Shown in pieces: positions 1-52,706 of a stretch of 52,706 nucleotides of DNA. The position numbers and the translations under genes were made by a program. The stretch's first letter is position 1. Each line of letters begins with the position of its first letter. The notes beneath the pieces are model-generated. The model was not told the origin of the DNA, made no database searches, and worked only from the letters and a program-made list of their open reading frames with translations. The DNA lies in NCBI GenBank assembly GCA_902801255.1, contig CADCHO010000010.1:1-52706 (forward strand). Direction: 5' to 3'. Source of the DNA: an uncultured Eubacteriales bacterium (GTDB lineage: Bacteria > Bacillota > Clostridia > Peptostreptococcales > Anaerovoracaceae).

Positions 1-150
1 CTGCTCTGATGACGGAGTCTCCTCTTTCAGAAGCGACATTGCTTCACTTACCGAAATGCCGGATTTTACCATCATTCCCATGTTTTCAAAGAATGATGTG
101 AGCTCGGTATAGTTCAGCATCCTGGAATCCGTTTTTTTCTCAGAACTCAT
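1..150 (-). CDS. Type II secretion/pilus assembly GspF-like protein (N-terminal fragment)
   Basis: The first 50 codons of a minus-strand gene that runs off the left edge. The start is ATG at 148-150, with AAGGAG about 9 nt upstream. The fragment contains a pattern like ELTSFFENMGMMVKSGIS followed by SEAMSLL, which resembles the start of the T2SF (GspF/PilC) domain, where a short helix with a G-[IL]-[SP] turn precedes an Ala/Leu helix. GspF proteins are inner-membrane platform proteins of type II secretion, type IV pili or competence systems. With so little sequence the family call is tentative; another helical membrane protein is possible. It lies 31 nt downstream of the transglutaminase-like lipoprotein gene on the same strand. 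Confidence 0.5.
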   Translation of the reverse strand, partial: MSSEKKTDSRMLNYTELTSFFENMGMMVKSGISVSEAMSLLKEETPSSEQ

Positions 151-181
151 TAGTCTAAGCTCCTTTCATTTATATGCATTT

Positions 182-1138
182 TCAATACTGAAATACGTCC
201 ATGTAATTGGAACCATCACCAATGAACCGGCTGTCAGATCCGTTGGCAGAAAAAGTGAGGTCGAGGCGGTTCCATTCATCTTCGTGAACCTCGAATTCAA
301 CGGCAACCCATCCGGTCTCTTTTGTGTAGTACATGTTCCACGCATGATAGAGATCACCGTTTTCACCTACATATCCGAAAATAATTTTTGTCGGTATACC
401 ATGGCTCCTCAGCATTGCCGCCGCAAGCGACGCATAATCAATGCAAATGCCCTTGCCGGTCTCCATGGTCTCGTCCGGGTCAGGAATGTATCCTGACTGC
501 ACAGTCTCCGCCTTCTTTTTGTCGTATTTGACACTTTTGCATACGAAGTTGAAGACGTTTGTAATGAAATCATTAGCATCTGTCGACTGTGCAGCGAGTT
601 CATCTGCCTTGAGCACGCAGGATGACTCATCAGTATAATCCGCGTATTGGCTCGGTCTGAGGAAAGGATCGAATTCATCCTCCAGTTCCACGTTTACCGT
701 AGTAGCGTAAAGCTCACTGTACTTGGTATCGACTATGTTCTTCATGACCTTGATCGTGTATGATCCGTTTCCAAGCTGGAACGGAAAGATCTGGTCTTTT
801 CCGGTAACAACATCGTAGGTGTAGACCTCGTCATCCTTGAACACCTGGAGTTTGATCTTTTTATCCGACACGCAGTGGATGCCGAAAAAGCCTTTGTCGC
901 TCCTTGAGGTATCTACCAGCACTTCGTCATTGCCATAAGCTTCATCCTCATGGAACTTTGCGCCTCTGAATTTAGGCACTTCATATCTTTCGACAGTTTC
1001 ATCGGCCGGAGCCTCGGTCTCTGCAACTGCTCCACCGGCCGCCTCGCTGTTGCCGCATGCCGGAAAACACGCAAAAACGGAAGAAATCAGAAGACAGATG
1101 ATCAGATATTTGGCTTTCTTTTTCATCTTATGCCGCAC
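182..1138 (-). CDS. Transglutaminase-like domain lipoprotein
   Basis: A predicted secreted lipoprotein of 318 residues. I chose the GTG at 1138 because GGAGG lies 6 nt before it; the internal ATG at 1126 is 18 nt from that site. A basic start and hydrophobic stretch end in a lipobox-like F-P-A-C (Cys28), followed by an Ala/Glu/Thr-rich linker. The C-terminal half is a transglutaminase-like cysteine protease fold: Cys232 in GKGICIDYA, His265 in YHAWN and Asp293 in RLDLTF form the expected triad. About 130 residues between linker and catalytic domain look like beta-rich surface sequence. Such proteins may act as surface proteases or cross-linking/amidase enzymes; the substrate is unknown. It follows glgA but a terminator separates them. 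Confidence 0.8.
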   Translation of the reverse strand: MRHKMKKKAKYLIICLLISSVFACFPACGNSEAAGGAVAETEAPADETVERYEVPKFRGAKFHEDEAYGNDEVLVDTSRSDKGFFGIHCVSDKKIKLQVFKDDEVYTYDVVTGKDQIFPFQLGNGSYTIKVMKNIVDTKYSELYATTVNVELEDEFDPFLRPSQYADYTDESSCVLKADELAAQSTDANDFITNVFNFVCKSVKYDKKKAETVQSGYIPDPDETMETGKGICIDYASLAAAMLRSHGIPTKIIFGYVGENGDLYHAWNMYYTKETGWVAVEFEVHEDEWNRLDLTFSANGSDSRFIGDGSNYMDVFQY

Positions 1139-1240
1139 TTCATTCCTCCATTTCAGGTAATTTGTATAGCTCTTTAATTTTAGCAATTACTGCCTTATAT
1201 TGTAAATAGACTTCGTCATTTTATCCGTCATTGAACAACA

Positions 1241-1267
1241 AAAGAGACCCCATTAAGGAGTCTCTTT
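1241..1267 (-). terminator. Intrinsic terminator after glgA
   Basis: The arms AAAGAGAC (1241-1248) and GTCTCTTT (1260-1267) form an 8-bp stem. On the minus strand a TTTTGTTGTT tail follows. It ends the amylase-glgA transcript before the transglutaminase-like gene. Confidence 0.75.
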
Positions 1268-1312
1268 ATTGATTAATCTGAATTTGTAAGGGATCTTTTT
1301 TAACAGCACTCC

Positions 1313-2824
1313 TTACGGTCTCAGCTCAAGATACAGATCTCTGTACTTCCATGCCGATGCCTCCCACGACACATCCTTCGCCATGTTTCTCTGCACCATC
1401 TCATCCCAGTGCCAGCGATCAGTAAAGTACAGCGTCTTAGCGCGGTTGATGGCATCATAGAGCAATCCGGCTTCATATCTGTCAAATGTGAAGCCATTTC
1501 CGCTCTGGTAAAACACATTATATGGCTCAACTGTATCTTTCAGGCCGCCGGTCTCACGGACCACAGGAACAGTTCCGTAACGCATTGCGATCAGCTGTGT
1601 AAGTCCGCATGGCTCAAACAGCGAAGGTACCAGCAGCGCATCTGCGCCTGCATAGATCCTGTGTGCTCTGCCCTCATCGTACATGATGCATGAGCAGACG
1701 CTGCCCTTGAACCAGTTCTCAAAGTTGCGGAACGATTCCTCATACATGGCATCACCTGTGCCGAGCACTGCTATCTGTGTATTGCCGTCGATGAGCCCCG
1801 GAAGTATCTCATTGACCAGGTCAAGTCCTTTCTGATTCGTCAGACGTGAGATAAGACCTATAACAAACTTGCTGTCATCGACTTCAAGTCCGAGTTCCTC
1901 CTGCAGAGCGCGCTTGTTCTGTCTCTTTTTCTCCAGCACTTCCGTGATATCGTAAGGCTCGGCAATTCTTGTGTCTGCCTTAGGATCCCACTGTACAACA
2001 TCTATGCCGTTAACGATGCCGCGCAGCTTTCCGGAATGATGGCGTATATGCGCATCCAGGCCGTCACCGAAGAACGGAGTCTGGATCTCTCCTGCATAAG
2101 TTTCACTGACTGTAGTAATAGCATCAGCATAAGCAAGTCCAGCTTTTAACATATTGGCATCTTCATAGCCTGTCTTGAATACATCGATGTTAAAAACATC
2201 ATCAGGCAGGTTTGTCCAGTAGCGGATTGTAGAAATATTGTACACACCCTGGAAGCGCAGATTATGAATAGTCAGAACTGTCTTTGCATCCCTGATGGCT
2301 GTTTCCGCAAACTGAGTACGGAGCATAACAGGTACCAGGCTTGCCTGCCAGTCATGGCAGTGAATGATATCCGGGATCCAGTCCATGTAATTCAGTGCAG
2401 CAAGAGCTGCCTTGCAGAAATAGCAGTACTTCGGAATGTCGTCAACAAGGTTGAGGTAAGGGTTGCCGCTGCTGAAGAACTCATCGTTATCGATAAAGTC
2501 ATATACAACACCATCATGCACATACTCCATGATACCTACGTAATATGATTTTCCGTCTGCACACAGATCCATGTCGAATGAGCCGCGGTATACCATCTTC
2601 TCCTGATATTCCCAAGGGATGCAGTGATAGCGCGGAATGATGACCTTAACGTCACAATTGAGTGCGGCCAGTGCCTTAGGCAGAGCATACATTACATCGC
2701 CGAGTCCTCCGGTCTTTACGAACGGGTAGCACTCGGAACCGATGAAGACGATGCTTCTTCTCGGCTGTGGAAGTGCCGTCTCTGCTGCCATATTTTCAGT
2801 ATTCATTGTTTCTTCGTTTGCCAT
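1313..2824 (-). CDS. glgA: Glycogen synthase (ADP-glucose type, GT5)
   Basis: Elongates alpha-1,4-glucan from ADP-glucose in the cytoplasm. The protein has 503 residues. After an unusual hydrophilic extension of about 23 residues comes the GT5 N-terminal domain with the nucleotide-binding loop K37-TGGLGDV. The C-terminal Rossmann domain has ISRLTNQKGLD, the acidic catalytic region LFEPCGLTQ, and ETGGLKDTV, all hallmarks of bacterial GlgA. AGGAG is well placed before the ATG. It starts 23 nt after the alpha-amylase gene and is surely co-transcribed with it. No glgC, glgB or glgP is in the window, so the ADP-glucose source lies elsewhere. The downstream terminator marks the operon end. Confidence 0.95.
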   Translation of the reverse strand: MANEETMNTENMAAETALPQPRRSIVFIGSECYPFVKTGGLGDVMYALPKALAALNCDVKVIIPRYHCIPWEYQEKMVYRGSFDMDLCADGKSYYVGIMEYVHDGVVYDFIDNDEFFSSGNPYLNLVDDIPKYCYFCKAALAALNYMDWIPDIIHCHDWQASLVPVMLRTQFAETAIRDAKTVLTIHNLRFQGVYNISTIRYWTNLPDDVFNIDVFKTGYEDANMLKAGLAYADAITTVSETYAGEIQTPFFGDGLDAHIRHHSGKLRGIVNGIDVVQWDPKADTRIAEPYDITEVLEKKRQNKRALQEELGLEVDDSKFVIGLISRLTNQKGLDLVNEILPGLIDGNTQIAVLGTGDAMYEESFRNFENWFKGSVCSCIMYDEGRAHRIYAGADALLVPSLFEPCGLTQLIAMRYGTVPVVRETGGLKDTVEPYNVFYQSGNGFTFDRYEAGLLYDAINRAKTLYFTDRWHWDEMVQRNMAKDVSWEASAWKYRDLYLELRP

Positions 2825-2847
2825 TTTTATTCTCCTGTATCTCCCCG

Positions 2848-4422
2848 TTAGCGGAAGCTCTTCACCCAGTTCAGTAAAGAATCTCTGTAAACGTTTTCTC
2901 TGACTTCTCTTTTCATCCGGTCAGTCAGAGGCCCGTTGGCAGAAAGTTTAGCAAGTATCTCAGCCTGAAGTTCTTCTATGCTCATCTCTTCATAGCTCTT
3001 TCCTGCTTCAGCCCTCTGAGGCATTACATCAATGCTTTCTTCAGGCTCATTTCTGTCCATCATCTCTTCCGGACTGTGCTTCAGCGGTTCGTAGTGATTC
3101 CTCTCAGAATTCGGGATCCAAATTTCAGCGCTGTTGCCTTCAAGGCTGAACCTCAGTCTGCCCTGATCAGAAGAGATCTCTCTTCCGTGAAGTGCACCGG
3201 TATATGATCCGTCAAGCCCCAGATCGAAGCTTTCTTCTCTGTCACTGTTTGTGACTGTTATAAGTATATCACCACGCATGAACGCGTATTTTGTAGTAGT
3301 CAGATCTGCCTCACGGTATTCTCCGTACCACAGAGCGGACTCCTTACTATATATGTTACCAAGTGCGCTGATGATATGCAAAGGGTTATTATCCTGTGAT
3401 GAAAGTTCCCTCAGTGAAAGCGCCGGGCGCAGCGATGCGTCTGACCCTCTTTCCTTTCTTCCTTCAATGCCGAACTCCGAGCCGTAGTAAACGGACGGAA
3501 TACCCGGAAGAGTGTAAAGAAGAACATGTACAGGCAGGAAATGCCTCTTGTCACGCAGCTTTGTCATAATGCGTTCAACATCATGATTATCTACGAAATC
3601 ATACAAATGTACGTTATCTCCGAGTCCCATGTCCCTCTGGCGCTTAACAGTATGTGCTATCTCAAAATAGTTGTGATCGTTATGAGCGCTGTAAAGAGCT
3701 TTGTGCAGGGCATAATTTGTCACTGAGTGCAGTGTATTGTCATTTACCCAGCGGCTGTACTCGCCGTGTATGACCTCTCCCATAAGCCAGAAGTCTTCCT
3801 TCAGCCCGTCCGCGATGTTCCTGAGCTCGCGCATGAATCCGTGTTCGAGCACATCTGCAGCATCAAGACGGATGCCGTCTATATCGAATTCCGACACCCA
3901 GAAACGAATGGTGTCAAAATGATACTGTCTCACCTCAGGCTCATACAGGTTGAGCTTAGGGAGCAGATTATGGCCACCCCAGTTATCGTAGGAAAAGCCA
4001 TCGTTATACTCGTTATTTCCCCAGAAGTTTACGTTGCAGTACCAGTTTCTGTACCTGCTGTTCTCACGGTTCTCTTTCAGATCGCGGAAGGCAAAGAACC
4101 CCCTTCCCGTGTGATTGAACACGCCGTCCAGGATCACATGTATGCCATTCTCATGGCAGTATCTCACCAGTTCTTTAAGGTCTTCGTTATCTCCAAGTCT
4201 CTCATCAAGACGGCGATAGTCTTCAGTATCGTATCCATGAGATCCTGACGAAAAGCACGGACCGAAATACAGCGCAGTAAAACCGCACTCCTTCATATGA
4301 TCGACCCATTCCTTAAGTTCAGGAAGTCTGTGTACCGTCTGACTGTGATCATTCAGCTCAGGCGCTCCAAGCAGACCTAACGGATATATATGATAAAAAA
4401 CAGCCTCTTCATACCAAGCCAT
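2848..4422 (-). CDS. Alpha-amylase family glycosyl hydrolase (GH13), cytoplasmic
   Basis: A GH13 enzyme of 524 residues without signal peptide, expected to cut or rearrange alpha-1,4-glucan inside the cell. The start is the ATG at 4422, with AAAGGAG 7-8 nt upstream; an upstream in-frame ATG has no such site. The four GH13 motifs are present: DGVFNHTG (region I, about residue 99), DGIRLDAAD with nucleophile Asp187, MGEVIHG with acid Glu216, and FVDNHDVER with Asp281. After the barrel and a beta domain there is an acidic stretch and a conserved-looking helical tail of about 50 residues. Coupling to glgA suggests a role in glycogen turnover. Exact specificity (amylase, neopullulanase or maltodextrin enzyme) cannot be read from the motifs. 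Confidence 0.88.
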   Translation of the reverse strand: MAWYEEAVFYHIYPLGLLGAPELNDHSQTVHRLPELKEWVDHMKECGFTALYFGPCFSSGSHGYDTEDYRRLDERLGDNEDLKELVRYCHENGIHVILDGVFNHTGRGFFAFRDLKENRENSRYRNWYCNVNFWGNNEYNDGFSYDNWGGHNLLPKLNLYEPEVRQYHFDTIRFWVSEFDIDGIRLDAADVLEHGFMRELRNIADGLKEDFWLMGEVIHGEYSRWVNDNTLHSVTNYALHKALYSAHNDHNYFEIAHTVKRQRDMGLGDNVHLYDFVDNHDVERIMTKLRDKRHFLPVHVLLYTLPGIPSVYYGSEFGIEGRKERGSDASLRPALSLRELSSQDNNPLHIISALGNIYSKESALWYGEYREADLTTTKYAFMRGDILITVTNSDREESFDLGLDGSYTGALHGREISSDQGRLRFSLEGNSAEIWIPNSERNHYEPLKHSPEEMMDRNEPEESIDVMPQRAEAGKSYEEMSIEELQAEILAKLSANGPLTDRMKREVRENVYRDSLLNWVKSFR

Positions 4423-4446
4423 TTGTCTTTCTCCTTTCTCTGCAGC

Positions 4447-4474
4447 ATAATACTCCAAAAAAAAGAAATTTCAA
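4447..4474 (-). promoter_or_regulatory. Predicted sigma-A promoter for amylase-glgA
   Basis: On the minus strand TTGAAA (4469-4474) and TATTAT (4447-4452) are 16 nt apart, about 25 nt before the amylase start codon. Consensus match only. Confidence 0.5.
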
Positions 4475-4502
4475 CCTTTTTATCATTTTTGATACAACAA
4501 AT

Positions 4503-4529
4503 ATGCCGGAGCAGTGAGTGCTCCGGCAT
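4503..4529 (-). terminator. Intrinsic terminator after gpx
   Basis: A perfect 11-bp stem, ATGCCGGAGCA (4503-4513) with TGCTCCGGCAT (4519-4529) and a 5-nt loop. The minus-strand tail ATTTGTTGT is moderately U-rich. It separates ohrR-gpx from amylase-glgA. Confidence 0.65.
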
Positions 4530-4602
4530 GTATGATCCCGATCATATTTTCATTTGAAACAGTCCGTAGAGGCTATGATGGCACTACCCTCGCTTCGTGG
4601 AG

Positions 4603-5148
4603 TTAAAGGGCTGCAGCAACTGCCTTCTTTACTTCTCCCATGTCAACAGTAGGCTCGAATCTTGCGATTACATTGCCCTCTCTGTCGACCAGGAATTTTG
4701 TGAAATTCCACTTGATGTAGGCTTTGTCGCCGAACTTTTTGTTGTTTGCATTTGCGAACTTTGTCAGAGCTGCCATCTTAAGACCCTTACCGAATCCTTC
4801 GAAAGGCTTTTCTGTTGCCAGATATGCAAACAGCGGATCTGCCGTTTCGCCGTTTACATCGATCTTAGCGAACTGCGGAAATTCAGTTCCGAACTTCAGA
4901 GTGCAGAATTCATGGATCTCATCATCTGATCCCGGAGCCTGATCTGCGAACTGATTGCATGGGAAGTCCAGGATCTCAAAGCCCTGATCCTTCATCTCCT
5001 TATACATCGCCTCAAGAGGGTCATAATGCGGAGTGAAGCCGCATCCGGTCGCTGTGTTAACGATCAGAAGCACCTTGCCCTTATAGTCTGCAAGACTCAC
5101 TACATTACCGAATCTGTCTTTTACATCAAAATCATAAACGTTGCTCAT
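4603..5148 (-). CDS. Glutathione peroxidase family thiol peroxidase
   Basis: Reduces hydrogen or organic peroxides in the cytoplasm, in bacteria often with thioredoxin rather than glutathione as donor. The 181-residue protein has the full signature: peroxidatic Cys36 in VNTATGCGFTP, then DFPCNQFADQAPG with Gln70, and KWNFTKFLVDR with Trp147-Asn148, making up the catalytic tetrad. Cys36 is an ordinary TGC codon, not selenocysteine. Cys64 and Cys82 are candidate resolving cysteines. Its ATG overlaps the stop of the OhrR-type regulator gene by 4 nt, implying translational coupling. The context says it serves as the peroxide-induced defence gene of that regulator. Confidence 0.93.
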   Translation of the reverse strand: MSNVYDFDVKDRFGNVVSLADYKGKVLLIVNTATGCGFTPHYDPLEAMYKEMKDQGFEILDFPCNQFADQAPGSDDEIHEFCTLKFGTEFPQFAKIDVNGETADPLFAYLATEKPFEGFGKGLKMAALTKFANANNKKFGDKAYIKWNFTKFLVDREGNVIARFEPTVDMGEVKKAVAAAL

Positions 5149-5594
5149 TTTGTTCTCCTTTCCTTACCCAGAAGTTCATATAACAGCTCATAAAGTTTTA
5201 CAGCTTTCTCCGGTGACAGATCGATGCACTCTCCTACCTTTTCGGGAATGTCCTTTGCTTTCTCCTGCATCTCTCTGCCCTGCTCTGTCAGTGTGATCAC
5301 AACGACCCTGTCGTCTTCCGCGCTGCGTGATCTGGTGATATACCCTGCGCTTTCCATTTTCTTAAGAAGCGGCGATACGGTCCCGTTATCAAGCATCAGC
5401 CTTTCGCATATCTCACCGACAGTGATGCCATCCTTTTCCCACAATACCAGAAATGTGATGTACTGCGTATATGTAAGTCCCAGTTCTTTAAGCCATGGCG
5501 TATACAGGCCTGTCACACTTCTCGCTGCTGCATAAAGAGGAAAGCATATCTGATTTTCCAGTTTCATTAACTCTTTATAATCTGTTTCTTTCAT
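5145..5594 (-). CDS. ohrR: OhrR-type MarR family organic peroxide-sensing regulator
   Basis: A winged-helix repressor of 149 residues from the ATG at 5594 (AAGG 8-10 nt upstream). The longer frame reading upstream would cover the AT-rich operator and is unlikely to be translated. The N-terminus KLENQICFPLYAAARS closely follows B. subtilis OhrR, and Cys17 corresponds to its reactive Cys15, which is oxidised by organic peroxides to release DNA. LTYTQYITFLVLWE, LDNGTVSPLLKKMES (recognition helix) and RSAEDDRVVVITLTEQG (wing) are also typical. It overlaps gpx by 4 nt, and probably represses both genes through the repeats just upstream. There is no ohr gene nearby. Confidence 0.87.
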   Translation of the reverse strand: MKETDYKELMKLENQICFPLYAAARSVTGLYTPWLKELGLTYTQYITFLVLWEKDGITVGEICERLMLDNGTVSPLLKKMESAGYITRSRSAEDDRVVVITLTEQGREMQEKAKDIPEKVGECIDLSPEKAVKLYELLYELLGKERRTK

Positions 5595-5614
5595 GAAAAT
5601 TACCTTCAAGTATT

Positions 5615-5643
5615 TATATTTGATACAACTATATTTTATACAA
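5615..5643 (-). promoter_or_regulatory. Candidate OhrR operator: 14-bp direct repeat
   Basis: Two copies of a 14-mer, TATATTTGATACAA (5615-5628) and TATATTTTATACAA (5630-5643), differ at one base with a period of 15 bp. The second half also forms an inverted repeat TATATT-N6-AATATA. They lie about 20-50 nt before the ohrR start, where an autoregulatory operator is expected. TACAA/TTGTA half-sites recall the known B. subtilis OhrR site. Binding is inferred. Confidence 0.5.
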
Positions 5644-5680
5644 TATATTTTCATTGTCAAGTTTTTTACGCTCAAAGTTT

Positions 5681-5716
5681 AAAAAAATGACAGACGATCT
5701 GTAATCATCTGTCATC
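5681..5716 (-). terminator. Intrinsic terminator after the GDPD-like gene
   Basis: Arms at 5687-5698 and 5705-5716 pair over 12 positions with one G/T mismatch. On the minus strand seven T follow directly, a textbook terminator. Confidence 0.85.
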
Positions 5717-5748
5717 ATTTATCGTAGATTGGATCAGGGATCTATAAG

Positions 5749-6687
5749 TCACTGTTCGGTGCGGTACTTTTTTTCAAGCTTGATGGCAAGCCCGCTATCG
5801 TCAGTGAAATATGAATCCACACCGAGGTCGATCGCGCTTCTGATCTCCTCTTCAGAATTCAGTGTCCATGCGCTGAATTTCTTTTTATGATCACGTGCAG
5901 CCTTAAGATTATCTGCTGTCATGTTTTTCTTCGGAACGCTTATGATGTCCACATAGTCATTTCCGAGTGCGAGATCGAATGTTGCCTGATCCGCGCAGAC
6001 ATACAGTTTAGGCATGTCAGGGAACGACTCATCGAGCGGTCTGAGCACATCAAAGAAAGATGAAGCGGCTATGACATTGTCCTCCACCCCGCTCGTCCTT
6101 ACAGCTATCGTAAAGGCATCGACGTTTCGCGATCCTGTATATTTGATATCTACTATATACGTGACGGAGTCTCCGTATCTTTCAAAAAGATCTTTCAGTT
6201 TTATCACGTTGCTTCCTGACTTGGTTTTCAGTTTATCGATCTGACCATCAGTCATTCCGGAGAAGTAGCCGCCTGTGCCTGTCATATCCATGGCATAATC
6301 ATCATGCGCTACATAAACTGTTCCGCTTCCGGATACTACAACGTCAGCTTCAATAAATTTTGAGCCTGCTTCAATGGCCCTGTCATAGGCAGCAAAAGTA
6401 AGCTCGTCGTCTCCCGCTGATCCTCTGTGTGAATATACATGCGAAGCTGCTTCGCTGTCTGCAGCCTGCTTAGCTTCTGCGGGTTCATCTGTTGCTTCAT
6501 CAGCAGCCTGTTCAGCTGCAGGAGCCTCATTAGCAGGCTTATCAGCTTTTTTATTATCTGACTTGCCGTAATGCGACAGGATAAAAGCTGCCAATGCTAT
6601 GCAAAGCAGGAGCATCACTACGATTGTAATGAGCTTTCTGTTTCTGCCTCTTCTTCTTATGTCTCTGTTGTTTTCCGACTCGTTCAT
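5749..6687 (-). CDS. Membrane-anchored glycerophosphodiester phosphodiesterase family protein
   Basis: A 312-residue protein with a basic N-terminus, one membrane segment (about 18-38) and an Ala/Glu-rich linker (about 46-82) that exports the C-terminal domain. The domain starts with HVYSHRG, has IEADV and VAHDD (the HRG, ExD and HD motifs of the GDPD fold), and ends with SAWTLNSEEEIRSAIDLGVDSYFTDD, typical of the last strand-helix pair. GDPD enzymes hydrolyse glycerophosphodiesters to glycerol-3-phosphate and an alcohol; the extracellular place suggests action on phospholipid head groups or teichoic/lipoteichoic material. The canonical second conserved glutamate region is less clear, so substrate is open. 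Transcribed alone between a promoter and a terminator. Confidence 0.85.
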   Translation of the reverse strand: MNESENNRDIRRRGRNRKLITIVVMLLLCIALAAFILSHYGKSDNKKADKPANEAPAAEQAADEATDEPAEAKQAADSEAASHVYSHRGSAGDDELTFAAYDRAIEAGSKFIEADVVVSGSGTVYVAHDDYAMDMTGTGGYFSGMTDGQIDKLKTKSGSNVIKLKDLFERYGDSVTYIVDIKYTGSRNVDAFTIAVRTSGVEDNVIAASSFFDVLRPLDESFPDMPKLYVCADQATFDLALGNDYVDIISVPKKNMTADNLKAARDHKKKFSAWTLNSEEEIRSAIDLGVDSYFTDDSGLAIKLEKKYRTEQ

Positions 6688-6728
6688 TATCTTTTACCTG
6701 ATTGTCCGGTTTTAGTTATATTGTTTTA

Positions 6729-6756
6729 AGTATAGGGCAAAAAAAGTCTGTTTCAA
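6729..6756 (-). promoter_or_regulatory. Predicted sigma-A promoter for the GDPD-like gene
   Basis: Minus-strand TTGAAA (6751-6756), 16-nt spacer, TATACT (6729-6734), about 42 nt before the ATG. Confidence 0.55.
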
Positions 6757-6835
6757 AGTAGCTTTACTCTTTTAATGCCCGAAAACCGGAACTTTTTTAC
6801 AAATATCGTTGCTTGCATTCAGAGGCTGTATGATA

Positions 6836-7933
6836 TCAGCTCATCTCGGCGAGCGCTTTGAGCTGACGATATATGTCGTCTTCCTTCGGTGGACACCCTC
6901 TTACGCAAATATCAAAACCCGCGGTGCAGTTGCCTATGCCAAGAAGTCCTTTTTTTCCGCGATGGCCCTGTCCTATGGCGATGTTTCCCGGCAGTTTGTC
7001 GAGAAGCCCTTCATTTTTGAGCCTTTCGAGTACCGGTATCAGGACTCCGTAGCATGCGCTGCATGAATCCACCTCATCAACAGCATAGCTTACATCCAGA
7101 ATGCTGTGTGCAGGCAGGTCCTCATACGGTTCGCCCTCACAGGTTACAAGTCTGAGCCGGGAAAGGTCACTGCTTCCGATGCCGAGCTTCTCTGCCAGAC
7201 ATATGTATTCCACATCCTCAGTCTCATACCCGAGAAGTGAACACACGTAGGAGTCCACCAGGACCGGATCAACAGCTGTCATGATGCAGTTGCGTGTGAC
7301 AGGATCACCGCCTTCTTCAAAGCTCAGATCTCCGCAGATGTGATCTATAACAATAAAGTCCTGCTTTATGCCCGCATTGAGATGAGCAATAGGCTTGTGA
7401 AGCCCCATTGTATGGAATCTCCTCTTTTCAGTATTGGGGATCAGCCCTTTGAGGTTCTTGAGCGCGCAGGTGATATGTGTCTGACAGTGCCCTTTCAGAA
7501 CAGGAACATTTATCAGAAAATCCCAGTCCCTGACTTTTTTGCAGATGGAGAGCGTTTCCCCTGCGCAGTCAGTGTCGGCGCCCTTATCTTTCTGCATGTC
7601 AATAAGGGATATTCCATATTCGCGTGCAACTGAGTTGTAGCCACAGTACTCGAAAGCTTCAGCTGTCTTATCGCCTACCCACGATCCTTCGGCAATCACT
7701 ATATTCACGTATCCCCGTTCCTGCAGAAACTCGACTATACCTGCAACTATCTCCGGATGAGTTGTTCCGCCGAAAGAAGCAGGCGCCGGTGTCACAAGAT
7801 TGGGTTTGATCGCGATACAGGGATCATCAGAAACTTCCGGAAGCAGATCTGCAAGTCCTGACTGCAAGAGCAGTCTTTTGGTCATTTCCTTATAGTCAGT
7901 TCCATATGAACGCCATATTTCGTTTCTTTGCAC
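6836..7933 (-). CDS. DUF362 domain protein
   Basis: A 365-residue cytoplasmic protein starting at GTG (7931-7933), which shares one base with the TAG of the preceding gene (TAGTG); GGGGAG lies about 8 nt before it. Recognisable DUF362 features are IKPNLVTP, a THPEIV segment, FLINVPVLKGH, CALKNLKGL and the later SCSACYG cysteines. DUF362 proteins of anaerobes are often found beside iron-sulfur proteins, and some carry extra ferredoxin domains; this one does not, but the cluster CSAC plus Cys near the C-terminus (GNCTAGFDICVRGCPP) may bind a metal or cluster. The biochemical function is unknown. It ends a run of genes for exported proteins. Confidence 0.8.
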   Translation of the reverse strand: MQRNEIWRSYGTDYKEMTKRLLLQSGLADLLPEVSDDPCIAIKPNLVTPAPASFGGTTHPEIVAGIVEFLQERGYVNIVIAEGSWVGDKTAEAFEYCGYNSVAREYGISLIDMQKDKGADTDCAGETLSICKKVRDWDFLINVPVLKGHCQTHITCALKNLKGLIPNTEKRRFHTMGLHKPIAHLNAGIKQDFIVIDHICGDLSFEEGGDPVTRNCIMTAVDPVLVDSYVCSLLGYETEDVEYICLAEKLGIGSSDLSRLRLVTCEGEPYEDLPAHSILDVSYAVDEVDSCSACYGVLIPVLERLKNEGLLDKLPGNIAIGQGHRGKKGLLGIGNCTAGFDICVRGCPPKEDDIYRQLKALAEMS

Positions 7934-9147
7934 TATAGATTCTCCCCTTCAGCTTTTTCCTCAGTTTCATCATTATTTTCTTCAACTTCTTCAGTAGCTT
8001 TTTCATCTTCAGATACCGGAACCAGATCATCTATAGTAAGTGACGTTCCGTCACCTGTGTATTCCGTTATAAAGACGCGGCAGTCAGTAACATCATCAAA
8101 GACGCATATATGCAGTCCTGTTCCCTCTTTTACTGTGAGCACCGTTGCGACATCATTGGGATTATCGCTGAGCGACGCTTCAGACGTGTCATCGCTTCGC
8201 AGAGGGAATCCTGCCTGTTCGTAAATCACGAGCTTAGGATCTCCTGCAGATACCGAATAAACTGCAAGATTACAGTCCTTTTTCGCAACGTACTCTATCA
8301 CGCTTTCTCCGGCTAATTCCACGGAGCATATGCCCTTTGCTTTCACAGTATTCAACGGCACGCAGGAAAGCTCTATCTCGGATTCTTTGCTGCTGGTCTC
8401 ATTTGCGATCGCCCAGACGTAATACTCTTTATCTTTCATGAGCATGCAGATGCCATTCGTCAGACCGACATTGAGTTTGTCAGAAGACGTAATAGATGAA
8501 AGGCTGGAATATCCTTTTGAAGAATCCTTTGAAATGATGGAATGCTCAAACCTGTAGTATCCTGTCTCAGGCGGTATGAAAGATGCACATGCCTGTCCAT
8601 CAGCATCTACCTTGATGGTCACCGGTCCGTCCAATGTGAGTTGCGGAGGACCTTCATCGCCGGTCTCTCTTGTCACGGTCACTTTAAACGATCCGGAGTA
8701 CCGGGCCAGATCATCATCGGCAGGTTCTACGTTAAAAAGCACCAGACACAGCTGCGATTTCTGAAGCGCAGTCGTATCTGATATTGTATCCTTCAGACCT
8801 TCTGTATCATGACCGCGGTTGTCTGCAACAAAGTAGTCATTAAGATTATTGTCCATTACGCTCATGGTCACATACACTTCGCTGCTGCTCTCAATGTCGA
8901 CAGCACTGAAGGTATAGTTTCCGCTCTCTGAAGGTGTAAAGTAAAAAGACGGAACAGTCTTTATTTTGGATGTATCATCAAAATCGTAATTATAGGAAGC
9001 CTCAACGACCTGATCTTCGACAATTTTTTCAGACATTAGTTTTATAAATACTCCCGGATTGCGGATAAGCGTCACGATTATAGGAATTGCCGCCAGCACG
9101 ACAAGCAGAAGGATCACTCCTGCTATTTTCAGTATCTTTTTTATCAT
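7933..9147 (-). CDS. Membrane-anchored extracellular beta-rich protein of unknown function
   Basis: A 404-residue protein from the ATG at 9147, chosen because AAGGGGG lies 7 nt before it. Residues 5-28 form an N-terminal membrane anchor or signal. The rest is extracellular and beta-rich, with repeated short modules such as FYFTPSESGNYTF, ASFIPPETGYYRFE and VAKKDCNLAVYSV. These resemble the PPC (bacterial pre-peptidase C-terminal) domain pattern of a strand ending G-x-Y-x-F. The last 30 residues are very acidic (Glu/Asp). I do not recognise a catalytic motif. It sits 13 nt after the secreted propeller-like protein gene and overlaps DUF362, so the three are one transcription unit. Confidence 0.65.
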   Translation of the reverse strand: MIKKILKIAGVILLLVVLAAIPIIVTLIRNPGVFIKLMSEKIVEDQVVEASYNYDFDDTSKIKTVPSFYFTPSESGNYTFSAVDIESSSEVYVTMSVMDNNLNDYFVADNRGHDTEGLKDTISDTTALQKSQLCLVLFNVEPADDDLARYSGSFKVTVTRETGDEGPPQLTLDGPVTIKVDADGQACASFIPPETGYYRFEHSIISKDSSKGYSSLSSITSSDKLNVGLTNGICMLMKDKEYYVWAIANETSSKESEIELSCVPLNTVKAKGICSVELAGESVIEYVAKKDCNLAVYSVSAGDPKLVIYEQAGFPLRSDDTSEASLSDNPNDVATVLTVKEGTGLHICVFDDVTDCRVFITEYTGDGTSLTIDDLVPVSEDEKATEEVEENNDETEEKAEGENL

Positions 9148-9160
9148 CGCAACCCCCTTA

Positions 9161-10237
9161 TCATCGCCTGCCCCATAGTGACAGATCCAGCGCAAGTACT
9201 CTGTCCGTCCTTATGAGTGCATACCTCCAATGCGAGGCCCCGGATTCGAAATTGATATACAATGTCGATCCGTCGATGACCAGTTCCTCGTTCATCTTTG
9301 GGACTTCGACCCTTTTCATTTCATGACCTTCAAGAAGATAATTTCCTGTCCCGGTCTCTGAGCGCTTAAGATTATATTTAGTAATGTAGGATGTTTTCAT
9401 ACGCGATGCAGAATTGTACGAGCTTGAAACGTATAAATAATCTCCTACGATATCTGCACCCTGAGCGCTGGTATCGAGACCCGCAATAATTGAATACATT
9501 AACGTATTCAGCCTGCGGTTTCCCGGTTCCCCTATGATTTCATATCCATACATATATGCTTCAGCGGTATTCTTTCTTCCGGCATAAGTGCCTACCCACA
9601 GCCTTCCATTGTCATACTCAAGGAAAGACGGTTTGTTTTTTATAAATATATACCTTGAAAGCTCAGATTCATTAACCTCACTCACCGGTTTGTCCAGATG
9701 ATCAAGGAAGGTCTCATATGTCATGTATTGAACGAACGGATCACCTTTATACTTATCTGAAGTTTCCCCCGTCATCCAGATGTTTTCCCCGTCAAAAGCG
9801 ATACCGCCCGCATGAAACATGTTAGGCATGGTAAGAGTCGATACCAGAGTCATCCCGTTCATGTCGACGGCGTATATCACGGAGTTATGCTTCTTCTTTA
9901 CGTCGTAGGCAGTTATCAGCAAGTAATCGCCGGCGCGGCACATACCCTGTGGGATGTACTGATTTGAAGAGCTGCTTGTACCTCCGGTCTCTATACATGT
10001 CTCTATCAGCCCCGGTATCGGCATGGTCTTCTCGTCAAAGGTTTTCCCGGCGAAGCTGTCATGCACATCAGACATGGTCCTTTTCAGAACTGTATTGTAC
10101 ATTGCCGGGTCTTTATAATACTTGTAATCAAATGAAGACCCCGTGTCTGCGTAGCACGCAAAACATGGAGCTGAAGCTGCTGTCAGCACAGTGATCATAA
10201 AAACTAATATGAAATGTGATGCTGTTCCTTTTTTCAT
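9161..10237 (-). CDS. Secreted protein, probable beta-propeller-like fold
   Basis: A 358-residue protein with a clear signal peptide (MKKGTASHFILVFMITVLTAASAP..., cleavage near CYA). The mature part has repeated strand motifs with the look of a propeller: YIPQGMCRAGDYLLITAY, IYAVDMNGMTLVSTLTMP, HAGGIAFDGENIWMTGE, LEYDNGRLWVGTYAG, DIVGDYLYVSSSYN, and VIDGSTLYINFES. This alternation of a quantity read-out and an aromatic-ending strand is usual in NHL/YVTN-like or phytase-like propellers. No catalytic residues can be named. No good Shine-Dalgarno precedes the ATG, so translation may depend on the upstream P1 peptidase gene 25 nt away. Confidence 0.6.
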   Translation of the reverse strand: MKKGTASHFILVFMITVLTAASAPCFACYADTGSSFDYKYYKDPAMYNTVLKRTMSDVHDSFAGKTFDEKTMPIPGLIETCIETGGTSSSSNQYIPQGMCRAGDYLLITAYDVKKKHNSVIYAVDMNGMTLVSTLTMPNMFHAGGIAFDGENIWMTGETSDKYKGDPFVQYMTYETFLDHLDKPVSEVNESELSRYIFIKNKPSFLEYDNGRLWVGTYAGRKNTAEAYMYGYEIIGEPGNRRLNTLMYSIIAGLDTSAQGADIVGDYLYVSSSYNSASRMKTSYITKYNLKRSETGTGNYLLEGHEMKRVEVPKMNEELVIDGSTLYINFESGASHWRYALIRTDRVLALDLSLWGRR

Positions 10238-10262
10238 TTATGATTTCAATAACAACCTGCTC

Positions 10263-11492
10263 TTAATTTTTTAAGTCCTTGGCGGCCTTGAATCCGTAGG
10301 CGCTGTCCGCGCTGTATACGGCTCTGTTGATTGCTTCACTCATGACCATTGCAGAAAGCGATCCTACGAGGTCCTGATCAGCCTCCACGTTTCCTGCCGA
10401 GACCGCATAGATGCTGTCGCCGTCAGCAGTTGTATGCACCGGTCTGATGGACCTGGCATATCCGTCGTGTGCCATTCCGGCTATCTTACACAGCTGCGAT
10501 TTGCTGAAAGATGCATTGGTAATAACTACACCCAGAGTGGTATTCCCGGTGAACTTATTATCCTTTACTGCAGTGTCCATAGCCATATACGTGAGAGTAT
10601 CTCTGAAGCCTTTTCCGTCTTCAGTCAGGAGTCCCGCTATTTTTTTGCCTGTATTCCAGTCATAGATATCACCAAGAGCGTTTACGGCCACTACAGCTCC
10701 TATCTTCAGGTCACCGATCCTGATTGCATAGCTGCCGATACCGGTCTTCATGCAGGTATCCATGCCCGCTATCTTGCCAACCGTAGCTCCGCATCCGGCT
10801 CCATAGTTGCCGTCCTTATAATTAGGCGACTCCATGGCAATGCGGGCAGCTTCATATCCCATATCAGCATCCGGACGGATCGATCCGTCCCCGACGGACA
10901 GATCGAACAGATCTGACTGTGCTACCAGAGGTACCTTGGCGACGCCGGTATCATAGCCTATATTTTTCTCTTCGAGATACTTCATTACGCCATCCGCAGC
11001 TCCGAGTCCGTACGCGCTCCCTCCCGAGAGTACTATTGCATGTATGCTCGAAGCCGCAGCAAGCGGGTCAAGCAGTTCCGACTCACGTGAAGCAGGTCCT
11101 CCGCCGCGCACATCAAGTCCTGCAGGCATTCCTTCCTTGCTGATAAAAACAGTACAGCCCGTTCCGGCTTCAGCATTCTCTGTCTGCCCGATCATGACTG
11201 ATCCGATATCTTTTATTGAGATTTCTTCAGCATCAGCTGCCTCAGGGTTATCAGCTGCCTGAGCATCGTCAGTAGCCTGAGTATCTTCAGTTGTCTGAGC
11301 ATCGTCAGTCGTCTGAGTATCATCAGCGTTCGGCTCCAGCTCAGGAGCTTCCACTGCTGCAGCGACGTCATTTTCATCTTCTGTCTGTGATACGAACCCT
11401 GCGGTATTTGCACATCCTGCTGCACTCCAGACAAGCATCAGCATTAAGCACAGAACAGCTATCGATTTCAGTAATGTTTTTCCGTTTTTCAT
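10263..11492 (-). CDS. P1 family (S58/DmpA-like) peptidase, lipoprotein form
   Basis: A 409-residue Ntn-type hydrolase related to DmpA aminopeptidase, BapA and NylC. The start is the ATG at 11492 (AGAGG 9 nt upstream); a TTG seven codons earlier is the alternative. A lipobox SAAGC (Cys27) anchors the mature protein, and a Thr/Asp/Ala/Gln repeat linker (about 57-89) follows. The domain carries VLSGGSAYGLGAADGVM, NYGAGCGATVGK and GNTTLGVVITNASF; the Asn-Thr bond in that last motif (about 317-318) is the expected autocleavage site giving the N-terminal nucleophile. Most family members are cytoplasmic, so an exported lipoprotein version with a long linker is unusual. Substrate is unknown; short peptides or beta-amino amides are possible. 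Confidence 0.85.
   Translation of the reverse strand: MKNGKTLLKSIAVLCLMLMLVWSAAGCANTAGFVSQTEDENDVAAAVEAPELEPNADDTQTTDDAQTTEDTQATDDAQAADNPEAADAEEISIKDIGSVMIGQTENAEAGTGCTVFISKEGMPAGLDVRGGGPASRESELLDPLAAASSIHAIVLSGGSAYGLGAADGVMKYLEEKNIGYDTGVAKVPLVAQSDLFDLSVGDGSIRPDADMGYEAARIAMESPNYKDGNYGAGCGATVGKIAGMDTCMKTGIGSYAIRIGDLKIGAVVAVNALGDIYDWNTGKKIAGLLTEDGKGFRDTLTYMAMDTAVKDNKFTGNTTLGVVITNASFSKSQLCKIAGMAHDGYARSIRPVHTTADGDSIYAVSAGNVEADQDLVGSLSAMVMSEAINRAVYSADSAYGFKAAKDLKN
11226..11324 (-). repeat. Degenerate tandem repeat coding a Thr/Asp/Ala/Gln linker
   Basis: Imperfect 15-18 bp units encode a run of TDDAQT/TEDTQA/TDDAQA blocks between the lipobox and the peptidase domain. It is a flexible acidic spacer; the repeat makes it prone to length change. 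Confidence 0.6.
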
Positions 11493-11542
11493 CGCTCCGG
11501 ACCTCTTCCGCAATGGTTTTATTTCACTAGATCATTTTACTT

Positions 11543-12364
11543 TCAAGGAGTTTCGACTTCTCCCGTAGGTGTAATAAACTCCGAATTGACCCATCCGTAT
11601 TGTCCGTCATAACGGATATATATCCATCCGTTATTCCAGCCCTCTTCAATTACTTCCGCTTCATATGGAACAACGAGAAGGATATCATAGTCCGGTCCCG
11701 GACCGCAGCGAAGGTTAAGTCCTCCTTCTGAATTCACAACCCCATGATAACCGGTCTTAATAAGCTTTGACGGCTCTACCAGCCTGCCCTTATCCTCATC
11801 AGACTCCGGCTTTGCCTCATTCAGCACGATCTCATCGAGGTTTTCCGTCAGATGCTCAGTGGAGCACCATCCCGAAAGGCCGTCCACTGTGGCATAAGCC
11901 CAGCCGTCTACGATCTTTTCAACCTGTAGCCCCTGTCCGTAACTGAGAAAATGGATTTCCTTGCCTTCGGATCCCGGGTCCTGCCGCAGAAACAGTCCTC
12001 CTTCCGCCGAAATATACATATTTTTCGGAAATCCGATGTTCTCTTCCTCTTCCACTGCCGGCTCTCCCGTATCCGACCAGGGTTCTTCCCCTAAATACGG
12101 CTTTGCAAACACCATAATGGCAACGAACGCTCCAACAACAAAAATGATCGCGGCGATGATCGATATGAAAGCCTTTACTCTTCTTTTTCCCTTAGACTCT
12201 TCATATTCATATTCGTTTTCATTTTCGCGTTCAGGTTTATACTCAAATTCTTCTTTTTCTTTTTCTCTGTCCTCTGCACGTAAGTGCGCTTCAAGCCTCT
12301 TCCCGCAGGAAGGGCAAAAGCTCGAACCTTCCGGTATTTTTTTGCCACAGTATCTGCAAATCAT
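11543..12364 (-). CDS. Zinc-ribbon membrane protein with two extracellular SH3b domains
   Basis: A 273-residue protein. The N-terminus is a zinc ribbon (Cys3-x2-Cys6 and Cys17-x2-Cys20), then a Glu/Tyr/Lys-rich charged region, a membrane segment (about 63-87) and two bacterial SH3 domains (about 110-173 and 207-267). Each SH3 has the G-x-L-x-L-R-x-x-P-G core (GGLFLRQDPGS, GGLNLRCGPGP) and a final GW strand (SGWCSTEHL, YGWVNSEFI). The SH3b domains probably bind peptidoglycan or cell-wall peptides, while the ribbon stays in the cytoplasm. GGAGG is well placed. It lies 40 nt after the nuclease-helicase gene. It may be a wall sensor or scaffold. Confidence 0.8.
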   Translation of the reverse strand: MICRYCGKKIPEGSSFCPSCGKRLEAHLRAEDREKEKEEFEYKPERENENEYEYEESKGKRRVKAFISIIAAIIFVVGAFVAIMVFAKPYLGEEPWSDTGEPAVEEEENIGFPKNMYISAEGGLFLRQDPGSEGKEIHFLSYGQGLQVEKIVDGWAYATVDGLSGWCSTEHLTENLDEIVLNEAKPESDEDKGRLVEPSKLIKTGYHGVVNSEGGLNLRCGPGPDYDILLVVPYEAEVIEEGWNNGWIYIRYDGQYGWVNSEFITPTGEVETP

Positions 12365-12404
12365 GTTCAGCCTCCAATACGCCTGTATATTTCACAATTG
12401 CTGC

Positions 12405-13889
12405 TTAATCAAGGATCGAAAGTATATTGTTCAGCAGCTCCGGAGCATCAAGAATCACCAGTGCCAAGCGTTCGCGCACGCGTGTGATGCCTGAATAGAA
12501 TATATTCGGATACGGACGTCCGGGATCCGGCTTAGGGATCCCCATCAGGTATCCTTCACCGTCATAAGAAAACGAGCTGTCCATCAGCATTACCACGCTG
12601 TTGTATTCACGTCCGGCAACATGCCGGTATCTGAAGGACTCCTCAAGGTCCGCAAAAGGGTCATCCTCTTGTTTATGAGCATTGATGAACACATACCCTT
12701 TTTTGCGGAAATATCGGATTATCTCGTGAGCTTCATCAGTGTTATTGGCATAATTGACTGAAATATGTTCGAACTCGTAGGTTTTCTCGGTTTTGCATCC
12801 CAGATGTTTGAGCTTAAGGATGAATGTCTGTATCTCCATATTCACCCGAAGTCTTTCTGAAAGCTCATACTCACCGGCCAGGCCAAGACTGAGTATCCTT
12901 CCCCCTATATCGTTTTCCTGCTCCGGATCTGTAAGAACAGCGGATGGATCTGTAGAAAAGATGCAGACCTGTTCATATGTCTCAGCGGCATTGACAATGG
13001 TATCGAATACTGCCGGTTCAATGCGCAGAGCTTCATCTACAAGCACAAAGTCATACCCGCTGATACGCTCAGGTGAAACAATATCTGATACAGATATAAA
13101 ATCCAGATTTTCTATCGATTCACTTATGGACAGCAGCCCGCCGGACGGCTCTTCACCGCACGTGATCAGAGTCCTGCCGCTGCCGGACAAGTGCTTTGCC
13201 AGATCATATATAAGCAGGGTCTTTCCGGTACATGGTCTGCCGTAAACATGGAAAAACGCACAATATGATGCATTGGCTATATCTCTGAGCAGTTCTGCTT
13301 TGACATAGTCCTGTGCAGGAGACAGAAAGTACTGACCCTGAAGGAATTTGTCCGGGTTTTCTTCCGGAGAGATCAGATACTCTGAAGAGCGGAACAGCTT
13401 ATCAATATTACCGTGATAAGCAGCGCGGCACTTCTTTACAGCCCTTGCTATCTCTTCTATATCTACTGACTCCAGTTCGCCGTCATCCGAAAGCCTGTAA
13501 CAGGCAAGAGTATCCGTAATCACGGTAAACAGCATCAGTTCTCTTCCGAGAAGTGTGAGATAATGGCGGTTTTTCCTGAGCTGAGCAAGTATCTGCTCCT
13601 CACCCACATCCTGTGACTTCAGCTCAATGTTAAGACAGTATTTGCCGGTGACCTTGATAAGATCAAATTCTTTGCCTATCAGAGGGATCACGAATCCGAA
13701 GTAGAACCCGTCCGTATCCTTCACCGTTATTCCGTGCCCGGCAAGAGCATCTGTAAGTATGCGAAGAGAGTCGATCTCATGGATGCGTATCCTGTGATTG
13801 TCATGATCACTGGCCTCGTGCTTCTCCATGATATTGAACAGTCTCTCATCGCGTATTCTTGATACCCTGAAAAGATTTACCGGTTTCAT
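12405..13889 (-). CDS. PD-(D/E)XK-like nuclease fused to SF1-type (DUF2075-like) ATPase
   Basis: A 494-residue protein. Residues about 60-130 look like a restriction-endonuclease fold: Asp76 in GKEFDLIKV and Glu89-Leu-Lys91 in NIELKSQ fit the PD-(D/E)XK core, followed by a helix with QLRKNRHYLTLLG. The second half is a superfamily 1 ATPase: Walker A GRPCTGKT (217-224), Walker B VLVDE (282-286), an ERLR motif (345-348), HVAGREYNSVVMLMD (423-437) and GITRVRERLALVI (467-479). This ATPase type resembles DUF2075/Schlafen-type helicase domains. It probably processes nucleic acid, in repair or defence. It lies 18 nt downstream of guaA and is not accompanied by known restriction, toxin or CRISPR genes. 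The functional role is not known. Confidence 0.7.
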   Translation of the reverse strand: MKPVNLFRVSRIRDERLFNIMEKHEASDHDNHRIRIHEIDSLRILTDALAGHGITVKDTDGFYFGFVIPLIGKEFDLIKVTGKYCLNIELKSQDVGEEQILAQLRKNRHYLTLLGRELMLFTVITDTLACYRLSDDGELESVDIEEIARAVKKCRAAYHGNIDKLFRSSEYLISPEENPDKFLQGQYFLSPAQDYVKAELLRDIANASYCAFFHVYGRPCTGKTLLIYDLAKHLSGSGRTLITCGEEPSGGLLSISESIENLDFISVSDIVSPERISGYDFVLVDEALRIEPAVFDTIVNAAETYEQVCIFSTDPSAVLTDPEQENDIGGRILSLGLAGEYELSERLRVNMEIQTFILKLKHLGCKTEKTYEFEHISVNYANNTDEAHEIIRYFRKKGYVFINAHKQEDDPFADLEESFRYRHVAGREYNSVVMLMDSSFSYDGEGYLMGIPKPDPGRPYPNIFYSGITRVRERLALVILDAPELLNNILSILD

Positions 13890-13907
13890 ACCTGTCCTGA
13901 ATTGTGA

Positions 13908-15452
13908 CTATTCGAGCTCGACCGTCCCCGGCGGTTTGCTGGTCAGATCATAGAAAACCCTGTTGACATGATCGACCTCATTGACGATCCTTGTCATGAC
14001 TCTCTGCAGTACATCCCACGGGATCTCAGCAGCTGTTGCTGTCATGAAATCCGATGTTATCACAGCTCTCAGAGCTATGGCATGGTCGTATGTCCTGAAG
14101 TCTCCCATAACTCCTACTGTCTGCATATTGGTAAGAGCGGCATAGTACTGACTTATCTCTCCTGCGAGCCCCGCCTTGTCGATCTCTTCTCTGTAGATAG
14201 CATCCGCATCCTGCACGATGCGCACTTTCTCAGCTGTTACATCTCCTATGATCCTGACACCCAGTCCCGGTCCCGGGAAAGGCTGCCTGGTGACAAGGTA
14301 TTCCGGCAAACCGAGTTCTCGCCCGAGCTGCCTTACTTCATCCTTGAAAAGCATTCTGAGCGGCTCGATTATCTCCTTGAAGTCAACATAGTCAGGAAGT
14401 CCTCCCACATTGTGATGTGATTTGATGACCGCAGACTTGCCGAGCCCGCTTTCGATGATATCCGGATAGATGGTTCCCTGCGCAAGGAAGTCGACCGCAC
14501 CTATCTTCTTAGACTCCTCTTCGAACACTCTGATAAATTCCTCGCCTATGATCTTACGCTTCTTCTCAGGATCAGTCACTCCTGCGAGTTTAGCATAGAA
14601 TCTCTCGGCCGCATCTACTCTTACGAAGTTAAGATCGAACTGTCCTTCTTTTCCAAATATAGAGGACACCTCATCAGCCTCATTTTTTCTCATCAGGCCG
14701 TGATCAACAAACACACAGGTAAGCTGAGGTCCGATCGCTTTAGCAAGCAAAGCTGCTACAACCGATGAATCAACGCCTCCCGAAAGAGCAAGCAGAACCT
14801 TTCCGTCTCCGACTTTTTCCCTGACAGCAGCGATCTGTGTTTCGGCAAATGAATCCATCTGCCAGTCCTGATCGCATTTGCATACATCAAGGACGAAATC
14901 TCTTATGAACTCAGCTCCGTGCTCTGTATGATTGACCTCCGGATGAAACTGAACGGCGTAGAAGCCTCTGGAGCGGTCTTCCATTGCGGCTACCGGACAG
15001 TCATCAGTATGAGCTGTGATTTCGAATCCTTCCGGTGGTTCGCTGATATAATCTGTATGGCTCATCCAGCATACATTGATATCGTCAGCCGTACGGAGAA
15101 TACCTTTCTTGCCTTCAACGGCAACTTCTGTACGCCCGTATTCACTGGTAGGAGCGGACTCTATTCTTCCTCCGAGTCTGTATGCCATCAACTGTGCCCC
15201 ATAGCAGATACCCAGTATCGGAACGCCCAGTTCGAAAATCCCATCATCTATCGACGGAGCATTCTCACCATATGCGCTCTGAGGTCCGCCGGTAAAAATG
15301 ATACCTTTAGGATCGAATCCGCGTATTCTGTTCAGATCAATGGATTCGTACCCCATGATCTCTGAATAAACACCGCACTCCCTTACCCTTCTGGCGATCA
15401 GCTGATTGTACTGTCCGCCGAAGTCTACAATAAGGATCCTGTTCTCTGCCAT
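13908..15452 (-). CDS. guaA: GMP synthase (glutamine-hydrolysing)
   Basis: Converts XMP, ATP and glutamine to GMP. The full 514-residue two-domain enzyme is present. The class I glutaminase domain has Cys83 in GICYGAQ (usually GICYGMQ), His170 and Glu172 in QFHPEV. The ATP-pyrophosphatase domain has the PP-loop SGGVDSS (224-230), [19 protein letters not shown] and [12 protein letters not shown], and ends in the dimerisation domain [15 protein letters not shown] lies 7 nt before the ATG. It follows metY by 14 nt on the same strand. A second, glutaminase-less GMP synthase is encoded at 22785-23756. Confidence 0.97.
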
Positions 15453-15466
15453 AGAGTTCCTCCTGC

Positions 15467-16744
15467 CTAAAAATCAAGTGCCTGTCTGATATCTTCGATC
15501 AGGTCTTCTTTATCTTCGAGTCCGCAGGACATTCTTACAAGTCCTGCAGGAATGCCTGCAGCTTGAAGCTGCTCATCCGTCATCTGGCGATGTGTTGACG
15601 TAGCCGGATTCAGGCAGCATGTCCTTGCATCAGCAACATGAGTCTCGATCGCTGCGAGTCTGAGACGTCCCATAAACTTTTCTGCAGCCTGTCTGTCTTC
15701 AAGTTCAAACGAAACGACTCCGCAGCCGCCATCAGGCAAATATTTCTGTGCGATTTCATAATACGGATCATCCGGAAGTCCGGAATAGCTTACCTTCTTG
15801 ACTTTAGAATGATTCGCCAGAAACTCGGCAACTGCCTGTCCGTTCTCTACATGCTTAGGCATGCGGACATGAAGTGACTCAAGTCCCAGATTAAGCAGGA
15901 ATGCGTTCTGAGGTGACTGGATGCTTCCGAAATCTCTCATAAGCTGTGAAGTCGCCTTTGTTATAAATGCTCCTTCATTTCCGAATTTCTCTGCATATAC
16001 GATACCGTGATAGGAATCATCCGGAGTTGTGAGACCAGGGAACTTGTCCTTATGAGCCATCCAGTCGAACTTGCCTGAATCGATAATGGCTCCACCGACT
16101 GCGGCACCATGTCCGTCAAGATATTTGGTCGTCGAGTGTGTGACGATATCCGCTCCCCATTCTATAGGCCTGCAGTTGACAGGAGTCGGGAAAGTATTAT
16201 CTACAATAAGAGGCACACCGTGCTCATGCGCAGCCTTTGCAAACTTCTCGATGTCCAGGACAGTAAGCGCAGGGTTAGCTATGGTCTCACCGAAAACTGC
16301 CTTTGTATTATCCCTGAATGCAGCATTCAGTTCCTCCTCTGTACAGTCCGGAGAAACAAAGGTTGCACTGATACCCATCTTAGCCATGGTAACTGAGATC
16401 AGATTGAATGTGCCCCCGTAGATCGATGCGGATGAGACGATGTGATCACCTGACTCGCAGATATTGAACAGTGCAAAGAAGTTTGCTGCCTGACCGGATG
16501 AAGTAAGCATTGCTGCTGTGCCGCCCTCCAGAACTGCGAGCTTAGCTGCGACCATGTCGTTGGTCGGGTTCTGAAGTCTGGTGTAAAAATAGCCCGATGC
16601 CTCCAGATCGAACAGCTTGCCCATGTCTTCACTGGTATCATACTTGAAAGTCGTTGACTGTATGATCGGGATCTGCCGTGGTTCTCCATTGCCCGGTGTA
16701 TAGCCTGCCTGAACACATTGTGTACCTAACTTATAGTCTTTCAT
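15467..16744 (-). CDS. metY: O-acetylhomoserine sulfhydrylase (PLP-dependent)
   Basis: Makes homocysteine (or methionine) from O-acetylhomoserine and sulfide or a thiol. The protein has 425 residues from the ATG at 16744, with GGGAGG about 11 nt upstream. PLP-Lys207 is in [12 protein letters not shown]; other Cys/Met metabolism PLP family marks are [26 protein letters not shown] and VDNTFPTP. The length and the long insert after the lysine ([14 protein letters not shown]) fit MetY rather than the shorter MetB/MetC. It is divergent from metA, whose Glu111 predicts that it makes the matching O-acetyl substrate. Confidence 0.93.
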
Positions 16745-16780
16745 ATTCTCTGACACCTCCCTTTTCTTTTTCATAAGAAA

Positions 16781-16809
16781 ATCTTACTTAATAAATCAAA
16801 ATCATGCAA
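16781..16809 (-). promoter_or_regulatory. Predicted promoter for metY
   Basis: Minus-strand TTGCAT (16804-16809), 17-nt spacer, TAAGAT (16781-16786). The match to consensus is moderate. It lies in the intergenic region shared with metA. I see no S-box or T-box leader. Confidence 0.4.
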
Positions 16810-16842
16810 GCGGCCCGGCTCCGTTTTCTCTGCAAATTCCAT

Positions 16843-16869
16843 TTGACAGCATGCGAGAATGCATAATAT
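16843..16869 (+). promoter_or_regulatory. Predicted promoter for metA
   Basis: A consensus TTGACA (16843-16848) is followed after 15 nt by TAATAT (16864-16869). A TATCAT two bases further on is the alternative -10. The leader to the metA start is about 55 nt. Confidence 0.5.
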
Positions 16870-16932
16870 CATTATTAAGTTAGTTTTTTTCGGTATCATA
16901 TTGCCGATTAAAACATGGAGAGGGAGAAGCTA

Positions 16933-17889
16933 ATGCCAATAAAGATACAGAACGATCTTCCGGTCAAAAAGATACTGGAGGATGAAAACATTTTTGTTAT
17001 GGACGAGAGCCGTGCGGTCTCCCAGGATATAAGGCCGCTGGAGATCGCCATTCTCAATCTTATGCCGCTAAAGGAAGATACTGAACTTGATATACTCAGA
17101 GTCCTTTCAAATTTTCCTATTCAGCTTGAGATCACATTCCTTACTACTGCAACCCACCGCGGAAGCCACGTGGACAGGTCCCATCTCAATAAGTTTTATC
17201 AGACATTCAAAGATGTCAGGTACAAGCGCTTCGACGGACTGATCATCACAGGTGCCCCTGTGGAACAGCTGGAATTCGAAGAGGTAAACTACTGGAACGA
17301 GCTTTGCCAGATATTTGAATGGTCGAAGACACATGTGTATTCCACATTCCACATTTGCTGGGGTGCCCAGGCAGGACTGTACTATCACTACGGGATAGAG
17401 AAAAAGATGCTGCCTGCAAAGCTGAGCGGTGTGTATCTGCACCGTGTCATACACAGAAAGAAGATCCTCATGAGAGGCATGGACGATGAGTTTTATGTCC
17501 CTCAGTCGAGATATACAGGGCTGGATGAAGAGAAAGTCAGGAGCAACCCTGAACTCTATGTGGTTGCTGACAGCCCTGAGGCCGGAAGCTATCTTATTCT
17601 TGCAAACTCCTCAAGGCAGGTGTTTGTTACAGGACACTCGGAATATGACCGGTATGATCTTGACAAAGAATACAAGAGAGACCTTGCAAAGGGCCTGAAT
17701 CCGGATATCCCTGTCAATTACTATCCGGATGATGATCCTTCCAAAGAGCCGATACTCTCATGGCGTTCCAGTTCAAACTGCACCTATACCAACTGGCTCA
17801 ATCTCGTATATCAGGACACACCATACGACCTGAACGATCTGCGGCCTGTCGAAGAAGACAGCTACCTTATAAAGAACACACTGGAATAG
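16933..17889 (+). CDS. metA: Homoserine O-acetyltransferase (MetA family)
   Basis: Activates homoserine for methionine synthesis. The start is the ATG at 16933 (MPIKIQNDLP, the family's usual beginning, GGAG 6 nt before), not the ATG 18 nt upstream. With 318 residues, catalytic Cys142 is in STFHICWGAQA, and His235/Glu237 are in VTGHSEYDRYD. Residue 111 is Glu (TGAPVE), the determinant known to favour acetyl-CoA, whereas succinyl-CoA enzymes such as E. coli MetA have Gly. That fits the divergent metY. A terminator follows directly. Confidence 0.95.
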   Translation: MPIKIQNDLPVKKILEDENIFVMDESRAVSQDIRPLEIAILNLMPLKEDTELDILRVLSNFPIQLEITFLTTATHRGSHVDRSHLNKFYQTFKDVRYKRFDGLIITGAPVEQLEFEEVNYWNELCQIFEWSKTHVYSTFHICWGAQAGLYYHYGIEKKMLPAKLSGVYLHRVIHRKKILMRGMDDEFYVPQSRYTGLDEEKVRSNPELYVVADSPEAGSYLILANSSRQVFVTGHSEYDRYDLDKEYKRDLAKGLNPDIPVNYYPDDDPSKEPILSWRSSSNCTYTNWLNLVYQDTPYDLNDLRPVEEDSYLIKNTLE

Positions 17890-17917
17890 TCTGTTCTGCA
17901 TACATCAGAAGTTTAAA

Positions 17918-17954
17918 AAGCCGAAGCATTGCACACTGTGCAGTACTTCGGCTT
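17918..17954 (+). terminator. Intrinsic terminator after metA
   Basis: AAGCCGAAG (17918-17926) pairs with CTTCGGCTT (17946-17954); a second GCAC/GTGC stem forms inside the loop. A weak T-rich tail (TCTGTGAGTTTTT) follows. Confidence 0.7.
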
Positions 17955-18096
17955 CTGTGAGTTTTTGATGATTACCGCGATCGAAAGCAGCTTATCGAGT
18001 TCCCCTGGATAGTTGTGGAAACCATAATATGCAAAGTGTCATATTTTTGTTAAAATAACTATATTCACAAAGTCTTACGAACAAAGGAATCGCTAT

Positions 18097-21000
18097 ATGT
18101 CTGACAACAACACAAAAGTCTCAAAGCCGGAATCAATAAAGGAAGCGAACAGATATTTTCTGATTAAAATACTGTTCAACGCATTCCTGATATTTTTCGG
18201 AGCAGTAGTGATAGGAACGTTCCTTACTCAGATGCAGGCACAGACTGCGCTGGTCAAGCAGCAGGAAAACAGCAGACTTGCTCTCGAAGAAGCTGTATCT
18301 GCAATGGACAGCAATGTCCAGAACGCAGATGTTCTGTCTGCGATATTCCATGACGGGAACCAGGATGAACTCGACGATATGTGCCAGCTGTTCTCAAGCG
18401 GTCTGTTTGAGTCGATGGCCGACGAAAGCAGCGAAGAGAGATCAAGAATTTTCGGTGATATGGTCGAGCGCTCCGGTGTGAAATATCTCTTTCTCATGTC
18501 TATGGACGGCAAAATAGCTCTTTCTTCAAGCGCTGACTTATATGGCATTAACCCTGCATCAATGTCGCTTATGACACAGGAGAACATAAACCAGCTGCTC
18601 AAGGGAACGAAAGAAAACGACGGCACTATAAAACCTGTGACTATCAAAAACCGTTACGGCACATTCTATTTCTATTCCATGCCATACCGGTATCGTGGGA
18701 ACACTTACATCCTGTCTCTCGGAACAGAAGCTTCAGTACTCGATGTGCAGATCTCCTCTCTGACGGATGTTTCCGTTGTTCTCAGCAGGATCTCTGTAGG
18801 CAACGATGGCTTCGTTTTCGCGGTAAATAAAGAAGACGGCACATTCATTTATTACAAGAACGGAAACGAGATCCTGACAGGTCAGAAAGCTCTCAGCACC
18901 GGATTATCGGAGGAAGCTCTTACAGACGGGTATTCAGGTATTCAGGTGATCAACGGAGTCAAATATTATTGTGTGTCTAAAGATTACAACGGGCAGACCG
19001 TCATATCTGCTGTAGCCCAGACAGACAAAGTGTATAACCACGACAAGTATGTGCTGTTCTGGACGATCACCGGTTTTGTCCTGATCATGCTGATATGCCT
19101 TGCTTATGCGGTGATAGTCAGGAATGATTTTGTCAAACATGAGGTCATGACGGAAAGAGTAGTTCTTAACAAGAATCCTGATAACAAGCTGTTCTTTGAC
19201 CGCTCCATCTTCAACAAGGTATTTCCGCTTATCATTGCCGGCACTCTTGTAATGTTCGGAATCTCATTCTACACGCAGACACTTCTTGAGATCACAAACG
19301 GAATCGAAAGGTCTGATCTTGCAATCAATGAGGTTTCGGGCAGATATGAGGAAGGTCAGACAAACCGCGGTCTTATTCAGAATTATTATGACAACCGTTT
19401 CCTTTCAAAAGCCAGGCTGATCTCTTTCCTTATCGAAGAGGATCCATCAGTACTTAATGCATCTTCGGAGCATTATCACAATTACTATGATGACAATGGC
19501 AGCAAGCAGTTCATTAAAGACGACGAAGGCAACCGCCTGAAGTCGGTCGCATCCTCAGCCAGACTGCAGGAGCTTTGCGATGCAAATGACATTGATTCTG
19601 TTTATATATTTGATGAAGAAGGTCATACCATCGGAACAAATACTTCCAACTGGTTCTTTACTATAAGTCACAACGAGGAAGACCAGTCTTATCCTTTCCT
19701 TCAGGTTCTTGATGGCAGGACTGACAGCTTTGTACAGGAAGCAATGGAAAACGATCTTGGAGAACCCGCCCAGTATATCGGTGTAGCATTCAACTACTAT
19801 ACAAGAAAAAACGCAGACGGTGATACGGAATATATTTCGAGCTATGAGTATGAACAGGAAGGCGGATCTGATGATATTACAGTTCACAGAAGCATGCTTC
19901 AGATAGGGCTCAAATCCGAAGTATCGGGTAAGCTGTTTGAATCAACGGATGTCGGCAGCATACTTTCGACCAATATGCTTAACGATGGGTTCATGGTCAT
20001 GTTTGACAGCAGTAAAGATCATCGGTGCGTATATTCACCGAACGAGGCAAGCATCGGAAAGAAGGCTTCTTCTCTCGGCGTTTCATCAAAGGCTTTCAGC
20101 GGAGATAAATACTATGGCTTCGTAAATGTCGGAGGAACCGATTATTTCTCATGCTTCCGCTATAATGAAGGCTATTTCATCGGAACAGCTTTTCCTGAAA
20201 AAGAGATGTACAGAGCCCGCTTCATCATTGCATTGATAACATCGATCATTTGCTTCTTGCTTATAACTGTACTGACCGGTACGATCACTCTTACAAACGA
20301 GCATGAAGAAAGGCTGTACTCCACAATGACTGCAGACCAGGCTGCAAAAGGCATGAATTCACCGATCTTCAACATCATGCTTCCATCCGGACGCAGCACA
20401 TCGACCGTACAGGCAGCCGCCAGATGGGATAACCGCCGGATCTCATGGAGTGATAAGAGTCCTGAGCAAAAACTTATAGCAATGGTAACTGCGGTTATAG
20501 CTCTGCTGCTGTTTTATGTGATCATCACGATAGCAGGTGCAGACAAGATATTCGGTGAGAGTTCAATAATCAGATTCATCCTCAGCGGGGCCTGGGACAG
20601 AGGCAATAACATCTTTGCATGGAGCTCATGCGCACTTGTATTTATTACTATAATTATCGGAGTTGAGCTGTTCAGGATACCTGTAAGGATCACGACATCG
20701 CTCCTTGGCGCCAGAGGTGAAACTATAGGCCACCTTCTGCTCTCAGTAGTAAAGTACGGCGGAGCTATCGGAGGACTGTTCTACTGCCTGTATCTGCTTG
20801 GCATCGACTCATCCAAACTCCTTGCCAGTGCCGGTATCCTGTCCCTGATCATAGGCCTTGGAGCACAGAGTCTGATAAAGGATATCATTGCCGGTATCTT
20901 CATTGTATTTGAGGGAGATTTCAGAGTAGGCGATATCGTTACGATCGCAAACTACAGAGGTACAGTTATGGATATCGGTCTCAGAACCACAAAGATACTC

Positions 21001-21438
21001 GGAGCAGACGGCAATATAAAGATCTATAACAACAGTGAGATCTCAGGCATCCTGAATATGACACAGGAGGCGTCCTATGCGTTCTGCAATATCGATATAG
21101 AATACGGGCAGGATCTCGAGTATGTAGAGGAAGTTCTCAACAGAGAGCTCCCTCTGCTTAAGGAGAAGAACCACGCACTTATCGACGTATCTTTTATTGG
21201 TGTTTCCGAGCTCGGAAACAGCGGTGTCACGCTTTCTGTCATTGGTAAGTGTAATGAAAAAGACATCAATTCTGTCAGACGTTTCATCAACAGAGAGCTG
21301 CTGCAGATATTCTACAGGAATGGCATAAACGTTCCGTTCCCGAACATTACATTCTCCTCGCTTGATACAAGCGGACGTAAGACCATCGACGATCTGATTA
21401 AAAAAGAGAATGAGCAAAATGAGGAGAAGGGAGACTGA
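18097..21438 (+). CDS. Large sensor-mechanosensitive channel fusion (MscS family with two extracytoplasmic sensor regions)
   Basis: An 1113-residue membrane protein. Predicted order: membrane helix about 21-45; first outside region about 48-316 with Cache-like patterns (VKYLFLMSMDGKIALSS, VGNDGFVFAVNKEDGTFIYY); helices about 318-342 and 375-398; second outside region about 400-706 with similar patterns (IDSVYIFDEEGHTIGT, LNDGFMVMFDSSKDHRCVYSP); helix about 708-731; then helices about 792-812, 840-860 and 878-902. The C-terminus is a classic MscS domain: the pore helix around residue 909 (LLASAGILSLIIGLGAQ), then DIIAGIFIVFEGDFRVGDIV and the cytoplasmic beta/alpha-beta part. The pattern suggests a ligand-gated or ligand-tuned channel. 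AAGGA precedes the ATG by 9 nt. The next gene begins 2 nt after the stop. Confidence 0.85.
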   Translation: MSDNNTKVSKPESIKEANRYFLIKILFNAFLIFFGAVVIGTFLTQMQAQTALVKQQENSRLALEEAVSAMDSNVQNADVLSAIFHDGNQDELDDMCQLFSSGLFESMADESSEERSRIFGDMVERSGVKYLFLMSMDGKIALSSSADLYGINPASMSLMTQENINQLLKGTKENDGTIKPVTIKNRYGTFYFYSMPYRYRGNTYILSLGTEASVLDVQISSLTDVSVVLSRISVGNDGFVFAVNKEDGTFIYYKNGNEILTGQKALSTGLSEEALTDGYSGIQVINGVKYYCVSKDYNGQTVISAVAQTDKVYNHDKYVLFWTITGFVLIMLICLAYAVIVRNDFVKHEVMTERVVLNKNPDNKLFFDRSIFNKVFPLIIAGTLVMFGISFYTQTLLEITNGIERSDLAINEVSGRYEEGQTNRGLIQNYYDNRFLSKARLISFLIEEDPSVLNASSEHYHNYYDDNGSKQFIKDDEGNRLKSVASSARLQELCDANDIDSVYIFDEEGHTIGTNTSNWFFTISHNEEDQSYPFLQVLDGRTDSFVQEAMENDLGEPAQYIGVAFNYYTRKNADGDTEYISSYEYEQEGGSDDITVHRSMLQIGLKSEVSGKLFESTDVGSILSTNMLNDGFMVMFDSSKDHRCVYSPNEASIGKKASSLGVSSKAFSGDKYYGFVNVGGTDYFSCFRYNEGYFIGTAFPEKEMYRARFIIALITSIICFLLITVLTGTITLTNEHEERLYSTMTADQAAKGMNSPIFNIMLPSGRSTSTVQAAARWDNRRISWSDKSPEQKLIAMVTAVIALLLFYVIITIAGADKIFGESSIIRFILSGAWDRGNNIFAWSSCALVFITIIIGVELFRIPVRITTSLLGARGETIGHLLLSVVKYGGAIGGLFYCLYLLGIDSSKLLASAGILSLIIGLGAQSLIKDIIAGIFIVFEGDFRVGDIVTIANYRGTVMDIGLRTTKILGADGNIKIYNNSEISGILNMTQEASYAFCNIDIEYGQDLEYVEEVLNRELPLLKEKNHALIDVSFIGVSELGNSGVTLSVIGKCNEKDINSVRRFINRELLQIFYRNGINVPFPNITFSSLDTSGRKTIDDLIKKENEQNEEKGD

Positions 21439-21439
21439 T

Positions 21440-22525
21440 ATGAATAAAAAGAATAAACCGGGCCGGGTCCTTTTATCGTTTTTTATGATCATGTTGATCA
21501 CGCTCCTTGCTTCATGCTCCGGGAAAGAACCTGACAGTATCGTAAAAGCTGACACTAATCCCGAGACAGAAACAGTCAGACTTGCGATGTTTCAGAATGG
21601 TCATATTCTGAATGCCATTGCTGAAGAACAGGGATACCTTGAAGATGAGGGTATCAAAGTCGAACACGTTCCTGTAGAGACAGACTCCGAGGTATTCGAA
21701 GGGATAAAAAACGGAACGATAGATGTGGCCTCGAATTCAGGCACTAACCTTCCTCTGCAGCAGATTGCAGACGGACAGGAGCTTACTATATTCGGAGGAT
21801 ATCTGCTTACAGGATGTATGCCGATTTTTGCAAAGGTCGAAACCACGTGGAACGGAATAGAAGATCTTGCCGGCAAGACTATGGCATGTGAGCTGAATAT
21901 GTACGCAGTCTCCGGACCGTTGCTCGATAAGGGATACGATCCGCGTAATGATGTCAAATGGTACGATTCGGAAGACCAATACGACCGTATAAAAGCTGTA
22001 AAAGAAGGTACAGCTGATTACGGTCTGGTCGGTACGCAGCTTAATTATGATATTGACAGCGATCCCGAGCTCAAAGTATGCACTTATGCAAGTGACATTC
22101 TCCCGGACTATTCGTGCTGCCGTGTTGAAGCATCGACGGATTGGGTCAATAACAATCCGAACACAGTTAAAGCACTCCTCAGAGCATGGATCAGAGCACA
22201 GGCATACTACGAAAGCAACCACGAAGAATCAGTAGTGTTCATCAGCGAAACTACCGGACGCGACGAACAGGTTCTAAGGGCGCATATGGATAATCCTCAC
22301 TTTGAAATCAACACAGACCCTATGAAATCTTCAGTTGAAAGAGCATGGGATTATATGGATCGTTTAGGACTGCTTAATGCAGCTTCTAAAAAAATAGATA
22401 TTGACGAACATATCAATACAGAACTTTATAAGGAAGCCCTTGATGAATGCCAGTCAAAGTATGGTGAAGAGAATCCTGCTTTCTACGAAAAAATGCAGTC
22501 TCAGTATTCTGCCAATGATCAATAA
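21440..22525 (+). CDS. Solute-binding lipoprotein (ABC transporter NMT1/THI5-like)
   Basis: A 361-residue lipoprotein from the ATG at 21440, GGGAG 6 nt before it and 1 nt after the channel gene's stop. The signal ends in the lipobox LLASC. The mature protein is a type II periplasmic binding protein: VRLAMFQNGHILNAIAEEQGYLEDEGIKVE, GTIDVASNSG, GGYLLTGCM, WNGIEDLAGKTMA and DYGLVGTQ follow the NMT1/SsuA-like (NitT/TauT) pattern. No permease or ATPase gene is nearby; the partner is an MscS-type channel with two sensor regions. It could deliver ligand to those sensors, or work with a transporter encoded elsewhere. The ligand is unknown. Confidence 0.85.
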   Translation: MNKKNKPGRVLLSFFMIMLITLLASCSGKEPDSIVKADTNPETETVRLAMFQNGHILNAIAEEQGYLEDEGIKVEHVPVETDSEVFEGIKNGTIDVASNSGTNLPLQQIADGQELTIFGGYLLTGCMPIFAKVETTWNGIEDLAGKTMACELNMYAVSGPLLDKGYDPRNDVKWYDSEDQYDRIKAVKEGTADYGLVGTQLNYDIDSDPELKVCTYASDILPDYSCCRVEASTDWVNNNPNTVKALLRAWIRAQAYYESNHEESVVFISETTGRDEQVLRAHMDNPHFEINTDPMKSSVERAWDYMDRLGLLNAASKKIDIDEHINTELYKEALDECQSKYGEENPAFYEKMQSQYSANDQ

Positions 22526-22550
22526 CTACACCGGGACTGATGACAATTAA

Positions 22551-22590
22551 AAATGCCGGACACTGCAGACGCAGAGTTCCGGCATTTTTT
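22551..22590 (+). terminator. Intrinsic terminator after the binding-protein gene
   Basis: AAATGCCGGA (22551-22560) pairs with TCCGGCATTT (22578-22587), followed by more T. It also has an A-run on the other arm, so it may serve the converging gua operon as well. Confidence 0.85.
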
Positions 22591-22598
22591 CATTAAGA

Positions 22599-22769
22599 TT
22601 ATGACACCATTCTGTTTATCAAATATACGGCTATGCATATAACAAGCGCAGCCAGAAGTACTTTCGGGTTTGTAATGATCTTAAGCACAAATCCGATACC
22701 CTTGAACACGATGGAGAGTATCAGCAGCAATACTATTATACCGATTATTGCCAGTATTGTTGTTTCCAT
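22599..22769 (-). CDS. Small membrane protein, 56 residues
   Basis: A 56-codon reading frame with a strong GGAGG 9 nt before its ATG (22769). The protein METTILAIIGIIVLLL... has two hydrophobic segments (about 4-22 and 36-51) around a short KGIGFVLKIITNPK loop, typical of a two-helix membrane miniprotein. It begins 15 nt after the stop of the stand-alone GMP synthase gene and lies before the converging terminator, so it is the last gene of the guaB operon. The function is unknown. Confidence 0.7.
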   Translation of the reverse strand: METTILAIIGIIVLLLILSIVFKGIGFVLKIITNPKVLLAALVICIAVYLINRMVS

Positions 22770-22784
22770 TGATCCGGTCCTCCC

Positions 22785-23756
22785 TTACTCAAATTCGATT
22801 GTGCTTACAGGCTTATCCGAGATATCCCACATTACTCTGTTTACGCCGGGTACTGTTTCGATGATGCGATCTCTCATTCTCTTAAGCATCTCCCAAGGAA
22901 TCTCCACCGACTCTGCGGTTACCGCATCAACTGTGTTGATGGCCCTGATAATGACCGGCCAGCCCATATATCTCTTGCCTTCTTTGATTCCTGTCGACTG
23001 CATGTCAGGAATGACTGCAAAATACTGCCATGGCACGTTTTCCATCTTGCCGATCTCTTCTCTTACGATCGCATCGGCTTCTCTGAGAGCTTCGAGTCTG
23101 TCTCTTGTGATGGCGCCAGTGCATCTTACGCCGAGTCCGGGTCCCGGGAATGGCTGTCTGTATACCATGTTGTCAGGAAGTCCGAGTGCAGAGCCTACAA
23201 CTCTTACCTCATCCTTGTAGAGCAGCTTTACAGGCTCAACGAGCTCAAACTGAAGGTCTTCAGGGAGTCCTCCGACGTTATGGTGCGCTTTTACTCCGTC
23301 AGACTCCAGGATATCCGGATAAATTGTTCCCTGTCCGAGGAAAGCGATGCCGTCAAGCTTAGCAGCCTCTTCAGCAAACACATCGATAAACTCCTTGCCG
23401 ATGATCTTACGCTTTGTCTCAGGATCATCAACACCTGCGAGCTTGTCGAGGAATCTGTCTACAGCATCTACGTAAATGAGATTAGCGCCGAGCTCTTCTC
23501 TGAACACTTTGATAACCATCTCAGGCTCGCCCTTGCGAAGCAGGCCGTGATTGACATGAACGCAGACCAGATTGTCACCTATCGCCTTAATAAGCAGTGC
23601 AGCTACTACACTTGAATCAACGCCGCCTGAAAGAGCAAGAAGGACCTTCTTGTCTCCTACCTGAGCCTTGATCTCAGCGAGCTGCTCCTCGATGAACCTG
23701 TCAGCGAGTGCACGTGTAGTGATACGTTCCATTGTTTCCGGTCTGATGTTTCCCAT
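22785..23756 (-). CDS. guaA: GMP synthase ATP-pyrophosphatase subunit, glutaminase-less
   Basis: A 323-residue protein that starts where the glutaminase domain of normal GuaA ends, with GGAGG well placed before its own ATG; it is complete, not a fragment. PP-loop SGGVDSS (43-49), [34 protein letters not shown], and the C-terminal dimerisation domain ending KPVSTIEFE are all kept. This is the architecture of archaeal GuaAb, whose separate glutaminase subunit supplies ammonia. No such subunit gene is in the window, so it may use free ammonia or borrow ammonia. It is 47 nt downstream of guaB, so the two enzymes catalyse consecutive steps IMP to XMP to GMP from one transcript. Confidence 0.9.
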   Translation of the reverse strand: MGNIRPETMERITTRALADRFIEEQLAEIKAQVGDKKVLLALSGGVDSSVVAALLIKAIGDNLVCVHVNHGLLRKGEPEMVIKVFREELGANLIYVDAVDRFLDKLAGVDDPETKRKIIGKEFIDVFAEEAAKLDGIAFLGQGTIYPDILESDGVKAHHNVGGLPEDLQFELVEPVKLLYKDEVRVVGSALGLPDNMVYRQPFPGPGLGVRCTGAITRDRLEALREADAIVREEIGKMENVPWQYFAVIPDMQSTGIKEGKRYMGWPVIIRAINTVDAVTAESVEIPWEMLKRMRDRIIETVPGVNRVMWDISDKPVSTIEFE

Positions 23757-23803
23757 TTCTTTACCTCCATGAAACTCAGATGAGTGATACCGGCTATATA
23801 TTC

Positions 23804-25321
23804 TTAGCGTCCGCCGCCCGAGCTGCGGTTAGAAACTTCTTTAAGAATTACATCGTGCGCTCCGCCTTCCACGATGCTGACAGCCGATACGAGAGTCAGC
23901 TTGGCGTTTTTGTGGAATTCAGGGATGGTAAGTGATCCGCAATTGCACATCGTGGACTTTACCTTGCCCAGCGACACCTGTACGTTATCGTGGAGCGACC
24001 CGGCATACGGCACGTACGAATCTACGCCTTCTTCAAATTTAAGCTTGGCGTCTCCGCCTAAATCGTATCTCTGCCAGTTGCGTGCTCTTGCTGAACCCTC
24101 CCCCCAGTACTCCTTGACATAGGTTCCGTTGAGCATGAGCTTTGCGGAAGGCGATTCATCAAATCTTGCAAAGTATCTGCCGAGCATAATGAAGTCCGCG
24201 CCCATTGCAAGCGCAAGAGTCATGTGATAATCATAAACGATACCGCCGTCAGAGCAGATCGGTACATATACGCCCGTCTTTTTATAGTATTCATCTCTTG
24301 CCTGTGCTACCTCTATTACAGCTGAAGCCTGTCCGCGTCCGATGCCCTTCTGCTCACGGGTGATGCAGATGGAACCGCCGCCGATACCGACCTTTACGAA
24401 GTCAGCACCGCAGTCAGCGAGGAAGTTGAATCCGTCAGCATCAACAACATTGCCGGCGCCTACCTTGACCGTATCGCCGTAGTTGTCTCTGATCCACTTG
24501 AGTGTCACTGCCTGCCACTCGGAGTATCCCTCGGAAGAATCGATAGTCAGCACATCAACTCCTGCCTTGAGCAGCGCCGGTACTCTTTCCTTATAGTCTC
24601 TGGTGTTGATGCCTGCTCCGACGATATACCTCTTGTCTTCATCGAGCAGCTCCAGCGGATGCTCTTTATGCGAGTCATAGTCCTTGCGGAACACGAAAGA
24701 AGTAAGTCTCTGGTTTTCATCAATGATAGGCAGCTGATTTACCTTATTGTCCCAGAGAAGATCGTTTGCCTCGGAAAGAGTGATACCCTCTTTTCCGTAT
24801 ACCATATTATCAAAAGGCGTCATGAACTCGGAGACTTTTACATCGCGGCTCATGCGGGAGACCCTGTAATCCTTGCTTGTTACGATGCCAAGGAGCTTGC
24901 CGTCAGCTGTGCCGTCTTCGGTAATTGCGATAGTGGAATGTCCCTTGGCCGCTTTCAGATCGAGTACATCCTGAAGAGTCGCATCAGGCTTAAGGTTGGA
25001 ATCACTTGGTACGAAGCCCGCCTTGTAGCTCTTGGCCTTTCTGACCATTTCTGCCTGGCTTTCTATGGACTGCGAACCGAATATGAACGAGATGCCGCCC
25101 TCTTTTGCAAGAGCAACAGCCATGTTGTTGTCAGAAACAGCCTGCATGACAGCGGATGTCAGAGGAATGTTCATTGACAGAGCCGGTTCCTCGCCTTTTC
25201 TGTATCTGACTACCGGAGTCTTCAGTGATACGTTCTCAGGCCTTGCATCCATTCCGGAGTATCCCGGAATAAGCAGATATTCATTGAAAGTTCTTGATGG
25301 TTCCTTAAGAACAGTCGCCAT
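23804..25321 (-). CDS. guaB: IMP dehydrogenase, Tritrichomonas foetus-like type
   Basis: Oxidises IMP to XMP with NAD+. The 505-residue protein contains a CBS-pair insert (about 105-220) in the TIM barrel. Its sequence follows the protozoan T. foetus enzyme more than B. subtilis GuaB: the catalytic loop is [20 protein letters not shown] (Cys319) instead of GPGSICTTR, and the flap is [15 protein letters not shown] with Arg418-Tyr419. Position numbers match the T. foetus enzyme exactly as I recall it, including Asp261, Lys310, Arg382 and Glu431. Lys310/Glu431 are the residues linked to weak mycophenolic acid binding there. AGAGG precedes the ATG. It begins the gua operon. Confidence 0.93.
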
Positions 25322-25588
25322 ATTTCACCTCTTTATATTACAATTTTGAATAAAAACGATTGATTGTCAACCGTTATAAGCAACTAACTTTTCAGCATTT
25401 TTGAGCTGTTTCACACAATATAGCACTATTTTGGGGCTAAATAAAGCTATTTTTATATGTTAATTAATACTAACTTTTTTGAACTGTCAATGACCCTGCG
25501 CGACTTCTTGGGATGATGCTGAAAAGAGAGATTGTTATGGGTTTTTCGCTGATGTACAATAGGCATTGGCTGAAAAAAAGAGGTGCTT
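25322..25588. other. Divergent intergenic region between guaB and the MATE gene
   Basis: About 267 bases, AT-rich. A minus-strand TTGACA at about 25365 could be a -35 for guaB, but no good -10 is spaced correctly. I see no riboswitch, PurR box or hairpin terminator. Confidence 0.4.
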
Positions 25589-26941
25589 TTGGAAAAAGAA
25601 AAAACAGAAAACAGAATAGATCTTCTGAACGGAAAGATAGCCGGAGCGCTGTTCTGGTTATCCGTCCCTATCATGGGAACTCAGTTCATTGAGATGGCAT
25701 ACAATCTGTTCGACACCATGTGGGTAGGACAGATAGGCAATCAGGCCGTGACAGCAGTTGGAGTCGCGGGTTCTTTTATGTGGCTCGGCTCAGGCATCGC
25801 CATGATACCTCAGATAGGCGGGCAGGTCATGACCGGGCAGTCCATAGGCGAAGGCAATCAGGAAAAAGCAAGGCGCTTTGCCGGCACAGCGATCAGGCTG
25901 ATGCTCCTGTTCATGATAGTCTATTCCCTGATATGTATAGTGTTCAGGCACCAGCTCATATCCTTCTTCCGCCTGCATGACCCGGATACCGCCGCTATGG
26001 CCGCCTCTTACCTGTCCATAGTATCCATAGGCCACATAGTTATGGGTTTCAACTATGTAATGCAGGGAATCCTGACCGCAGCCGGCGACAGCAAGACGCC
26101 TTTCAAGTACAACGCAAGCGGAGCGGTTCTTAACATAATTCTGGACCCGGTCCTGATATTCGGCATCGGACCGTTTCCCGAGCTTGGAGTAAACGGAGCT
26201 GCGATCGCGACTGTTTTCTCTGAATTAGTTGTATCTGTGATGTTTGCTGTTTTCGTCAGCAAGGATGATTATCTGTTCGAAGACTTCAGCCTTTTCAGGG
26301 GATTTGAATATAAAGAGGCTTTGCGAATCATAAAGCTCGGCGCTCCGCCTGCAATATTCAATATAGGGTATGCCTTCATTTCCATGGTGATCTCAAGGAT
26401 CATAGTTACTTTTGGAGATGCTGCCGTAGCCATCCAGCGAATAGGAGGCCAGATAGAGTCTGTCACCTGGATGACCTGCGAAGGCTTTTCATATGCGATG
26501 AATGCGTTCACCGCTCAAAATTACGGTGCTGAAAACTATGAAAGGGTAAAGAAAGGCTTCAAAACAGGGACTGCCATGGTTACCGTATACGGTGTTCTGG
26601 CTACTGCCCTTCTTGTACTTGGTGCGGCCCCTATATTCAGCATATTCATACATGAACCTGACGTCATTGCCGGAGGTGCCAATTATCTGAGGATAGTAGG
26701 TCTGTCACAGCTCTTCATGGGTTATGAACTCGCTACCTCAGGCGCATTCAACGGTCTCGGGCAGACCAAGCTGCCGGCCGCCGTCGGACTTATCCTTACA
26801 GTCGCAAGGATACCGATGTGTTATCTTCTTATGCCTGTTCTTGGAATCAACGGAGTCTGGTGGGCCATATCCCTCTCAAGCATACTCAAAGGCACCCTGC
26901 TCAACATCCTCTTCATATACAGGCTAAAAAAGCTTCAATAG
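25589..26941 (+). CDS. MATE family multidrug/metabolite efflux protein
   Basis: A 450-residue inner-membrane antiporter with about 12 hydrophobic segments. The start is uncertain: AGAGG overlaps a GTG at 25583 and fits the TTG at 25589 better (5 nt spacing). The start of the first domain, GALFWLSVPIMGTQFIEMAYNLFDTMWVGQIGN, has the typical MATE pattern with the D-[TM]-x-[WF]-[VI]-G motif, and PFKYNASGAVLNIILDPVLIFGIGPFPELGVNGAA is the family signature. It exports cationic compounds or metabolites using an ion gradient; the substrate is unknown. It is a single gene, divergent from guaB and convergent with groEL. Confidence 0.9.
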   Translation: MEKEKTENRIDLLNGKIAGALFWLSVPIMGTQFIEMAYNLFDTMWVGQIGNQAVTAVGVAGSFMWLGSGIAMIPQIGGQVMTGQSIGEGNQEKARRFAGTAIRLMLLFMIVYSLICIVFRHQLISFFRLHDPDTAAMAASYLSIVSIGHIVMGFNYVMQGILTAAGDSKTPFKYNASGAVLNIILDPVLIFGIGPFPELGVNGAAIATVFSELVVSVMFAVFVSKDDYLFEDFSLFRGFEYKEALRIIKLGAPPAIFNIGYAFISMVISRIIVTFGDAAVAIQRIGGQIESVTWMTCEGFSYAMNAFTAQNYGAENYERVKKGFKTGTAMVTVYGVLATALLVLGAAPIFSIFIHEPDVIAGGANYLRIVGLSQLFMGYELATSGAFNGLGQTKLPAAVGLILTVARIPMCYLLMPVLGINGVWWAISLSSILKGTLLNILFIYRLKKLQ

Positions 26942-27030
26942 ACGTACCGGATATTGTAAATTCGTCCATTTCCGGCCTGCTGCTTTTATTTGGATAACAG
27001 AGGGCAACAGATCAGTAAAAATGCACTAAA

Positions 27031-27060
27031 AAAGCGGACATGTATAAACATGTCCGCTTT
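27031..27060 (-). terminator. Intrinsic terminator between MATE gene and groEL (bidirectional)
   Basis: A perfect 13-bp stem, AAAGCGGACATGT (27031-27043) and ACATGTCCGCTTT (27048-27060), ATAA loop. T-runs occur on both sides, six on the minus strand, so it ends groEL and probably the MATE transcript. Confidence 0.9.
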
Positions 27061-27094
27061 CATTATGCATATTTACCTTAAGACGAGCGAAACC

Positions 27095-28729
<1,635 letters not shown>

Positions 28730-28745
28730 TTATATGCACCCGCTG

Positions 28746-29027
28746 CTATTTTTCGATGGTAGCGAGGATGTCTTTCTGATTGATTATTGTGTATTCAACA
28801 CCTTTATACTTTAGATCGTTTCCGCCGTATCTGCTGAAGATAACGATATCGCCAACCTTAAGCAGCATAGGTTCTTCTTCTGTTCCAGGACCGACAGCAA
28901 GAACTTCAGCCTGCTGCGGCTTTTCCTTTGCGCTTCCGGACAGCAGCAGTCCTGCTTCTGTCTTTTCCTCGGCTTCCATTTTCTTTATTACTACTCTTGC
29001 TCCGAGCGGTTTGATTCCAATGCTCAT
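28746..29027 (-). CDS. groS: Co-chaperonin GroES (Hsp10)
   Basis: The 93-residue lid of the GroEL chamber. KPLGARVVIKKMEAEEKTEAGLLL contains the mobile loop region, followed by AEVLAVGPGT and VGDIVIFSRYGG, all family typical. The start ATG is preceded by AGGAGG. It leads the groESL operon; CIRCE lies 28 nt upstream. Confidence 0.97.
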   Translation of the reverse strand: MSIGIKPLGARVVIKKMEAEEKTEAGLLLSGSAKEKPQQAEVLAVGPGTEEEPMLLKVGDIVIFSRYGGNDLKYKGVEYTIINQKDILATIEK

Positions 29028-29054
29028 TTTTTGCCTCCTGATTAGTTCTTATTG

Positions 29055-29081
29055 TTAGCACTCTGAATGTTTGAGTGCCAA
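29055..29081 (-). promoter_or_regulatory. CIRCE operator (HrcA site) of groESL
   Basis: TTAGCACTC (29055-29063), 9-nt spacer, GAGTGCCAA (29073-29081), a match to the CIRCE inverted repeat with one mismatch. HrcA should repress groESL here and release it on heat or misfolding. Confidence 0.95.
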
Positions 29082-29093
29082 ATTCCAAAACAT

Positions 29094-29122
29094 ATTGTAC
29101 TCACCACAGCCCTAAGTGTCAA
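29094..29122 (-). promoter_or_regulatory. Sigma-A promoter of groESL
   Basis: Minus-strand TTGACA (29117-29122), exact 17-nt spacer, TACAAT (29094-29099), just before CIRCE. Confidence 0.8.
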
Positions 29123-29149
29123 CACTTCCGGGTGAAGAAATCGACACAT

Positions 29150-29950
29150 TTATTTTCGCGATCTGTCTCTGTAATAGTAGAAGAGATATTGCTGAGCATA
29201 TCCTGCCAGATCGCCGTATTTTTCGGCTGCGAACGCCTGCATTCCCTTTGAATCCTTAAGGTCAAATCCATACATGTCATTCATTATCTGTCTCACCCAC
29301 GTATCTACCGGGAACGCCGCAGTATCCCTGAGTCCGAACAGCATGATGCAGTTTGCGACCTTCGGTCCTATGCCGTGAAAAGCCAGCAGCTCCTCGCGCG
29401 TTTTCGGGCATCCCTCTCTCAGATATCTCTCCGCACTCGCTTTGATATACTCGCATCTGTATCCCAGCCTGAGCTCTGCCAGATCGCACACCTCCGCATT
29501 GGCCAGGGCTTCCGGAGACGGGAATGCACACAGGCTGCTCCCCTCTATAGGCTCACCGTACGAATTGCAAAGCGACTCGATGTTCTTTCGTATACGCGGT
29601 ATATTGTTGTTCTGGGATATGATGAACGAGATTATAGTTTCAAACGGATCCTGGTTGAGGATCCGGATCCCATAGCCGTATTCCGTTGCAGGCTTTATAA
29701 GCGGTTCTGAATCCGCAAGTTCCCTCTTTATGGCACCATAATCGGTATCCAGGTCAAAGTACCGGCTCCAGAAAGCCTCATCACCGCCTGTCGTTTCTAT
29801 ATTCAAGCATCCGTCTTCAAGGCTTATCCGGGCAGCAAAAGAGCCTGCGGCTCCGGTATATGCATCCCGGCCGTCAGGCACCCATCTGAAGCACTGACCA
29901 CACTCAAAAACATGTGTGAGATCTATATCCTTTATATCTTTAAAAACCAT
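29150..29950 (-). CDS. 8-oxoguanine DNA glycosylase, OGG1 family
   Basis: Removes oxidised guanine from DNA; the 266-residue protein has the eukaryotic OGG1-type layout found in some Clostridia. GQCFRW is the N-terminal domain mark, ISQNNNIPRI the helix before the active site, and the helix-hairpin-helix LLAFHGIGPKVANCIMLFGL contains the predicted Schiff-base Lys197. Asp216 in FPVDTW is the conserved catalytic acid after it, as in OGG1 Lys249/Asp268. It is 14 nt upstream of... the following P-loop gene's end, on the same strand, so both are likely co-transcribed. It might also act on other lesions. Confidence 0.88.
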   Translation of the reverse strand: MVFKDIKDIDLTHVFECGQCFRWVPDGRDAYTGAAGSFAARISLEDGCLNIETTGGDEAFWSRYFDLDTDYGAIKRELADSEPLIKPATEYGYGIRILNQDPFETIISFIISQNNNIPRIRKNIESLCNSYGEPIEGSSLCAFPSPEALANAEVCDLAELRLGYRCEYIKASAERYLREGCPKTREELLAFHGIGPKVANCIMLFGLRDTAAFPVDTWVRQIMNDMYGFDLKDSKGMQAFAAEKYGDLAGYAQQYLFYYYRDRSRK

Positions 29951-29964
29951 TCGTATTCCTTTTA

Positions 29965-30843
29965 TCAGTGGAGTTTTCTCGAGAGCATCTCTTCCCTGTC
30001 TCTTACGATGTCTCTGATTCTTACGTTGACGCTGTCGATGGTAAACGCTGTCATATTAACAAGCGCCCCATAGACATCCTGCTGCAGATCCATGCATTTA
30101 TCGATGGATTCAGGATCCCTCACAGCCATCACATCTATGGTCACTGACATATTTGTCTGCTTGCCGTTGTTCATCCTGTCTACGACCACAAGGTGAGACT
30201 CGTACTCTTCTGCCGCAATCTTTATGATATCTCTTATGACCTGCTCAGTAATAGTAAAACTGCCGAAATAGCTGAATGTAGGTCTGACTACCGTGCGGTC
30301 ATTCGGGCCGTCATCGACCTGCCTCTGATCACCATCCGTCTCCACAGCATTTCCGCGCGCCTTATGTATGAACTGCTTGATCGGATCCATAAAATAACCC
30401 GCAAAGTCGCGTCTCAGCTGTCCAAGCGGAGCCGGTATTACGTGCTCTCCTTCATCAATACGGTAGTGAGCTGCTAACTGTCGCTGCTCTTCAGTAGTAA
30501 CATCCTCTATATATATCCGTTCTTCAGGAGGCTGCAGACCGAGCTGCATTGCCACAATGTCCGTCATCCTGTCAGAAGTACCGATTATCATGAGGGCTTT
30601 AGGCTTATAGCTTTCAATGGCAGCCTTCACCTCTTCCCTGTGATCCTCGTAATTGAAGAGTGCGGTCCTCATGGCTGCGGCTTTTGAAGCGCACTTTTTG
30701 GCGGAACTGCCGGCAACTATCTGCCCCTTGTAGATAAACAGTCCGTCGTCAATGATGGCATCAAAACCACGCCGCTGCGCAAGCGCAGTAGCCTGGAAAC
30801 TCTTGCCCGTTCCGCTTTTTCCTGTGAATGAAACTACCTTCAT
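29965..30843 (-). CDS. P-loop ATPase/Asp23-like domain protein of unknown function
   Basis: A 292-residue protein from the ATG at 30843; a GTG 24 nt upstream is possible and the SD (AAGG) is close to this ATG. The N-terminus is MKVVSFTGKSGTGKS, a P-loop, followed by a nucleotide kinase-like fold with DDGLFIYKGQI and ALMIIGTSDRM. The C-terminal part (about 190-280) resembles the Asp23/DUF322 alkaline-shock fold (VRPTFSYFGSFTITEQVIRDIIKIAAEEY, then VTIDVMAV and VYGALVNMTAFTIDSVNVRI). In B. subtilis and staphylococci Asp23-type proteins are envelope-associated and membrane-scaffold linked. The combination is unfamiliar to me. It is divergent from the ferredoxin gene. Confidence 0.6.
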   Translation of the reverse strand: MKVVSFTGKSGTGKSFQATALAQRRGFDAIIDDGLFIYKGQIVAGSSAKKCASKAAAMRTALFNYEDHREEVKAAIESYKPKALMIIGTSDRMTDIVAMQLGLQPPEERIYIEDVTTEEQRQLAAHYRIDEGEHVIPAPLGQLRRDFAGYFMDPIKQFIHKARGNAVETDGDQRQVDDGPNDRTVVRPTFSYFGSFTITEQVIRDIIKIAAEEYESHLVVVDRMNNGKQTNMSVTIDVMAVRDPESIDKCMDLQQDVYGALVNMTAFTIDSVNVRIRDIVRDREEMLSRKLH

Positions 30844-30904
30844 ATCCTTGCAATCACTAATTCCCACCGTTTTGGTAGGATTGTATTATTTTGTTTTTTT
30901 GTTA

Positions 30905-30933
30905 TTTACAACCCGCACCTCGAGTGTTATACT
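30905..30933 (+). promoter_or_regulatory. Promoter of the ferredoxin gene
   Basis: TTTACA (30905-30910), 17-nt spacer, TATACT (30928-30933), about 40 nt before the ATG. Confidence 0.65.
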
Positions 30934-30972
30934 CAATATCGTAGATATTGTTATTACTAAGGAGGTAATATT

Positions 30973-31140
30973 ATGGCATTCAAGATTACTGAAGACTGCA
31001 TCGGTTGCGGAGTTTGCGCTGGTAACTGCCCTGTAGAGGCTATTACAGAGGGAACACCTTATGTTATCGATGAGAGCGCTTGCATCGACTGCGGAGCTTG
31101 CGCTGCTAACTGCCCTGTAGGAGCACCTGTAGAGGCATAA
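30973..31140 (+). CDS. 2[4Fe-4S] ferredoxin, 55 residues
   Basis: A short electron carrier of the clostridial type, with two motifs: CIGCGVCAGNCP and CIDCGACAANCP. Each gives Cys-x2-Cys-x2-Cys-x3-Cys-Pro, i.e. two cubane clusters. A strong GGAGG lies 8 nt before the ATG. It has its own promoter and a perfect terminator, so it is probably abundantly and singly expressed. It could serve the 2-oxoacid:acceptor oxidoreductase encoded at the right end, as well as hydrogenases elsewhere. Confidence 0.96.
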   Translation: MAFKITEDCIGCGVCAGNCPVEAITEGTPYVIDESACIDCGACAANCPVGAPVEA

Positions 31141-31159
31141 TCGGTCATCAATAATGATC

Positions 31160-31189
31160 AAAATCCCGTAGCAAAGGCTACGGGATTTT
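31160..31189 (+). terminator. Intrinsic terminator after ferredoxin (also usable by rex)
   Basis: A perfect 13-bp stem, AAAATCCCGTAGC (31160-31172) with GCTACGGGATTTT (31177-31189), T-rich on the plus side (TTTTCTTTT) and A-rich/T-rich on the other. It separates the converging ferredoxin and rex genes. Confidence 0.9.
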
Positions 31190-31212
31190 CTTTTGTCCGG
31201 ATCTGATAACCG

Positions 31213-31854
31213 TCAGTCCCTGCCCTCATTCATGCTCTTGATCATAAATGACAGAGCATGGAGACTGTCTGAAAGATGTACAGACTCCAGCGCGATACCT
31301 TCCGGTATCTCCAGATCGATCGGCGCGAAGTTCCATATGCCTTTTACGCCGCCCGAAACCAATGAGTCCGCGACCTTCTGAGCATTCTCTCTGTTGACGC
31401 AGATGATGCCGATATCTATTTTTTCTCTTATGCAGTATTCCTCAAGATCGGCAACGTCTAACACCTCAACATCGTTAATGACATTGCCTACGATTCTTGG
31501 GTTCGCATCAAAGAGCCCTATAATGTTGAACCCGATTTTGTAATAGTATGTGTAGTTGGTAATAGCCTGTCCCAGATTACCTACTCCAACTACTACCGTC
31601 TTGTATTCTCTGTCGAGTCCAAGAATCTTGTTGATTTCCTTGTATAATCTGTCGACCTCATAGCCATATCCCTGCTGACCGAACTCACCGAAAGTGTTAA
31701 GGTCCTGTCTGATCTGAGATGCAGTGTAACCGATCATCTCGCTGAGTTCATTTGAGGATACCTTTTTGATGCCTTTTGTCTGAAGGTATCCCAGATACCT
31801 TCTGTAGCGAGGGAGGCGGCGGATGATCGCGTTTGATACTTTCATCTTGCCCAT
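31213..31854 (-). CDS. rex: Redox-sensing transcriptional repressor Rex
   Basis: A 213-residue NADH/NAD+ sensor that represses fermentation and respiration genes when NAD+ is high. Start at ATG 31854 (GAGG 6 nt before); an earlier ATG would overlap acpP. The N-terminal winged helix is IRRLPRYRRYLGYL...VSSNELSEMIGYTASQIRQDLNTFGEFG, then the Rossmann motif VVVGVGNLGQAI and a dimer-swapping C-terminal helix. It follows acpP by 16 nt. Closely positioned ferredoxin and fermentation-type genes fit an anaerobic redox regulator. Confidence 0.95.
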   Translation of the reverse strand: MGKMKVSNAIIRRLPRYRRYLGYLQTKGIKKVSSNELSEMIGYTASQIRQDLNTFGEFGQQGYGYEVDRLYKEINKILGLDREYKTVVVGVGNLGQAITNYTYYYKIGFNIIGLFDANPRIVGNVINDVEVLDVADLEEYCIREKIDIGIICVNRENAQKVADSLVSGGVKGIWNFAPIDLEIPEGIALESVHLSDSLHALSFMIKSMNEGRD

Positions 31855-31870
31855 TGCATACCTCGCCTTT

Positions 31871-32098
31871 TTATTTGTGTGCATCTACATACTTTACGAT
31901 ATCGCCAACTTTCGTGAAATTTTCGGCAATATCATCAGGGATCTCGATCCCATACTCTTCCTCAACTCCGAGGATTATTTCAACAGCGTCAAGTGAATCT
32001 GCTTCGAGGTCTTTCATGAAATCTGTATCCATTGTGACCATCGATGGATCAACGTCGAGCTGTTCTACGATAAGTGCCTGAATCTTTTCAAAAGTCAT
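31871..32098 (-). CDS. acpP: Acyl carrier protein
   Basis: A 75-residue acidic helical protein with the phosphopantetheine site DSLDAVE at Ser35. AAGGAG 7 nt before the ATG. No fatty-acid synthesis genes are nearby; acpP usually sits in a fab cluster. It shares a transcript with rex and has a near-consensus promoter. Another dedicated ACP may exist elsewhere; which one serves fatty-acid synthesis cannot be told from here. Confidence 0.95.
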   Translation of the reverse strand: MTFEKIQALIVEQLDVDPSMVTMDTDFMKDLEADSLDAVEIILGVEEEYGIEIPDDIAENFTKVGDIVKYVDAHK

Positions 32099-32145
32099 AG
32101 TAGTTCTCCTTACAAATAGTGCTTTACCCTAATATTATTGTAGTA

Positions 32146-32175
32146 ATTATAATCTACGTATGTTTGCTATTTCAA
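32146..32175 (-). promoter_or_regulatory. Promoter of acpP-rex
   Basis: Minus-strand TTGAAA (32170-32175), 18-nt spacer, exact TATAAT (32146-32151). Confidence 0.7.
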
Positions 32176-32227
32176 CGATTTGCGTAGAATTTTTAACAAA
32201 ATTGTTTAAGTTTTTCACAAAGATTAT

Positions 32228-34168
32228 TTACTGGAGCTCCATCCACTCGTCATAAAGATCCGTGACTTCCGCCTCCAGAGCAGCCATTATTGAAGACTTT
32301 TCGTGCATCCACCCCGGATCCGTAGAGTTCTCAGGCAGCGTCATCGCATCCTGAATATCAGCCAGCTCAGCCTCTATCTCATGTATCCTGTTCTCAACAC
32401 TCTCTGCCCTTCTCTGCCTGCGGCGTTCCTCTGCTTCGTTCTGCTTCTTTGCCTTTCGTTCCGCTTCGGAGTCCTTTACCAGCTTTCTGGTGAGTTCAAG
32501 TTCATCCCTCTCTCTGTTTGCAGACGTGCTGCTTTCATCAGTTTTTGGACGGCTGAAGGACCTGCCGGATTTCTCCAGATAATAATCGAACTTGCCCTTA
32601 TACTCCACCAGACCGTGCTCGGTAAGCTCGAGTATCCTGTCAGGGATGGTGTTCAGAAGGTATCTGTCATGAGAAACTATCAGCAGCGTACCTTCAAACT
32701 CCATAAGTGCTTCTTCTACGATCTCCTTTGATTCGATGTCCAGATGGTTGGTAGGCTCGTCGAGCACCAGTGTGTTTGCGCCCGAAAGCATCAGCTTGAG
32801 CAGAGAAAGCTTAGCCTTCTCTCCGCCTGAGAGATCCTTTACCTGCTTGAACACATCGTCTCCGGTAAAGAGGAAGCGACCGAGCAGCGATCTCATTTCT
32901 GTGTCAGTATAGAGATGATAGGCGTTCTTCATCTCTCCGAGAACCGTCTCGTTCTCGTCAAGCAGGAGCTGGCCCTGGTCGTAGTATCCGAAGTTTACGT
33001 TATAACCTATCCTCAGATAGCCATTATCAGGTTTTTCAAGACCCATCAGGATTTTAAGCAGAGTCGTTTTTCCGATTCCATTGTCTCCTATGATGCAGAT
33101 CCTTTCTCCTTTACGGATCAGAAGTCCTGTGTGGTCGAAAAGTTTTCTGCTGCCGTAACTCTTAGAGAGATCTTCTGCCTCAAGCACCTCTCCGCCACTC
33201 TTGAAATCCGCCTCAAAGCTGAGCTTCATCTTGTATTGCTTAAGTTTCGGCTTCTCCTTGATCTCCATCATCGCAAGTCGTTTCTCGCGTGAGGCGGCAC
33301 GCTTGGCAAGGTGTTCAGTACCATGCTGTTTAAAGCGGCGTATCATCTCCTCCTGCCTGGCTATCTCAGCCTGCTGCTTCTCATATTCGCGGCACAGTGC
33401 CTCCATGTGCTCTTCACGCTTAACAAGGAAGGTGGAGTAGTTTCCTGTATATGCCTCAAGAGTTCCTCCCCCGAGATCGAATATCCTGTTGGTGATGCGG
33501 TCAAGAAAGTATCTGTCGTGGGAAACTACCATTATGGTTCCCTTATAATTGTCCAGATATGCTTCCAGCCACTCGAGCATGTGTAAGTCCAGATGATTCG
33601 TAGGCTCATCAAGCATCAGCACGTCAGGCTTGCTGAGGAGCAGGCAGCTGAGCGCCAGCCTCGTTCTCTCTCCGCCTGAAAGCTTGCTGATCTCCTTGTT
33701 TTGAGCTTCCTCATCAAAGCCCATATGCGTAAGCATCGCTCCGAGCTCACTTTTATATGTATATCCGCCTTTCCGTTCATACTCTTCGATAAGGCGGGTG
33801 TATTCTTCCAGATCCTTTTCAAAGCTGTCACTTTCATGATCGGTGATAGCCAGCTGAAGCTGCTCAAGCCTTTTTTCCATCTCAAAGAGATGTGTGAAAC
33901 TCTTTTCTGCCTGAGACCTTACCGTTCCGCTTCCACCGAAGTGGTTCTGCTGACGCAGATAACCGATATTGCAGTCATTCCTTATATAGAGATTCCCGGA
34001 TGTCGCCTCTATGTCTCCGGCTATGATGCCGAGGAGCGTTGTCTTGCCTGTTCCGTTCGCTCCCACTATGCCCACACGGTCGCCCTTTTCCACGCCAAAA
34101 CAGACATCCTCAAAAATGATGTCTGTCCCGTACGCTTTGCTTATGTCTTTTCCCGTTATTATAAGCAT
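32228..34168 (-). CDS. ABC-F family ATPase (YdiF type)
   Basis: A 646-residue soluble protein with two ABC domains and no membrane segments. First: GANGTGKTTL, LSGGERTRLAL, VLMLDEPTNHLD. Second: GDNGIGKTTLL, LSGGEKAKLSLLK, TLVLDEPTNHLD. A charged interdomain linker of about 80 residues and a C-terminal coiled coil (RDELELTRKLVKDSEAERKAK) follow, as in the ribosome-acting ABC-F proteins. It ends the tsaE-tsaB-rimI-tsaD run with 3 nt spacing, the same order as B. subtilis ydiB-ydiF. It is a housekeeping translation factor by context, not a resistance gene. Confidence 0.92.
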   Translation of the reverse strand: MLIITGKDISKAYGTDIIFEDVCFGVEKGDRVGIVGANGTGKTTLLGIIAGDIEATSGNLYIRNDCNIGYLRQQNHFGGSGTVRSQAEKSFTHLFEMEKRLEQLQLAITDHESDSFEKDLEEYTRLIEEYERKGGYTYKSELGAMLTHMGFDEEAQNKEISKLSGGERTRLALSCLLLSKPDVLMLDEPTNHLDLHMLEWLEAYLDNYKGTIMVVSHDRYFLDRITNRIFDLGGGTLEAYTGNYSTFLVKREEHMEALCREYEKQQAEIARQEEMIRRFKQHGTEHLAKRAASREKRLAMMEIKEKPKLKQYKMKLSFEADFKSGGEVLEAEDLSKSYGSRKLFDHTGLLIRKGERICIIGDNGIGKTTLLKILMGLEKPDNGYLRIGYNVNFGYYDQGQLLLDENETVLGEMKNAYHLYTDTEMRSLLGRFLFTGDDVFKQVKDLSGGEKAKLSLLKLMLSGANTLVLDEPTNHLDIESKEIVEEALMEFEGTLLIVSHDRYLLNTIPDRILELTEHGLVEYKGKFDYYLEKSGRSFSRPKTDESSTSANRERDELELTRKLVKDSEAERKAKKQNEAEERRRQRRAESVENRIHEIEAELADIQDAMTLPENSTDPGWMHEKSSIMAALEAEVTDLYDEWMELQ

Positions 34169-34171
34169 AGT

Positions 34172-35188
34172 TTAAAACTCCAGTCCGGGTACCGCGTCAA
34201 GTTCCAGATCGGGCTTCACGCCGGATCTGTACGCATAGTATGCGGCAGAAGCTATCATAGCGCCATTGTCAGTGCAGAGCACAGGACTCGGTTTCAGAAC
34301 ATCGATGCCCCTGCTTCCGGCTTTTTCTTCCATGAGCGCTCTTAGCCTTGAGTTGGATGCCACTCCGCCTGCCATCACTATGCGCTTCTGGCCGTACCTC
34401 TCAGCGGCCATAACAGCTTTGTCGGCTATGACTTCGACCACGGCCTCCTGGAAGCTCGCAGCTACATTGTTCACGTTTATTTCACGGCCAGCCTGCCTCT
34501 CCTGATTCAGGTAATTGAGAGCCTGTGTCTTTAACCCCGAGAAGCTGAAATCGAGGCTCCCCTGCTCAAGGTATACACGTTTGAAAGCAATGCTGTCAGG
34601 ATCTCCCTCCTTTGCAGCCTTGTCGATTTTAGGGCCGCCCGGATAACCGAGGCCTATGACTCTTGCCACCTTATCGAAGGCTTCTCCTGCTGCATCATCG
34701 CGCGTGCCTCCAAGCTTCTCGCACTTATTATAATCAGGCACGTTTACTATCTCTGTATGCCCTCCCGATACTATTAAAGCCATGAATGGAGGTTCCAGCT
34801 CATTATGCTCAAGATAATTGGCAGCGATATGCCCGTGCATGTGATTGACGCCCACAAGCGGTATATCGCAGGCATATGCCATGGCCTTTGCTGCGGCAAC
34901 GCCTATCAGCAGAGCGCCAACGAGGCCAGGCCCGTATGTGACCCCTATCAGGTCGATCTCTTTCGGGCTTACTTCAGCATCTTCGAGAGCCTTGCCAATG
35001 ACATCATTGATACGCTCCAGGTGCTTTCTGGAGGCTATCTCGGGCACGACTCCGCCGTAAGCGGTATGTATGTCTATCTGGGAGCTTATGACATTACTCA
35101 TAACAAAGCGGCCATCGGCTACCACCGAGGCTGCAGTCTCATCACAGCTGGTCTCTATTCCAAGTGTAAGAAATCTCCCGTCTTTCAT
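34172..35188 (-). CDS. tsaD: tRNA N6-threonylcarbamoyladenosine transferase subunit TsaD
   Basis: The 338-residue catalytic subunit that moves the threonylcarbamoyl group to A37 of ANN-decoding tRNAs. [14 protein letters not shown] starts the ASKHA fold, metal-binding His116 and His120 are in [11 protein letters not shown], then the ASGGHT-like segment VSGGHTEIV, and the late metal ligand in CTDNGAMIA. It works with TsaB and TsaE encoded in the same operon. Distance to rimI is 5 nt, to the ABC-F gene 3 nt. Confidence 0.97.
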
Positions 35189-35193
35189 TACTT

Positions 35194-35670
35194 CTATATC
35201 TCTACTTCTACTTCGATTCTGCGGAGGTCAAGATCCATAAGCACGGCATCTTCGCCTCCCTTTGAATAATATCCTTTGCGGCGTCCGACTTCACGGAAGC
35301 CAAGCTTTTTGTACAATGCCATTGCCGCCTCGTTGCCGCCTCTGACCTCAAGAGTCACCAGAACACATCCGTCATCTTCTGCTTTAGCGATCATGTGACG
35401 CAGCAGCGACTCACCAATGCCCGCCCTCCTGAATTCAGGAGCTATTGCTATATTATATATCTGGGCTTCCCCGGCGACGAATCTGATCTCGCCATAGCCT
35501 GCCTTTTCCTCGCCGTATTCCGCAACAGCAACATATACATTTCCGCCTGCGGTGACATCTTTTGTTATCTCTTCAGCGCTCCACGGAGAACCGAAGGAAT
35601 CCCGCTCTATGCGTGCCATAGCAGGTACATCGTAAAGCTTTGCCTGTCTTATCCTGATTTCTTCGTTCAT
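35194..35670 (-). CDS. rimI: Ribosomal protein S18 alanine N-acetyltransferase RimI
   Basis: A 158-residue GNAT protein. [25 protein letters not shown] is the RimI N-terminus, [19 protein letters not shown] the acetyl-CoA loop, and [29 protein letters not shown] the C-terminal motif. It acetylates S18 N-terminus. Located between tsaB and tsaD, the standard Bacillota order. 74 bases separate it from tsaB; no terminator there. Confidence 0.93.
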
Positions 35671-35744
35671 ATCTGTACCGGCTTTCTTTTATCGAAGGGG
35701 CATGGCCCCCGTAGATCAAGGTTCCCGACATTGCAGCAACGCTG

Positions 35745-36524
35745 TTATTTCGCAGGAAACCTTATCCTGTCGCTCAGCGTTCCTGCCCTGAGGCGCTGCT
35801 CAGCTTCAGCAAGGCGCATGTATTCAGGCATGAGCTCGTTATATGACAGCGTTTCTCCCCTAACTGCCTTTCTGAGTGCGATCTTCGCCACGGACTCTGC
35901 ATGCTGATATCTCAGTTCCTCATCCGCGAACAGATATGATCCCTCAGACATGGTGCTTTTGATTATGTCACCGTACGCATCTATGCCATCGCCTGTAAAG
36001 AATGCTGCAGCTCCGCTGTATTCAGCTGTTTTACATTTAAGTTCTTCTAGCAGATCTTCTATCATGTACTGCTTTTCTTCCATGACTGGAACAGCTGACT
36101 GATGTTCATAATCTGATGTGAACACAGCCTCATATACGCCGGCATAAGTCTGGTGCCTTCTGGCGTTGATCACCGGCACTACATAAAGGGCTCCTGATGA
36201 TATTGCCTTATCGAGAGCTCCTGTCGCCATGGCCTCGAGAGTTGAAACAGCTATGCATGGTACGTTCAGCATCTGAGACATAATGCGTGCTGTCGTGACC
36301 CCTATTCTGATGCCGGTAAACGAACCCGGCCCTACAGAAGCAGCGACATGTGTGAGCTCATTCTTAGTTATGCCTGCTGCACGCAGCGCTGCATCTATAA
36401 GGGTTATCATTCCTCTGAGGTGGTTCATCTCTTCTGATGAAGCCGCACTGTAAATAAGGCCGGTCTCATCTATGACCGATGCCGATCCGTATTTTCCCGT
36501 TGTCTCTATAGCCAGTATCTTCAT
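35745..36524 (-). CDS. tsaB: tRNA threonylcarbamoyladenosine complex protein TsaB
   Basis: A 259-residue non-catalytic partner of TsaD. Start at ATG 36524 (MKILAIETTGKYGSASVI, the family's beginning; AAGGA just before); longer upstream reading overlaps tsaE. GPGSFTGIRIGVTTARIM is the TsaB signature. It lies 4 nt after tsaE and starts the t6A subcomplex. Confidence 0.95.
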   Translation of the reverse strand: MKILAIETTGKYGSASVIDETGLIYSAASSEEMNHLRGMITLIDAALRAAGITKNELTHVAASVGPGSFTGIRIGVTTARIMSQMLNVPCIAVSTLEAMATGALDKAISSGALYVVPVINARRHQTYAGVYEAVFTSDYEHQSAVPVMEEKQYMIEDLLEELKCKTAEYSGAAAFFTGDGIDAYGDIIKSTMSEGSYLFADEELRYQHAESVAKIALRKAVRGETLSYNELMPEYMRLAEAEQRLRAGTLSDRIRFPAK

Positions 36525-36528
36525 GTCC

Positions 36529-36960
36529 TTACAGGAATTCCGCAATCCGCTCTCCTTCATTTTCTCCGTACTCCAGCTGTATCGCCACAGCATCATCAGG
36601 CAGCACGTCTGCAACTATGTCAGCCCACTCTATCACGCAGACACCATCCCCGTCGAGCATCTCTTCTGCCCCGATATCCAGCAGTTCTTCACCGCTTCCG
36701 AGTCTGTACACGTCAAAATGATACAGGGGCAGTCTTCCGCTCCTGTATTCCTTAACAATGGTGAAGGTAGGGCTGTTTATCTCTCCGGTAACGCCAAGGC
36801 CTTCGGCAATATACTTCGTAAGAGCTGTCTTGCCTGTGCCCAGGTCACCGATAAGAGCAACAACATCGCCGGGCTCAAGAGCTTCCGCAATCTCGAGCCC
36901 GAGCGCACGTGTATCTTCTTCCGTATTCAGTTTTCTTCTGAACTGATCGATAGTTTTCAA
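36529..36960 (-). CDS. tsaE: tRNA threonylcarbamoyladenosine complex ATPase TsaE
   Basis: A 143-residue P-loop ATPase which binds TsaBD and drives the cycle. Walker A is GDLGTGKTALTK, and INSPTFTIVKEY plus LYHFDVYRLG are the family motifs. It starts 9 nt after the end of ribU; the whole t6A run therefore probably lies behind the FMN riboswitch. Confidence 0.96.
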   Translation of the reverse strand: MKTIDQFRRKLNTEEDTRALGLEIAEALEPGDVVALIGDLGTGKTALTKYIAEGLGVTGEINSPTFTIVKEYRSGRLPLYHFDVYRLGSGEELLDIGAEEMLDGDGVCVIEWADIVADVLPDDAVAIQLEYGENEGERIAEFL

Positions 36961-36969
36961 GTATTATGA

Positions 36970-37536
36970 TTACGCCTTGGCGGCAACTGTCTTGCCTGTG
37001 CCATGGAGCAGACCCGATATTCTCTTGTAGAGCAGGAATGTCAGGACCGAATTTGCCCCTGCCTTTACCAGATTGAATGGAATTATGACTGTCGGGAGCA
37101 TTGCCACTACTGCAGATCTCGGAGCTCCCATATATACCGGAGTCACGATGAGATTCATTGCGCACATGACTATAACCGCCAGAATAACGCCTACAACGAG
37201 AGCTTTGACAGCTGTCTTTTTTGTCTTTTGTTTTCTATACATCATGCCGATGACAACAGCCACTATACCTGTAGCAACAAAATGCATGATGAATCCGTAG
37301 AATCCGTCTCCGCCGAGTCCGAACGCCTGGAGCAGGCACACTACCAGAGTGACAATGAGTCCCTCCACAGGTCCGAAAGCGAACGCTGTAATGTATATTG
37401 GCACATCTGCAGGATCATATACCAGGAATGGTGCAGGCGGCCATGGGATCCTTACGAGAAAGAGCAGCACCAGCGATACCGCTGTCATCATTGCGAGTTT
37501 TGCCAGTTTGGCTGTTGACATTTTGTTTTCGTTCAT
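36970..37536 (-). CDS. ribU: Riboflavin ECF transporter S component
   Basis: The substrate-binding membrane subunit for riboflavin uptake, working with a shared ECF energising module. The 188-residue protein has about six hydrophobic segments; FLVYDPADVPIYITAFAFGPVEG is the RibU-type second-third helix region. AGGAGG 7-8 nt before the ATG. The FMN riboswitch in its leader confirms flavin transport. EcfA/EcfT genes are not nearby, as usual for group II transporters. Confidence 0.93.
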   Translation of the reverse strand: MNENKMSTAKLAKLAMMTAVSLVLLFLVRIPWPPAPFLVYDPADVPIYITAFAFGPVEGLIVTLVVCLLQAFGLGGDGFYGFIMHFVATGIVAVVIGMMYRKQKTKKTAVKALVVGVILAVIVMCAMNLIVTPVYMGAPRSAVVAMLPTVIIPFNLVKAGANSVLTFLLYKRISGLLHGTGKTVAAKA

Positions 37537-37590
37537 AACACATTCCTCCTTTTCTCTATCATGAACTGGTGGAATCTGTCAGGCATTAAT

Positions 37591-37617
37591 AATGGCCTTG
37601 ATAAGGTCAAGGCCATT
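37591..37617 (-). terminator. Hairpin after the FMN aptamer (expression platform)
   Basis: A perfect 11-bp stem (37591-37601 with 37607-37617), loop of 5, then ATTATTAATG on the minus strand. Located between aptamer and ribU, it is the probable regulated terminator; the U-tract is weak. Confidence 0.6.
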
Positions 37618-37642
37618 CATCACAAATCCAATTGCAATGTTG

Positions 37643-37768
37643 TTTCTTTCATCCGGACTATACCGTCGGTACCGGAATCTCACCGGTTCGGCCATAAGGT
37701 TCGCGGACTTACGCAGGATGCCTCCTGCGATCACCGCCGGTGTGGACTTTCACCACGCCCTGAAACAG
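37643..37768 (-). promoter_or_regulatory. FMN riboswitch (RFN element)
   Basis: Minus-strand blocks in order: CAGGGCGTGGTGAAAGTCC, ACCGGCGGT, AGTCCGCGA, CCGGTGAGATTCCGGTACCG, ACGGTATAGTCCGGATGAAAG. These are the conserved helices and junctions of the RFN aptamer. FMN binding should close ribU expression and perhaps affect the downstream t6A genes. Confidence 0.96.
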
Positions 37769-37799
37769 ATTTAGTTTTTGAGTGCCGCATGAGCGGCGT

Positions 37800-39233
37800 T
37801 TATTCGCAGCAAAGGGACGCGACAGCTCTTGCGTAGACACGTGCCATTTTCATGAATGAGTCTATGCTGAACTTCTCGTCCGCCTGATGCATCGTGTTTT
37901 CGTCCTCCGGGAACGCAGCCCCGAAAGCAAGTATGTTATTGAACATCTTGGCGTATGTACCGCCGCCGATGGTCATAGGCTGAGCATCGCTGTCGCCCGT
38001 TTCGTCTATATAAGCCTTCATGTATTCTACGACCATTGGATCGTCGAGGTCCATGTACAGCGGCTCCTGAACCATTCTGGTCACTATTCCGACAGGGCTT
38101 CCTTCGAGCACTGATTCTATGCCTTCGAGCACCTGCTTGTCGGTGCAGCTCACAGGATACCTGATATTGACAGCGATCGTTGCGATGTCTTCATTAATAT
38201 TAGCGACTCCGACGTTAAAAATCAATGGGCCTGAAGGTCCGTCTTCAAAAAAGCAGCCGATACGCTCCCCGTGAAGATCAAATCCTATGTTCTCATTATA
38301 GAATGCAATGAACTCATTGAGTTCCTCATTTGCAAAGTTTATTCTCCCCAGGAAATCCATGAGGATGCTGACTGCATTGAGTCCCAGATCAGGATGAGCT
38401 CCATGGGCTGCTGTTCCGAAAGCCTCTGCAACGAGTGAAGATCCCTGTTTCTTTGTCTTCAGAGTATATCCCGTCTCTTCGCAGAAGAGTTTCGCTCTGC
38501 CGCTTATGAGATCGTACTGATCCTTGCTTCCCGTAATGACTGCCTTTGCATATGCCGGTACTGCATTGTGAGCTGTGCCGCCCTCAAGCTTTGTAAGTCT
38601 GAGGTCATCTTTTCCGGGCTTTGAAGAGAACTTTCTTGCAAGCTCAAACACCATAATGCCCATCTCTCCGTTGACCAGCGGGAAGTCAGCATCAGGAGTA
38701 AATCCAAGTGCCGGGTGTCCGCAGTGCTCTGTATAATGCTCTGCGCTGATATGGCCAGTCTCCTCATCGAGGCCCAGCACGATCCTGATATTCATCTTTG
38801 GCTTCATTCCTTCATCTCTCAGAGCCTTGAGAGCGTAAAGGCTTGCAACCACAGGACCTTTGTCGTCTGATGTGCCTCTGCCGTAAACAAAGCCATCGCC
38901 TTTATCTACCATTTCGAACGGGTCTGTTGCCCATCCGCTGTCTACAGGAACGACGTCAAGGTGCCCGACTATTCCGAAATAGTCATCACCGCCGTTTTCT
39001 GACTTCCACTCGATGTGGCCGGCGTAGTTATCGTCATTATATGTATCGAAGCCAAGCTCTTTTCCTTTTTCGAGCATGCTGATCAGTGCTTCGTGCACTC
39101 CCTGTCCGAACGGCAGCAGCTCCCCATCCTTTGTTTTTACAGGATCTGCTTTCACACTCGGCTTTGAGACCGACTCTGCAAGAGCCTCCAGCATTTCATC
39201 TTTATATGCGTCTATCCTCTCAAGATATCCCAT
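37800..39233 (-). CDS. pepV: M20 family dipeptidase (PepV/Sapep type)
   Basis: A 477-residue dizinc/manganese exopeptidase of the cytoplasm. Start at ATG 39233 (AAGGAG 6 nt before). VGHLDVVPVDSGWATDPFEM and GRGTSDDKGPVVASLYAL hold the metal ligands and catalytic Asp, LDEETGHIS the general-base Glu, and GGGTYAKM a late metal site. It cleaves dipeptides, carnosine-like or D-amino-acid containing. It follows a peptide/amino-acid binding-protein gene by 13 nt. It ends the run from metG; a hairpin (37784-37797) follows but lacks a U-tract. Confidence 0.9.
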   Translation of the reverse strand: MGYLERIDAYKDEMLEALAESVSKPSVKADPVKTKDGELLPFGQGVHEALISMLEKGKELGFDTYNDDNYAGHIEWKSENGGDDYFGIVGHLDVVPVDSGWATDPFEMVDKGDGFVYGRGTSDDKGPVVASLYALKALRDEGMKPKMNIRIVLGLDEETGHISAEHYTEHCGHPALGFTPDADFPLVNGEMGIMVFELARKFSSKPGKDDLRLTKLEGGTAHNAVPAYAKAVITGSKDQYDLISGRAKLFCEETGYTLKTKKQGSSLVAEAFGTAAHGAHPDLGLNAVSILMDFLGRINFANEELNEFIAFYNENIGFDLHGERIGCFFEDGPSGPLIFNVGVANINEDIATIAVNIRYPVSCTDKQVLEGIESVLEGSPVGIVTRMVQEPLYMDLDDPMVVEYMKAYIDETGDSDAQPMTIGGGTYAKMFNNILAFGAAFPEDENTMHQADEKFSIDSFMKMARVYARAVASLCCE

Positions 39234-39246
39234 GTTGTTCTCCTTA

Positions 39247-40542
39247 TCAGTTGCCGGATTCATCAGGAACTGCATTCTCGAGATCTTCAAGTTCCGTGGC
39301 TTCCGCTTCTTTCGTTGTGATGTATTCTGTGACCGGCTTGCCGTCTTTTATTGTTGAGAGCGTTACCGATCTCACGACATTTCCGTTATCGTCAAAAGTA
39401 AACAGTCCCGTAGCGCACTTGAGTCCATCGAAAGCAAGCAGCGCGTTCCGGATATCCTCTCCCTCCATCGACTTGGCGTTATGGAACGCGTTTATAAGGA
39501 GCAGATAGGAATCGTAAGCAAGTGCAGCATTGTCTGTCGGTGTATCATCCGCTCCGTATCTGTTTGCATACTCTATCTGGAATCTCTGTGCTTCCTCGGT
39601 ATATGTATCAGATGTGTCATCATTCTTGGTCAGTACGGATTCATATGGGAATACCACTTTGATTTCCTTGTGATTATCCATCATGGAAATGAATGAAGCA
39701 TCTCCCCAGCTTCTGGTGCCGAGGAAAGTCACGTTCTCAAGTCCCATCTCTTCGGCCAAAGTGAGGAATATGTTCATCTCTTCTGCTCCCATTGACACGA
39801 AGCATACGTCAATAGAATTCCTGCGTATTTCGGTGAGGACCTGTTTCATCTCATCTTCCACAGGACTTATCTCCATGGTCAGCTTTACTGCTCTTCCGCG
39901 TTTTCCGGCGATCTTTTTGACCCTTCTGTCAAAGCCTTCGAGCAGTGCTGATGTGCTGCTGTCATTTTTAAGGCTTACCACCGCTATTTTTCTGGAGCCC
40001 AGCTCTTTAGCAGCATATTCCGCAAGGCCCTCTCCCATCTGTGATTCTGTAACACATGCTCTGAAACAGAACCTGCTGTTCTGCGTGATCAGAGGATTAG
40101 TGGCAGCCGGTACCATCGTAGGTATCCCCGCTTCATCCACGTATTCGCCTATAGCGAGAGATGAAGCTTCACCTGCCGAGCCGATAATGGCCACCGGATG
40201 CATCTCAGTAAGCGCCTTGATCGCGGTTTCTGTCCCTGCAACAGTAGACTGAGTGTCGACTTTTACCAGTTTTACCTTGTAACCGTCCACATTGTTATAA
40301 ATGCTGTTGGCAAGCTCTATACCCTTTATCTCATCCTTACCCTTTGTGGCATATCTGCCCGACTGCGGCTCAATGACTCCTATAGTTATAGAAGGATCCG
40401 TATCGTTCTGTGGCTCTGCGATAAAAGTCTGCCTGAAACTGCTCCATGTTGAACATCCGGACAATACAAGAACCGCCAGCAGCAGAACTGCCGGAAGCAT
40501 CAGTTTTTTTATTGAGAATTTTGTATTTTGTCTATCAGCCAA
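39247..40542 (-). CDS. Branched-chain amino acid-type solute-binding lipoprotein
   Basis: A 431-residue protein with a lipobox VLSGC (Cys30). The mature part is a type I periplasmic binding protein: ITIGVIEPQSGRYATKGKDEIKGIELA, VAIIGSAGEASSLAIGEYVDEAGIPTMVPAAT, ENVTFLGTRSW, NAALAYDSYLLL. This is the LivJ/Peripla_BP_6 family (amino acids, urea, amides). No permease or ATPase is close. It overlaps dusB by 8 nt and is 13 nt before pepV, so expression is coupled to housekeeping genes. The ligand is unknown. Confidence 0.88.
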   Translation of the reverse strand: MADRQNTKFSIKKLMLPAVLLLAVLVLSGCSTWSSFRQTFIAEPQNDTDPSITIGVIEPQSGRYATKGKDEIKGIELANSIYNNVDGYKVKLVKVDTQSTVAGTETAIKALTEMHPVAIIGSAGEASSLAIGEYVDEAGIPTMVPAATNPLITQNSRFCFRACVTESQMGEGLAEYAAKELGSRKIAVVSLKNDSSTSALLEGFDRRVKKIAGKRGRAVKLTMEISPVEDEMKQVLTEIRRNSIDVCFVSMGAEEMNIFLTLAEEMGLENVTFLGTRSWGDASFISMMDNHKEIKVVFPYESVLTKNDDTSDTYTEEAQRFQIEYANRYGADDTPTDNAALAYDSYLLLINAFHNAKSMEGEDIRNALLAFDGLKCATGLFTFDDNGNVVRSVTLSTIKDGKPVTEYITTKEAEATELEDLENAVPDESGN

Positions 40543-41479
40543 TCTGTATGATTTCCTTCATTTCTTTGAGGCTTACAGCATCGTTTGCTCTGCGTCTCAT
40601 CGCAGCGGCTCCATGCACGCCTTTTGTATATCTGACTATATATTTTCTGAATTCCTTAACACCCGTAGACTCTCCCTTGAGTCCGCACAGCATTTCAAGG
40701 TGTCTTATCATCATGGCATTCCTTTCCTCGTCGGACGGACGCGAAGGAATGTCCAGACCTTTATATGCAGCATTGAGTTCCCTGAATATCCATGGATTGC
40801 CGAGTGCCCCACGGCCTATCATCACCATGTCGCAGCCGGTCTCAGACAGCATGCTCATGCCTGATGCAGCATCTGTGACATCACCGCTCGCTATGACAGG
40901 GATATTCAGTGCATTCTTTACTTCCCTTATAATGTTTCTGTCTGTCTCACCGCTGTAGTATTGCCCGCGTGTCCTTCCGTGTACACAGACTGCAGACGCA
41001 CCGCCTTCCTGAGCAGCAAGCGCCACTTCTACGGCATTCGGTCTGTCAAATCCTTTGCGGATCTTCACTGTTACAGGTTTAGCGGTTGCTGCTGTGACAG
41101 CTTTTACTATGTCACAGACGAGCTCCGGGTCGCGCATAAGGGCGGAACCGTCTCCGTTCCTCACTACTTTAGGCACCGGACAGCCCATATTTATGTCGAG
41201 AACTTCGTTTTTCAGATCATCCAGTTCGCGGGCGGCGTACGCCATTATATCCGGTTCGCTCCCGAATATCTGTATTGCCGTCGGACCTGCACCTTCCGGA
41301 ATGTAAGTAAGATCGTTCGTCTTGTTCCCACCGTAGTAAAGGCCTTTAGCACTCACCATCTCAGTGTAGGTCAGAGCAGCGCCCTGCTCTTCACAGAGCG
41401 TACGCATAACAGCATCCGTAAACCCGGCCATGGGTGCCAGCAAAAACGGTGATTTCAGTATTACGTTACCTATGTTCAT
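40535..41479 (-). CDS. dusB: tRNA-dihydrouridine synthase
   Basis: A 314-residue FMN enzyme reducing tRNA uridines in the D loop. The N-terminal barrel contains LLAPMAGFTDAVMR, the catalytic Cys100 in DINMGCPVPKV and VHGRTRGQYYSG, with the C-terminal helical domain. Its ATG shares one base with the coaX stop (TGATG). Confidence 0.95.
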   Translation of the reverse strand: MNIGNVILKSPFLLAPMAGFTDAVMRTLCEEQGAALTYTEMVSAKGLYYGGNKTNDLTYIPEGAGPTAIQIFGSEPDIMAYAARELDDLKNEVLDINMGCPVPKVVRNGDGSALMRDPELVCDIVKAVTAATAKPVTVKIRKGFDRPNAVEVALAAQEGGASAVCVHGRTRGQYYSGETDRNIIREVKNALNIPVIASGDVTDAASGMSMLSETGCDMVMIGRGALGNPWIFRELNAAYKGLDIPSRPSDEERNAMMIRHLEMLCGLKGESTGVKEFRKYIVRYTKGVHGAAAMRRRANDAVSLKEMKEIIQIG

Positions 41480-42294
41480 CAGTCCTGTAAAACACGCTTT
41501 TTGTTGAGCCCCTTGTTCTTCTCATGCAGCATCTGCAGGCCGTCAAGAGTGAGCCTTCTGTCGATCACATCTATACATTCGACGCCGCTCTCCACCATAG
41601 TTGCCATACCGCCTGTAGCTATGACTTTGATTGAATCGGGATCACAGCCGAGTTCTTTGCTCATCTCCTGCTTCATGCCTCTGACCATGTGCTCGGTGAA
41701 ACCCATATGCCCGTATATCAGTCCGGACTGCATGCCCTCAGATGTGTTGCGGGCAATGAACCTTCCCGGGATCTCGAGATCGACGTTAGGCAGTTTTGCA
41801 GTATGTTCAAAGAGAGCTGCAGCCTGTGTTTTCATGCCCGGCGCTATCGCTCCGCCGAGGAATGTACCGTCTGAAGAAACACAGTCGAATGTCGTTGCTG
41901 TACCAAAGTCAATAACTATGAGATTCCCTCCGTACCTGATGTGGGCAGCAACTGCATTGACAAGACGGTCAGCACCCAGAGCACGGGGGTTTTCATAATT
42001 GATCTTTATACCTGTCTTGATACCCTGCTCCACTACGATAGGCGTCTTTTCATAAAACTTGAGACACATGTGCTCAAGTGTGAACAGCAGTGAAGGTACG
42101 ACTGATGCGATTATTATGTCATCAATGTCTTCTTCAGTGATATTTATGCGCCTGTACATCGAACCAAGTATCGTGCCATACTCGTCTGCAGATCTCTTGT
42201 TATCGGTTGCAAGTCTCCAGCTTTCAACCAGTGTTGAACCTTCAAATACTCCGACTACTATATTTGTGTTGCCGACGTCTATTGCAAGCAGCAT
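41479..42294 (-). CDS. coaX: Type III pantothenate kinase
   Basis: First step of CoA synthesis, type III (not inhibited by CoA). 271 residues from ATG 42294, with GAGGAGG 5-6 nt before; longer readings overlap the preceding gene. MLLAIDVGNTNIVVGVFEG, ALGADRLVNAVAA and LIVIDFGTATTFD are the ASKHA phosphate-binding loops. One nt after the PucR-type gene. Confidence 0.96.
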   Translation of the reverse strand: MLLAIDVGNTNIVVGVFEGSTLVESWRLATDNKRSADEYGTILGSMYRRINITEEDIDDIIIASVVPSLLFTLEHMCLKFYEKTPIVVEQGIKTGIKINYENPRALGADRLVNAVAAHIRYGGNLIVIDFGTATTFDCVSSDGTFLGGAIAPGMKTQAAALFEHTAKLPNVDLEIPGRFIARNTSEGMQSGLIYGHMGFTEHMVRGMKQEMSKELGCDPDSIKVIATGGMATMVESGVECIDVIDRRLTLDGLQMLHEKNKGLNKKRVLQD

Positions 42295-42295
42295 T

Positions 42296-43876
42296 TTAGT
42301 CCTCCTCTTCGAGTCTCTTAAGTGCGAGTGCAAGCGTGAGACCAGGTATTACTCTGTTTGCTGTCATCTCAGCGCCGAGGATCTCGTTTGCCTTCTTGAG
42401 TCTGTACTGTACCGTATTGTTATGTATCTCAAGGAATTCTGCCGTCCTTCCGGAGTTCATTCCTGCATCGAGCACAAACGTGGAGAGTGTGTCGACAAGC
42501 ATCCGGCCCTTGTTCTGCGAAACTTCGCGTTCAAACGGCTCCAGAAGATCAAGATACATCTTGCGTTGCATCTGTGACCCGCTCTGCATGTAGACGCAGT
42601 CACTCACCATGGATATCTCGTACTTCGAGAACACTCTCTTGTACGGGAACACCTTCTCCATGTATCTGGCTGTCTTATTGATCATTTTAAAGCCATCCAC
42701 GCAGCTCTCGAGTCTCTCAAGACCCGTTACATGGAATATCCTTTCATCCTTTTTTACAGACTTAAGCTTATCGAACATCTCGAGGCAGGCATTCTTGACT
42801 TCTATGCCCTTCTCCTGGCCGCCGTCCGTATAGACGATTCCGTAGATCTCATTCGACTCTGTAGTAGTAAGCAGGCCGAAATCCGCTTTCTTCTTGTACT
42901 CGGCAAGTATGTCCATGAATGTGTCGACGGAATCTCCGGCGTTTCTGATATAAAACGCGCAAGTGAACTGCATGCCGCGCAGCCCCGACTCATCGAGCAG
43001 AGTGTGGCAGAACGAAATATCACCGCGCACTGCTGATTTGATGAATTCAGCTCTGGAGTCTCTGTCAGGAGTGTACTTCCACATTCCGATCGCGAGCTCT
43101 ATAGTCTGGGCAAGCTTGCTCATCTCAGCAGCTGAGTACTCATCTTCATTGTCTACTATAACGAGGATATATCTTTTATCCTTGATGTTAATGAATCCCC
43201 AATATGTAACGACACCTTCTATCTCTACGCGTGTAAAACCCGTCATCGAAAATGCATCAAGTTTTCGTGCAGCCTGTACTGCATCTTCTATCTTTACGAG
43301 ATGCCTCGTCTCAACAGTGAGTATGGTATTATACTCCTCCGTCATCAGTACCACCTGATAGTTGTTATTGAGAGCAGCTTCTCTCAGTGCAGCAGGGAAA
43401 TTACTGTGCTTTTCGAAGTTAAGCAGGTGATAAATGGTGTTATTAAGGATGTTATCAGTGTAGTTTTCGCCGTAAAGGATCTTATCAAGCACCTGCTCAA
43501 TGAGCATACTGTATGTGATACTGCCGTTGTCATCAATGACTATGAGCGGAAGATTGACTTCCTCTGCAGCCGCTACGACTTCAGGATCTACCTCTCTGAC
43601 ACCTCTGTCGTTGAGATAGATAACGAGGGCGCTTACTCCCTTCCTTCCGAGATCGGTCACTGCTTTCTTCTGGGCGCCTATATCATCTCTGCTCGACCAG
43701 AAATGAGTTATTACCATCTGATCCTTGATGCCGTTGCGCTCAACACCCATGTCGAGATCATACTCATCAAGAACAGACACCGATCTGACGCGTCTTGAGC
43801 ATTCTTCCTTGCATGAAAGAACGCGGCTTCCTCTGAATGCATCCAGTTTTAGGCAATCGTTTATGTTTATCTTCAT
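42296..43876 (-). CDS. PucR family transcriptional regulator
   Basis: A 526-residue protein: a PucR N-terminal sensor (about 1-130, with DLGRKGVSALVIYL and VAAAEEVNLPLIVID), a degenerate GGDEF-like middle part (about 270-400), and a C-terminal helix-turn-helix (about 455-520; TLSTFVLDAGMNSGRTAEFLEIHNNTVQYRLKKANEILG). PucR members control purine, amino acid or polyhydroxyalkanoate metabolism. It lies between ftsH and coaX, a place normally empty in the family order, and probably responds to a metabolite; target not deducible. Confidence 0.85.
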   Translation of the reverse strand: MKININDCLKLDAFRGSRVLSCKEECSRRVRSVSVLDEYDLDMGVERNGIKDQMVITHFWSSRDDIGAQKKAVTDLGRKGVSALVIYLNDRGVREVDPEVVAAAEEVNLPLIVIDDNGSITYSMLIEQVLDKILYGENYTDNILNNTIYHLLNFEKHSNFPAALREAALNNNYQVVLMTEEYNTILTVETRHLVKIEDAVQAARKLDAFSMTGFTRVEIEGVVTYWGFINIKDKRYILVIVDNEDEYSAAEMSKLAQTIELAIGMWKYTPDRDSRAEFIKSAVRGDISFCHTLLDESGLRGMQFTCAFYIRNAGDSVDTFMDILAEYKKKADFGLLTTTESNEIYGIVYTDGGQEKGIEVKNACLEMFDKLKSVKKDERIFHVTGLERLESCVDGFKMINKTARYMEKVFPYKRVFSKYEISMVSDCVYMQSGSQMQRKMYLDLLEPFEREVSQNKGRMLVDTLSTFVLDAGMNSGRTAEFLEIHNNTVQYRLKKANEILGAEMTANRVIPGLTLALALKRLEEED

Positions 43877-43905
43877 CTTGATTATTCTCCGGTCTGTAAG
43901 TCAGA

Positions 43906-45918
43906 TCACTTCAGATCTTTGTCGTCTGTTTCGAAGCTTACAACTTCGCGGTCATCAGGAATGGCTGCAGCATTGAGCTTCTGAAGCTCTTCTCTCATCA
44001 GCCTTTTTTCTTCTTCCTCTAAACGCTTTGATTCTTCAGCTTCCTTCCTGTTTTTACGTGCGATCTCTTTGTTCTCGCTCTCGATCTCCTGTCTGATAGT
44101 CTCAGGATCTGCCTCGCCCGTGAAGAGTCTCTCAAACTGTTCACCGTCAAGTGTTTCTACGAGCAGCAGAGCCTGTGCAACTCTCTCAAATGCTGCGTCG
44201 TTGTCTTGAAGTATCTTTTTGGTTTCAGCATAGCACTGTGTCAGCAGAGATCTTATCTCGTGGTCGACTTCCGAAGCTACCTCTTCAGAGTAGTTCTGGC
44301 GTGTCGAGAAGTCCCTTCCGAGGAACACTTCATCGCTCGAGCTGAATGATACAGGTCCGAGCTTTTCGCTGAAACCGTACTTGGTGATCATCTGGCGGGC
44401 TATTCCCGTAGCACGCTCGAGGTCATTGCTTGCGCCCGTAGAAATATCATCGAGTTTAAGCTCTTCAGCGACTCTTCCTCCGAGAAGATGCTTTATATTA
44501 TCCACCATGTGGCCTTTTGTCTCGAAGAACCTGTCTTCTTCAGGCAGCCACATCGTGAAACCGCCGGCCATTCCTCTTGGGATGATGGTTATCTGATGAA
44601 CCGGATCCGCGCCAGGTGTAGCCCGCATAACAATCGCATGTCCGGCTTCGTGATATGCAGTCAGCTTTTTCTCGGCATCGGAGATGACTCTGGACTTCTT
44701 CTGAGGTCCCGCCATTACCTTGGTAGTAGCCTCCTCGATCTCATCCATCCTGATCTTTGTTCCGTTTCTCCTTGCAGTCAGAAGAGCTGCCTCATTGATG
44801 AGGTTTTCAATGTCTGCAGGAGAGAATCCCGGAGTTCTTTTAGCAAGGATCTCAGGTGAAACGTCCGTGTCGAGCGGCTTGTTCTTTGTATAAAGTCTGA
44901 ACAGCTCTTCCCTTGCTCTTATGTCCGGCATACCGATTACGATCTGCCTGTCGAATCTGCCCGGTCTCAGCAGGGCCGGGTCGAGTACATCAGGCCTGTT
45001 TGTAGCGGCCAGGATGATGATACCGAGATTGCCGTCGAATCCATCCATCTCAACAAGGAGCTGGTTCAGCGTCTGCTCTCTCTCATCATTGCCGCCGCCG
45101 AGTCCTGCGCCTCTGCGCCTTCCGACAGCATCGATCTCGTCAATAAACACGATGCACGGAGCATTCTTTTTTGCCTCATTAAAGAGATCTCTTACTCTGG
45201 AAGCTCCTACTCCTACGAACATCTCAACAAAGTCCGAACCCGAAATTGTGAAGAACGGTACTCCTGCCTCACCGGCTGTTGCACGGGAAATATATGTTTT
45301 TCCGGTACCCGGTGAACCCACGAGCAGAACGCCCTTTGGTATGCGTGCTCCAAGCTTTGTGTACTTGCCCGGATTGCGAAGGAAGTCCACGATCTCGGAA
45401 AGCTCCACTTTTTCCTCTTCAAGGCCTGCAACGTCTTTGAAAGTGATCGATTTTGAATCGCTCTTATAAAGTCTTGCTCTGTTCTTTCCGAACTGGAATG
45501 CCTGCTTGTTGCCTCCCTGACTCATCATGAAGTAGAAAAGGAAGCCCATAGCCACTACCATGAGCAGCGTCGGCAGAATGTTAAGCAGAGTGTATTCGCT
45601 CTTTGGCGCCTCGCTCTCGAGCTCGATCTTATGCTCTTCAAGCATAGGATTGATGGTCTTTTCCTCGAGCCAGCTGATCTCAAGCAGCGATGGTGAATAT
45701 GTCACTTCTTTGGTGCCGTCTTTCTTTTCACCGACAAGCTTTCTGTCGGTTATGTTGATGGTCTCAAAATCCCCTTTTTCAAGATGCGTCGCAAACTGTG
45801 AGAACTTGACCTCTTTAACGTCCGCGCTGCCCGCCATGCCTCTCAGCATCATGGACAGGCTGAGCACGACCACAAAGATGATCAGATATGTCCCTATACT
45901 GCGTCCGATATTCCTCAA
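43906..45918 (-). CDS. ftsH: ATP-dependent zinc metalloprotease FtsH
   Basis: A 670-residue membrane AAA protease. The start is a TTG at 45918 with AAAGGA about 10 nt upstream; no in-frame ATG is near. Two membrane segments (about 11-26 and 113-132) frame an extracytoplasmic region, then the AAA domain with VGSPGTGKT and [11 protein letters not shown], and the zinc site HEAGHA. C-terminus is Glu/Lys-rich. It degrades misfolded membrane and regulatory proteins. Confidence 0.97.
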
Positions 45919-45993
45919 TTCTAAATTTCCTTTCTTTCTCTAAAAAGCGGCCCTTAAACAGACCCATTATTTGTGTCCCGAGCACAAATTCTA

Positions 45994-47418
45994 TCATAAT
46001 GATTCGTCGAGTTCAATCAAAAGAACCCTCTTCGTTGCATCTGTTATATGAAATTTTGGTGAAAACCTTCCCTTTGTCTTTTCCGTTTCACCTGCAAAGT
46101 ACTCGCTCGGAAGTACCCAAAGCACCTCGCTGTCTATGCATACCATCAATATGCTGTCTCTGGCGGACTTCATGACCTTTGAATCCACAAGCAGATCCTG
46201 GATCTTTTTACTGCCATGCTTCATAGGCAGATAGTCGCCTTCACGCCTTGTACGGAGCTTTATCTCTCCTATCCTGCCCGGATATTCCGCATTGAATGCA
46301 TCGAAGTCAAATGCAGCATAAGGCTCATCCTCATCAGGAGTGAACTCCTTTGCCATAAGTACTCTCGGATATATAGCTATACTTTCATCGGGCTTTATGA
46401 CTTCTTCATCTGCAGAAAAGATGATTCTGTCATACTCTCTGCGAGCCCTGATCCCGTAAGGCAGATCTATGCCTGCAGAAGGATGTTCACTGTATATGAG
46501 ACCTGTGATCGCCGACACGTTTTCAAAGGTTGCACAGTCTTCGAGTCTCAGCAGGCCGAAAATCATGCTGACAATACGGCTGTTGATAGACGGCGGATTG
46601 TTTTTGAGTTTTGTTATATCAAGTACAGCTTCTTCCCTTTCACCGCTGACATCGATACAGTCGAAGTAATCACTCATTGCTATGTCTCTGAGAAGCGAAT
46701 CATCCATATACGCAAGATTCGCGTAGCGTCTGAGATTGTCTTTGATCTTCGGGTTGTAGTTCTTCTCCAGATAAGGGATCAGCTCGTTGCGGATCCTGTT
46801 CCGCGTATATGTATTCTCATCATTCGACTTGTCAATATTAGGCTTCAGCTTGTTTTCCCTGATATATGCTTCGATGTCCTTTCGCTCGATGCCGAGAAGC
46901 GGACGTACGATAAGATAGCCAGCTTCAGACATCCTTACCTCAGGGATGCCTGCCAGACCGTGAGGACCGGTTCCGCGTATGAGCCTGAAAAGAACAGTCT
47001 CTGCCTGATCGTCGGCATTGTGCGCCAATGCGATGATTATCTTCTCTGCAGGCACACCGCTTTCCTCGAGTTCAGCAGCCACTTCATCGAAGATCTGATA
47101 TCTCACCTGTCTGCCGGCCTCCTCGACGGATATGCCGAGCTCATCAGCAACATCTTTGCAAGACGCCTCATATATCCTCAGATCGAGGTCCATGCGCTCG
47201 CATATGTCGCCCAAATGGTCGCTTTCTTCGTAAGCCTCAGGCCTGAGCATGTGATTCACATGCACCGGAACAAGGACCAGATCGTACATGTCCGCAATGC
47301 TGTTAAGAGAATGCAGCAGACAGAGTGAATCAGGTCCGCCCGAGACGCCGACAATGACAGCCGACGCCGGCTGTATAAGGCCGTTGTCTATAATTGTGTC
47401 AATAATGTAGTTTCGTTT
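45994..47418 (-). CDS. tilS: tRNA(Ile)-lysidine synthetase
   Basis: Modifies C34 of the AUA-reading tRNA-Ile to lysidine; essential. 474 residues from ATG 47418, one nt after the tatD stop (translation likely coupled). PP-loop VSGGPDSLC, HNADDQAETVLFRLIRGTG and the NIDKSNDENTYTRNRIRNELIPYL motif are complete, with a TilS C-terminal domain. hpt, commonly the next gene, is missing. Confidence 0.95.
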   Translation of the reverse strand, partial: KRNYIIDTIIDNGLIQPASAVIVGVSGGPDSLCLLHSLNSIADMYDLVLVPVHVNHMLRPEAYEESDHLGDICERMDLDLRIYEASCKDVADELGISVEEAGRQVRYQIFDEVAAELEESGVPAEKIIIALAHNADDQAETVLFRLIRGTGPHGLAGIPEVRMSEAGYLIVRPLLGIERKDIEAYIRENKLKPNIDKSNDENTYTRNRIRNELIPYLEKNYNPKIKDNLRRYANLAYMDDSLLRDIAMSDYFDCIDVSGEREEAVLDITKLKNNPPSINSRIVSMIFGLLRLEDCATFENVSAITGLIYSEHPSAGIDLPYGIRARREYDRIIFSADEEVIKPDESIAIYPRVLMAKEFTPDEDEPYAAFDFDAFNAEYPGRIGEIKLRTRREGDYLPMKHGSKKIQDLLVDSKVMKSARDSILMVCIDSEVLWVLPSEYFAGETEKTKGRFSPKFHITDATKRVLLIELDESL

Positions 47419-47422
47419 CATA

Positions 47423-48253
47423 TTACTTATTAATCCCAAAGAAATGCCTGCCGTTTTCAGTCAGAATCCGGGCTGCTTCCTCGTATTCCATATCCTTAAG
47501 TATCGCCATGCGGCGCACTATATGTTCTATATACGGTGATTTGTTTGGACGGCCGCGCAGAGGCTCGGGAGCCATGTATGGCGCGTCGGTCTCTGACATC
47601 AGGTATTCAACAGGCAACTGTCTCACTACTTCGGCAGCCTTTTTCCCATTCCTGAAAGTTACAGGTCCTCCCAGAGACATGGTTGCGCCAAGCTTCACGT
47701 ATTCGAGCGCGAGCTCGGGTGAACCTGAAAAGCAATGCATCTGCACGCGCGGGTCAGGCACTTCCCTGCCTCCGACCAGCCTCGGTGAAAACCAGGTCTT
47801 TCTCTCTTCCGAAAAGGCTCCTTCTTCTTTCAGAATATCCATGGTAAGCTGATGCGCGTCACGTGAATGTATCATTATAGGCATCTTCAGCTCGTTTGCC
47901 AGCCTTATCTGTTTTCTGAAGAGTTCCTGCTGCTCCTCTCTGTCATCTGTACCGTAATAGAAATCCAGTCCGATCTCACCTATGGCAACAGCCTTCGGAT
48001 GAGCTGCGAGTTTTCTTATCTCCTCTATGTCCGCATCAGTATAAGTCGATGCGTGATCCGGATGGATGCCCACTGCCGCATAGCACCATGGGTAATCTTC
48101 CGAATCCTTCAGCGCCTGCACAGCGGTGTCTACGCAGTCTGCAACGTCAATGATATGCGCAACATCCGATGCCTCTATCTCCGAAGCAATGCCGCGCCTC
48201 TCCTCTTCAGTATATTTTTCAAAATTCAGATGTGTATGTGAATCAAACAGCAT
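47423..48253 (-). CDS. tatD: TatD family metal-dependent DNase
   Basis: A 276-residue amidohydrolase-fold nuclease (3'-5' exonuclease). MLFDSHTHLNFEKY (metal HxH), GEIGLDFYYG, MIHSRDAH, HCFSGS and MSETDAPYM hold the metal ligands. ATG at 48253. Placed between metG and tilS as often in Bacillota. Confidence 0.93.
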   Translation of the reverse strand: MLFDSHTHLNFEKYTEEERRGIASEIEASDVAHIIDVADCVDTAVQALKDSEDYPWCYAAVGIHPDHASTYTDADIEEIRKLAAHPKAVAIGEIGLDFYYGTDDREEQQELFRKQIRLANELKMPIMIHSRDAHQLTMDILKEEGAFSEERKTWFSPRLVGGREVPDPRVQMHCFSGSPELALEYVKLGATMSLGGPVTFRNGKKAAEVVRQLPVEYLMSETDAPYMAPEPLRGRPNKSPYIEHIVRRMAILKDMEYEEAARILTENGRHFFGINK

Positions 48254-48272
48254 AATATTTCCCAATAAAGCG

Positions 48273-48318
48273 GAAAAGTGTACAAAAAGTCATTTTTCTG
48301 ATTTCATGTACACTTTTC
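48273..48318 (-). other. Inverted repeat between metG and tatD
   Basis: GAAAAGTGTACA (48273-48284) and TGTACACTTTTC (48307-48318), perfect 12-bp arms, 22-nt loop. On the minus strand it could be a weak terminator or an operator; there is no U-tract beyond the arm. Confidence 0.6.
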
Positions 48319-48350
48319 TTTAAACTCCATTTTTTACTTTTATCCCAGCC

Positions 48351-49940
48351 CTATGCTCTGGCTGCTTCGCCTAATGCGTAGAGTTCTTCAAGTTCCTTGT
48401 CGATGTCGAGTCTCGGGAAGAGCATGTCTCCCTTGTGAGTCTCAGCGCCTTCCATCTGGTAGAACTCGAAAGCATCTTCCCATACAGCAGGCTTGTCTGC
48501 AAGTCCCAGCTGATCTCTCATACGCTCCGAAGTGGTGTGCATGAACGGAACGATCAGTATCGAGACTATTCTGAGCGTTTCAGCAAGGTTTCTCATTACA
48601 GTATCGAGTTCAGTCTTTTTTGTCTCATCTTTAGCAAGCACCCAAGGTGTCTTCTCATCGATGTATTTATTGGCACGTCTGATGAGGACCCATATCTCCT
48701 CAAGAGCCATATTGAACTGGAACTGATCCATTTTCTCAGATACTCTGTCAGCTGTCGAAACAGCAAGTTCTATGAGCTCATCGTCGATCTCATCTCTTGT
48801 TGCTGCCGCCGGAACAGTTCCGCCGCAGTACTTCTGTATCATGCTGACTGATCTGGACAGCAGGTTGCCCAGATCATTTGCCAGGTCGAAGTTCATTCTC
48901 TTCAGCATCACTTCATTGGTGAAGATGCCGTCCTGTCCGAATGTGTACTCGCGGAGCAGGAAATACTTGAGTGCGTCAATGCCGTAACGGTCGATCAGCA
49001 CTACAGGATCGATAACATCCTGACCCTTTGCTGCCTTTGACTTCGATACTTTCTCGCCGCCAAGCAGGAGCCATCCGTGTCCCCTTACCTGCTTAGGAAT
49101 AGGCAGATCTGCACTCATGAGCATTGCAGGCCATATGAGCGAATGGAATCTTACGATCTCCTTGCCGACCAGGTGGCAGTCGCAAGGCCAGTACTTATTG
49201 AACTTCTCGCAGTCGTCAGGTCCGCCCAGAGCTGTGACGTAGTTGGAGAGCGCGTCGACCCATACATACATGACGTGCTTCGGATCATTAGGAACCGGGA
49301 TTCCCCAATCGAACGAAGAGCGGGACACACAGAGGTCTTCCATACCCTGCTCTACAAACGCTACCATCTCATTGCGTCTTGTCTCAGGCACCAGGAAATC
49401 AGGGTTTTCCCTGAACTCCTCGAGAAGTCTGTCTGCATATTTTGACATTCTGAAGAAATAGGCCGGCTCACTCGCCTTTGCAACAGGTCTGCCGCAGTCA
49501 GGGCAGCAGCCGTTCACAAGCTGTGATTCAGTCCAGAATGCCTCGCACTCCTTGCAGTAAAGCCCCTCGTATGCTCCAAGATAGATATCGCCCTTGTCGT
49601 ACATCCTCTGCCAGATCTTCTGCACTCTCTCCATATGTCTTGGCTCAGTCGTTCTGATAAAGTCATCATATGAGATTTCCATAGTAGCCCAAAGATCTTT
49701 GATGCCGGCAACGATCTCATCGACGTATTCCTGCGGAGTAACGCCTTTTTCGATCGCCTTGGTCTGGATCTTCTGTCCGTGTTCATCGGTGCCCGTCAGG
49801 AACATGACGTCATAGCCCTGCAGTCTCTTGAAACGCGCCATGGCATCTGCCATAACTGTGCAGTAGGTATGTCCGATGTGCAGATTTGAACTCGGATAGT
49901 AGATAGGTGTTGAGATGTAGTATGTTCCTTTGTTCTCCAT
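48351..49940 (-). CDS. metG: Methionyl-tRNA synthetase
   Basis: Charges tRNA-Met. The 529-residue short form has HIGH (SNLHIGHTY), a zinc ribbon CKECEAFW...CCPDCGRP and KMSKS-like KVSKS (GGEKVSKSKAAKG). It lacks the C-terminal tRNA-binding (EMAP-like) appendix of E. coli MetG. A small membrane protein gene precedes it on the same transcript. Confidence 0.96.
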   Translation of the reverse strand: MENKGTYYISTPIYYPSSNLHIGHTYCTVMADAMARFKRLQGYDVMFLTGTDEHGQKIQTKAIEKGVTPQEYVDEIVAGIKDLWATMEISYDDFIRTTEPRHMERVQKIWQRMYDKGDIYLGAYEGLYCKECEAFWTESQLVNGCCPDCGRPVAKASEPAYFFRMSKYADRLLEEFRENPDFLVPETRRNEMVAFVEQGMEDLCVSRSSFDWGIPVPNDPKHVMYVWVDALSNYVTALGGPDDCEKFNKYWPCDCHLVGKEIVRFHSLIWPAMLMSADLPIPKQVRGHGWLLLGGEKVSKSKAAKGQDVIDPVVLIDRYGIDALKYFLLREYTFGQDGIFTNEVMLKRMNFDLANDLGNLLSRSVSMIQKYCGGTVPAAATRDEIDDELIELAVSTADRVSEKMDQFQFNMALEEIWVLIRRANKYIDEKTPWVLAKDETKKTELDTVMRNLAETLRIVSILIVPFMHTTSERMRDQLGLADKPAVWEDAFEFYQMEGAETHKGDMLFPRLDIDKELEELYALGEAARA

Positions 49941-49969
49941 TGTCTTCCTTCCCGCTCGAATGAGAGCTC

Positions 49970-50140
49970 CTAGTTGATTCCGTATTCCTTCTCGTCTACG
50001 CTCCAGTCGCCGCTTCCCGGTTCTCCTTCAGATACAAACGAGTCCACGAGCTTTGATGTTGCGATAGCAAGTGCCCATATAGCTGCACTTATTACCAGCG
50101 CTCCGAATACGGAGATCTCGATTTTTGTATTTGGTTTCAT
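49970..50140 (-). CDS. Small single-pass membrane protein, 56 residues
   Basis: A 56-residue protein from ATG 50140, with AAGGAG 7 nt before. One membrane segment (about 8-26, VFGALVISAAIWALAIA), then an acidic tail (EGEPGSGDWSVDEKEYG). Between a near-consensus promoter and metG, 29 nt before metG. No homology recognised; the tail is exposed on one side. Function unknown. Confidence 0.65.
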   Translation of the reverse strand: MKPNTKIEISVFGALVISAAIWALAIATSKLVDSFVSEGEPGSGDWSVDEKEYGIN

Positions 50141-50150
50141 ATTTTTCTCC

Positions 50151-50173
50151 TTTGCAGTCTCTTTTCTGCAAAC
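50151..50173 (-). promoter_or_regulatory. Leader hairpin touching the Shine-Dalgarno of the small protein
   Basis: TTTGCAG/CTGCAAA 7-bp stem (50151-50157 with 50167-50173); its 3' arm runs into AAGGAG. It might modulate translation. Confidence 0.35.
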
Positions 50174-50184
50174 TAACATTACAA

Positions 50185-50213
50185 TTATAGCAAACGGTGC
50201 AAGCGATGTCATT
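50185..50213 (-). promoter_or_regulatory. Promoter for small protein-metG
   Basis: Minus-strand ATGACA (50208-50213), 17-nt spacer, exact TATAAT (50185-50190). It lies immediately after the GNAT stop codon. Confidence 0.75.
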
Positions 50214-50672
50214 CTATTTGTGCTCAGGCTCACGGATCATCTCAGCATAAGGAAGCGTCGTAAACCCGTTCTTTTTATATGTTCTTAAAGCGCGCAGGTT
50301 TGTCTCTTCGAGCTCAAGCCTGTGGATATGGTCAGGATATTTCTCTTTGACAAGGTCAAGCAGCATGGTCGAGAGACCCTTGTGCCTCGCATCATCTTCA
50401 ATATACAGATCCTCGATCCATATGACAGGTCTGCCGTACTCTGTACTGTAGCTGTGAGCCAGCATCGAATAGCCGCAGAGGCTGCCGTCCTCACGCGTAA
50501 AAACATAGCCTGAAGCGAATGGATTGTCTGAAACGCAGGCATCCACGTCATTATTGAAGACTTCCTCGGAGCCGTTTGTATGCACAGCTTCTGATGCGTA
50601 GAAACCTCGCATCATGTTTATAACTGTCGCCTTATCATCTGCTTTCATTGGTCTTATTGCATAATCGCTCAT
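50214..50672 (-). CDS. GNAT family N-acetyltransferase
   Basis: A 152-residue acetyltransferase from ATG 50672 (GGGTG 4 nt before, weak); the longer upstream frame has no SD. YAIRPMKADDKATVINMMRGFY, VIWIEDLYIEDDARHKGLSTMLLDLV with the acetyl-CoA loop, and LEETNLRALRTYKKNGFTTLPY. This is close to the general YjhQ/PhnO type; target unknown. Divergent from the HEYGH protein. Confidence 0.82.
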   Translation of the reverse strand: MSDYAIRPMKADDKATVINMMRGFYASEAVHTNGSEEVFNNDVDACVSDNPFASGYVFTREDGSLCGYSMLAHSYSTEYGRPVIWIEDLYIEDDARHKGLSTMLLDLVKEKYPDHIHRLELEETNLRALRTYKKNGFTTLPYAEMIREPEHK

Positions 50673-50828
50673 AAAACACCCACTTCTTTCCCTGTTTACT
50701 TTATCAGAGCCAAAATCTTCAGTACCCTTTTTTTTGCTTTTCATAACTCTATTGCTCCCGGAGATCAATGTTTGCTACATTGCAAACATTATACATCAGC
50801 GCCCTATATTATGATATTATTAAAGTCC

Positions 50829-51266
50829 ATGAAGAAGACTAACAGAAAAAAACTGAAAAAGCATGCATATACCGCTGCGCAGTGGACCTGGGGCCTCCCT
50901 CAGACTCTGATCGGAGCAGCTCTTTATGCGGCGCATCGCAAAGACGACCACTTCGATTACAGAGGCGCAAAAGCCACTGCATGGAACAGGGATGCGGGAA
51001 TATCTCTAGGCAAATTTATCTTTGTACCACGCAGAGCAGGAGGTAATGCGGAAAAATTCCTGCTTGAGCACGAATACGGTCATACCATTCAGTCGCTTAT
51101 ACTGGGACCATTCTATCTGTTGGTAGTCGGTGCCCCTTCCATGCTCTGGAACAGACTTCCATATTTCAAAAGCAAAAGAAGAAGAACCGGAAAGTCGTAC
51201 TACTCAGCAACTTTCGAAAAAACGGCCAATGCTCTTGCTGCGTTATCCAATAAAGAAAAGAAGTGA
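50829..51266 (+). CDS. Small HExxH-type putative metallopeptidase or membrane protein
   Basis: A 145-residue protein from ATG 50829; starts at ATG 50811 or 50772 are possible, and no start has a good SD. A basic N-terminus, then a zinc-binding-like HEYGHT helix (EKFLLEHEYGHTIQSL) directly followed by a hydrophobic stretch (LGPFYLLVVGAPSMLW). This HEYGH-x2-QS-x6-YL pattern also occurs at the ends of some RHS-type proteins. The third metal ligand is unclear; the distal TFEKTAN may supply it (Glu). Function unknown. Confidence 0.55.
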   Translation: MKKTNRKKLKKHAYTAAQWTWGLPQTLIGAALYAAHRKDDHFDYRGAKATAWNRDAGISLGKFIFVPRRAGGNAEKFLLEHEYGHTIQSLILGPFYLLVVGAPSMLWNRLPYFKSKRRRTGKSYYSATFEKTANALAALSNKEKK

Positions 51267-51321
51267 GACTCACATAAAGCGGCAGGATTATGTAATAGTG
51301 ATATAGTTTTAGAATTTAGAT

Positions 51322-51349
51322 AAAGCCCAAGTGTCAAAGCTTGGGTTTT
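51322..51349 (+). terminator. Intrinsic terminator after the HEYGH gene
   Basis: AAGCCCAAG (51323-51331) with CTTGGGTTT (51340-51348) and more T after it. Confidence 0.7.
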
Positions 51350-51399
51350 CTGATGCCCGGAATCATCAAGTGTGCGGAAGGTGAAACTTCCGTAAGAAA

Positions 51400-51434
51400 A
51401 AAGCCTAAGCTTCATATTATGAAACTTAGGCTTT
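51400..51434 (-). terminator. Intrinsic terminator after korC
   Basis: AAAGCCTAAG (51400-51409) with CTTAGGCTTT (51425-51434), continued by a TTCAT/ATGAA upper stem; six T on the minus strand. Confidence 0.9.
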
Positions 51435-51492
51435 ATATACGATTTCTCCACGCCTCACGGCGTGATTTTATAATGATCTAATAAAGAACGAG

Positions 51493-52041
51493 TTATTTCT
51501 TCTGAGCTCTGCCGATCTCCAGACCCATCTTAAACGCTTCAACGTTTGGCTCGATCAGCTTAGGCTTTCTCTCGAACTTGTGGTTGATACCCTTTACGAT
51601 TACTTCCTCAGGAACCGCATCTGTAGCGCCGACGTAAACGCCGAGCATGATGACGTTGAGGGCTCTAGGGTTGTTGATATCGATAGCCATCTGTGTTACA
51701 GGAGCTTCGATGATGTTGATATCATCTCTTTCGATAGGATCTGTAACAATCGTGCTGTTTACAAACAGGTTTCCGCCGGGTTTAAGGTTGTCGATAAACT
51801 TGTGCAGCGACGGTCCGTTCATGACTACGAGGTCCTCAAGGCTGTAGCTTACAGGTGCTCCGATCGGATCATCGGAAATAACTACGTAGCAGTTTGCTGT
51901 GCCGCCTCTCATGGCAGCGCCGTATGACGGGAAGAATGTAACGTTGAGGTCTGTAGCTTCGGAAGTAGCTTCAGCAAGAAGCTTGCCCATCGTCATTACT
52001 CCCTGTCCGCCGAATCCGGCGATCATAAGATTTCTTTCCAT
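51493..52041 (-). CDS. korC: 2-oxoacid:acceptor oxidoreductase gamma subunit
   Basis: A 182-residue gamma subunit of a ferredoxin-dependent 2-oxoacid oxidoreductase, e.g. 2-oxoglutarate or branched 2-oxoacid to acyl-CoA. IAGFGGQGVMTMGKLLAEA is the start of the family fold, followed by YGAAMRGGTANCYVVIS. Good AGGAGG before ATG. It follows the beta subunit gene by 10 nt and ends the operon. Substrate (Kor, Vor or Ior type) cannot be settled without the alpha subunit. Confidence 0.88.
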   Translation of the reverse strand: MERNLMIAGFGGQGVMTMGKLLAEATSEATDLNVTFFPSYGAAMRGGTANCYVVISDDPIGAPVSYSLEDLVVMNGPSLHKFIDNLKPGGNLFVNSTIVTDPIERDDINIIEAPVTQMAIDINNPRALNVIMLGVYVGATDAVPEEVIVKGINHKFERKPKLIEPNVEAFKMGLEIGRAQKK

Positions 52042-52051
52042 GGTTTACCTC

Positions 52052-52706
52052 CTATTGCTTCTTCTCTCCGCCGTCTCTGAATACTCCAAGAGGATATTCA
52101 GCAAACATCTTCTCTCTCAGGAAGTCAAGCGACTTCAGAGGATCGAGTCCCCAGTTTGTAGGGCAGCTTGTAACGATCTCAACGATCGAATAGCCCTTTC
52201 CCTCGAGCTGATACTTGAATGCTTTCTTGATGGCGTTTCTTGCCTTGATGACGTTCTGCGGTGTATCGCAGCTGACTCTTTCGATGTAGTAAGGAGCTGT
52301 CAGCTGGTTGATGATTTCACTCATATGCATCGGATAGCCGTGCTCTTCAGGATTACGGCCGCCCGGTGTAGTCGTTGACTTCATTCCTACGAGAGTTGTA
52401 GGAGCCATCTGGCCTCCTGTCATGCCGTAGATACCGTTATTGACGAAAATAACAGTGAAGTTCTCGCCTCTGTTGGCAGCCGAGAGTGTCTCAGCGAGTC
52501 CGATAGCTGCGAGGTCTCCGTCACCCTGATATGTATATACGAGCGAATTAGGGGACGATCTCTTGATGCCTGTTGCAACAGCGCCTGCTCTGCCGTGTGC
52601 AGCGATGGTCTCATCGCATGTCACGTAGAACTGTCCGAGTCCGCAGCATCCTACGCCCTCTACTCTTACGAGGTTGTCGAGCTGTCCGAGCTCTTCAGCA
52701 GCCTCG
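52052..52706 (-). CDS. korB: 2-oxoacid:acceptor oxidoreductase beta subunit (TPP-binding), truncated by window
   Basis: The C-terminal 218 codons of the TPP-binding subunit; the frame is open to the window edge. RVEGVGCCGLGQFY and HGRAGAVATGIKRSSP precede the TPP site GDGDLAAIGLAETLSAANRGE...NNGIYGMTGGQ. It ends ...DGGEKKQ. With korC this is the end of a korAB(D)C type operon. The real start lies beyond 52706; an internal GTG at 52624 is not the start. Confidence 0.93.
   Translation of the reverse strand, partial: EAAEELGQLDNLVRVEGVGCCGLGQFYVTCDETIAAHGRAGAVATGIKRSSPNSLVYTYQGDGDLAAIGLAETLSAANRGENFTVIFVNNGIYGMTGGQMAPTTLVGMKSTTTPGGRNPEEHGYPMHMSEIINQLTAPYYIERVSCDTPQNVIKARNAIKKAFKYQLEGKGYSIVEIVTSCPTNWGLDPLKSLDFLREKMFAEYPLGVFRDGGEKKQ

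Follow-up and report, generated by a model that had tools for sequence, protein, structure and literature searches.

Channels of the MscS family are heptamers that open in response to membrane tension. Bacterial solute-binding proteins feed importers, kinases, chemoreceptors and c-di-GMP enzymes. In NspS-MbaA (PMC8079147) and in CuaD-CuaS of Ruminiclostridium (PMC10384115), a binding protein that is encoded beside a receptor is reported to feed it. According to a third report, adjoining genes for a binding protein and a sensor kinase need not be functionally linked (PMC11113362).

In this study, we analysed a stretch of 52,706 nucleotides (the window) from an uncultured Eubacteriales bacterium of the family Anaerovoracaceae, in which a gene for a putative MscS-type channel is followed by a gene for a binding lipoprotein. 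As in NspS-MbaA and CuaD-CuaSR, a binding-protein gene lies beside a gene for a membrane receptor, here without an importer of its own. The output of those systems is c-di-GMP turnover or a kinase and an interaction has been reported, whereas the output here would be a pore and docking is proposed. The channel has the pore helix, beta-domain and C-terminal region (residues 895-1086) in common with E. coli MscS and with the MscS of entry 3t9n, but at its N-terminus it carries a further stretch of about 790 residues, which includes two dCache-like modules and additional TM helices. Although MscK and MscM share a great length, the profile of the sensor region matched neither of them among solved chains at E 1. 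The predicted fold of the sensor regions points to that of dCache chemoreceptors and kinases (McpB, PctA/B, Mlp24, PscC), with the best support for sensor 2; in contrast to these proteins, the output module is a channel instead of a methyl-accepting or kinase module, and two modules are arranged in series. The lipoprotein shares its family and fold with the NitT/TauT ABC binding proteins SsuA, TauA and ThiY, but it has no adjacent permease or ATPase, and no permease of the class was found in eight of the nine genomes with the pair. In titles and abstract openings of the open-access literature there was no account of an MscS channel with Cache domains or a binding-protein partner, and the passages of PMC8846402 examined do not mention MscS. 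The parts are known and so is assisted sensing of this kind, and the pore would be a new output.

Domain organisation of the channel and its sensor regions

The features of the locus are listed in Table 1. Residues 895-1086 of the channel protein aligned to solved MscS structures (E 1.1e-30), and the pore helix with the C-terminal region aligned to 3t9n (E 9.9e-32). The pore helix region and the beta-domain were the most conserved part of the protein. By sequence, the ORF at 18097-21438 is an MscS-family channel. At about residues 794-812 and 845-863, hydropathy gave two more single TM segments, and the MscS TM2/TM3 region at 880-948 comes after them. The predicted topology, with two outer regions at residues 44-318 and 394-704, was derived from hydropathy.

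Table 1. Features of the channel-lipoprotein locus, with positions in the window
Feature	Position	Strand	Description
Hairpin after preceding gene	17918..17954	+	fold -22.9 kcal/mol, z -3.96
Channel gene	18097..21438	+	1113 aa; N-terminal double sensor and C-terminal MscS channel (predicted); frame open, intact
TM1	18157..18213	+	residues 21-39; hydropathy
Sensor 1	18226..19050	+	residues 44-318; dCache-like, predicted extracytoplasmic
TM2	19063..19119	+	residues 323-341; hydropathy
TM3	19219..19275	+	residues 375-393; hydropathy
Sensor 2	19276..20208	+	residues 394-704; dCache-like, predicted extracytoplasmic
TM4	20221..20277	+	residues 709-727; hydropathy
TM5 and MscS TM1/TM2 region	20476..20790	+	residues 794-898; hydropathy, MscS alignment
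MscS pore helix TM3 region	20797..20910	+	residues 901-938; alignment to solved MscS 3t9n
MscS beta-domain	20872..21057	+	residues 926-987; PF00924, 52.4 bits, above cut-off 20.2
MscS C-terminal domain	21085..21330	+	residues 997-1078; PF21082 weak, 13.2 bits, below cut-off 21
Orphan NitT/TauT-type binding lipoprotein gene	21440..22525	+	361 aa; frame open, intact
Lipobox LASC	21506..21517	+	lipid-anchor cysteine is residue 26; read from sequence
Hairpin and T run just 3' of lipoprotein gene	22549..22590	+	fold -25.8 kcal/mol, z -6.86

We then compared the two sensor regions with known Cache domains. The profiles of sensor 1 and sensor 2 were homologous to each other (hhalign E 5.8e-16, probability 98.6, 253 columns). 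No Pfam Cache model scored above its cut-off against the whole channel protein of the window (sCache_3_2, 12.1 of 28.4 bits). Sensor 1 of the window alone matched dCache_1 at E 1.1e-5, below the cut-off (25.6 of 45 bits), and sensor 2 alone had no Pfam Cache match at E 0.1. Across the family, sensor 1 had a dCache_1 match in 19 of 26 members, at best with 6.2e-7; for sensor 2 this held for 8 of 25, the best match being 9.6e-7. Unrelated families reached 0.00085 in a similar scan. The sensor-region profile found one chance-level match among solved sequences (E 0.21). In the fold comparison, sensor 2 had the two-lobed Cache fold, for which sensor 1 is a candidate. The best Foldseek match of the sensor model (E 1.9e-6) was weak in absolute terms, with TM-scores of 0.10-0.20 by model length and at most 0.49 by target length, and some PAS proteins were among the 50 matches listed. 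The comparison of predicted folds points to dCache, with sensor 2 the best supported. The original prediction placed two extracytoplasmic Cache-like regions ahead of an MscS pore; this arrangement was borne out by PF00924, the alignment to solved MscS and the dCache-like pair, with the topology being predicted.

Clade-specific residues were also considered as a map of docking sites. The channels accompanied by the lipoprotein had 11 such sites scattered over the protein, of which sensor 1 contains 4 and sensor 2 contains 3. A control clade, made up of 8 Erysipelotrichaceae rows, had 2. The comparison gave no docking signature and was uninformative.

The binding lipoprotein and the search for an importer

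The downstream protein matched PF09084 (NMT1) with 52.7 bits, above the cut-off of 20.5. Its predicted fold (mean pLDDT 82.3) had SsuA, ThiY, Thi5 and TauA as Foldseek neighbours, and the lipobox cysteine did not vary in either of two 8-row alignments. Against SsuA_fam (TIGR01728) it scored 65.6 bits, below the cut-off of 163.5. The start codon was taken at 21440, giving a gap of 1 nt to the channel gene, and the mechanical ORF list starts the frame at 21410. No permease or ATPase was found beside the gene among the ORFs of 14-28 kb. Judged on its sequence, the protein is a NitT/TauT-type binding protein without an adjacent importer, as had been claimed before for a lipoprotein lying 1 nt downstream of the channel.

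The hairpin behind the lipoprotein gene is a probable terminator of the two-gene unit, and the one after the preceding gene is a possible terminator between that gene and the pair. A pattern scan for terminators listed neither of them, and a promoter scan gave 5 sites compared with 9.0 expected. The hairpins are consistent with a two-gene transcription unit.

An importer encoded elsewhere was searched for with a profile of 8 NitT/TauT-class permeases taken from the loci of lipoprotein relatives. The permease search was genome-wide, and ATPases were sought at the loci only. In eight of the nine draft genomes with the pair, the best match reached only E 3.2e-6 to 1.6e-4. We infer that these weak matches are permeases of other classes; in the window genome, the general permease family PF00528 has 13 matches, 12 of them above cut-off. 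The same profile matched the permeases of G003, G007 and G014 at 5e-96 to 2e-94, which are easy controls, since the query includes the G003 permease, with which those of G007 and G014 share 92-93% identity; more distant permeases of the class in G003 and G014 still scored 7e-28 and 7e-29. With the genus permease as query, no match was found at E 0.001 in G000, G002, G022, G023 and G033 (G038 and G040 lay outside this draw). The pair genomes are drafts with a completeness of 76-97%, a range that excludes L093, and G022 and G023 stand at 95% and 97%. A permease may have been missed in single genomes, and it is unlikely to have been missed in all of them.

Relatives of the lipoprotein were found in importer operons. 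In G003, G007 and G014, a binding protein with 40-41% identity lies in a complete ABC operon with an ATPase and a permease (Pfam assignments for that of G003). A sample of 398 genomes from the phylum contained, apart from the window genome, 8 with a relative at E 1e-30 or better, and these represent seven families. All 8 loci had a permease of the class in the same stretch, adjoining or next but one in 7; in G284 it is more distant, on the same strand and separated by four ORFs. Seven of the 8 loci also had an ATPase, and none was seen at G414. The original prediction had named a permease-ATPase pair encoded elsewhere as a finding that would speak against it. No NitT/TauT permease was found in eight of the nine pair genomes, and in the ninth, G003, a complete ABC operon that includes a binding protein of its own lies apart from the pair, so this part of the prediction survived.

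Conservation of the gene pair

The genome sample comprised 99 genomes: that of the window, 46 congeners and 52 others. Full-length channel orthologues (at least 50% identity) were present in 8 of the 99 (G000, G003, G009, G022, G023, G033, G038 and G040). In G002 the channel copy is cut by the contig end, and G044 has a channel remnant. Close lipoprotein orthologues (at least 62% identity to that of the window, which is included) numbered 8 in the 99 genomes, and all 8 lay directly beside the channel. With L093, found in a named genome collection outside this sample, the pair is present in nine species (window, G002, G003, G022, G023, G033, G038, G040 and L093). These species probably belong to one Mogibacterium-like gut clade. 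L079, L080, L081, L082 and L093, all with the pair, are recorded as Mogibacterium sp. from the ileum of goat or sheep or from horse faeces, and L099 and L100, also with the pair, as uncultured Clostridiales bacterium.

We next compared the neighbourhoods of eight of the nine pair loci, G002 being left out for its short contig. Genes of at least 120 aa were compared, with matches set at 40% identity over half the length. By inference, L079, L080, L081, L082, L099, L100, L102 and L103 were taken as genomes G023, G038, G040, G022, G033, G003, G044 and G009, respectively. The eight loci fell into six neighbourhoods: L079, L080 and L100 had common flanks, and the window, L081, L082, L093 and L099 each had their own. 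Across these six, the channel and lipoprotein genes were the sole adjacent set in common. The gaps between them ranged from 1 to 48 nt (8 pairs measured, with start codons picked by eye). A chance adjacency of the two genes was ruled out by the six differing neighbourhoods.

The channels accompanied by the lipoprotein formed one clade (SH-aLRT 94, quick tree), and so did the nine orphan binding proteins (95/99). Channel and lipoprotein distances were correlated over 8 species (r 0.91, Mantel p 0.0002); co-inheritance by itself also gives a high correlation of distances. The adjacency was still kept at a mean protein identity of 68% and 65% for the two genes. In three species pairs, dN/dS was 0.092/0.946, 0.104/1.152 and 0.095/0.979 for the lipoprotein and 0.049/0.451, 0.107/0.923 and 0.113/0.983 for the channel, about 0.1 in both genes. 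These values indicate purifying selection on the lipoprotein and the channel alike in the three pairs. The intact frames and the dN/dS near 0.1 in these pairs also ruled out a broken or decaying gene. In G044, the channel breaks off after its first 194 residues, and the last 31 residues of the lipoprotein come next. This resembles a single deletion reaching from one gene into the other, and an assembly fault is also possible.

Outside the genus, the channel occurs on its own. The search of the named collection gave 27 loci: 8 from genus genomes already counted, L093, and 18 others. Of these 18, 13 were readable downstream of an orthologous channel (L084, L085, L087, L088, L089, L090, L091, L092, L094, L095, L096, L101 and L104), 4 ended early (L083, L086, L097 and L098), and 1 was a distant relative (L105). 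Relatives of the lipoprotein were found in none of the 18 loci (blastp 1e-3, ORFs of at least 80 aa), so that all 13 readable loci, as well as the congener G009, have the channel without this lipoprotein. A constant pairing of the two is therefore false outside one clade. Behind the channel of L090 lie genes for an unrelated lipoprotein, an ABC permease and an ATPase; in G009, the next gene encodes an alpha/beta-hydrolase lipoprotein. The channel copy of L084 has two stops. The co-occurrence of the two genes, whose absence would have spoken against the original prediction, was thus found in nine species and, among the eight loci compared, in six neighbourhoods, but it did not extend to the 13 outer loci and G009.

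These loci imply that the channel can work without the lipoprotein and that its sensors are not dependent on it in all genomes. Since the channels with the lipoprotein form one clade, the simplest history is a single gain of the lipoprotein, followed by its retention in all but G044. On this gene distribution, the lipoprotein is an accessory that was gained once, which speaks against a strict dependence.

Possible control of the channel by the lipoprotein

The analysis suggests a lipoprotein-controlled channel that responds to an outside chemical in this gut bacterium and its close relatives. Domain make-up, co-location, co-inheritance and selection were observed; docking, ligand dependence and a gating output are proposed. 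The two genes would form a dedicated unit. The lipoprotein, whose family is otherwise found in ABC importer clusters, would bind a small extracellular solute and, in its loaded or empty form, would dock as an outer co-receptor on one of the dCache-like sensor modules. Docking would shift the opening of the MscS pore, so that the output would be gating, as a change in tension threshold or open probability. We put the probability that the lipoprotein regulates the channel, as a binding-protein-assisted, ligand-modulated MscS channel, at about 0.45. The more specific proposal, a ligand-gated channel whose MscS pore is controlled by the lipoprotein docking on dCache-type sensors and which releases cytoplasmic solutes or ions, is held more tentatively. 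If true, it would follow the logic of receptor channels in a prokaryote, with the release set off by the appearance of an outside compound. The channel as output would give a direct and fast electrical or osmotic response to such a compound, and the proposal would explain the large outer sensor domains on some MscS channels.

The dCache-like modules may instead bind ligands of their own and gate or tune the channel, with the lipoprotein making no contact and being co-expressed as part of a common stress or niche response. In other families and in G009, channels built alike lack the lipoprotein, and the dCache domains of chemoreceptors bind ligands directly, as seen in solved complexes among the fold matches. 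This explanation is nevertheless rather unlikely, given that lipoprotein and channel have stayed adjacent in six neighbourhoods and that an importer partner was not found. Such a partner is what another explanation calls for, in which the lipoprotein serves an ABC importer encoded elsewhere, either distant or cross-used, and the channel acts as an osmotic valve within the same regulon. The nearest relatives do lie in ABC clusters (G003, G007, G014 and all 8 loci from other families), and the window genome has its 12 PF00528 matches above cut-off, with weak permease matches in every pair genome. However, eight of the nine pair genomes, including the nearly complete G022 and G023, lack a permease of the class better than E 3.2e-6, and the genus permease query drew a blank in five pair genomes besides G003; we regard a remote importer as unlikely.

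The six differing neighbourhoods and the single origin would also fit a mobile two-gene cassette, joined once in a donor and travelling together with no lasting functional link. Yet the gaps of 1-48 nt have been kept at the observed protein divergence and with dN/dS near 0.1, and the single loss seen (G044) resembles a deletion through both genes, which makes a cassette improbable. For the regulated channel, candidate ligands were considered. The sulfonate-family profile gave the highest scores for the lipoprotein and its relatives, and for the relatives taurine- or sulfonate-type profiles came next, all below cut-off. Because SsuA-like profiles scored best, our guess from these scores is that the ligand could be a sulfonate, taurine or another sulfur-containing solute.

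Sulfur-linked genes were seen near some of the pairs; the remaining pair loci have other neighbours, so the sulfur-containing ligand is no more than a lead. A Cys/Met PLP enzyme (15467-16774) lies one gene from the pair in the window, and one is also found near the pair of L093; the two enzymes are 41% identical, and in both loci they are near the channel without adjoining it. A TauE-family gene adjoins the pair in G040.

Channel relatives outside the genus

The channel orthologue was also found outside the genus at loci lacking a relative of the lipoprotein of the pair. At the Erysipelotrichaceae locus (L090), the lipoprotein encoded 3' of the channel had no match in Pfam or NCBIfam, and the top match of the ABC permease was a 2-aminoethylphosphonate permease model, below the cut-off. 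The lipoprotein, permease, and ATPase of L090 were absent from another such locus, L104, and the two loci shared an upstream gene, as judged by eye. The Oscillospiraceae channel relatives were 1310 aa, about 200 residues longer.

Features at the compared loci and in the window
Feature	Locus	Coordinates	Remark
Channel, then lipoprotein, ABC permease, ATPase	L090	13372-18343	one Erysipelotrichaceae genome
Longer channel relative	L095	9968-13900	Oscillospiraceae
Longer channel relative	L096	9968-13900	Oscillospiraceae
PAS-bearing hybrid kinase	L099 (G033)	7330-9786	same strand as pair, precedes it
Second long MscS gene and preceding hybrid histidine kinase	L072 (G000:C1)	342-6981	
Same	L076	6252-12992	
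Same	L077	6322-13030	
Channel-lipoprotein remnant	L102 (G044)	9950-10639	
GMP-synthase-like gene	window	13908-15452	one side of pair, named by eye
GMP-synthase-like gene	window	22785-23756	other side, named by eye
IMP-dehydrogenase-like gene	window	23804-25321	

Hybrid kinases and a second long MscS gene

In their kinase/receiver parts, the hybrid kinase at L099 and the one adjoining the second channel of the genome to which the window belongs were 53% identical. This second MscS gene (about 950-960 aa) lay directly 3' of the hybrid histidine kinase gene at L072, L076, and L077. Pfam domains were assigned for the L072 kinase only (two SBP_bac_3, HisKA, and two receiver domains); the L076 and L077 kinase genes were assigned by size and near-identical start. 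The dCache_1 signals were weak in the second-type MscS of L072 and of the similar L075, where this type of channel was present without that hybrid kinase neighbour.

Remnant and neighbouring genes

In the G044 remnant, channel residues 1-194 were joined directly to the last 31 lipoprotein residues, and the bulk of both genes was missing. This remnant is probably a deletion scar.

Corrinoid methyltransferase- or Cys/Met-enzyme-like genes were seen by eye near the ABC clusters with lipoprotein relatives at L161, L163, L166, and L069; these neighbours may hint at the ligand class. Of the GMP-synthase-like genes flanking the pair, one appeared by eye full-length and the other resembled the synthase part alone.
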